Under the pieces are notes generated by a model. It was not told the DNA's origin. It did not search any database and worked only from the letters and a program-made list of their open reading frames with translations. From a virus, in the IMG/VR virus record IMGVR_UViG_3300002231_000783, positions 1-34,802 of that record: a stretch of DNA of 34,802 nt. The stretch is one strand, 5' to 3'. Made by a program: the position numbers and the translations under genes. Position 1 is the first letter of the stretch. Each line of letters begins with the position of its first letter. Positions 1 to 34,802 of the stretch are shown here, piece after piece.

Positions 1-12
1 AAAGGGGACGAT

Positions 13-303
13 ATGGCGATCTCACAGAATAGTAACTGTCCCCTTCAGCCCGATGACCATTCTCATCGCGTTTGCTACACGGGCAGCGGAGGGATTTTTG
101 CGAAGTATCTCGCAAGCTTTGCTCCCGCCGACCGTTTGACGATCTATCAGATGGTGCACGACAATCGATCTACTTTCGATCGCAAGCTTACAAACATCGA
201 GTCTCTGCGAGATCTTATCGGAAAGGGTAGGCTTCCAGACATATGGGATGGCGATGGCCCGGCTCCCGATTTCATCGTGATGAAGGGGGAGACCGATGGC
301 TAG
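13..303 (+). CDS. Hypothetical protein, 96 aa
   Basis: I do not recognise this protein. It starts at an ATG preceded by a GGGG-rich Shine-Dalgarno stretch and ends 8 bases inside the next gene, so the two look translationally coupled. The N-terminus is polar with two cysteines and two histidines; the rest alternates charged and hydrophobic residues, with no signal peptide or membrane segment. It lies in a stretch unusually rich in CGAT/ATCG tetranucleotides. It could be a small early phage protein. The opposite-strand frame at 22-366 is an antisense shadow. Confidence 0.6.
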   Translation: MAISQNSNCPLQPDDHSHRVCYTGSGGIFAKYLASFAPADRLTIYQMVHDNRSTFDRKLTNIESLRDLIGKGRLPDIWDGDGPAPDFIVMKGETDG

Positions 304-862
304 TCCCCGATCGGTTGAGATCTGGCGCGGCCCATCGCGCATCGATGGGGCTCCGATCGTAGTCATCGCTACCGGGCTCCGTGGTGACTCTCAGAACCGT
401 AAAACGGGAGCGATGATTCAAACGTGGATTCTACGCGCCGATATTGAACCTCACATCGCTGCGAAAGATGGTAGTGACGTGTCCATCTGCGGTGACTGTC
501 CCCATCGGCGGGATGAGAATGGCCATCGCACCTGCTACGTCCGGGTTCAAGATGCACCGCTTAAGATCTTCAGATCCTGGTCATCCGGCAAAATCCCGCC
601 GATGGCCCCATCGGGGCTAGGCGACCTTGCAAGGGATCGCAGGCTTCCGGTCAGGATCGGAGCGTATGGTGATCCCGGCGCGGTTCCCATCACGGTCTGG
701 AAGCCGATAGTATCCCGCGCCCCACGCATCACCGCGTACACGCATCGATCGGCGCGATCTCTCATCGGCATGGTCCCGTTTCGTGATGGCGAGCACCGAC
801 ACGCTAGAAGAGCGCATCGAGTCATCGCGGCGCGGTTGGAGATCGTTTCGGATCGCCGATGA
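296..862 (+). CDS. Conserved phage protein of unknown function, N-terminal part (frameshifted)
   Basis: The first about 160 residues look like a phage protein family I recall but cannot name with certainty. It begins with a GPS..DG..IVV segment, then a KTG.M.QTWILR motif, a cysteine cluster CGDCPHR..(x)..C near residues 62-82, and a GAYGDP..VP motif near 122. The start ATG follows a GGGGGAG Shine-Dalgarno site. The last about 30 residues, rich in Arg and His, look non-native. The true C-terminal half continues in the next forward frame (783-1016). Dropping one base in the TTT at 779-781 joins V-P to F-V-M-A-S and gives one 239-residue protein. The two cysteine clusters suggest metal binding, which is inference only. 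Confidence 0.65.
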   Translation: MASPRSVEIWRGPSRIDGAPIVVIATGLRGDSQNRKTGAMIQTWILRADIEPHIAAKDGSDVSICGDCPHRRDENGHRTCYVRVQDAPLKIFRSWSSGKIPPMAPSGLGDLARDRRLPVRIGAYGDPGAVPITVWKPIVSRAPRITAYTHRSARSLIGMVPFRDGEHRHARRAHRVIAARLEIVSDRR

Positions 863-1016
863 ACCCGGTCCGGGTGAAATCCTATGCCCATCCGAAAAGG
901 GGATTGCTTGCGCCGATTGTGCGCTCTGCAGCGGAAACCTAAGGATGGGCGCGAAGTCCATCACCATCCCGGCCCACGGAAGCGGAGCCTCTAAAATTCG
1001 AGCCCGGTCGACCTAG
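783..1016 (+). CDS. Conserved phage protein of unknown function, C-terminal part (frameshifted)
   Basis: This reading frame carries the C-terminal half of the protein begun at 296. It has an MASTD segment, a GWRSFR motif, a second cysteine cluster (CPSEKGIACADCALC) and a terminal S-I-T-I-P-A-H-G motif, in the order I recall for intact homologues. The first codon listed (GTG at 783) has no Shine-Dalgarno site, so this is not an independent gene. It is either joined to 296-862 by a one-base correction or expressed by a +1 shift, or the gene is broken. Confidence 0.6.
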   Translation: MMASTDTLEERIESSRRGWRSFRIADEPGPGEILCPSEKGIACADCALCSGNLRMGAKSITIPAHGSGASKIRARST

Positions 1017-1025
1017 CATCTCGAA

Positions 1026-1049
1026 GGGGGGGGGCTTTCAGGCCCCCCC
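1026..1049. repeat. G9/C7 hairpin between gene blocks
   Basis: Seven G at 1028-1034 plus C1035 pair with G1042 plus seven C at 1043-1049, leaving a six-base loop TTTCAG. It sits 10 bases after the stop codon at 1016. No T-tract follows on either strand, so it is not a classical intrinsic terminator, although its position suits a stop or processing site for transcripts of the first two genes. Confidence 0.55.
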
Positions 1050-1058
1050 AAAGATGAG

Positions 1059-1087
1059 CGATTTGGTCGTTTTGAACGATTTGGACG
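1059..1087. promoter_or_regulatory. Tandem operator-like repeat
   Basis: CGATTTGGTCG at 1059-1069 recurs as CGATTTGGACG at 1077-1087 (10 of 11 bases, 18-base period). A dyad, TCGTT-TTG-AACGA (1067-1079), spans the two copies. Same-face repeats upstream of a gene block with an XRE-type protein suggest an operator. I see no convincing -35/-10 pair nearby, so this is inference. Confidence 0.35.
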
Positions 1088-1209
1088 AATTGACCATCCC
1101 TAATTAGCTCCCTGGTCCCGCTCGTGGCACATGGTAGCCCCAGGATCGGAGCCGATAAAAAAGTCGAAGAGAGGGGCCGTGAGAGCCTCTCTCGGAGGGA
1201 TTCAGAACA

Positions 1210-1722
1210 ATGTCTGAGAAGCCCAACCCTGGGAGCGGTGACCACGCGGCGTGTCCCAATAGCGATGGCAATGGGGGCCATCTGGGTAGTGGATCATCCG
1301 GTTGGGCTTCTCTTTTGAGTGCAGGCTATCTGGCCTGGCTATCTTCTCGGCCCCAATTTCTTGGCACATGTGAGCCCCCACCGGAGCTTTCTGAGTGGAA
1401 GTGGGACCAGATCAGGCTTGGCCGTAGACGCGCACAGCCTCACGAGCTTGAGCTTATCGCGGCACATGCTGGCAGGGACATAATACTCGCATCCCTTGAA
1501 TGGGAGACGTGGTGGGCCTTTAAGCCCCTAACCAAAACCAAGAAAGGATGTAGCTTTGACGAAAAAGAAGCCGACGCGATTACAAAGAGACTGCTTGGAT
1601 ATCGCGAGGGCGAGCATCAACCCTCTGAGGGTGGCTCGTCAGCGGATGGGCCTCAATCAGACGCAGTTAGCGAAAAGATCTGGCATCACCCAAGCTCAGA
1701 TCGCGCAATTGGAGACTGGTAA
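1210..1722 (+). CDS. Hypothetical protein, 170 aa or shorter
   Basis: I do not recognise this protein. The first 35 residues are low-complexity (Gly, Ser, Asn, Pro). The middle has a W..I..GRR...P.EL.LI..HAG segment, reminiscent of small phage proteins with one helical domain. The frame overlaps the next gene by 167 bases, far more than any well-supported overlap here, and its last about 55 residues are probably an out-of-frame shadow of that gene. A one-base gain in the CCCC at 1525-1528 would move it to the frame that stops at 1551-1553, just before the next start. The start is uncertain because a long inverted repeat covers the first 100 bases. Confidence 0.5.
   Translation: MSEKPNPGSGDHAACPNSDGNGGHLGSGSSGWASLLSAGYLAWLSSRPQFLGTCEPPPELSEWKWDQIRLGRRRAQPHELELIAAHAGRDIILASLEWETWWAFKPLTKTKKGCSFDEKEADAITKRLLGYREGEHQPSEGGSSADGPQSDAVSEKIWHHPSSDRAIGDW
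1216..1312. repeat. 13-bp perfect inverted repeat, 71-base spacer
   Basis: GAGAAGCCCAACC at 1216-1228 is the exact reverse complement of GGTTGGGCTTCTC at 1300-1312. The arms enclose a GC-rich 71-base loop and begin six bases after the putative ATG of the 1210 gene. In RNA this would fold as a long stem near the start of the early operon. It could equally be a DNA-level recombination or binding site. Confidence 0.55.
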
Positions 1723-1882
1723 ACGGAAAGACCCAAGACTCTCGACCGTGATAGCCTTGACTCAAGTTCTAGGTATTTCATTGACCGGATTCGCCGCGTC
1801 ATGGCAACGCTGGGTCGAGGTTCTCGAGACTATCCCCAAGGAAAAAGCCGTCGAGGCGATTCTGGAAGGAGGAGGGTCGTGA
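1556..1882 (+). CDS. XRE-family helix-turn-helix regulator
   Basis: The 108-residue protein has a clear Cro/CI-type (XRE) helix-turn-helix domain at about residues 24-78. It reads as R..R...GL.Q..LA...GI....I..LE.GKR.PRLSTV..L...LG, the expected helix pattern with the recognition helix around GITQAQIAQLE. It starts at TTG with AAAGGA seven bases upstream; the upstream residues up to the previous ATG are out of frame. The C-terminal tail is short and acidic and may dimerise. It heads the recombination block and overlaps the next start by GTGA, so it is a likely early repressor or activator. Its operator may be the repeats at 1059-1087. Confidence 0.8.
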   Translation: MTKKKPTRLQRDCLDIARASINPLRVARQRMGLNQTQLAKRSGITQAQIAQLETGKRKDPRLSTVIALTQVLGISLTGFAASWQRWVEVLETIPKEKAVEAILEGGGS

Positions 1883-2172
1883 ACCACGTTTGGGACGTGC
1901 TGGCAGGCGCAGCTTTTCTGCTCGCTTTGCTTGCATTTGTGGCGACGGTCAGAAACCAACACCGACACTTCGAACTGCTGGAAAAGGTATCTAACGAGCT
2001 TGAAATTCTGCAGCAACGCTGTGAATTGCTCGAGCAATCGCACGAGCACCCGAAGATCGTGATCTTAGAGACCAGGCAAAGAGAGCTAGACAGCTGGCCG
2101 CTGCTGAAATCAAACAAGAAATCGGCGCGACCAGAAGTCCGAAACATCAAACCAAAGAATCGAGAGGAATAG
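1879..2172 (+). CDS. Small membrane protein with coiled coil
   Basis: I chose the GTG at 1879 because a strong GGAAGGAGGAGGG Shine-Dalgarno site lies just upstream and the codon overlaps the stop of the regulator (GTGA). The product is 97 residues: an N-terminal hydrophobic helix (about residues 7-24), then a heptad-rich segment (LLEKVSNELEILQQ and onward) likely to form a coiled coil, then a basic tail. It could be an anchored accessory factor or a superinfection-exclusion-type protein. The sequence does not decide between these. Confidence 0.65.
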   Translation: MNHVWDVLAGAAFLLALLAFVATVRNQHRHFELLEKVSNELEILQQRCELLEQSHEHPKIVILETRQRELDSWPLLKSNKKSARPEVRNIKPKNREE

Positions 2173-2849
2173 TGTTTAGACGAGGGACGTGCGGAGAAGA
2201 AAGAGGCTTCCCACATGGAAGGCACTACGCTTATACACTCAGGGGGGAGCTGCTCGAGTTGGCGCGAGAAGAGGCTGCTCGCCGCAATGGACGCAACCGC
2301 AAGGAGAAATACAAAAACGACTACGAGCACCCGATCGGGCGAGAGCACCAACACCTAATAGGGTGCGCTGCAGAGCTTTCGTTGGCCGCTGGAACTGGCC
2401 TGCAGTGGAGCGGGCAAGGCCAACAAGGCATGAAGAGGATCGACGTAGGACACGGAGAGGAGCTTTCCCTAGAAGCGAAAGGCACTGTCTACGAATCAAG
2501 CGGGCTTAAGCTTACGAAGTCGGACCTCCGAAAAGAGCCTGAGTCGCTGATCCCTTACGTTCTCGTCCAAGTGTGCATTTTTCCAGAACAGATCTGCTGC
2601 TATCCAGTTGGGTGGCAGTGGAGATCCCGAATTCCAACTGAAGGACTCGCAAGACGCGGACTTCGAAACTTCAAAGAGCTGTTAGATCAGCTAGAAGGGA
2701 AGGGCCATGGCCCTTACGACGAAGCAATTGGAACGCCGCAAGAAGTCTCTAGGGGGGAGCGATATCGCGACCCTGCTGGGACACAATCCAAGGTCCGAGT
2801 ACGACCTATGGATGGAGAAGAAGCACGGAGTAGTGAGCTTCAGTGGTAA
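2172..2849 (+). CDS. Candidate PD-(D/E)XK nuclease-fold protein
   Basis: The core (about residues 58-170) has E68 in an H-L-I-G-C-A-A-E helix, then D91-V-G, then E101-A-K103 in a strand, then a Y-V-L-V-Q-V strand. This order (E, D, ExK) fits the PD-(D/E)XK nuclease fold, and I recall phage and plasmid proteins of unknown function with a D-V-G plus E-V/A-K/R-G-T pattern. It starts at GTG after GAGAGGA and shares one base with the preceding stop. It runs 143 bases into the exonuclease gene. Its last about 45 residues look like shadow sequence, so the stop may be lost or the gene frameshifted near 2690. Confidence 0.55.
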   Translation: MFRRGTCGEERGFPHGRHYAYTLRGELLELAREEAARRNGRNRKEKYKNDYEHPIGREHQHLIGCAAELSLAAGTGLQWSGQGQQGMKRIDVGHGEELSLEAKGTVYESSGLKLTKSDLRKEPESLIPYVLVQVCIFPEQICCYPVGWQWRSRIPTEGLARRGLRNFKELLDQLEGKGHGPYDEAIGTPQEVSRGERYRDPAGTQSKVRVRPMDGEEARSSELQW

Positions 2850-3612
2850 CGATGCCACAGAATTTGGGAACGTAGTTGAAGGAGCAATTGCTGATTGGGC
2901 TGCAGATCAACTCGAGGTTCGAATCAGGAAAAATGTATTTCGAGCTGAGAAAAAAGAACCATTCCACGCGAATCTCGATGCCATTGTTGTCGGCACTGAT
3001 GAGGCTGTAGAGGTCAAAACTACCAGCTATAATATAGATGAAGAATGGGGACGACCCGGCACTGACGAAGTGCCCCATAAAGTCATTTGTCAAGCTCAAT
3101 GGCAAGCAGGAATCAGTGATCTAAGCACCGTTCATATCGCAGCGGGGCTCATGCCAGTCTTCGGAGGCCAGAAGCTGCGGCTGTATCGAGTTGCGAGACA
3201 TGAAGAACTGCTGCAGAGACTGCGCGAAATCGGACGCGACTGGTGGAACAAATACATCATTGGAGACGACGTGCCTACAGATCTCCCTTCAGAGGCCGCG
3301 ATAAAAGCGGTGAGCAGAATACCGAACTTTGAACGGGTGATTGACCGCGACTTGCTCGCAGAGCTGATTCAGGCGAAAGACCAAGCCAAAATAGCTAACG
3401 CTAACGTCAAAGCTTTGACCCAACAGTTACACAAGGCTCTGTATGATCCCAAGACGGAGCAATGGGCGGAAGTGGGAATCGCTCAATACCAAGCTGGCGT
3501 GGAAGACGAAGAACCGCCCAAAGTGACGTACTTCCAACACTACCGAAAACCAGAAAAAGAGCCTCGCAAGGGTGGTTACTACCGTCAACTTCGGCTCCCT
3601 AAGGAGATCTGA
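2707..3612 (+). CDS. YqaJ-family phage recombination exonuclease
   Basis: The 301-residue protein matches the lambda-exonuclease/YqaJ nuclease family, a PD-(D/E)XK fold that resects double-stranded DNA ends to give 3' tails. Visible motifs are GGSD at 16-19, a GNVVEG helix with E58, LDA at 90-92, EVKT at 102-105 (the ExK catalytic pair) and QAQWQ at 129-133. The C-terminus after about 220 is helical and charged. It begins at ATG after GGGAAGGG. With the RecT gene at 3922 it makes a resection-plus-annealing recombination pair like lambda Exo/Bet or RecE/RecT. Confidence 0.88.
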   Translation: MALTTKQLERRKKSLGGSDIATLLGHNPRSEYDLWMEKKHGVVSFSGNDATEFGNVVEGAIADWAADQLEVRIRKNVFRAEKKEPFHANLDAIVVGTDEAVEVKTTSYNIDEEWGRPGTDEVPHKVICQAQWQAGISDLSTVHIAAGLMPVFGGQKLRLYRVARHEELLQRLREIGRDWWNKYIIGDDVPTDLPSEAAIKAVSRIPNFERVIDRDLLAELIQAKDQAKIANANVKALTQQLHKALYDPKTEQWAEVGIAQYQAGVEDEEPPKVTYFQHYRKPEKEPRKGGYYRQLRLPKEI

Positions 3613-3929
3613 TGAGCAACTTCCCCGAGAACAGTTTCGTAAGGCTTGTCGCAGAGGACCACCTAAAAGACATCGACTTCGAGGTGGAAACCCAAGCTGG
3701 GCTGATTGAAGAGCCGCTCAGTAGCTCAACAGATGTCAAATACATAATTGGAATGACCTTCGTTACTGGAGATAGAGCTGTCCATGTAAAAATGGAGAGC
3801 GAAGCAACTGCAATGACGTTTCCTCCTGAGCTTCTCGATGGCGTGGTGCCTGACGTTTTCAGGAGAATTTCGATAAGTGGCTGCGACCTTATGGTCAAAG
3901 CCCTGGAAGGGGTACTTGAGGATGAGTGA
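3612..3929 (+). CDS. Hypothetical protein between exonuclease and RecT, 105 aa
   Basis: I do not recognise this protein. It shares its first base with the exonuclease stop codon (TGATG) and overlaps the RecT start by 8 bases, so it is surely co-translated with both. It is acidic, soluble and predicted mixed alpha/beta, with no cysteine cluster or nuclease motif. In related phages this slot can hold a single-strand binding or recombination accessory protein. Nothing in the sequence proves that here. Confidence 0.65.
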   Translation: MSNFPENSFVRLVAEDHLKDIDFEVETQAGLIEEPLSSSTDVKYIIGMTFVTGDRAVHVKMESEATAMTFPPELLDGVVPDVFRRISISGCDLMVKALEGVLEDE

Positions 3930-5223
3930 AAAGCAAACGGCGATGGTGCCGAGAAATCAACTTGAAGCAATCTTGCGAGATCCTGGGAGACAGACCGAAA
4001 TTACGAACGCAATGCCGTTCGACGACTCCAATACCGTGCGAGCTGCTATGCAACAGCTCGTGGACTTCGCAAGAAATCAAGAAGGACTGCTCGCGCAAGC
4101 TAGCGACAAGTCAAAGTTCGACTGCGTTCTTGGGGCAGCGCGATTAGGCCTACAATTAAACTCGCCGCTCCACCACTGCGCGGCGGTTCCCTTCAAGACC
4201 AAAAAAGGAGTGATCGCGCAGCTCATAGTCGAGTATCGAGGGCTTGCCGCTCTCATGAAGCGATACGGCAACGTGAAGGAGATCCATACCGGGCTCATCT
4301 ACGAAGAAGACGAGTACGAGTGGACCGAGTCTGACTTTCGCATGTCGCGCAAAATCGGTGATCGAGGCGAAGCTATAGGGGCGTTCGCAAAGCTCGTCCT
4401 AAATGACGGCTCGTGCCAAGCTGAAGTCATGTCAGTAGACGAAGTCGAGAGTGTACGAGGAAAGTCCCGAGCGAAAGACTCAGGACCGTGGGTCACCGAC
4501 TGGGGTCAAATGGCGCGAAAGACCGTGCTTCGACGCGCCGCTAACCTCGTGGACATGGGGCCAAAGGGCGCTGACCTCATGGCGAAAGCAGACAAGACGG
4601 AGTTCCGCTACGACGACACCGCCACCATTGAGGTTGTCGGGCCAATGCCCAAAGAGAAAAAAGGATCTCAGGCAGTGCTCGATTCGATCGCTCCGCAAGT
4701 GCCAGAGTTCGAAGAAGAGGAGGTTCTTCTTGAAGGGGGAGCTGGCGGCTTAGGAAAAACCACCAAGCTCCCAGATATGGACCCAGAGACTGGCGAGGTG
4801 ATCCCGTCAGAAGTGACGAAAGAAGAGGCACCGCGCCCAAAGCCTGACGCCTCTGCGCTGCACCTCGCAGAGGCCCAGGCTATTTGCAAGGCCCATAACC
4901 TCCCTATCTGGCAAAAGCTCACTGAGCCCCGAAAGAAGCTGATCCGAGAACGAATGAAAGAAGAAGGGGTGAGCAGCGGCGCAGAGTTCTGGGGGCGAGT
5001 CCGCTCTGTACTCTCGAGCTTGACCCCGGACTACTTCGAAAACTGGAGCGAGTCTGCACAGCTGGACGTGTTCCTCCGTGTCCCCAAGCGCGGAAACCCA
5101 GACCACTGGACAAAACTCGCAGAAGGACCAGTAACTGTGACCAAAGACGAACCCAAAATGCGCCAGGAGGGGGCTCCTCCCGCCTCTGACACGCTCATGG
5201 GACTGATGGGAGGTGGGGCATGA
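3922..5223 (+). CDS. recT: RecT-family single-strand annealing protein
   Basis: RecT-type proteins coat and anneal single strands made by the partner exonuclease. The family core is at about residues 60-240: G-L-x-L-N-S-P...A-A-V-P-F, then a Q-L-I-V-E-Y-R-G-L..L...Y-G segment, then I-Y-E-E-D-E-Y-E-W, and a K-T-V-L-R-R motif near 200. I chose the ATG at 3922 over the upstream frame start at 3877 because it follows a GAGG Shine-Dalgarno site and gives the usual RecT beginning. The C-terminal about 170 residues after the core are acidic, then helical, longer than in simple RecT proteins, and may bind partners. It overlaps the next gene by ATGA. Confidence 0.9.
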   Translation: MSEKQTAMVPRNQLEAILRDPGRQTEITNAMPFDDSNTVRAAMQQLVDFARNQEGLLAQASDKSKFDCVLGAARLGLQLNSPLHHCAAVPFKTKKGVIAQLIVEYRGLAALMKRYGNVKEIHTGLIYEEDEYEWTESDFRMSRKIGDRGEAIGAFAKLVLNDGSCQAEVMSVDEVESVRGKSRAKDSGPWVTDWGQMARKTVLRRAANLVDMGPKGADLMAKADKTEFRYDDTATIEVVGPMPKEKKGSQAVLDSIAPQVPEFEEEEVLLEGGAGGLGKTTKLPDMDPETGEVIPSEVTKEEAPRPKPDASALHLAEAQAICKAHNLPIWQKLTEPRKKLIRERMKEEGVSSGAEFWGRVRSVLSSLTPDYFENWSESAQLDVFLRVPKRGNPDHWTKLAEGPVTVTKDEPKMRQEGAPPASDTLMGLMGGGA

Positions 5224-5708
5224 ATCTTCCTCCTTATCACGTCACGCTCGAAGCTACGGACTTTGGCAACTACCGCGTTTCTGTCTTCCACGATCTAGCG
5301 TGGGCGAATATACGGTTGAACGGAATTGACTTCGAATGCCAGGGTAACAACGACGGCTTCTGGTTGGACACCTATGACGAGAGGGGCTGCATGTCCACCC
5401 CCCTACAGCGGCTACTGAGAAACATCAAACCAGGGCCGGTAGAGCTAGACGAGTGGCTTCGGGGCGAAGGTGGAAAGATTGTGGCCGCCTGGAGGGAAGC
5501 TCTAGCTAGGGCCAAGGCATTCTGGGAGAACCCAGCACAGCTGAGAGAAGCTGTTATCAGCGAGGTGATTGATCGTTGGCAGCAAGAAAAGCACTGGATG
5601 CGAAAGGGAACATTGCAGATCTTTATCCCCAGGGACAGACACGATACGCTTGGTATCGAGACACCCATCCCCATTCAGAAGGGGGGTGATCTGCACGTCC
5701 CGTTTTAA
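5220..5708 (+). CDS. Hypothetical protein, 162 aa
   Basis: I do not recognise this protein. It is coupled to RecT by an ATGA overlap. The N-terminal half is strand-rich (HVTLEATDFGNYRVSVF), and the second half has a long amphipathic helix with many Trp and Arg (about 85-135). There is no catalytic motif I can defend. Its position suggests a replication or recombination accessory role. Confidence 0.65.
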   Translation: MNLPPYHVTLEATDFGNYRVSVFHDLAWANIRLNGIDFECQGNNDGFWLDTYDERGCMSTPLQRLLRNIKPGPVELDEWLRGEGGKIVAAWREALARAKAFWENPAQLREAVISEVIDRWQQEKHWMRKGTLQIFIPRDRHDTLGIETPIPIQKGGDLHVPF

Positions 5709-5729
5709 GGCTCCGCGCCGGGGGGTAAC

Positions 5730-6116
5730 TTGGGGAAGAAAAAGCGGCGGACTCCTCTTAAGTTCGATGTCGGCGTCCTGAGGAGCAAGGCGAAAACCTC
5801 GCCTTTGGAGCGAGACGCCGATCTAAAAATCGCGGCGGCTGGGATAGATGCACCAACACATGAACAGTGCATTCTTCCTGGTCGCCGCTTTCGGTTTGAT
5901 CGAGTCTGGTATCCAGAGCGAGTAGCCCTTGAAATACATGGAGCCTACGGCGCAAAGAGTAGGCACCGAACAAGCCAGGGATTTCAGCGCGACCGAGTCA
6001 AGATGAACCTCGCTCAAATTGCTGGCTGGATTGTTATCGAAGCTGGAACCGATCATGTGAAGAGCGGAGAGTTCATAGAATGGGTAAAAGACGCACTAGA
6101 AAGCCGCCGCCAATAG
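5730..6116 (+). CDS. Small PD-(D/E)XK-like endonuclease
   Basis: The 128-residue protein resembles the compact Vsr/DUF559-like nucleases common in phage early regions. It has R-F-R-F-D57-R-V-W, then V-A-L-E68-I-H-G, then R-H..T..G-F..D..K.N.A...G-W.V-I, ending in a helix. D57 and E68 fit the catalytic positions. The usual E-x-(D/E)-G appears here as E-I-H-G, so activity should not be assumed. It starts at TTG after a GGGGGG stretch. Likely roles are junction or branched-DNA processing with the recombination pair; this is inference. Confidence 0.65.
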   Translation: MGKKKRRTPLKFDVGVLRSKAKTSPLERDADLKIAAAGIDAPTHEQCILPGRRFRFDRVWYPERVALEIHGAYGAKSRHRTSQGFQRDRVKMNLAQIAGWIVIEAGTDHVKSGEFIEWVKDALESRRQ

Positions 6117-6250
6117 AGTATTTGCACATCTTCCCGCAAGATATACGCTGGGAGATCGATCCTAGGCGGGGGCTTGTCTTCTGGCGAGACTTCCAACCAA
6201 ATAAGAGGATCATTCTGAACACGGAGAAAAAGGGGGAATCAGCAGGCTAG
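6080..6250 (+). CDS. Small basic protein, 56 aa
   Basis: This gene starts at ATG 6080 with GGAG at 6066-6069 and overlaps the nuclease gene by 37 bases. The product begins MGKRRTRKPPP and is strongly basic at the N-terminus, followed by a strand-like segment with three aromatic positions (RWEIDPRRGLVFWRDF) and a lysine-rich end. It may bind nucleic acid. Its 3' end overlaps the leftward terminator hairpin at 6232-6263. It is the last rightward gene of the early block. Confidence 0.55.
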   Translation: MGKRRTRKPPPIEYLHIFPQDIRWEIDPRRGLVFWRDFQPNKRIILNTEKKGESAG

Positions 6251-6263
6251 GCCGACTCCCCCC
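6227..6263 (-). terminator. Intrinsic terminator of the leftward late block
   Basis: GGGGGA at 6232-6237 pairs with TCCCCC at 6257-6262, with further inner pairs (TC/GA, GC/GC) and a loop around AGGCTAG. Read leftward, the stem is followed at once by five T and a CT (the AAAAA at 6227-6231), the classical intrinsic terminator form. Read rightward there is no T-tract. It lies 15 bases beyond the last leftward gene and inside the last codons of the rightward 56-residue gene. Confidence 0.65.
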
Positions 6264-6277
6264 AAAGAGAGGGACAA

Positions 6278-6535
6278 TCACTTTTTGACAGCCGCGACTT
6301 GTGTTCCCACAGCAGCAACTGCTTGGAGACCAAGGCCTATCCAGCCCCAACCCAAGCTTACGAAAAGTCCCGAGATAGACCCAGCTATCAACTCCGCATC
6401 GCTCCTGAGGACAACGTCATCTTGAGTCCCCATGATGCCGTCCGGGCCTGGGTCACTTTTAGGCTGAAAGATCTCACAGCCGACAACGAATAGCAGCAGC
6501 CCGACGACTACCCAGACGAACACGTTTGATTTCAT
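6278..6535 (-). CDS. Small lipoprotein with calcium-loop-like motif
   Basis: The 85-residue product has a lysine, a hydrophobic stretch (5-19) and a lipobox V-V-G-C20, so it is probably lipidated in the envelope. Residues 28-39 (D..D-G-I-M-G..D-D) approach an EF-hand-type loop: D28, G30, D32, G33, M35, G36, D39. A second hydrophobic Gly/Ala segment (about 50-80) may enter the membrane. It is the last gene of the late block, next to small membrane proteins, where spanin or lysis genes are common. It could be an outer spanin-like or exclusion lipoprotein. The start overlaps the upstream stop by ATGA. Confidence 0.6.
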   Translation of the reverse strand: MKSNVFVWVVVGLLLFVVGCEIFQPKSDPGPDGIMGTQDDVVLRSDAELIAGSISGLFVSLGWGWIGLGLQAVAAVGTQVAAVKK

Positions 6536-6720
6536 GCGCCCACCTTTGCCTTAGTCAGACTTCGGGCAGAAGTATAGACAGCTTGGCTGCCTAGTACGCC
6601 ACTGCCCGCTAACTCTGGCGAAATCCAACCAAGAGCACCGGCAAGAATAGAAAACACCTGCGTGAACAAGGTGATCCAGAACTCGCTAGTCTTGACTCCA
6701 GGTTTCGAGCCATTGGTCAT
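6532..6720 (-). CDS. Small holin-like membrane protein
   Basis: This 62-residue protein begins with a polar stretch (KPGVKTSEF), then one good hydrophobic helix (about 14-33), an amphipathic second segment and a basic C-terminus. The K-P-G-x-K-T-x-E-F-W opening is one I recall from short phage membrane proteins annotated as holins or unknowns. It is coupled by overlaps to the lipoprotein gene and to the 36-residue peptide gene upstream. Holin is the best guess, not shown. Confidence 0.5.
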   Translation of the reverse strand: MTNGSKPGVKTSEFWITLFTQVFSILAGALGWISPELAGSGVLGSQAVYTSARSLTKAKVGA

Positions 6721-6827
6721 TCTCTGACCCCTTTCCTCAAACGAGACCGCCTTCTTTCAAGACGGCGATCCCGCATCCAATGGAATATAACCCAAGCGGT
6801 AGCAATGGCTGCTGCGACAGCAAGCAT
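6717..6827 (-). CDS. 36-aa arginine-rich membrane peptide
   Basis: An ATG at 6827 opens a 36-codon frame ending at a TGA that overlaps the next start as ATGA. It fills the gap between two small membrane-protein genes exactly. The peptide is one hydrophobic helix (MLAVAAAIATAWVIFHW) followed by a very basic tail with nine Arg and one Lys. This architecture resembles short lysis or toxin-like peptides. The Shine-Dalgarno site is weak (AGGA, 16 bases away), so expression probably depends on coupling to the upstream gene, whose stop is 8 bases before. Confidence 0.45.
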   Translation of the reverse strand: MLAVAAAIATAWVIFHWMRDRRLERRRSRLRKGVRE

Positions 6828-6837
6828 TTCAGTGCTA

Positions 6838-7170
6838 TCACTGTTCCTCTGGAACTCGAATCGTATTTTCCAGAGCTTGTACGCGACCCTTCAACAGATT
6901 CACCTCCTTGTAAATGTCTAGAAGAGAATCCGAAAGCTGGGACTTCACGATCAACTCAACATCATCTCGAGTCAGCATTGATCTATGAATGGTCCGCAAC
7001 GTGTCCCGGTTCTCCTGGCTGCACTCAGCGTTCCTTGACACTACAGTCTGTATTTTGGTGACACGCTCTACTCCAATTGCAACGAATGTCAGGATGACGG
7101 CACCAAGGCCAAGGCTTATGCCGGTCTGCTTAGTCATCCAGGCAGGGCTTGATTCGTCACTCTCGGTCAT
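6838..7170 (-). CDS. Single-pass membrane protein with coiled coil
   Basis: The 110-residue protein has a polar N-terminus, a transmembrane helix at about 16-36 (GISLGLGAVILTFVAIGV) and a long heptad-rich region (about 50-105) predicted to be coiled coil. This is the plan of inner-membrane spanins and of XhlA-type phage membrane proteins. It overlaps the preceding large virion gene by ATGA and precedes the other small membrane genes, so a lysis or envelope role is likely. No endolysin accompanies it in this window. Confidence 0.55.
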   Translation of the reverse strand: MTESDESSPAWMTKQTGISLGLGAVILTFVAIGVERVTKIQTVVSRNAECSQENRDTLRTIHRSMLTRDDVELIVKSQLSDSLLDIYKEVNLLKGRVQALENTIRVPEEQ

Positions 7171-8855
7171 CTTCTAACCTCTTCTGGATCGAACCCCGCA
7201 ACTCGGTGCTCAATCTTTAAATGGTCATCGAAGTATCTGCTTTGACCTACGCTTGGAGCGTTTAGTCCTCCGTCCAAAATCATCCGCAAGAGCCACAAAT
7301 TCTGATATGGGATCATGCGCCTAATCAATGAAGCATCCGCTGCTGTAAAGTCATCTCTGAATGGCAGCGCGAACAAGTCTACCGCATTCTTAGCTTTGCC
7401 AAGGGACGGACCAAGCAGCGATTCAATCGTGTTTCTTGAACGGAACCTCGAGGGAGTGGCTCCCAGCCCCTCGATACCAAGTCCATTCAATGCTCTGAGA
7501 GCAGAGCCGCTGGCTTCGGTTAAAATTCCAAGGCTTCCGCCGCGATCGATTGCATTCCAAATGAGCCCACCAGTATCTTGCTCTGTGACATCTCGGCCCT
7601 TTAGGGTTTCGTTTATAGCGTGAACCATAAGGCCCATGCCTGTCGCCATGGCAAAAGTCATTGCTGGTCCGACATCTCCATAGGCCATCGTTCTCTGCAT
7701 GCCCGGCAGCAAGAACTTGTTGGTGGCAGCGACACTGAATGTCCGAAATTGAAATAGGATCTTACCCAACGGATGAGTAGCGAAGCGCGGGAGGTCTCCT
7801 GCTGACGGGGTGATGATCGTAGCATTGACACCCTGCATTAGAGCCGCTTCCCATTTGAACCTAAGGTTCCTATCAGACCAGTCTTCGACGTTCGCCAAGC
7901 GAAGTCCGCCTTCGTCATGAGAAGACTGTGAAAGCTGCTTTCGGAGAGACGGTATGTCCTCTTTCGCGATCCCAAACCAGTCCAGCATGGCCAGATCGAC
8001 CTTGGACGGGTTCTTCGCCAAAACTGTCTTTGCCATGCGAGACTCAATCGCCTGAGATGCGATCATTTTGTGCGCGGCATTCCAGCGGTCCATGAGAGTC
8101 CACCGGGCAAAGTTATCAGTTAATCGGTCAAAGGCTTTGCCTGCCCTAGAGCTGGACTTCATGAAGTGATCGTCGTCCAGCATCATGACTTTGTCGTGTC
8201 GCTTAAATATCGCGAAGCGTTCAATAGCTCGCTGTAGCTCCTGGCCATAGGTCCGCTTCGCGTTTTCATCTGCGAATAGCTCATTCTTGACAAACCGAGC
8301 TATCGAATTTGCATAATTCTTAAATCCAGCAGTAGAGACCGCCATGACAAGATCAGGAAGACTTGAAATAACCACTGATCCCATACTCGTGACGAAGTTG
8401 TAATCCCTAATCCTTTTGCTGGTCAATGCCAAAGAGTCAGTTGACGCGCCGATCCAGTCTCGGTTTCTGAGCCGATCATGAATCTTGTGAAGGTCTAACA
8501 CGTCTCTATCTGTATCTGTTTGCAGCTTGCCTAGCTTACCGGGCCTCTGGAATTCTGACTTCTTTGCCATAGATTCAGACTCACGTCGCACTGCCGATTC
8601 GAGATGCTCAAAGCCCACGTTCATCTTGTAGACGTATCGGCGAGCACCGTTAACTCTCCCGTGAACTGTACGGGCCAGAGCAATCAGCTGCTCTCCTGCC
8701 TCTTCCGCAGTCTCGGCTCCTGGTATTTGGAATGTATTGCTCTTGAAGGACAAGTCTTCAGCCTTAAGCCCCATGCTGTCCCGAGTGCTACCAAGTTGCC
8801 GACCGAGCTTTGTTGCAACGTCATTGATAGGGCTTGTCACGTCATCAAAAAGCAT
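7167..8855 (-). CDS. Internal virion protein (gp16-like), C-terminal part
   Basis: This 562-residue frame is the C-terminal portion of a very large virion protein. It has helical segments and, in its second half, a F-R-T-F-S-V-A..N-K-F-L-L-P-G motif followed by hydrophobic Gly/Met-rich stretches. That combination is seen at the C-terminus of ejected internal proteins of T7-like phages. The listed ATG has no Shine-Dalgarno site. Upstream in the same frame the sequence reads DLKRQIATLEDEIKLQR, a coiled coil that continues the preceding gene's end. Joining the two by one base gives 1342 residues, close to T7 gp16 (1318). In T7, gp16 forms part of the channel that carries DNA across the envelope. 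Confidence 0.7.
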   Translation of the reverse strand: MLFDDVTSPINDVATKLGRQLGSTRDSMGLKAEDLSFKSNTFQIPGAETAEEAGEQLIALARTVHGRVNGARRYVYKMNVGFEHLESAVRRESESMAKKSEFQRPGKLGKLQTDTDRDVLDLHKIHDRLRNRDWIGASTDSLALTSKRIRDYNFVTSMGSVVISSLPDLVMAVSTAGFKNYANSIARFVKNELFADENAKRTYGQELQRAIERFAIFKRHDKVMMLDDDHFMKSSSRAGKAFDRLTDNFARWTLMDRWNAAHKMIASQAIESRMAKTVLAKNPSKVDLAMLDWFGIAKEDIPSLRKQLSQSSHDEGGLRLANVEDWSDRNLRFKWEAALMQGVNATIITPSAGDLPRFATHPLGKILFQFRTFSVAATNKFLLPGMQRTMAYGDVGPAMTFAMATGMGLMVHAINETLKGRDVTEQDTGGLIWNAIDRGGSLGILTEASGSALRALNGLGIEGLGATPSRFRSRNTIESLLGPSLGKAKNAVDLFALPFRDDFTAADASLIRRMIPYQNLWLLRMILDGGLNAPSVGQSRYFDDHLKIEHRVAGFDPEEVRR

Positions 8856-8899
8856 GCGTTGAAGTTTGATCTCGTCTTCGAGGGTTGCAATCTGTCTTT

Positions 8900-11194
8900 T
8901 TAGGTCCTGCGATCTTTTCTATCGACCAGAGGACTGACTTCTTGCCTCTCTAAGGCTTTAAGACTTCTGGCAAGGCCTCGGCGAGATTCCTGCATGCTCT
9001 GTATTGAACGCCTCGCTTCTGATCGGATCTCAATTGCCTCGTCCATTTCGCCCATGAATCTAGCAATGTTGTCGATACCGACCTCTTCTAGGTTGCGCGA
9101 TAAGCGAATCGAGTGCCCGAGAAGGACAGCCTGTGCCTCGTCGGCAAGATCCTGCAGATCTCTGACTACGGCTTCCGCCTCTTTCGGGGTTACGCCCCTC
9201 TCAAAAAGACCGTTTACCGTTTTCCTAGAAGCGTCAAGCCTTTCCTTTAAGCTCTGCATCCTTCCCCTGGGATCTGACTGCCTTTGGAAGAAGTCTGACA
9301 TCGTCAAGTCAGGGAGCACAGAGCGAGCCAATCTGGCCTCAAGCTCCGCCACGTTCTTAATCATGTATGGGCGAATGAACCGCTCATCGATCTTCAAGGA
9401 TCGAGCAATCAAAGAACTCTGGAAGCTGCTGACCTCGCCAGTTGCTGGCGACCGAGATAGGTAGTTGTCCACAATTGATCTAGCAGTGGTTTCAAACTCA
9501 TCCTGGTCAATCTTGCGGAGGGCATCCTGAAGTTCTGCGATCTGCCCCAAAAGAAACTGCTTGTGGGCTTCATTGTCTGCAGCCTCCGCTTGACTACTCA
9601 AGGCTGTAATCTCTTGCCTGAACTCTGGCAGCAGCTCTTCTTTCCGCAATTCCAAGCCCCGCGTAACATCCTTGCGGAAGGATTCGATATTGAGCCTAGC
9701 ATAATCCTGGTCAATAACCCGAGCCAAGTATTCAGCATCTAGTGCTGTGAGAAGACTCTCTGCACGACCAGGAGTAAGGCCTAGTCGCGACAAGGCTCCT
9801 GCGCTGTCTGCTGTGCGGAATATGACTTCTGAAATCTCCCTATGCAAATCAGCTCGCTTATCAATAAGAGCAGCAAGTTCTGGCTTGTCAGCTAGCTTTG
9901 CAAATACCGTGTCGTCATTGATACCTCCTCGCCAAACAGACTCCCCAACCAACTCGAGGTATTCGTCTTCAGAGATATCACTTTTCCTGAACAGCTTGCT
10001 GTTCTCTTCGTAAACTGAATTGGCGAGCATTCGTTTCCGGGTAAATATCGCCTCATTCAGGTTGACTAATGATTGGACTGACGGTCCCTTCGGTCCTTCA
10101 GTTGTAAGGAACTGACGATCAAGCGTTGAGTTTATCAGGTTAGAGATGGGGTTTTTAGATCGGGCAAGACGCTGTGATGGAGTGAACGCAAACTTCATGA
10201 CCAGCCGAGTAAGTTTGCGGTCAGCCCCTATGATCTTCGCCGTGCGAGGACTCACACTCTCAACAGCCTCCAAAAAGGCACCAGCAAGCGAGTCCTCCTG
10301 TTCTAAAGTAAGGTCACTCCCATAGAAGTCATCGTCTACAGCTTTAGGTAGAACATCCTCCCCACCCTCTAGGTGCAACTTCCTACTCTGCTGCTTATCT
10401 GAAAAGTTATCTAGAGCAAGACCTAGCTTGCTAGTTGGATCTGCCAACTCTTTGGCTACTATCTCATTAGTCTTGCCTACTACGTCCGTGACGACTTCGG
10501 ACCCAAGTTGCAATGTTCTGCCAACGGAAGCACCAGCTCCTCCAATAATGGACGAAAAGAGACCGGCCCCGACGACATTCGCTATAGCTTCTTCATTAGT
10601 GCGGAACCGCTGCTTCTGAAGTAGGACAGTCTCTGCTATGGCTTGAGTGACGACACCTTCAGTCCCGACTCGAGCCGCTGTTTTCGCGACGTTTATCTTT
10701 GTTGCTGCTTTTCCAGCTTTAGCAACAAGCCCAGCAGTCCGAGCCGCTGTTCCAATTGGAATGAAGCTCTCTGGGGAGAGAAGTCCAGCTGGCAAGTAAA
10801 CTGCCAAGGCTCTCCCGAATCCCATATCCTCAAGAATCCCTCGGTCCCGTAGCTCACCGTCAATGCGATTCTTTATCGCAGCCAACTCACCAAGGCTCCC
10901 CGCCCTTTCTAGCTCTGGGAAGAGATGCCGATACTGGTCATAAGCACCTATAAATGGTTCGGGATCAAAGTCCGGGTCATCTTCGAAAACAGGGGTCGTC
11001 TCAAACAGCGGAGCTATCGAGTTGACGAATAAGTTCTCTTGCCTAAAAGCAGCCCCTAGTTGTTCTCCAAACGAATATCGAGGAGTAGGCTGCGGAAGAA
11101 GCCTAGCGCGTTCTAAGCTTGCAAAGGCTCCAACTCTTCCTTGCTGCTTCCTAAGAGACTCAAAATAAGCTTCGCCCTCTAAAAGCGGCATCAC
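8900..11194 (-). CDS. Internal virion protein (gp16-like), N-terminal part (frameshifted)
   Basis: This 764-residue frame begins MMPLLEGEAYFESL and contains a hydrophobic Ala/Gly-rich region at about 130-240 followed by long helices and coiled coils. It ends at a TAA in the middle of a coiled coil. The other frame continues it into the 562-residue product at 7167-8855. I see no lytic transglycosylase motif at the N-terminus, unlike T7 gp16. It overlaps the previous gene by four bases (ATGA). Its place after the gp15-like gene and the combined length support the gp16-like assignment; sequence identity to gp16 is not evident by eye. Confidence 0.65.
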   Translation of the reverse strand: MMPLLEGEAYFESLRKQQGRVGAFASLERARLLPQPTPRYSFGEQLGAAFRQENLFVNSIAPLFETTPVFEDDPDFDPEPFIGAYDQYRHLFPELERAGSLGELAAIKNRIDGELRDRGILEDMGFGRALAVYLPAGLLSPESFIPIGTAARTAGLVAKAGKAATKINVAKTAARVGTEGVVTQAIAETVLLQKQRFRTNEEAIANVVGAGLFSSIIGGAGASVGRTLQLGSEVVTDVVGKTNEIVAKELADPTSKLGLALDNFSDKQQSRKLHLEGGEDVLPKAVDDDFYGSDLTLEQEDSLAGAFLEAVESVSPRTAKIIGADRKLTRLVMKFAFTPSQRLARSKNPISNLINSTLDRQFLTTEGPKGPSVQSLVNLNEAIFTRKRMLANSVYEENSKLFRKSDISEDEYLELVGESVWRGGINDDTVFAKLADKPELAALIDKRADLHREISEVIFRTADSAGALSRLGLTPGRAESLLTALDAEYLARVIDQDYARLNIESFRKDVTRGLELRKEELLPEFRQEITALSSQAEAADNEAHKQFLLGQIAELQDALRKIDQDEFETTARSIVDNYLSRSPATGEVSSFQSSLIARSLKIDERFIRPYMIKNVAELEARLARSVLPDLTMSDFFQRQSDPRGRMQSLKERLDASRKTVNGLFERGVTPKEAEAVVRDLQDLADEAQAVLLGHSIRLSRNLEEVGIDNIARFMGEMDEAIEIRSEARRSIQSMQESRRGLARSLKALERQEVSPLVDRKDRRT

Positions 11195-13542
11195 TTGCCC
11201 CCTAGTCTCTTCAGGATTTCGCTAGGATTGAATGCTTCTTCCAGTGGAATCTCAGGCAAGTCAAGCTGCTCAATAGATTTTGGGTCTCGAACGGGAGAGG
11301 CGGCTGGCCCCTCTTCATTAGGATAAAGGCCAGTTTCTGCAAAACGCATAATATCAGCAATGCTGGCTTCACCAAGCTCATGTTCCAGCTCTAGCAACAC
11401 TGCCTTGTTCGCTGCTTTTTCTGCAATCTCTTGGCCTTCTTCTTCGCTATACCAAGGCGCAATCCTCCATCCACCTCCAGCACTCTCCAACATTGGGCTT
11501 GTCCCAAAGATAGAACGCCCAGAAAGCTCTTTAAGCTTGGCTTCATACTCTCGGTCCCACTGCTCTTCAAGGCTGGGGCGAACCGTAAACAGCGCGTTTC
11601 CAGACTCGACTCTTGAGAACAAGTTGTCACGCCTTTTTCGAGCAACTTCCTGAGGCGCTTCCTTCTCGTCAAAGAAAGTTAAAGACCCAACCTGGACGGG
11701 GGGGGCTGTCCTTTGTGTGTATTTCATAGCAAGTTCATTAGAACCGGCATACTGGTTTACGAATTCGTCTCTGGTCAGGAAAAACGAGGAGATTAAATCA
11801 TCTATAAAGGCCTTTCGAAGGCGAGCAGAAGGCTCAGTAGATTCAAGGTGATCGAAGTGTTCCTCTAAGCCTATAAGTCGCGCCCCTTCTATGGTTTTCT
11901 GATAGACAGAGTTTTTCCCATCGAATCGAAAGCGAGCTTCCCCCTCTTTGCTTTGCAAGTAATTGGAAGGTCTTCCGTCTGCACCCAAGATCAGAATCTT
12001 AAATTCGTTCGGGTCCATTCCGTCTTCCTGAATCAAACGGAACCTCTGCAACAGATCTCCCTTATTGGGGTCCATCCCAACCTGCTTGAAAGCCTCTACA
12101 ATTTCTACCTCAATAGAATCGACAGGATACTTCCCACCTTCCAGCAAGCCATAAACCGGGCCGTCCATGAACGTGCGCCCAAAAAGTTTAACCGGAGGGT
12201 TCGCGTCCAAGACCTGCCTTGCCGCAAAGTCTTTAGCAGTATCTTCGATCTCTTCCTCAGTCAATCCGATCCCTTCGAGGCGAATCGACTCTGCGGTCAA
12301 GATCTCTCTGTAGCTGTCGAGCAAAGATTTAGGGACTTGGTCTATTCTTGATCCGTAAAGTTCCTCTATCCGCTCCGTGAGTTCCCTAAGGTCTTTCTTG
12401 GCACTTTTTGCAATTTCACTATCTCGAGTCGCAGAGAGGGATGCGCTTGGTTTTGTCGCCCCCCTATCCTGAGCTATCGTCAGATATTGCGAGTAGACAT
12501 TTGATGCGCTTAGTGGCCCTTCAACAGCATGACGAGCCATATATCTAAGTAGACTCTTCTCTGAAGTAGAGAGCCACTCGTCTGGTAGTTTAGACGTTGG
12601 CGTTTTCCCTTTGGTTAAAGGCTGCAGCCCTGGTAGGGGCAGAGGATCAACTGCCACAAATGCTTTAGCGATGGAAAGTATGTTTAACGCCTCTTCTGGA
12701 TTTGGATTCGCATTTCGAATCTGCCCCAACACCCACTTCTGCATCGACTGAGGCACGACGCCAAGCTGCAAAAACGTCCTTTGGAGAAATGCGGTTTTCT
12801 CTCTTGCCTCGACCTCTGGGCTGTCAAGCCAAGGCTGAATGCCCTTTAGGAAAAAATCATCAAAGGCCGCTTGGGCCGCTGGATTCTGAGAAAAGCCCGG
12901 AATCTCAGGTATGACTTCATTGACAAAATCCGTAACAAAATTCGCTGCGTGGGCTCTACGTCTTGTTCTCTCTATAAGAGCGTCAAGACCCCTAACTACA
13001 ATGTCCCGCTCAAATTCAGGGAGATCTTCCGCTTGCGCCTTTAACGCCTTTAGCTCTAGCGTGTCTGGCAGATTGTCATAGGTGGGGAAGCGACCACCTT
13101 TATTTTCCACCGGCCCATAATCTTCACCAAGAACTGCGTCAGTTAGCAGCTCAGAAATTAGATCGGCGCGTCTATCTGCGACTCCTTCAACAGTCTTGGC
13201 TATAACGTCTAGACCTAATATGTCGAAATCGCCGTTAGATACGCCGATCAAAAATTCCAGCTCTCCCCTTGCTCCGCCCGCAAGATAGGTGCTCTGGGAT
13301 GCGCGAAAAATTCTGCTTCGAGCATTCTGGACAAGGCCTCTGATCCTTGCAGAATCAGGGTTGTCTTCGATTATTTGTTGCAACGCCTGCCCAGATTCAG
13401 CGACGACATCAGGAACGCCACTTGGACCTACTGCAACTAAGGCTTGCAACGATTGGTCGGCCACTTCAAAAGTAGCTTGCTCGTCCCTGACTCTTTCATT
13501 CTCCGCAAGCTCCGCAGTTATGTCTGCGCCCATAACTCCCAT
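11191..13542 (-). CDS. Internal virion protein (gp15-like), main part
   Basis: This 783-residue protein is almost entirely helical, rich in Glu, Arg and Ala, with no signal peptide or catalytic motif. Its size matches T7 gp15 (747 residues), and it lies between gp14-like and gp16-like genes, so it is probably an ejected core protein. A Shine-Dalgarno site (GAGGG, about 9 bases before the ATG at 13542) allows an independent start. However, the 84 bases upstream are open and protein-like in another frame and would join it to the 101-residue gene at 13627, giving one protein of about 913 residues. Both readings remain possible. Confidence 0.65.
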   Translation of the reverse strand: MGVMGADITAELAENERVRDEQATFEVADQSLQALVAVGPSGVPDVVAESGQALQQIIEDNPDSARIRGLVQNARSRIFRASQSTYLAGGARGELEFLIGVSNGDFDILGLDVIAKTVEGVADRRADLISELLTDAVLGEDYGPVENKGGRFPTYDNLPDTLELKALKAQAEDLPEFERDIVVRGLDALIERTRRRAHAANFVTDFVNEVIPEIPGFSQNPAAQAAFDDFFLKGIQPWLDSPEVEAREKTAFLQRTFLQLGVVPQSMQKWVLGQIRNANPNPEEALNILSIAKAFVAVDPLPLPGLQPLTKGKTPTSKLPDEWLSTSEKSLLRYMARHAVEGPLSASNVYSQYLTIAQDRGATKPSASLSATRDSEIAKSAKKDLRELTERIEELYGSRIDQVPKSLLDSYREILTAESIRLEGIGLTEEEIEDTAKDFAARQVLDANPPVKLFGRTFMDGPVYGLLEGGKYPVDSIEVEIVEAFKQVGMDPNKGDLLQRFRLIQEDGMDPNEFKILILGADGRPSNYLQSKEGEARFRFDGKNSVYQKTIEGARLIGLEEHFDHLESTEPSARLRKAFIDDLISSFFLTRDEFVNQYAGSNELAMKYTQRTAPPVQVGSLTFFDEKEAPQEVARKRRDNLFSRVESGNALFTVRPSLEEQWDREYEAKLKELSGRSIFGTSPMLESAGGGWRIAPWYSEEEGQEIAEKAANKAVLLELEHELGEASIADIMRFAETGLYPNEEGPAASPVRDPKSIEQLDLPEIPLEEAFNPSEILKRLGGK

Positions 13543-13626
13543 CGCGGCTGCCCTCTAATTGAGCCCGAAGTCTGGGCTCTGTGACGTTGGACAGGACTCT
13601 ATCGTAAAAGGTCAACCAAAGAGTTT

Positions 13627-13932
13627 TTACGCGTAAAAGCGGACGTAGCCTTCTTCTGAATAATCTTCAGAGTTGACGTAATCTCTTAGGGTTTCAGTCG
13701 CTCCAGCAACACCAGACTTTATAGCTGCACTTGCTTCGGCTCCCTGGCGGACAAAAGAAAGATTGTTCTTCTTGTCTACATGCTTTTGGACGGCCTCGCC
13801 GACAAGGCCTGCAGCGGCTTGGCCCAGCTGCGCGGCTGCTCGAGCAGGGGCCGTTTGGGCCGCGATGCTAGGAAGCGCCGCTGGCCCCCCAAGACCGACC
13901 TCCGCTTGTGGCACTCGAATGGGCCTAACCAT
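13627..13932 (-). CDS. N-terminal part of an internal virion protein, or small virion protein
   Basis: The 101-residue frame begins after a perfect AGGAGGA Shine-Dalgarno site. The start M-V-R-P-I-R-V-P-Q-A-E-V-G and the following Ala/Gly-rich helix (AAAQLGQAAAGLVGEAVQ) resemble what I recall as the N-terminus of large podovirus internal proteins, not a complete small protein. It ends at a TAA directly after Y-V-R-F-Y-A. In the frame shifted by one, the text continues as TLWLTFYDRVLSNVTEPRL, which is helical and plausible. The simplest view is that this is the true N-terminus of the gp15-like protein, separated by two compensating indels. Confidence 0.55.
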   Translation of the reverse strand: MVRPIRVPQAEVGLGGPAALPSIAAQTAPARAAAQLGQAAAGLVGEAVQKHVDKKNNLSFVRQGAEASAAIKSGVAGATETLRDYVNSEDYSEEGYVRFYA

Positions 13933-13952
13933 GTCTCCTCCTAAAGAGTTAC

Positions 13953-14384
13953 CTAAGTGCCTGTTGCGGATGAAGCCGAGGGTAGCTGCGACACTGCGCT
14001 GACTGCACCAGCGAGACCCTGCAAGCCCCCAGTGATGCCTTGAATTCTAAATGCATCTGCCTGCGCCCCGGCTTCAGATCGAACATTCCTGGCCCCAGCA
14101 AGCAGACGCTCCCTGGCTCTGATGTTTTCCAGCAAGCTTGATGCAGAAACAATCAACGGAGTTCCTGCAGCAGAGACACCCGCCGCACCAAAGGCAGCGC
14201 GTTGTGTGCCTGCCAGCCGACGCCCCCTCTCGCGCTCTGCTGCAGCTTCCGCTCTTAGTGCAGCCGCTCGCTGACGACCAACTCTTTTAGCACGTCTTGC
14301 CGATCGCTCGCCCTGTATCACTGCGCTCGCACCTGATGCAGCCGATACAACAGCACTAGCTATTAAGGCCTCTGCTACCCCCAT
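13953..14384 (-). CDS. Internal virion protein (gp14-like)
   Basis: The 143-residue protein starts with a hydrophobic Ala/Val/Ser-rich segment (MGVAEALIASAVVSAASGASAVIQG) followed by an Arg/Ala-rich amphipathic helix (about 28-60) and a final Gly/Ala-rich part. This matches the plan of T7 gp14-like ejected proteins, which insert in the outer membrane and begin the DNA channel. It overlaps the gp13-position gene by 10 bases and sits directly before the large internal protein genes, as gp14 does in T7. Confidence 0.65.
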   Translation of the reverse strand: MGVAEALIASAVVSAASGASAVIQGERSARRAKRVGRQRAAALRAEAAAERERGRRLAGTQRAAFGAAGVSAAGTPLIVSASSLLENIRARERLLAGARNVRSEAGAQADAFRIQGITGGLQGLAGAVSAVSQLPSASSATGT

Positions 14385-14758
14385 TCGGAACCCCCTTTCA
14401 CATATCGCTTCACTTCAACCCCTTCTGGATCAAATTTCGCCCATTGGAGCTTGAACCCGAGGAACTTAAGCCACTTCTCGTTCCCCGGACGGGCATGAGC
14501 GTAAAGCTTTCCCTCTAATTCAAGTTGGATCTCAACGTAATCTTTTGCAATCCTGGCTATCCTAAGCCTTTCTTCATTACTAAGCCCCTCTTTGGTGTAT
14601 ATCCAAAGCTCTGGCCCCCACTCAAACTGAGCAGTCCCACCTACCATACACGGAGATCCGTCTTCGCATACTAATGCAAGCCCTGTCATGCCCTCTACGA
14701 ACAGATCCTGAGGGAAAGCCTGGGTGTGCTTGTTGTAGTCGAAAACCTCTAATCTCAA
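14375..14758 (-). CDS. GNAT-like small virion or assembly protein (gp13 position)
   Basis: This 127-residue protein occupies the slot of T7 gp13, between nozzle and gp14-like genes. The C-terminal half reads like the end of a GNAT fold: a helix ending V-E-I-Q-L-E, then A-R-P-G-N-E-K-W-L-K-F-L-G-F-K. I recall similar GNAT-like proteins at this place in many podoviruses. Transferase activity is not implied. It starts at TTG with GGGAGA upstream, two bases from the previous stop. Confidence 0.6.
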   Translation of the reverse strand: MRLEVFDYNKHTQAFPQDLFVEGMTGLALVCEDGSPCMVGGTAQFEWGPELWIYTKEGLSNEERLRIARIAKDYVEIQLELEGKLYAHARPGNEKWLKFLGFKLQWAKFDPEGVEVKRYVKGGSEWG

Positions 14759-14760
14759 GT

Positions 14761-17499
14761 CTATCTCCCGTGCGTCACTTGAAAGTTCAACCCAGCAACT
14801 TCGAAGTAGTAGGGTGGTGTGTGGACAATAGGAATCTCATGCATGGTCCCGAATGTCCCAACAGAAACAACTTTTCTCCACTCAGTTATTGCGTCGATCG
14901 CGGTCGCCGGGTTCGAAGAATTGGGTATCGATACTCCTGGCGGCATAAGACTGCCACCAGAAACAGTCCCCCCAATCGACTCCCGCAGCAAAACCAAGAG
15001 ACTGGCTACGTTTTCCAAGCGCCCCTGAGTATCGCCCTGTCCTTCAATTGAGAAGTGGGGGATCAGTGGCACTAATTTAAATTCAATCTCCCTGCCCAAC
15101 AGGGCTCTATCGGGAGTAAATCCTGCATCGGCATAAGTGACTTCTCCAGACGAGCTGACTGCGAAGTTCCCAAGGAAAACATATGCGTCAGAGGCGGTCT
15201 CCCTTAGCATCAATTGAGCGTTGTATGTAGCAGGCAAGTCCACCAAAATAGCTCCAGCATCAAACGTGGTAGATGTTGGGGACGGGTCTGGAACGGTCGC
15301 GTCCATTGCGAAATCTGGAGTCATTCGCTCAATCCATCGAGTCTCGGTTCCCGCTGCTGATGCGCCTCCTGTGAAGAACCGACGTACAACCCATAGCTCG
15401 TCTGTTTTGATATTGACACCGTCTGCGCGAACGGCAGTGATTGACTCAATCGTGGATGTATCGGTTGCTGTACCTGTATCTTTTGGCCAAGACGGTTGAG
15501 TAAATCGGGACCAACCAGCCACTCCGTTGAGCCTCCAAATCGATAGCGCGTACACAAGATTATTGGAGTCTCTGACGTAGACGATCTGCGACGGTGAGCC
15601 GACATAGGCTACCTCTTCAATCACAATGTCTTCGAAGATGTGCTTCGCCAAGTCTGTTAGGTCTGGAGACTGATAGCGATTAAGCTCGTCTCTAAAGGTC
15701 ATCTCTCGAAGACCTTTTCCCCCACCGTCAACGAACACTGCTGAGTTGTCTATCAAGACTGGCCGGATGTTTCGACTGCCAATCCCGCTTTGCCTTTCGA
15801 CGGCAAGATTGGACGCAGTAATTGGTCGCCCGCCTATCATGAATTCCGAAGTGGCGGTTCCAACCAAAAGATCTGCAGCACTCTCCATCCATGTAACCCG
15901 GCCACCCATAGGGTCAGAGATATCAAATGCGATCGAGTCATCGTCTAGCGACCCTGGAACGAAGTCTTCCGAGTCAAAAACCCTCGAGGCTACTACGCGA
16001 GTTGGCTTTTCTTTGTATCCACCAAACCAAACACGACCCTGGTGGGTCGTCCCGCATGCAGGAAACCCGACCGAATTGGATTGACCCAAGCCCCATTGCA
16101 TTGACGGACCAACGTGAGCCAGAGTCTTCACCACTCTGGCTGTGTAAACGGTTTCAGTTGAACCCGGTCCAGCTGTTTGGTCGATACCAGTAAGGGCCAC
16201 GATCCCGCCATTGAGATGAACGGTCCCACCGATTTCTACCGAACCGTCAATCCTGTCAAACGTCGTAGCGTGGCCTTCGGGAAGCCAGCGCAAATCGGTC
16301 CCGGCAGAAATCGCGTCTGGAAGAAACCCTTCTTGTGAGTAAAGCGTAATGCTCCCAGAGGAGGCACTTGGGCTAATGGGATGCTTGCTCAGGTACGGTC
16401 GCTGATCTAGGAATTCATTTGTTGGAGTGGCGGCGTTTGCCGCTAAGGCAAATAGCTCTAATGTATGAAGATCGCCAGCCGATAAAAATGGCCCTGGCCC
16501 GAGCCGGGCAACCGTAATCTCTTTTGCCCCACTAACTGCCGTCACAAGGTAAAGGACACCAAACAACGTAATTGGAAGGCCGATCCAGTTTACTTTTGCA
16601 TCCACACCACCAGTCCAAGTCACAACAGTCGTCGTGTTTTGAGTGGATGAGCTAGGATTGATACTGACCAGGAAGGTTGTCCCGGTAGAAGTGTACGGTC
16701 CAGTCCAATCCTGTAGGTCTTCTCCGACCGTCCCATAAATAGACGTGCCGTCCATCCTGAATGGAGACTTATAGTTGTCTGTCCTTATCCATGTACCGTA
16801 AATGTTTGTGTCTGGGTTGGTGGATTCAGCGCCACCGATCCTCCAAAAAGCCCCCTCGTCTCTCTTGTCAAATAGGGGCTGATCGAATTCAAATTGCGTC
16901 CCAGAGATGACTGACAAGTTCGCCGCGACTTGGTGGTCCACAATTCTAGGAGTAGTTGCCGATGGAGGAGCTATCCCATACTCCCAACGCTCATCCCCAG
17001 AGTCTCCGATCTGGCGCTCCATGAAAAGCGTCGGTCGGTCTGGGTGGCAAAAGAATATGCGCTCATTGTCTTGGAACGCATAGACATTTGGCAGCTGGGA
17101 AGCTGTGAAGTGATGAAAATGCCCTGCGGTTGACCCGAAAGAATCAAAAGGTCCATTCGCCTTATTGTCAGCAAAGTTTATGAACTGCCTAGTTGTGGCG
17201 TCAATAACTCGAACTTGCCGGGACGTAGTATTTAGATCCACAGCATCGTCATCCTCCGAGACAAATTGAATGACGAATTGCTTTCCCTTTGCGAAATAGA
17301 AAAACAGACGAGCCGGGTATCCAGAAGTGACATCTAGTACGCGCTCTGTGCCGTATCTCTTTCGGGCTGCGCCCGTAGGGGTCAGCAAGGCGTTGACAAG
17401 CTCTCGGCACCCGCTTTGGTATTGCTGAGACGAAACTATCCCGTAAACAGACGGGGAGACTTCGCCGCTCGCAAAGGATTGCTGTGCTACCCAGACCAT
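14761..17499 (-). CDS. Tail nozzle protein (gp12-like tail tubular protein B)
   Basis: The 912-residue product begins MVWVAQQSFASGEVSPSVYG, then a Y-Q-S-G-C-R-E-L-V-N-A-L..P-T-G-A-A-R-K-R-Y-G-T segment. That opening is characteristic of the large tail protein of many podoviruses (S-F-A-x-G-E-x-S-P-x-x-x-G; N.....P.G....R.G). The rest is strand-rich, as expected for a beta-propeller-like nozzle. It follows the adaptor and precedes the gp13 position, matching T7 gene order. Length is a little above T7 gp12 (794). It starts at ATG after AGGGAG. Confidence 0.82.
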   Translation of the reverse strand: MVWVAQQSFASGEVSPSVYGIVSSQQYQSGCRELVNALLTPTGAARKRYGTERVLDVTSGYPARLFFYFAKGKQFVIQFVSEDDDAVDLNTTSRQVRVIDATTRQFINFADNKANGPFDSFGSTAGHFHHFTASQLPNVYAFQDNERIFFCHPDRPTLFMERQIGDSGDERWEYGIAPPSATTPRIVDHQVAANLSVISGTQFEFDQPLFDKRDEGAFWRIGGAESTNPDTNIYGTWIRTDNYKSPFRMDGTSIYGTVGEDLQDWTGPYTSTGTTFLVSINPSSSTQNTTTVVTWTGGVDAKVNWIGLPITLFGVLYLVTAVSGAKEITVARLGPGPFLSAGDLHTLELFALAANAATPTNEFLDQRPYLSKHPISPSASSGSITLYSQEGFLPDAISAGTDLRWLPEGHATTFDRIDGSVEIGGTVHLNGGIVALTGIDQTAGPGSTETVYTARVVKTLAHVGPSMQWGLGQSNSVGFPACGTTHQGRVWFGGYKEKPTRVVASRVFDSEDFVPGSLDDDSIAFDISDPMGGRVTWMESAADLLVGTATSEFMIGGRPITASNLAVERQSGIGSRNIRPVLIDNSAVFVDGGGKGLREMTFRDELNRYQSPDLTDLAKHIFEDIVIEEVAYVGSPSQIVYVRDSNNLVYALSIWRLNGVAGWSRFTQPSWPKDTGTATDTSTIESITAVRADGVNIKTDELWVVRRFFTGGASAAGTETRWIERMTPDFAMDATVPDPSPTSTTFDAGAILVDLPATYNAQLMLRETASDAYVFLGNFAVSSSGEVTYADAGFTPDRALLGREIEFKLVPLIPHFSIEGQGDTQGRLENVASLLVLLRESIGGTVSGGSLMPPGVSIPNSSNPATAIDAITEWRKVVSVGTFGTMHEIPIVHTPPYYFEVAGLNFQVTHGR

Positions 17500-17508
17500 T
17501 CGTACTCC

Positions 17509-18162
17509 CTAATAGAAAGCGTCGTGGATTGTGTAATCAATGACCGTCGTCCTCGCCCCAGATTGGGAATCCGTTCTACGAGCATTTCTTCGGGCTATCT
17601 CCGCTTGCTGCTCAAGCAAGTTCACGTCTGCATTCGACGAACCAAGATCGCTCGCCATATGAACTGCGAAAGTGATCGCCATCGCCCAGCGCATATCCTC
17701 TGGCAGATACTTATCAATGTCACAGTCATGAACTTTAAATGTGTAGTCCAGCGTAGCGGACGTTTCATTGGTCAAGAGACAAAGAGCGCCGTCTCCGTTG
17801 TCGTTGAAAACAACTTGCTCAGTCCAAAGGCCAAGACCATTCGCTGACTTTGTCCCTGGACGGTTTTCCTTGCCATTCAACCTCAAGCTCCTAACCCATT
17901 CCGGCGTTAGGTTGTCGAGTCGATAGGCATACGACCACGGCCCAGTGGGGTCCACATCGCCCGGCGTGACCGTATCTTGATAGCGGACCAAATCCACTGT
18001 GGTGTTTGCGCCATTCCACATATGGTCCCGAAGGAATGTCCCCTTGAAAGAATCCCAATTAGCTGCCATCGCAACCGCCTGGGGCACCGAATCGGTTGTA
18101 GCGGAAACGGTCTCAATTCCGAGCTTCGTCAACGCTACATTCCAAATGTCAAGTTTGCTCAA
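17509..18162 (-). CDS. Nested tail adaptor (gp11-like), candidate internal start
   Basis: A TTG at 18162-18160 is preceded five bases away by a perfect GGAGG (18172-18168) and opens exactly at the adaptor domain (LSKLDIWNV). The product would be 217 residues, close to T7 gp11 (196). It is in the same frame as the giant upstream protein, so the adaptor could be made both alone and as a fusion. Adaptors assemble as a dodecameric ring between portal and nozzle, so twelve copies with 1300-residue extensions seem unlikely. This favours use of the internal start, or a lost stop codon upstream. Confidence 0.55.
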   Translation of the reverse strand: MSKLDIWNVALTKLGIETVSATTDSVPQAVAMAANWDSFKGTFLRDHMWNGANTTVDLVRYQDTVTPGDVDPTGPWSYAYRLDNLTPEWVRSLRLNGKENRPGTKSANGLGLWTEQVVFNDNGDGALCLLTNETSATLDYTFKVHDCDIDKYLPEDMRWAMAITFAVHMASDLGSSNADVNLLEQQAEIARRNARRTDSQSGARTTVIDYTIHDAFY

Positions 18163-21100
18163 GTATGCCTCCAATGTGCAAAGGTCCGCGCTGACTGACT
18201 CGGCTTCGCTGATGGTCGCCTGAATCGTTCCTGCCGCAATTGGAACTTCCAATTCCGAGGAAGCCGTACTGTCGGGGATAGGAATGATTTTTCTTGTTCT
18301 CAAAAGTACCGGGTTTCCGGCACCACCTGCGCCGCCGCTTCCAGATCCAGAAGCACTTGCAGAAGAACTCGGTGTCCCGACAAAGGATCTGACGCGACCA
18401 ATTGAGGGGGGATCTTCCGTAGCAAACGAAGGCAAGGGGCTGCCGGTATTAGAGAGTCCAGGGATAACGACCATTCCAGCTTGCTCAGTAGCAAGTGAAT
18501 TGACGGTTGGCCCTGTAGCTGCTAACGGCTTCTCAACAGCTGCGATCAGAGGAGCTTCTGTAGAGCCCGGAATAAAAAGAACAGATACAGCCGAGAACAG
18601 CACATTAGTTTCTATTCCGATGTCGCCCAAACCATCCGAAAGCTGCGGCGGGTCAAGATCTGATTTCAACCCTCGGATTAGCTCGTGAGAGGCCGGAAGA
18701 CCCTCATATGAAATAGTCCAATAAAGCACTGAATCGCTGGCATACAAGTCGGCGTCCCTGGCCAATACTGGAGGAAGCTCGTCAGACGCTGCCAAATCAG
18801 GATTCCCAGCGTTTCCGAGGATTACGTCCTTACCCGTGATCAAGAATGGCCTATTGTCTGCCGAGGCTGCGTCTATGCCTGGATCAGTAGCGGCAAGGGT
18901 AAGACCTCTAGAGGCCACTACTAGATCGTCAGCAGATATGCCTTCAGAGGGGACTTCCGCATTTGTGATCCCTAGATCTCTCAGTACGGTTGCAAGCGTC
19001 TCTGAAGATTTCACAAACAGCGGTGAATTAGTGTTTGATAGGGCGACTCCCCCGGCAATATCCATGATTGGATTATTAGCTGTGCTGAGAGAGTTTATTT
19101 CGTCATTGGTGGCAGGCAAAGCAAGCTCTCGAGCTACTGGCAGAGCAAGCTCATCTGTGGCACCAACGAGCAGGGAGTTATCGTTTGCAAGAAATGCTGT
19201 TCTGTCTGCGACAACAAAAACGTCCGAAGAAGAAGAAAGTAAAGGGTTCCCGACATTTGAAAACGCAATTTCTCCAGCAACAGACAAGGTGGGGAACGGG
19301 TTATCGGAAGCCGCATTTATGCCCACTCCAGTTGCGACATAATCTAGGCTCAGGGACATCCCGGTCTCGCCATTTTTAGAAACAGCTACGACGTTGACAT
19401 TGTTGCTCAATCCCAGGGTGAGGTCTATTTGTCCTGGGCTGTCAAAGCTGGCAGACTCTGATGGAATTGCGAGGTTTGCGAAATTGGTCTGGCCGATAAC
19501 ATCAAATGAAGAGATCTGACTAGCAACGGAGTTATTGTTGGGGTCTTCCGTGGTGAGCGCCAAAGAATCGAATCTGAAAACAAGATCGTCATCACTTGTC
19601 TGGGCAAGGCTAGGACTAAAATTATTCCTCAGATCCGCCACTCGGTCCAAAGCCGCTATTGTTTCATCAGAAGAAGCATCTCCTGGCGTTAAGAAGTTGG
19701 AAAACGGAACGATCCCAGCGATTGTCAGGCTTGCAAAAGATTCAGTGGCGGCAGCTTCGTTTGTTGCAAGTGAGCCAACCGTCGATATGACTCTATCGGA
19801 ATCGAGACGTATGAGCGCATACCTCCAGTTGTCATAAACATTAGAGGCTATTTCAGCTGTAACATTTTGGCTCTCAATGAAAACAAAATCATCGATCGCA
19901 TGGAATGTCGCTAAGGCATCGTCAAAAATAATCTTCTGCAAAGAATGCTCGTTTGCGGTGGTATTTGAACTAGACGCTACGAGCGATCCGTCAAGATAAA
20001 GACGCATGCCCTGAATAGTATCAAAGGTCGCAATAATCAGATTTGACCGCGAAGGATCGACAACGGCATTTGACGTTATCGAAATCAAGCCCCCAGCGTC
20101 TGTTCGGCGCTCAAAGACCACCGCGCCAATAATGTTCAGGCGCAGATTCCAAATGTCGCCAGATAAATCAGACGGCTTCCGAACAATTCCAGCCGAGCTA
20201 AGGCCCACTTGGTTTAGCCGATCCACAGAAACGATTATGGTAAACGGATCGACTGAAAGTCCAGGGTTCCCAGCATTGCCATCTGCCACTACGAGGGTCT
20301 GATCGCCCTGGCTAAAGCTTATCATGCTCCCTAGGTCATCATGAGGAGCACTGGAATCGATCAAGTGTGGCTCAGTAAATGTGGTCGGAGATTCTACCAC
20401 CTCGAGATTGGCCGCACCTGCGATGTTGTCGATGTAGTTTGTTCCGCCAACGTCTAGAAAGCTTTGGAATTCATACCATAGCTCAATAATACCCAGCTTC
20501 TGGACTTCTGCATGCCAGCCTATCTCCTCGTTTGAGCTTGAATCTCCGTCTGCACTAGTGGCGGAAAACACTAATGTAGAACCCAGGTTCGCGATCTCAC
20601 TAGAGATCGTGTTTTCTATCTCTAGGATGGTATACAGAGAAACGATCCCAAATGTCTCCAAAACTGGTGGGACAAGTTCTCCTGAGTCTGCATCAATAGC
20701 GGCAGATGTTGCCGACAGCTGAACTGTGATGCCAAGGAAGGGCGCGGCCTCCAGCGACTCCGAAAGGGAGTTTTCGACATCGTTAAGGAGGCCGCGCAAT
20801 GGAAGGTTAGTTACGTCATTATTTGAGCTACCGACCCCAAGCGTCAAATCTACAGGAAGCATTGAAATTGCGTTGCCAAGAATCGGGTCCAGGCTTGTCG
20901 AGATCGAAGTTGAGTCTTCCACGTCATTCAACAGCCCTCGAACTCCAATGGCAACAGGATCGATTTCTCCCGAAACCGAAGAACTTGGAGTTCCTGAAAT
21001 CCCTTGCTGAACAATAATCTCTGGATCGATTTCGTTCGCAACGGCATCGCTAAAGCTATCTTCCAAACCTCTCTGTATCACCGTACCAAGATCGTCTTCA

Positions 21101-22140
21101 TCGGAGGAGGAGAGGCTTTGCTCAAAAACATTACGAAGATCAACAACAACGCCACCAACGGGGACTAGTATGGGAGAGGAGTCATACCCCTGCCCAGACA
21201 CATTCGTCGCTGTCCCATCAAAATCAGAAACAAATCTTCCGACATGGTCATACGCAGAAGCGAGCGTTCCTGCTGGCTCATTGAAACGCATGGCGTTCAC
21301 AATGTTTGACCCAACGTCTTCGCTGCCTTCTGACGGGGTATCTGTGATGTTGTTCGCCCGGACGAATATATTTCTTCGACGCTCTAGTTCTGAAGGAGTC
21401 GGGGGGTCTCCCGGTATCGGCTGTGGATCAAACCATGGTGTCCAAGTTCGAAGCTCCGCGAAACCGCCATTCCAATAGCTAGACGGGACAACAGTAGTCC
21501 CATCTGGCTCCGTCCTTGTGCCTAGAGCTATTCTGTATTCTGGGGTGGTGAAGTCATAAGTACGAAAGCCCATCAGCTTTCTTGAGTTTTGAAACAACCC
21601 ACCGATTGAGCCGAGCGTGTCTGTCCCAGAGTATTCATATGGCATGTGGTCTGCCTGGCTAATCGTGCCATTGGCAGAAACTCCCACCCGGCCATGATAG
21701 ATATGCCAACGCCCATCTCCTATGGTTCCCTCCGGGCTTGGAGCTTGGTCATCTTCATATTGAAGAACTGAGTGCCACCAAACTCTTGGCAATATCGCAT
21801 TCGATATCGGGATATGGACGGCATGTGGAGTTTGGAATCCGCCGTCAGCCCACTCCCAGGTAAGCGTCGAGAACTCCGAGTCAGACTGGGTAAAACTGAT
21901 TCGCTGGAGAATACCACCGCCAATAGACGCCTTTACGTCTAAAAGAGTTTGCCCAGACAAATTCTTGGTGTCATTGACAAACCAGAAAATCTCCAAGCAC
22001 TTCCTAGCTAGTGAAAACCCATCGAAAAAGCTGATGGGAAACCACCCAGAGCCGGATGAACCTGCTGTCGTTATGTAAGCAGGGGTGACAGAGCTATCAT
22101 CTGTCCCAATGCATCTAGGGCTTAAACTAGGCACGACCAA
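17509..22140 (-). CDS. Giant fibre/lectin-like protein fused to tail adaptor (gp11-like)
   Basis: This single 1543-residue frame joins unrelated modules. Residues about 30-300 look like a LamG-type lectin sandwich. Residues 335-560 hold acidic Ser-rich repeats, including two R-G-L-L-N-D-V-E segments (401-408, 449-456). Residues 570-775 look like a second LamG-type domain (an M-R-L-Y-L-D-G-S-L strand near 712). Residues 780-1250 hold degenerate repeats with an S/G-N-x-G/N-N/S-P core. A Ser/Gly linker lies at 1255-1276. Residues 1327-1540 are a complete tail adaptor: LDIWNVALTKLG, a W..F...F-L-R-D-H-M-W-N segment, W-S-Y-A-Y-R-L, and a final DSQSG helix. Normally the adaptor is a separate about 200-residue protein. 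The start is TTG, with only a weak Shine-Dalgarno site. Confidence 0.75.
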   Translation of the reverse strand: MVVPSLSPRCIGTDDSSVTPAYITTAGSSGSGWFPISFFDGFSLARKCLEIFWFVNDTKNLSGQTLLDVKASIGGGILQRISFTQSDSEFSTLTWEWADGGFQTPHAVHIPISNAILPRVWWHSVLQYEDDQAPSPEGTIGDGRWHIYHGRVGVSANGTISQADHMPYEYSGTDTLGSIGGLFQNSRKLMGFRTYDFTTPEYRIALGTRTEPDGTTVVPSSYWNGGFAELRTWTPWFDPQPIPGDPPTPSELERRRNIFVRANNITDTPSEGSEDVGSNIVNAMRFNEPAGTLASAYDHVGRFVSDFDGTATNVSGQGYDSSPILVPVGGVVVDLRNVFEQSLSSSDEDDLGTVIQRGLEDSFSDAVANEIDPEIIVQQGISGTPSSSVSGEIDPVAIGVRGLLNDVEDSTSISTSLDPILGNAISMLPVDLTLGVGSSNNDVTNLPLRGLLNDVENSLSESLEAAPFLGITVQLSATSAAIDADSGELVPPVLETFGIVSLYTILEIENTISSEIANLGSTLVFSATSADGDSSSNEEIGWHAEVQKLGIIELWYEFQSFLDVGGTNYIDNIAGAANLEVVESPTTFTEPHLIDSSAPHDDLGSMISFSQGDQTLVVADGNAGNPGLSVDPFTIIVSVDRLNQVGLSSAGIVRKPSDLSGDIWNLRLNIIGAVVFERRTDAGGLISITSNAVVDPSRSNLIIATFDTIQGMRLYLDGSLVASSSNTTANEHSLQKIIFDDALATFHAIDDFVFIESQNVTAEIASNVYDNWRYALIRLDSDRVISTVGSLATNEAAATESFASLTIAGIVPFSNFLTPGDASSDETIAALDRVADLRNNFSPSLAQTSDDDLVFRFDSLALTTEDPNNNSVASQISSFDVIGQTNFANLAIPSESASFDSPGQIDLTLGLSNNVNVVAVSKNGETGMSLSLDYVATGVGINAASDNPFPTLSVAGEIAFSNVGNPLLSSSSDVFVVADRTAFLANDNSLLVGATDELALPVARELALPATNDEINSLSTANNPIMDIAGGVALSNTNSPLFVKSSETLATVLRDLGITNAEVPSEGISADDLVVASRGLTLAATDPGIDAASADNRPFLITGKDVILGNAGNPDLAASDELPPVLARDADLYASDSVLYWTISYEGLPASHELIRGLKSDLDPPQLSDGLGDIGIETNVLFSAVSVLFIPGSTEAPLIAAVEKPLAATGPTVNSLATEQAGMVVIPGLSNTGSPLPSFATEDPPSIGRVRSFVGTPSSSASASGSGSGGAGGAGNPVLLRTRKIIPIPDSTASSELEVPIAAGTIQATISEAESVSADLCTLEAYLSKLDIWNVALTKLGIETVSATTDSVPQAVAMAANWDSFKGTFLRDHMWNGANTTVDLVRYQDTVTPGDVDPTGPWSYAYRLDNLTPEWVRSLRLNGKENRPGTKSANGLGLWTEQVVFNDNGDGALCLLTNETSATLDYTFKVHDCDIDKYLPEDMRWAMAITFAVHMASDLGSSNADVNLLEQQAEIARRNARRTDSQSGARTTVIDYTIHDAFY
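18160..18172 (-). promoter_or_regulatory. Internal Shine-Dalgarno and TTG start of adaptor
   Basis: GGAGG at 18172-18168, CATAC spacer, TTG at 18162-18160. It is as strong as the best start sites in this operon, although it lies within an open frame of 1543 codons. In the frame shifted by one, ACT-TGA would overlap the TTG as TTGA, the same overlap style used by neighbouring genes. Confidence 0.6.
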
Positions 22141-22735
22141 AAGGCTTTCGCTTTGATTTTAAATCGACGTGGTAATGCGTCTTACCTATGACTCCAGCTT
22201 TTGTATCTGTTGAAGATGGTCTTCCCCTTACATAAGCGTTGGCCCAAAGCTCGTGGACAATCTCAAATGACTGCTCCCAATGTTTGGGGTCTTGCCAAAT
22301 GGTTGTCTTCAGATCTACATACTCCTTCGATATGTCTGCGTCATCAGGGCTTACGAATTGCTCAAAGGGGCTCAGTGCCAAATTTGCTGCAAAATTAGCT
22401 ACGGTTGAATTTGGCACTAGCGACCAAGTCCCAGTATTCGCGTCAGGAGGATCTCCGCTTACGTTGACAGCGTAATAAATCGCCGCTTCTACTTTTATAG
22501 TTCGCTGCCAAAGCTGACGACCTGATGTGGCCTTTAGATAAACTCGATGGTAAAGGTCTGTCTGGTCATCCAGAGAAAGGGCGTCACCTGGACCTTCGAT
22601 CCGATACCCAGTCTTCATGGGCTCTCGTATTGCGATCTCATGGGTGCGGCACAAAACTCTGCCACGCATCCAGCGCGAAGCGGAGCGGCCATATGGGTTA
22701 CCAAGTGGCCTGAATCTAGCTGATCCCCAACCCAT
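22127..22735 (-). CDS. Hypothetical virion protein, 202 aa
   Basis: I do not recognise this protein. It has an ideal AAGGAGG Shine-Dalgarno site four bases before its ATG. Residues 60-200 are strand-rich with conserved-looking aromatic positions (IYYAVNVSG, WSLVPNS, HWEQSFEIVHELWANAYVRG), and the C-terminus is basic. It ends 14 bases inside the giant fibre gene. Its place among fibre genes suggests a tail or fibre-attachment protein. Confidence 0.6.
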   Translation of the reverse strand: MGWGSARFRPLGNPYGRSASRWMRGRVLCRTHEIAIREPMKTGYRIEGPGDALSLDDQTDLYHRVYLKATSGRQLWQRTIKVEAAIYYAVNVSGDPPDANTGTWSLVPNSTVANFAANLALSPFEQFVSPDDADISKEYVDLKTTIWQDPKHWEQSFEIVHELWANAYVRGRPSSTDTKAGVIGKTHYHVDLKSKRKPFGRA

Positions 22736-22744
22736 GAGCCCTCC

Positions 22745-24130
22745 TTAAGCGAAGATCATGAAGCGGTCGCCGTCTGATGGAGCGACATTCAATGAATCAA
22801 CCGTAAGAGTTTTTGTTGAATCAACGTAATCTCGCACTACAAACCCGCGCAGCTTTGCGTCCCCATCAACAAATACGCCGACCTTATCAATCAGCTGATC
22901 GTCGTTTGTCGTTGGTATCCCTGTCGCGTTCCAGCTAGTTTGAGATCCTCCGCCGGAAGTTATCGTTGTGTCTATCGTTGAATCCAAAATCCTTTTCCAC
23001 TTGTCTACCGGATCTGACTCCCCGCCAATTTGTGTCAGGTTCACCCCGGTATCCTGAACAAGAGTGACGGCCCCACCCGAGTTATCAATCACCGATTTAG
23101 AACCCCGGCTAGTGACGGTCCCCCCGGTGCAGCTAGAGTCGATAGTAAGCTTTCCAGTCCCAACCACGAGAAGCGTATTAGTGGCGTCCATATTGGTAAC
23201 GGTGAGTTCCCCGGAGAATTCCAGAATCTCTGCTAGAACATTATTAGTAGAGAGGTCTATCGTCGAAGTGGTGCTAAATGTTGTCACCACATCTAGTGTG
23301 ATGGTCCCGGCAACATTAGGGGTCCATATGCCGATGATTTGAATGCGCTTTCCATAGACCAGCGGCACCGTCCCAGTAACTGCCCCATCAATAAGCTTAA
23401 CTGAAGATGTCGCCCCCCATGTGCCCGACAAAGCGCAGTTTTGATACAGAGTATCAAGCGAGTGTTGGGAGTTCCCTGTTACTGTTGGTGTGCTACCTAC
23501 AGTCTTCCCTAGGCCTAAAATCTCAAGCTCGCCAGGATTGGCCGTCAACGTCAAGTCCGACAGCAACAGAATTTTGTCCAGGCCAGTGTTTCCAGCAAGC
23601 GTGATAGCGTCGGAAAAAGAACTCACCGGATTATTTGGCAACCCATGTGTCCCAATCGTGGTCCCAGCTGAACCTGAGCTGTCGTACCAAATGCCTGCTA
23701 ACGGATATAGTGTCCCGATAGACACTTCGTCATCCATTGCATCATTAGTAATTACGTTGCTAGCCATGCTCTGAACGCTTGCAGAGACGTTTGCAACATC
23801 CAAATCCAGCTCAATCGTCGCGGATGCGTTGCCATAAGTAATTACATGCAGAGCCGTCCCCAAAAAAGTTTCAGTAGCAGTCACATCATCCACAACGATC
23901 GTAACACGTTCAGCAGAAAGCTCTGCGGCTGTGAGGTCTAGAGAGTAGATGCCGTTGCCTTCGTTTACCGGAGTATTCGTAGTGTTGGCAGACGCTCCCC
24001 CGTCCTTGACAATCTTTGTATCGCCAACAGCAATTGTGGCGCTTGGCTGCAATGTTTCGCCTGTCACGGTATAGAGGACAAACTGAATGGTTGCGGCGGT
24101 ATTGTATTTCAAGAAAAACGGCCCTTGCAT
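22745..24130 (-). CDS. Fibre or tailspike protein, probably beta-helical
   Basis: The 461-residue protein is rich in Thr, Ser, Val and Gly. Residues 1-110 include a G-N-G-I-Y-S-L-D-L-T-A-A-E-L-S-A-E-R-V segment, which I recall from many phage tail or decoration proteins. From about 165 to 340 come short strand-turn units typical of a right-handed beta-helix (for example LDKILLLSDLTLTANPGELEI). The C-terminal domain (345-461) looks like a compact cap. No catalytic residues can be assigned. It probably binds the host surface. Confidence 0.65.
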   Translation of the reverse strand: MQGPFFLKYNTAATIQFVLYTVTGETLQPSATIAVGDTKIVKDGGASANTTNTPVNEGNGIYSLDLTAAELSAERVTIVVDDVTATETFLGTALHVITYGNASATIELDLDVANVSASVQSMASNVITNDAMDDEVSIGTLYPLAGIWYDSSGSAGTTIGTHGLPNNPVSSFSDAITLAGNTGLDKILLLSDLTLTANPGELEILGLGKTVGSTPTVTGNSQHSLDTLYQNCALSGTWGATSSVKLIDGAVTGTVPLVYGKRIQIIGIWTPNVAGTITLDVVTTFSTTSTIDLSTNNVLAEILEFSGELTVTNMDATNTLLVVGTGKLTIDSSCTGGTVTSRGSKSVIDNSGGAVTLVQDTGVNLTQIGGESDPVDKWKRILDSTIDTTITSGGGSQTSWNATGIPTTNDDQLIDKVGVFVDGDAKLRGFVVRDYVDSTKTLTVDSLNVAPSDGDRFMIFA

Positions 24131-24131
24131 T

Positions 24132-24758
24132 TCAGTATCCCATCTCTCTAAGCCTTAGGATTTGAATCGGAGGTGGATCAGCGTCGAAACTTCCATATAT
24201 AGTGCCCCAATCATTCGATGCGCTAAGGGTCACCGTTGGAGTAACGCCGTCATCCTTATCACCAGAGAACATACTGCAAAACACCAGTGAGCTATTCTGC
24301 ACGTCTATAATATGGCTCTGGTCGACAGAGCTAGCTGACTCTGTCCCATCTGTAAAAGCGATCCCAACTTTTATTTGATCGTCAGTAATAGAAAGACACT
24401 CTGCAGTGCCATCGGTGCCGGTGTTATTGGAGGAGTCTGTGACGGAAGTCACTCCCGTCGCTGGATATTCCGCAAACAATCCTTGGTTATTGCCAGTGCC
24501 AGAAGATCCAAGCGTAATGCTAGTCTCTGTCCCATTGCTTACCCTGTAAATAAGTCCCGCGCTGCTGTTGGAGGAGTAAGTAATCGTATCGACAGCGGTC
24601 CAGCCTACTGGCGTGGTAAATGGCGTGTGATGGCTTCGAGCGTAACCTATGACCAAAAGGTTGCCGCTGGTTGGCGTCGAGCCAAACGTGATCGTCAGCA
24701 TCCTATTAGACTTCGATATGTTGCTTGTAGTCTGAACAGGGCTGAAGTCATTTGACAC
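24132..24758 (-). CDS. Beta-sandwich fibre-like protein, 208 aa
   Basis: The protein is nearly all beta by composition (Ser, Thr, Gly, Val), with a T-P-T-S-G-N-L-L-V-I-G-Y-A strand and a P-V-G-W-T-A-V-D segment. I recall this pattern from lectin-like or Ig-like surface domains in phage and bacterial proteins. It starts at GTG with a perfect GGAGG six bases upstream and overlaps the cysteine-rich gene by 11 bases. It is most likely a virion surface protein. Confidence 0.6.
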   Translation of the reverse strand: MSNDFSPVQTTSNISKSNRMLTITFGSTPTSGNLLVIGYARSHHTPFTTPVGWTAVDTITYSSNSSAGLIYRVSNGTETSITLGSSGTGNNQGLFAEYPATGVTSVTDSSNNTGTDGTAECLSITDDQIKVGIAFTDGTESASSVDQSHIIDVQNSSLVFCSMFSGDKDDGVTPTVTLSASNDWGTIYGSFDADPPPIQILRLREMGY

Positions 24759-25056
24759 GGGACACCTCCGCTACCCAGCGAGCTTCGACTTCTTCGATCG
24801 ATATCGGGATGAACATAATCCCAATTCGGTCTGGCCGCATGGATTCGGGAAGCGAATAGTCGTCAAGCCAAAGGCACCGAAAGTCTCGGCAGGCTTGCGG
24901 GCGAGATGAATAAATATCGCAGCACTGAAGCGACTTAGGATTGCAATGCTCACAAAGTTTGCCTTTCCCAAGAACGCAACATGCCGTACACCCACCGCAG
25001 GTTCTTAGTTTTGGAGTTGGACAAGCCGTACATGACGGCTTGCCCCGCTCCGTCAC
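24748..25056 (-). CDS. CxxCxxCC (YkgJ-type) cysteine-cluster protein
   Basis: This 102-residue protein has 12 cysteines (9, 12, 20, 23, 26, 27, 35, 38, 45, 46, 56, 61). The core C20-G-G-C-T-A-C-C27, later C45-C46-D-I-Y-S-S-R-P-Q-A-C-R-D-F-R-C61-L-W-L and an L-P-E-S-M-R-P-D motif, match the YkgJ/CxxCxxCC family, thought to bind zinc or iron. No enzyme activity is established for the family. It starts at GTG, sharing one base with the preceding stop. It sits, unusually, in the middle of structural fibre genes. Confidence 0.75.
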   Translation of the reverse strand: MTERGKPSCTACPTPKLRTCGGCTACCVLGKGKLCEHCNPKSLQCCDIYSSRPQACRDFRCLWLDDYSLPESMRPDRIGIMFIPISIEEVEARWVAEVSRVK

Positions 25057-25532
25057 TAGGTAAGCCTTAGGGTCAGGTTGTTCAAAGCGATCGTTACAGT
25101 ATCGTTCTCGTCTACGTTTTTCCCTAAGTCAAAAGCTCCGGTCCAAATTGAAACCCGGTTAGCAGGAGTTGCGTTTACGTCGTAGAGCGACCAACCATTG
25201 ATGTAGCTTGTGCCCGTTGCCCATCCGCCAGATCCAGCGGTAGGAAACGTGATCGCTGCTGTGTTTTGAATTACAGAAGGATCGGCAACAGTAGCTGCAG
25301 TGCCAAACTCGACCGCCGTGCGGTCATAGCTGGTTCCGCTTACTTCTCCAGTCACCGAAGCGTCACCATCCGGCAGAGTGTCACCCGGATCAGTCCCGGT
25401 TGAAGTCGTGCCTGTAATAAAAAGAGCCAACTCAAGCTCTTGATCGCCAGTTGCTAAGTAAGTGTAAGGGTTTGCCTGGTCGCGAAGGATCATATCCATC
25501 GTCGCCGCAGCAGCTTTTCTAGAAAGGGGCAT
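25056..25532 (-). CDS. Virion surface or fibre-like protein, 158 aa
   Basis: After a short helical start (R-K-A-A-A-A-T-M-D-M-I-L) the protein becomes strand-rich. Its I-N-G-W-S-L-Y-D-V-N...W-T-G-A-F-D-L-G and V-T-I-A-L-N-N-L-T-L ending is a pattern I recall from short phage tail-fibre or decoration proteins encoded after the capsid gene. The Shine-Dalgarno site is AAGGAGA. It shares the general plan of the next upstream gene (25533-25973), so the two may be distant paralogues. Confidence 0.6.
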   Translation of the reverse strand: MPLSRKAAAATMDMILRDQANPYTYLATGDQELELALFITGTTSTGTDPGDTLPDGDASVTGEVSGTSYDRTAVEFGTAATVADPSVIQNTAAITFPTAGSGGWATGTSYINGWSLYDVNATPANRVSIWTGAFDLGKNVDENDTVTIALNNLTLRLT

Positions 25533-25973
25533 TCAATCTCCTTTTATCTTAAGCTCTCTTGTCCCGAACGTATGACTCTCCCCGTCTGTGACCACCACTG
25601 AAGGATTTATCACATCCCAGGTAAGAAGGTTCCCTGACGTTAGGGCGTCAAAAACGCCGACCCCCACTATTGTTGAAGGGCTAGTAGTCAAGGTGATGCT
25701 GGACCAAAGAACAGACCCAACATTCGAGATCGAGCGAATTCGTTGTTCTGGATCGTCATCCTCTGGGGCGGACCAGTAGGGTGCGCCAGCGAGGCCTGTC
25801 GGATAGACAAGGACTCTCGCTGGCCCCCATTCCACCGCAGAGTGAAGCGTGGGATGGTCGCGAACCGGATTCGTGGTGAACAAGGTTACATACGTCGCCA
25901 CAACTGGAGACGCTGAAAACCCTCTGTAGAGGTTCAAAGCCTTGTCCGCCATGAGTTCAGTGCGACCAGCCAT
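25533..25973 (-). CDS. Virion surface or fibre-like protein, 146 aa
   Basis: The ATG at 25973 follows AGGAG; the frame extends one codon further to a TTG that is less likely. The A-L-N-L-Y-R-G...V-A-T-Y-V-T-L-F-T-T-N-P beginning and S-G-N-L-L-T-W-D-V-I-N-P-S-V-V-V-T-D-G-E ending fit small phage structural proteins with one beta domain. It is the first gene after the capsid gene and could be a decoration or head-completion protein. Its role is not proved. Confidence 0.6.
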   Translation of the reverse strand: MAGRTELMADKALNLYRGFSASPVVATYVTLFTTNPVRDHPTLHSAVEWGPARVLVYPTGLAGAPYWSAPEDDDPEQRIRSISNVGSVLWSSITLTTSPSTIVGVGVFDALTSGNLLTWDVINPSVVVTDGESHTFGTRELKIKGD

Positions 25974-25982
25974 CAATCACTC

Positions 25983-26462
25983 CTAGTCAGCGTTCTCGAC
26001 GAAGGTAGTTCCAAGGTCGTCAACGCGGACAGCACCCATGAAAGCGCCGTGGTAAACAAGCTCAGTGTTACCGCGTGAAACCGCTTGTCGTACCCAGGCT
26101 TCTTGCTGACCAAGGCCTGTGACCATTCCGTTTGAATTCCATGCAAAGACTCGGTGCCCAGCAGGAGTAGTTGTGGCCGGGATCTCCGTACACATGATCC
26201 ACTGAGCGCCTAGCAATCGAGTAACTTCGCCGTCCATGAGGGGGCGCATTGCGTTGTAGTCACTTGACGTTGCTCTGTTCGTAGTGTCATTGAAGAGCTG
26301 CGCGACCTGCACTGGGTGAATTCCGACATACGAATCAAAAAAGGCATCGTTCTGCTGCAGGATGTTAATGAGTTCAATGGCTTTAGCCATGCTAAAGCCA
26401 GTCGCACTCGCGCCCGTGGTTCCATCGGCTTCCAGGTTACGTGGTCCCGGTAGTGCCAGCAA
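25983..26462 (-). CDS. Major capsid protein, C-terminal part (frameshifted)
   Basis: This frame carries the second half of the capsid protein. It begins to match around R-N-L-E-A-D-G and runs through a MAKAIELIN helix, an F-F-D-S-Y-V-G-I-H-P-V-Q strand, a W-I-M-C-T-E-I-P segment and the final strand H-G-A-F-M-G-A-V-R-V-D-D, typical of the C-terminus of HK97-fold podovirus capsids. The nominal first codon (TTG 26462) is inside the end of the other frame and lacks a proper Shine-Dalgarno site. It is a continuation of 26437-26964 displaced by one base. Confidence 0.75.
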   Translation of the reverse strand: MLALPGPRNLEADGTTGASATGFSMAKAIELINILQQNDAFFDSYVGIHPVQVAQLFNDTTNRATSSDYNAMRPLMDGEVTRLLGAQWIMCTEIPATTTPAGHRVFAWNSNGMVTGLGQQEAWVRQAVSRGNTELVYHGAFMGAVRVDDLGTTFVENAD

Positions 26463-26964
26463 AGGCTGCCGTTCCGCCGCCTTCTCCGAGGTTTACGTTA
26501 GCGTCAAACTCCGTAAAGAAGATCGAATCGAACTTTCGGCCCAATGCCCCAAGTACGTTTTCCTGGTATGCGCCGCCTGGAACCAAGGCGTTCAAGAGGC
26601 CAAGCGTCCCCATTTGGTCACGCTGGTCGAAAAATTCAGGATATTCCCAGTGCTGCGGTCGAATTACGACCGTTCGGATTCCGGTTTCAGCAGAAGCGGT
26701 TCCGCCGACATCGTCTCCAATGAAACCAGAGCGGGTGCGCTGCTGCACAGTCGCCTTGTTCCAGCGATCAATCCGCTTTTCGTAACCCTCAAGCTCTACT
26801 TGCCTAGCAGCAGTATTCGCAACAAGAGAGCGGGTTTGCTGCATTTCTTTTACCATGGTCTGCTCGTAAGCGACCTTCAATGCAAACAAACCAATTGGAG
26901 CGTCAGTGGATGCGCCTGGATGGGCTCCAGGTAGCGTAGAGGAAATATAGTCAGTGATGGCCAT
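26437..26964 (-). CDS. Major capsid protein, N-terminal part (frameshifted)
   Basis: This frame gives 175 residues from M-A-I-T-D-Y-I, with the R-T-V-V-I-R-P-Q-H-W-E-Y-P-E-F-F-D-Q-R-D strand-helix and the G-R-K-F-D-S-I-F-F motif (A/G-R-x-x-D-x-x-I in relatives) of podovirus capsids. It stops at TAA after G-T-T-G-T-T. Removing one base in ACCGGGACCACGT joins it to the next frame and gives 326 residues, a normal capsid length. A truncated 175-residue product could not form a capsid. It has the best Shine-Dalgarno site in the window (GGAGGTAG, six bases upstream), which is inside a hairpin (26971-27008). Confidence 0.78.
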   Translation of the reverse strand: MAITDYISSTLPGAHPGASTDAPIGLFALKVAYEQTMVKEMQQTRSLVANTAARQVELEGYEKRIDRWNKATVQQRTRSGFIGDDVGGTASAETGIRTVVIRPQHWEYPEFFDQRDQMGTLGLLNALVPGGAYQENVLGALGRKFDSIFFTEFDANVNLGEGGGTAAFAGTTGTT

Positions 26965-26970
26965 TTCAGC

Positions 26971-27008
26971 CTACCTCCTATTCGAAGAATGATTACTTCG
27001 GGAGGTAG
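26971..27008 (-). promoter_or_regulatory. Hairpin enclosing the capsid Shine-Dalgarno site
   Basis: In the leftward transcript CTACCTCC (27008-27001) and CGAAG (27000-26996) pair with CTTCG (26987-26983) and GGAGGTAG (26978-26971). This leaves an 8-base loop and a 4-base AATA bulge, 13 base pairs in all. The 3' strand is exactly the capsid Shine-Dalgarno site. The stem could limit initiation, protect the 5' end after RNA processing, or be a DNA dyad bound by a protein. Confidence 0.65.
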
Positions 27009-27017
27009 TCCGCCAGC

Positions 27018-27082
27018 CAAAAAGCAGGCCCCCCTCGGCGCTGTGCCGTAACGTAGAGCGGCCCGGGGGGGGTAGTCGCTCT
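27018..27082 (-). terminator. GC-rich structured region before the capsid gene
   Basis: Read leftward, AGAGCG/CGCTCT (27082-27077 and 27060-27055) form one stem, and CGGC/GCCG (27048-27045 and 27039-27036) form another. A run of eight C (27072-27065) can pair with a run of six G (27034-27029). Shortly after the G run come five T (27023-27019). It could act as an intrinsic terminator or attenuator between scaffold and capsid genes, or as an RNA-processing site. The 158-base gap (26965-27122) holds no gene I can find. Confidence 0.4.
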
Positions 27083-27122
27083 AGTTCGCGAGGAAAGCAC
27101 AGAGGGGAGCCTGTGTCAAGGA

Positions 27123-27428
27123 CTAGAGATCTTCAGAGGCCTCCGAGGAATCAGACCCGGCAAAGTCCACCAAAGAGGTCTGAACCCGCTCAGATTGCGT
27201 AGAATCGGCGTTTCCCCCACTAAGACGCTCCTCGATCTCTTCTTGTGTGGCCAAGATATCGATCTTTGGGTCCGGGGACTCCCCTGTCAATTTGTCAAAC
27301 ATCTCGATCGACGTTTTGAGATCTTGCCGCGCACGAGCAATGCGGTCTTGCGTAATGTCTGGCGTATTGAGAGTGCTATTCAATAGCGTAGACAGCACGT
27401 TACGAATGTTATTTAGCTCATCCTTCAT
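27123..27428 (-). CDS. Hypothetical acidic protein, 101 aa
   Basis: I chose the ATG at 27428, one base after the previous stop, because the longer frame (to 27497) would overlap the zinc-ribbon gene. The product is helical at the N-terminus (about 1-60), with a P-D-I-T-Q-D-R-I-A-R-A-R-Q-D-L segment, and ends in a disordered acidic Ser-rich tail. It is unrecognised. Lying between scaffold and capsid genes it may aid head assembly. Confidence 0.55.
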   Translation of the reverse strand: MKDELNNIRNVLSTLLNSTLNTPDITQDRIARARQDLKTSIEMFDKLTGESPDPKIDILATQEEIEERLSGGNADSTQSERVQTSLVDFAGSDSSEASEDL

Positions 27429-27429
27429 T

Positions 27430-27621
27430 TCAGTCCAGTTCCTCTCCACAGTACAAACAGAAAACCCTGGCACCCACAGTGTGTATGGGAGATCCACAAC
27501 AATCGCTCATCCAAGTGTTTGGATGCTGCTCAAGAGTGCCTTCTCTTTTTTCTTTTTGCTCTTTGTGGTAACGCTTCCTCGCAGCCTCCTCAAAGAGTTT
27601 TTTTTGTTCCGCCTTGTCCAT
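27430..27621 (-). CDS. Small zinc-ribbon protein, 63 aa
   Basis: The first 33 residues form a charged helix rich in Lys and Glu. The remainder has C41-C42-G-S-P and C55-L-Y-C58-G-E, a minimal zinc-ribbon pattern. Its start overlaps the scaffold stop as TAATG, so it is coupled to the scaffold gene. Small zinc ribbons occur among phage head genes with unknown function. A metal site is likely; the role is not known. Confidence 0.6.
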   Translation of the reverse strand: MDKAEQKKLFEEAARKRYHKEQKEKREGTLEQHPNTWMSDCCGSPIHTVGARVFCLYCGEELD

Positions 27622-28442
27622 TAAATGATCCTCGTCCCATCAGGCATAAAGGCCTGGGGTCGAGACGTGAATCGCGGCGAATTCAGATCCAAGCCCTTCT
27701 CGTGCAGAGCCATGAGGATTTCAAGATACCGAGCTTCCTTCATTGAAGAGAGTGGATGCTTCTTGTTTTTGAATTCTTCTGAATGCATAAGCTCTATAGC
27801 TTCAGTATAAAGCTGCTCAGGGGTATCTCCTGGCGCTTCCGAGGGAGAGCCGCCCACTGGTGGAGCACTATCTTCACCCATTAAGTCACCGGCTTTCAAC
27901 AAAGCGTCTAAAATTGCAGGGTGCCTATCCAAACCTGTTTGCTTCATGACTTCTGCGGCAGCGGGATCGTCGGCCATGATCTTTTCCAAGGTCTGGTTGG
28001 CAAGCTCTAGCCGCTTATCGGCGTTTTCGCCTAGCTGCTCTCGAGCGTTCTGCTCCCAAGAAGACTTGAGTTCTCCGAGCTTCGACGAAGATTCAGCGGC
28101 TTTTTCGTTTGCGGCGTTCACTAGCGCAGACCACTGAGCTTCCGTCAACCCACGATTATGGGCTGTCTCTCGAATACCCTCAAGAGTCCCGCGAAGGTTA
28201 TGGTCCACTTCGTCAGGGATGGCATAACCATCATGCCTCTCTGGGCGTCCCATTGAATTGTAAAACTTGCCCCAGTCTTCTGGGGTGGCGTCCTCTCCAG
28301 GCACCCGTCTTGTAGAAGATAGGTGCTTCTTTGTATCAACGAATCCCTTTGCAAGAGTAGATACGTCAGCGTCTGGCCCAAACTGCTTCAGTATCGCCTC
28401 CCTAAGGCCGCCGTCCTCCATGATATCCGAGATCTTCGTCAA
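27621..28442 (-). CDS. Capsid scaffold protein
   Basis: The 273-residue protein has the features of podovirus scaffolds: a V-S-T-L-A-K-G-F-V-D-T-K-K-H-L segment, V-P-G-E-D-A-T-P-E-D-W-G-K-F-Y and M-G-R-P-E-R-H-D-G-Y near residues 45-75, a long charged central helix (90-175) and an acidic Pro-rich linker. It is encoded directly before the capsid region. Scaffolds guide capsid assembly and then leave. The C-terminal basic helix (around 225-273) would contact the capsid. The start is TTG after GGGAGA. Confidence 0.82.
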   Translation of the reverse strand: MTKISDIMEDGGLREAILKQFGPDADVSTLAKGFVDTKKHLSSTRRVPGEDATPEDWGKFYNSMGRPERHDGYAIPDEVDHNLRGTLEGIRETAHNRGLTEAQWSALVNAANEKAAESSSKLGELKSSWEQNAREQLGENADKRLELANQTLEKIMADDPAAAEVMKQTGLDRHPAILDALLKAGDLMGEDSAPPVGGSPSEAPGDTPEQLYTEAIELMHSEEFKNKKHPLSSMKEARYLEILMALHEKGLDLNSPRFTSRPQAFMPDGTRII

Positions 28443-28729
28443 ACGATCTCCCTCCGCTCGACCTTGCGAGCCATCCCTTCGATGAACCAGTAGACCCGGC
28501 GCATCGTGTCCCTCTGTGCAATTGCGATAGGATCAAATGGGCACTCCAGTGTGCCCACTCTCCCGCCAAGAACAGTATCCAAAATCTCGAGACAACGCTT
28601 TCCTGTTGGGTCGGAAAACGTGTCCTCGCAAACCTTCTTTGCCTCTTCCCCGAGCTTCTTCTGTCTGTCTTGCTGGCGCTCCAGCTCGCGCCCATGCTCG
28701 AAGAAATCCCAATGGTTTTCCGCGCTCAC
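28439..28729 (-). CDS. Small portal-adjacent protein (Bbp19-like)
   Basis: The 96-residue protein has a charged N-terminal helix, then F-S-D-P-T-G-K-R-C-L-E-I-L...F-D-P...A...D-T-M-R-R-V-Y-W-F-I. This resembles the short Bbp19-like proteins encoded between portal and scaffold in many podoviruses (F..P.GR.VL..L.....F.P.......G.R.....I). Function is unknown but structural. It overlaps both neighbours by four bases. Confidence 0.6.
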   Translation of the reverse strand: MSAENHWDFFEHGRELERQQDRQKKLGEEAKKVCEDTFSDPTGKRCLEILDTVLGGRVGTLECPFDPIAIAQRDTMRRVYWFIEGMARKVERREIV

Positions 28730-30390
28730 ACTACTGGTCCTGTCAAGTCTGCGAGTCCTGCGCCATTACGGCGAGACCCCCCAGGACGCAATTGAACTTG
28801 TGTTTGCGCCTGCCCTGCGCGTTCGAGAAGTTGGGCGACACGATCGTCTGCAGCCTGATCGCCCCGCGCCTGCCTCTCTTGTTCAATGCGTTCAGCGTCT
28901 TTAAAGATTGGGGGGACATCTCCCAACCACTTTTCCATCTCTCGAAGTTTGTCGTTGTCGATATCAACTAACGCTTCAGGATCTCCCGTTCTTTCAAATC
29001 TCTGAAAACGTCGCTCTAGAAAAGCATCGACTCTCGCTAAAGACTGCGCCTTCATTGCAGTAAAGAAGGGGCTCGTGAATTCGAAATCAAGCTCCGCCTC
29101 AGGGTTTTCATTGATTAGACCCTGAAGCTCTGGGAGGGCTCCCTTAGAGAGCATGATATCTGTAATGTTCTCTACTAGCGGCGAAAGCTTCTCGTGAACG
29201 ATTGTTTGACTCGTTGAAGCCAAACGCGCCAAGGCCCGCGCCTGACGAGACCTCTCTGCTTCGGCACTACGAGTTTGCGCTTCCGGCTCACCAAGTACGT
29301 CTCCTAGGAATGCATCCGAGACAACCTTGTGCATATTGTCCGTCACAAGCTCTATCAACCCGAAGTCGGTGCCCGACCGAAGATACCCAGGCTGCACCTC
29401 CTTTGGTGGACGAACGACAACGTGTCCACCCGGAGTCAAATCCAAGGAGGCAATCTCGTCCTCTTCTGCCATAAACGGAGGATTCATTTCTTTGCCAAGC
29501 GCGATGAACTTCTGGCGTCCAATTTCGTTTGCGCCCTTCATGACCGGCCTTGCGATATGGCCTCGCCCACGGCCATACTGCTCTCCGTCCAAGACCATCA
29601 TTCTTGAGCAAATGTACGGATTGTTGGTGAATTGACCGGCGCGGATTTGTGCTGGGTGCTCCTTGTAGATCCAATGGCTGGCCCACGGTTTTATTTCACC
29701 GCCCTTCTTTCCCATCGTGTTTCGCTGCACAAAGTGAAGCACCTTCACCATGGTGAATGGTTGTTCTCGTGCGAGCTTGCTTAGGTGCGGGGGAATTGTG
29801 TCTCCGGGTCTTTGGAAAAACGAAACATGGTCTATTGCTGGTCTCTCGAGTTCTCGCACGACCATAAGAGGTCGACCGATATGGGAGAACACCCACCAGA
29901 CTCGAGAGAATGGGACTGGGTCAAACAGGAGCCCGCCAAAATCGTTTAACCCGGAAGCCCTCTCTTCATCATGGGACGTAAACAGGGTGGAGTTGCCAAG
30001 GACTCCCCAATCTCGTGTGTCTGTTTGCGCGGCAACGTAAAAATTAGAGTCCGCCAAAGCGTCGTGGACTCTCATGCTTGTTGCGTATAGCGCCTCTTCG
30101 GTTTCGACATCGTGTTCTAGCTGACCCTTGATCCGATAACGGACCCAGTCGCTTGAGGACGGATATAGAGTTCCGTTTAGCCAGTTGACGAATCTGTCTG
30201 ACTGTGCCACTCCAAATGAGTCGAAAAGTGGCTTCCGTCGTTCTCCTGGCGCGGAGCGGGTCGTAATGTCTCCACGGTATCGCATGAAGAGATCAGTAAT
30301 CTCCTGCATTGTCTGCTCGTAATTCTGCCGTTGGCCCTCGAGCCACGAGAACCTATGCATGAGCTTTTTGGGGTCAGTTGTAATCGGCAT
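28726..30390 (-). CDS. Portal (head-tail connector) protein
   Basis: The 554-residue product is a podovirus portal. The N-terminus has R...E.QR..YE...Q.I..L..RY-R-G, then D-S-F-G-V-A-Q-S-D-R-F-V-N-W-L-N-G-T-L-Y-P-S-S-S-D-W, the conserved early motif, and the middle has G-T-D-F-G-L-I-E. A Gln/Arg-rich C-terminus ends in a disordered tail. Portals form the dodecamer through which the terminase pumps DNA and to which the adaptor binds. It follows the large terminase gene with an eight-base gap and a GGAGA Shine-Dalgarno site. Confidence 0.88.
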   Translation of the reverse strand: MPITTDPKKLMHRFSWLEGQRQNYEQTMQEITDLFMRYRGDITTRSAPGERRKPLFDSFGVAQSDRFVNWLNGTLYPSSSDWVRYRIKGQLEHDVETEEALYATSMRVHDALADSNFYVAAQTDTRDWGVLGNSTLFTSHDEERASGLNDFGGLLFDPVPFSRVWWVFSHIGRPLMVVRELERPAIDHVSFFQRPGDTIPPHLSKLAREQPFTMVKVLHFVQRNTMGKKGGEIKPWASHWIYKEHPAQIRAGQFTNNPYICSRMMVLDGEQYGRGRGHIARPVMKGANEIGRQKFIALGKEMNPPFMAEEDEIASLDLTPGGHVVVRPPKEVQPGYLRSGTDFGLIELVTDNMHKVVSDAFLGDVLGEPEAQTRSAEAERSRQARALARLASTSQTIVHEKLSPLVENITDIMLSKGALPELQGLINENPEAELDFEFTSPFFTAMKAQSLARVDAFLERRFQRFERTGDPEALVDIDNDKLREMEKWLGDVPPIFKDAERIEQERQARGDQAADDRVAQLLERAGQAQTQVQLRPGGSRRNGAGLADLTGPVV

Positions 30391-30398
30391 CGAGTCTC

Positions 30399-31916
30399 CT
30401 ACGAGAAGAAGTCAAATTCACCCCGCGCTTGCGGAGTATTAAAAACCGAAAACCCCGCATTCTCACGGAGCCCCGGAGGCTTTGCGTATCGAAGCATCAT
30501 GATCGCCTTGTGAAGAGCATCGATCAGGTGGTCATCCTGCTTCTGCTTCACTTGCCCCTTCTCATGTCTGTACATTCTGATCTCTTCGAGCAGCTCCCTA
30601 CAATTCTGACTGATCTTTAGCCGTCCGGTTGCCATCCGGTCCTGAATCATCTCAATCGCAGTCATTACTGCACGGCTTTTTTTGTTCTCGTGGTCGTACA
30701 CAAATGCAGGGTTCTTCATCATTCGAAGCCCCATTTTTCTGTACTTCTCCGCAATCGTTCCACCAGAGGTCGTCGTTCCAAATCCGCGACCTCCGTCATG
30801 TGGCCATGCTACAGGAATCTTCGTTCCGCCCATAAGCTTTACCCGGTCGATGTACACGGGCGTGTCCAAATTGCTTGCTTTGTATTCGTCAGTCACATGG
30901 ACAACATCCGTTTCGGGCTCGATTACTAGCTTAACGGCTGCGAAGTGTCCGGTCCCATGAGGTAGGTCGAGGCCGATAACCTGCGGGAGATCTTGCCTCG
31001 CGTGGAATGGCGGCTCTACGATCATTCTGCGCGGATATGCGTATATCATTCCTGCGCCGCGACAGGGTCTACCATACAGACGTGCCTCTGCCTCTGGATG
31101 GTCCTTCCATCTCAACATATTGAAGTCATATTCTTCTTGCGTCAGATGGGTGCAGTCGTCGATTGTGTAAGTCAGCAAGCACATAAGGCCCGTCTCGTCA
31201 CGCTCAAACAAAAGATATGTTTCGGTATCGCCCAACAGCGGACACGCTGCAATCCAGATATAGCCGAGTGTTGCGTTTATCCGTGCTCGCATTTCGTTGT
31301 AGATATCATCAGCTGGCATCTCATTGAGGAAGATTCCATCCAGGGTGTATCCCTGTATTCTTCTCCAGCCCTTTGCATACCCAAAGAATCGGAGCACTGT
31401 TTTTCCTTGCACAACACCGTTTTCGTCGTGCCAGTCAATCAGCGCGTAATCGATAAGGTGCTCAGAGTTCCCGCGCAATGGGATAAGATCATCTTTCGCG
31501 TCATAGCACTGACCTGGAATCCAACCGTTTCCATAATCCCCAAACATACCAAAAAGCTTGTCGCAGATTTGGTCTCGAGTTGCTTGTGCTGTTTCGCCAG
31601 CCGCTGCGAGGTGTGGGGGTTTGGTGAACCTGGGGCCTTCCCATTCTGGTGGGTAAAGTCCCGTTGCGTGGATCGCAATCAAATAGTCAATGGTGAAGGT
31701 CTTGCCACCTACTTGGTTTGGTCCTGATAGCAAGATCTCATGTGCCTTGGGAGCTGTGTTCTCTCCGCCAGCAGCGCAAAAGTCCCACTGTCGTGGGTTT
31801 GGGGCAAAAAGGTCCATCCAGCGATTCGAAAGACGGGACGAAAGCTCCGTCTCTATAGCCAGCTCTTTCTCAAGCTCGCTTCGAAGAATCTCTTTGTTCT
31901 GCTCAGGCTGTGTCAA
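30399..31916 (-). CDS. terL: Terminase large subunit
   Basis: The 505-residue motor has an ATPase domain with a Walker A-like G-P-N-Q-V-G-G-K-T at 65-73, A-T-G-L-Y-P-P-E-W.G..F downstream, and a Walker B-like G-I-F-L-N-E at 194-199. The nuclease domain has G-L-D-L at 315-318, W-P-H-D-G-G at 371-376 and Q-D-D-H-L-I-D-A-L at 460-468. Two details are odd: an additional Gly in Walker A (relatives I recall have G-P-N-x-x-G-K-T), and N in place of the usual D in Walker B, with the catalytic E kept. It starts at TTG and overlaps the small-terminase gene by 14 bases. Confidence 0.9.
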   Translation of the reverse strand: MTQPEQNKEILRSELEKELAIETELSSRLSNRWMDLFAPNPRQWDFCAAGGENTAPKAHEILLSGPNQVGGKTFTIDYLIAIHATGLYPPEWEGPRFTKPPHLAAAGETAQATRDQICDKLFGMFGDYGNGWIPGQCYDAKDDLIPLRGNSEHLIDYALIDWHDENGVVQGKTVLRFFGYAKGWRRIQGYTLDGIFLNEMPADDIYNEMRARINATLGYIWIAACPLLGDTETYLLFERDETGLMCLLTYTIDDCTHLTQEEYDFNMLRWKDHPEAEARLYGRPCRGAGMIYAYPRRMIVEPPFHARQDLPQVIGLDLPHGTGHFAAVKLVIEPETDVVHVTDEYKASNLDTPVYIDRVKLMGGTKIPVAWPHDGGRGFGTTTSGGTIAEKYRKMGLRMMKNPAFVYDHENKKSRAVMTAIEMIQDRMATGRLKISQNCRELLEEIRMYRHEKGQVKQKQDDHLIDALHKAIMMLRYAKPPGLRENAGFSVFNTPQARGEFDFFS

Positions 31917-32565
31917 GTTCTGGCCCTTTCAGCCGTTGCCCTCCAGACTCTCGGACTTTTTTAGCTTCGTCTGCTTGAGCTTGCAGCTGCAGTCTTTGCT
32001 CGCGGCGAGAAACCAATTCCTGCATTAGCTCTTCGTCAGACATTTCGCGCAGCGGTTCAGGAGCTTTTTCCTCATGACGGTTCTCTGTTTCCTTGGGCAG
32101 AAGATGATTCAGCACAAACTTTCCAAAGAACCCAAGAACCTGCATGCCCTCTTTGTCAAAAGACCCTGTTTCTGGATCGATCACTCGAATGTGGGCCGCA
32201 GCTTCAGCAAACCTGTCTCCGAGGCCAGCAGAAAAAAGCTTGTTGACAAGATCGTGTTTCAGCTGAATGGGATGTTTTGTCTCTGGCAAAAGGTTCGCGT
32301 CTTCTGCCCGGATCATGCTTTTGCGGCCAGCGCACTCCCGAAACCAGGACCGCAAATCATCGTTATGGCCAAGCTGCGCTAGCACTAGTGTGTATGGGAT
32401 GCCAGCTGCTTTTGCCGCGTCAGGAAAAGCCAATCCAGCATCAATGCCTTGCCTCATCTTTTTCAAAAGGCTTTCCCTTATGAAAAATCCGCCCATTTCT
32501 TGCGCCCGAACTGGGTCTGCCGTAACAGGCACTTGCTTATCTTCTCGATCATGGTAACTAGTCAT
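31903..32565 (-). CDS. Terminase small subunit (putative)
   Basis: I chose the ATG at 32565 because a GTGGAGG Shine-Dalgarno site lies five bases upstream; the longer frame from 32613 has none. The 220-residue product has a helix-turn-helix-like segment (about 48-90: I-D-A-G-L-A-F-P-D-A-A-K-A-A-G-I-P) typical of small terminases, then a helical middle and a long Glu/Arg/Gln-rich C-terminal coiled coil. Position just before the large subunit supports the role of DNA recognition for packaging. Direct sequence similarity is not obvious by eye. Confidence 0.65.
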   Translation of the reverse strand: MTSYHDREDKQVPVTADPVRAQEMGGFFIRESLLKKMRQGIDAGLAFPDAAKAAGIPYTLVLAQLGHNDDLRSWFRECAGRKSMIRAEDANLLPETKHPIQLKHDLVNKLFSAGLGDRFAEAAAHIRVIDPETGSFDKEGMQVLGFFGKFVLNHLLPKETENRHEEKAPEPLREMSDEELMQELVSRREQRLQLQAQADEAKKVRESGGQRLKGPELDTA

Positions 32566-32581
32566 GTAGTCCTCCACAGAC

Positions 32582-32625
32582 ACAAGTCTTGCTCCTGCAA
32601 GGCGTTCATGCAAGATAGAACCTAG
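32582..32625. promoter_or_regulatory. Divergent intergenic region with CTTGC/GCAAG repeats
   Basis: The 74 bases between the divergent starts (32565 leftward, 32640 rightward) hold CTTGC-TCCT-GCAAG (a short hairpin or dyad) and a further GCAAG, plus GTTC...GAAC. Promoters for both directions should lie here, but I cannot identify a good -35/-10 pair. A shared operator is possible. Confidence 0.3.
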
Positions 32626-32639
32626 AAGAAGGGAGCCTC

Positions 32640-32948
32640 ATGACTGACCGAATCGTTGTAGGTACGGACCATGTGCATAAGCAGATCGATCTATCTGAGG
32701 TTGCCGATGTTCACCAAGCGTGGAGGCAGGTGACGCAGGAGCTGGCCCTTGGGGGAGAACACGGAGTCAACAACAATCAGCTCAAAGAGCTTTTCCGTGT
32801 TTTTGCGATTAAAGCCCAAAGACTGCATTCAAGGGTGGAGAACCTCCCCGCGCAGGGTCGGCATATCACGATGAGCGGGTCTACGACGATGTTCTCCGCA
32901 GACACCTTTAAATCGGTCCTAGAGGAGCAAAGAAGGGTTCAGCTGTGA
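32640..32948 (+). CDS. Hypothetical protein, 102 aa
   Basis: I do not recognise this protein. It starts at ATG after GGGAG and is coupled to the next gene by GTGA. Mostly helical, it has a V-A-D-V-H-Q-A-W-R-Q-V-T-Q-E-L segment and a C-terminal Ser/Thr-rich part. It is the first gene of the rightward group that diverges from the packaging genes. Confidence 0.6.
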   Translation: MTDRIVVGTDHVHKQIDLSEVADVHQAWRQVTQELALGGEHGVNNNQLKELFRVFAIKAQRLHSRVENLPAQGRHITMSGSTTMFSADTFKSVLEEQRRVQL

Positions 32949-33490
32949 GGGGGGCTCTAGTTGCTCCCGGCCCTTCCCTTGATGACTATCCTGATCTTGA
33001 CGAGAAGCTCCATGGGTACGATATCCGCATAGGAATTGCGGAAGCAGTCCTTCACACCCGAGAGCTAGACTACTTAACGCTATTTGACCCGAAAGCGCGA
33101 AAAAAGGTCGAACACGTTATCTGGCCGGAACTTACGATCATAACAGACGCAGATTTCGAATCCCCGTTAACACAAGCTAGGAGTGGTTCTTTGGGTCGAG
33201 CCCTTGGGTTTTGCAGGATTCTTGGGATTCAAACCTTGGATCTTTATGGTGTGGATCTATGCGTCCGAGACCGAAACGCTAAATACTCCTCAAAAACCGA
33301 AGAGAACATGCGGGTTGACTACCAAACCCCCCAGCACTTCGAAGTGGACACTGAGGGAAACATTTGTCCATCCGAGTTCTGGATTCATGCCCGGCAAATT
33401 GAGCAGCACCACAAGGAGTGGGAAGACATGGACATTCAAAACTTAAACCCACGGTCTGCGCTCCGTGCTTTTCCGAGGGGACCACGATGA
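32945..33490 (+). CDS. GPSL-motif protein (MptE/DUF115-like)
   Basis: The 181-residue protein begins L-V-A-P-G-P-S-L-D, then a strand-helix pattern, an A...L-D-Y-L-T-L-F-D-P segment, A-L-G-F-C-R-I-L-G-I..L-D-L-Y-G-V-D-L near 90-110 and a charged tail. The G-P-S-L loop plus a later Y-G-V-D-L is the pattern I recall in MptE/DUF115-like proteins and in phage glycan-modifying relatives. Enzyme activity is not certain. It could modify host surface sugars or a nucleotide. GTG start; overlaps the next gene by ATGA. Confidence 0.5.
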   Translation: MRGALVAPGPSLDDYPDLDEKLHGYDIRIGIAEAVLHTRELDYLTLFDPKARKKVEHVIWPELTIITDADFESPLTQARSGSLGRALGFCRILGIQTLDLYGVDLCVRDRNAKYSSKTEENMRVDYQTPQHFEVDTEGNICPSEFWIHARQIEQHHKEWEDMDIQNLNPRSALRAFPRGPR

Positions 33491-33699
33491 GCGGCATTAG
33501 TGGTTACAGGGGTTGGTTGTCGTGCGGCGAGTGGAGAAACCAAAACTCGATACTGCTGGCTCTTAAGCAGGTTGTGGGTGGGCTTGATCCTGAAGACCCG
33601 AATGATCGAGAGATCATAGAAGTAATCACGGTTCGATTGTTCAAGCGTGGAATTGAAAAAGTGGTTGACGCACCTCTGACAAAACGCAAGATTCCTTAG
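33487..33699 (+). CDS. Hypothetical protein, 70 aa
   Basis: The ATG at 33487 overlaps the previous stop (ATGA) and follows GAGGGG; the longer frame from 33418 lies inside the previous gene. The product begins MSGISGYRGWLSCGEW, followed by an acidic helix (DPNDREIIEVITVRLF) and a basic end. It is unrecognised. A strong terminator follows. Confidence 0.55.
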   Translation: MSGISGYRGWLSCGEWRNQNSILLALKQVVGGLDPEDPNDREIIEVITVRLFKRGIEKVVDAPLTKRKIP

Positions 33700-33700
33700 A

Positions 33701-33791
33701 CACCACGCATGCCTCTTTATGAGGCTCGCCCCGATTGACTGCAGGTGCTTGCAGTCAGCGGGGCTTTTTTGTAGGTTGCCTTTGCGTGGTG
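33701..33791 (+). terminator. Intrinsic terminator inside a branched structure
   Basis: The core stem is GCCCCG (33728-33733) with CGGGGC (33759-33764) and TGACTGCA (33736-33743) with TGCAGTCA (33750-33757), loop GGTGCT, followed by six T (33765-33770). A small hairpin GCCTC-TTTAT-GAGGC (33711-33725) precedes it. Both are enclosed by CACCACGCA (33701-33709) and TGCGTGGTG (33783-33791). The terminator closes the three-gene rightward group; the outer stem is not needed for termination. Confidence 0.8.
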
Positions 33792-33865
33792 CCTCTCCTT
33801 TGAGCACCATCTGGAAGAGTTTGGGGTCTCACCCAGCTAGGTCTGCTGGCTCCGCCGAGGCAAAT

Positions 33866-33926
33866 CTAGGCAAAATCCTTCGTTCTCCCTAGCTTTTCTG
33901 GGGGGGGATGGGGGGGTTTTGCCTAG
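33866..33926. repeat. 10-bp inverted repeat flanking long G tracts
   Basis: CTAGGCAAAA at 33866-33875 pairs with TTTTGCCTAG at 33917-33926. Between them lie G8 (33900-33907), AT and G7 (33910-33916). A second hairpin, GCTTC-ACCCCC-GAAGC (33930-33945), follows. The 268-base gap 33700-33967 contains no gene I can support. It may hold the promoter of the next gene, a packaging or replication site, or a G-rich structure. Confidence 0.45.
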
Positions 33927-33967
33927 GTCGCTTCACCCCCGAAGCAAACTACTAGGGAGTTGAGGGT

Positions 33968-34354
33968 ATGTACTCAAAGAAGATGAGTTGGTGGGATGGT
34001 TTCGAGGAGTGGAATTGGACTTGGCCTTTAGAAGAAGTGGTTAGGGTTATTGACGGCGACTCATATGAGTTGCGTGTTGATATTGGGTTCAAGACTTCAA
34101 AGATTATTGAGTGCAGGCTTTTTGGGGCGGACACTTATGAGCCGAGGGGTGGGACTGAAGAAACAAAAGCCTTGGCTGCCAAGGGAACCTCGTTTGCCAT
34201 AGAATGGTTCAAAACGCACCAAACCGTCTCTATTCGTACTTTCAAATCAGATTCTTTTGGTCGCTGGCTCATTTGGGCTATGGATTGGGATACTGGGAGA
34301 TTTCTCCATCTTGATCTGATCGAGGCTGATTTAACGACTGGGAGGTACGAATGA
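33968..34354 (+). CDS. Staphylococcal nuclease-like protein
   Basis: The 128-residue protein matches the SNase (thermonuclease) fold. V-I-D-G-D-S at 27-32, R50 in C-R-L-F-G, D55-T56-Y-E58 (as R35, D40-T41, E43 of the staphylococcal enzyme) and D95-S-F-G-R99 (as R87) are all present, so the calcium site and catalytic residues look complete. It has no signal peptide and ends soon after the core. It probably degrades DNA or RNA in the cell. It overlaps the next gene by ATGA. As the closing rightward pair it could be accessory cargo. Confidence 0.75.
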   Translation: MYSKKMSWWDGFEEWNWTWPLEEVVRVIDGDSYELRVDIGFKTSKIIECRLFGADTYEPRGGTEETKALAAKGTSFAIEWFKTHQTVSIRTFKSDSFGRWLIWAMDWDTGRFLHLDLIEADLTTGRYE

Positions 34355-34802
34355 AGCTCTTATTGATTGGTCTGCTTCTGCTTAGAGCGCAAGTTCCCTT
34401 GACTTTTGAGGTGGTGCAGACCGACGCTCAAGAGGTGGGGGTTGACATTACTGGGCAAGCCGAGAGCCTTCTGCACCTTGGCATGGTCTCGAGTGGTGGC
34501 GCGGACCTAAGTGGTTTCCAGATCATGTTCAAATTCGACGAGACTCTTCTGTACCCGTTCGCGGCAGAGATTCCCGAATTCCCTGACAGTTTCCCTGGTG
34601 GGAACCCTAGTTGGTGGTCGCACTTTTTCGCGGTGCAAGATGTCCCGCCGATCCCCGATGCGACCTTTGAAGCGACCGCTGGCATGGGGTATGTCGCTTG
34701 TTTGTTCGACTTCCAGCTTGTCGACTTGTTGCCGCTCGAGGCGCAGGTTGTGAGGCCGGTTTGCAATATACGGCTTGGCGCTGCCGCTGGAGTTGTCACC
34801 GA
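34351..34802 (+). CDS. Secreted beta-sandwich-like protein (partial)
   Basis: This frame starts at ATG with a GGAGG ten bases upstream and runs off the end of the window (about 150 residues seen). The N-terminus MKLLLIGLLLLRAQV is a clear signal-peptide-like segment. The visible mature part is strand-rich, with A-D-L-S-G-F-Q-I-M-F-K-F-D-E-T-L-L, a pattern like cohesin-type or other carbohydrate-binding beta sandwiches, but this is weak. Two cysteines are seen. It is coupled to the nuclease gene. Its export suggests an envelope or extracellular function. Confidence 0.55.
   Translation, partial: MKLLLIGLLLLRAQVPLTFEVVQTDAQEVGVDITGQAESLLHLGMVSSGGADLSGFQIMFKFDETLLYPFAAEIPEFPDSFPGGNPSWWSHFFAVQDVPPIPDATFEATAGMGYVACLFDFQLVDLLPLEAQVVRPVCNIRLGAAAGVVT

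Follow-up and report, generated by a model that had tools for sequence, protein, structure and literature searches.

An in-frame fusion of a tail adaptor to a long, repeat-rich arm, with a conserved candidate internal start, in a group of uncultured podoviruses

The window analyzed here is the whole of a 34,802-base virus record, whose structural genes form a podovirus-type block on the minus strand. The block encodes the terminase (30399-31916) and the portal (28726-30390), a protease/scaffold-like protein, the capsid, several small proteins, a 461-aa protein, a 202-aa protein, a very long frame in which a tail adaptor is fused to an N-terminal arm, the tail nozzle, and internal virion proteins. 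The gp12-like nozzle (14761-17499, minus strand) matches phrog_376 with an E value of 1.9e-67, is 52 to 57% identical in the relatives described below, and begins 9 bases downstream of the fusion. The 202-aa protein (22127-22735, minus strand) is conserved at the same place in three other lineages (34 to 45% identity) and has no match in known phages. As for the 461-aa protein (22745-24130), its C-terminal 340 to 390 residues are 43 to 50% identical in relatives, and it is possibly another fibre-like part; the counterpart in contig L001 has 907 aa and aligns with it twice, as a duplication would. Beyond the internal virion genes, the plus strand carries a recombination module (2707-5223) made up of a nuclease of the YqaJ type and an annealing protein of the RecT type.

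The long frame occupies positions 17509 to 22140 of the minus strand, 1543 codons without a stop, exactly where a first-pass annotation of this DNA had placed an in-frame fusion. Where does its translation begin? The open reading frame listing starts it at TTG 22140 (1543 aa), which is probably not the true start. GTG 22134 is the likely one, giving a long form of about 1541 aa (17509-22134, minus strand). It is favoured because it overlaps the stop of the upstream 202-aa gene (GTGCCTAG), with comparable stop/start overlaps in relatives (ATGCCTAG in L001, GTGGCTAG in L007), and because the peptide that it opens, (M)PSLSPRC, lines up with MPSLEPRC, the relatives starting with ATG or GTG. The pairing of GTG 22134 with the anti-Shine-Dalgarno sequence amounts to -0.1 kcal/mol, which is to say that it has almost no Shine-Dalgarno sequence. 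The long form therefore probably depends on coupling to the upstream gene, and translational coupling between the two genes is likely, judging from their arrangement.

The C-terminal part of the fusion is, by profile, a gp11-like tail adaptor, as the first-pass annotation had recognized. Residues 1328 to 1529 match positions 3 to 175 of the 190 in the phrog_394 profile (E = 3.4e-18), and the same profile is matched in the relatives L001, L006, and L007. Among solved structures, a profile built from the four adaptors matches the Carin-1 connector protein, 8ck1_E (E = 0.002). A structural model of the domain is of low confidence (pLDDT 46); its helix-helix-beta-helix-helix order agrees with the description of T7 gp11 (PMC6702177). 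With this model, Foldseek placed podovirus adaptors at the top of the solved matches, though at a TM score of about 0.2: Carin-1 (E = 6e-5), LME-1, and T7 gp11 (entries 8ck1, 9efk, and 7box). The position next to the nozzle gene, directly upstream of it, is also that expected of gp11-like adaptors. No second, free-standing adaptor was found in the window or its relatives, records that may be incomplete; the single adaptor is always fused.

The other 1320 residues form the arm, carried on the N terminus of the adaptor. At its far end is a domain of about 345 to 349 aa (21086-22134, minus strand), 36 to 39% identical in relatives, which is probably a lectin-like domain of the concanavalin-type jelly-roll class; Foldseek with a model of it (pLDDT 47) returned PL7, pentraxin, LamG, and galectin folds. 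The middle (18274-21085, minus strand) is a variable region of about 970 residues with one insert. Autocorrelation of the arms from all four lineages shows that it is filled with degenerate repeats of 22 to 26 residues, which bears out the repeat regions noted in the first pass. The insert, at residues 590 to 800 (19741-20373, minus strand), is LamG-like: it matches Laminin_G_3 near residues 630 to 730 with an E value of 1.8e-5 and 25.4 bits, below the curated cut-off of 27.6, and the arm of L006 has a clear match (E = 6.6e-17, 62.5 bits). The LamG-like character that had been assigned to this protein thus applies to the insert, at a score under the cut-off, and probably to the N-terminal 345 residues, by jelly-roll matches of low confidence. 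No T7 gp17-type N-terminal fibre docking domain was matched anywhere in the whole fusion protein.

How well is the arm conserved? Between the window and L001, identity is about 20% in the repeats and 80% in the adaptor; the N-terminal domain is about 37% identical to its relatives. The arms thus evolve fast, and their inserted domains differ from lineage to lineage in the manner of receptor-binding parts. In L007, an arm domain at about residues 967 to 1592 (L007:6715-8592), which matches nothing in Pfam or the PDB, seems to be broken up by an inserted LamG-like segment. In the same arm, inspection by eye suggested a polysaccharide-lyase-like domain, which neither Pfam nor the PDB supports and which we do not claim.

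A search for relatives yielded four more contigs, belonging to three other lineages, in which arm and adaptor are likewise fused in frame: L001 and L002 (1625 aa), L006 (2001 aa), and L007 (1947 aa). Their adaptors are 80% (L001 and L002), 67% (L006), and 67% (L007) identical to that of the window. No relatives were found among known phages, using either the adaptor or the N-terminal domain, or among bacterial genomes, and a wider search by nozzle, portal, and adaptor C terminus gave no more lineages with the junction. All of the sequences are metagenomic, and the comparisons below cover four lineages, including the window. The lectin domain of L006 has a frame of its own, of 485 codons (L006:2200-3660), ended by a single TAA that is followed immediately by ATG in the same frame; the arm is therefore divisible while the adaptor remains joined to the rest of it.

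Could the fusion be an artefact of assembly or sequencing? The window gives some grounds for asking, as it shows two apparent frameshifts relative to its relatives. The major capsid gene (25983-26964) lies in two overlapping frames of 175 and 159 codons, whereas relatives have one of about 325 codons; this looks like a frameshift in the contig, whether an error or real. Similarly, a phrog_342-like internal virion protein (7167-11194) is split at about 8900-8855, where the relative G002 is open across. Single bases in the window are therefore not to be trusted without the relatives. For the fusion, however, the relatives agree. The first-pass annotation had considered that a stop might appear between 18163 and 18300 in related genomes; none is there, the four contigs being open across these positions. 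Two of them, L001 and L002, are 99.7% identical and come from different metagenomes. The same fusion in three other lineages makes an artefact extremely improbable, and the adaptor-arm fusion is genuine in a small group of uncultured podoviruses.

The first-pass annotation missed a further feature at the joint of arm and adaptor, a conserved Shine-Dalgarno sequence and TTG at 18172-18160, in the same frame as the fusion. The whole element, a putative internal ribosome-binding site and start, reads TTGGAGG CATAC TTG (18160-18174, minus strand), with GGAGG at 18172-18168 and the in-frame TTG at 18162-18160, five bases on. A core of TTGGAGG-NN-TACTTGAGCAA is nucleotide-identical in all four lineages, in each of which the codons leading into the adaptor are TTG GAG (GAY or GCA) TAC TTG AGC AAR. 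Within viral_contigs, the pattern is confined to contigs carrying this fusion. Translation from the TTG would give an adaptor alone, of 217 aa (17509-18162, minus strand), and two alignments place a natural adaptor start here. The phrog_394 match begins at residue 1328 with profile position 3, and in five free-standing adaptors (HTVC024P, HTVC028P, BPP-1, and two others) the start methionine falls within one residue of the internal TTG. In three lineages, the anti-Shine-Dalgarno energy of this TTG is the best of all in-frame starts (71, 119, and 89 of them), and in L006 it ranks second of 81, behind the gene's own ATG; that the host's ribosomes use such sites is assumed from the window's other genes. 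In the window the value is -9.3 kcal/mol, versus the -0.1 of the long-form start.

Is it the DNA of the element that has been kept, or simply the peptide? Codon choice speaks for the DNA. The aligned 3' part has 112 informative codons with an invariant residue, and at only 18 of them do all four lineages use the same codon. Among the six-fold codons with an invariant residue, 3 of 26 are codon-identical, and all three (two TTG and the AGC) are in the junction element. The codons TTG, GAG, TAC, TTG, and AGC have stayed unchanged, and there has been drift in the codons for Leu, Ser, and Glu nearby. The joint probability of this five-column pattern is 2.6e-8 under codon usage and 4.9e-7 under empirical rates, for four lineages and a pattern that was seen first and tested afterwards; allowing for a scan of about 250 columns, it is still below 0.001. 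Codon shuffling gives a p of 0.00015 for the 7-codon stretch; by the same means the longest run of identical nucleotides, 11 bases, is not significant (p = 0.06). RNA structure around the internal start is nothing special, with z-scores of 0.1 to -1.0.

The junction peptide just upstream, E-x-E......C-x-LEDYL (18163-18273, minus strand), leads from arm to adaptor. Its two E residues and its C are kept in all four lineages, and their codons vary synonymously, which speaks for translation of the junction as well. One might propose proteolytic processing, with the long protein as a precursor from which a protease releases fibre and adaptor separately. The phage does encode a protease/scaffold-like protein (phrog_458, E = 1e-13), and arm and adaptor differ greatly in evolutionary rate. 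Cleavage would, however, leave the conserved codons of the start signal unexplained, and while the junction peptide is conserved, so is its DNA; we regard such processing as improbable.

A second use for the element would be a programmed +1 frameshift at GGAGG, carrying ribosomes into the TGA within TTGA and so freeing the arm. All four lineages do have the +1-frame TGA (T-TGA-GC), and an upstream Shine-Dalgarno sequence is typical of prfB-type shifts. Yet the zero frame has no stop codon at the site, and TAC, by our reasoning, would re-pair poorly to ACT. The upstream +1 frame, moreover, is open for just 46, 10, 26, and 13 codons and encodes no shared peptide. A frameshift of this kind is thus very improbable. 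An overlapping upstream gene ending at the same TGA was also considered and was ruled out, the upstream +1 frame being short and unconserved.

What, then, might the element do? The reading we favour, and hold to be somewhat better than evenly probable, is that one gene gives rise to two nested in-frame products, a plain adaptor and an arm-bearing adaptor, which enter a shared ring. The short product would be an ordinary gp11-like adaptor of about 217 aa, initiated at the internal TTG 18162. The long product would begin at 22134 through coupling to the upstream gene, read through the junction, and so carry the N-terminal 1320-residue arm ahead of the same adaptor. Both would become part of the dodecamer that sits between the portal and the nozzle, some of whose subunits would thereby hold a covalent arm, predicted to bind glycans on the host surface. 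We infer the production of both forms, the mixed ring, and glycan binding from the sequence features set out above. The plain form is probably the commoner, since the internal start of the window, although TTG is a weak start codon, has by far the better ribosome site. A more specific version, in which the dodecamer consists mostly of plain subunits with an armed minority made by read-through, and translation sets the number of arms per virion, could equally well be right or wrong. The first-pass annotation had suggested that each adaptor subunit, or a subset, would carry an arm. The fusion itself and the conserved internal start support that suggestion, with the qualification that the fusion may not be the sole product; at the level of sequence, the internal start is a concrete mechanism by which a subset could come about.

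The alternative is that all adaptor subunits are armed, the internal site being either a relic of a once separate gene or a Shine-Dalgarno pause that aids folding of the adaptor. The fusion is continuous in every lineage, as this would require, and there may be a precedent for heavily armed rings. In Vibrio phage phiVC8, a 74.1-kDa adaptor-arm protein is a main virion band, identified at full length by mass spectrometry; a role in recognition was suggested for it in PMC4802629, where the passages concerned do not term it an adaptor. A ring may therefore tolerate arms on all of its subunits, and at least with arms of 550 residues a large number is sterically possible. A relic, though, would be expected to drift, and the five codons of the element have not, unlike the Leu, Ser, and Glu codons that flank them; nor does a pause site need a well-spaced TTG at the very point where homologues start. 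On balance, we think it unlikely, if still worth serious thought, that every subunit is armed.

If two nested products are indeed made, arm number would simply follow from how often each of the two in-frame starts is used, with no separate gene. There is also a practical consequence: a gene of this kind may be annotated as "tail fibre" or as "lectin", and the adaptor then reported as missing.

Free-standing phrog_394 adaptors, such as Bbp14 of BPP-1, the "tail tubular A" proteins of HTVC024P and HTVC028P, and gp11 of epsilon15, along with gp11 of T7, share the profile or fold of the fused domain and likewise lie directly upstream of a nozzle gene. They are separate genes of about 180 to 230 codons, as adaptors of known phages usually are, whereas the adaptor of the window occupies the 3' end of a frame of 4.6 kb. 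In T7 (gp17) and Peru-2 (P2_41), host-binding arms are also found at the adaptor-nozzle ring, the fibres docking between adaptor and nozzle (PMC6702177, PMC13320782); for an arm attached to the adaptor, this would be a reasonable point of exit from the tail. Those fibres are separate trimeric proteins that dock noncovalently; the arm described here is joined to its adaptor covalently. That a single gene can yield both a plain and a domain-bearing version of a ring or tube protein is known from the major tail proteins of SPP1 and the 936 phages, which carry frameshift extensions, that of the 936 phages holding carbohydrate-binding modules (PMC6669499). There the extension is C-terminal and arises by a programmed frameshift. 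In the window the extension lies at the N terminus, and an internal start would supply the plain form.

The closest likeness is found in the Enhodamvirus group (phrog_9239; QH, phiVC8, VP5, and the related K292), where a phrog_394 adaptor and a long arm with a putative binding function are likewise one protein. It was stated in the first pass that adaptor and fibre are separate genes in known podoviruses; these vibriophages contradict this. In QH, phiVC8, and K292, the phrog_394 domain makes up the first 190 residues of a 741- to 750-aa protein and is followed by Ig domains and then a glycine-rich domain. The public annotations of the Enhodamvirus adaptor-arm (L060:6001-8232) are tail protein, tail tubular protein, or PE family protein. 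The arm is thus C-terminal in that group, of Ig and glycine-rich domains, and N-terminal in the window, of lectin-like and repeat regions; with the adaptor coming first, an internal start could not yield an adaptor alone there. The fusion has no match to phrog_9239 and no similarity to it in arm sequence. As the two kinds of arm are unrelated, building onto the adaptor has probably evolved at least twice, and arm number and symmetry thereby become directly testable. Adaptor-borne arms as such were thus already on record, though not under that name. In the literature searched, outside of which most subscription papers fell, no adaptor with a fibre on its N terminus is described. What is new here is (i) the N-terminal placement of the arm, (ii) its size and repeat build, and (iii) the conserved internal start. 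If the proposal is true, short tails would have a third means of carrying host-binding parts, besides trimeric fibres that dock and the arms at the C terminus of vibriophage adaptors.
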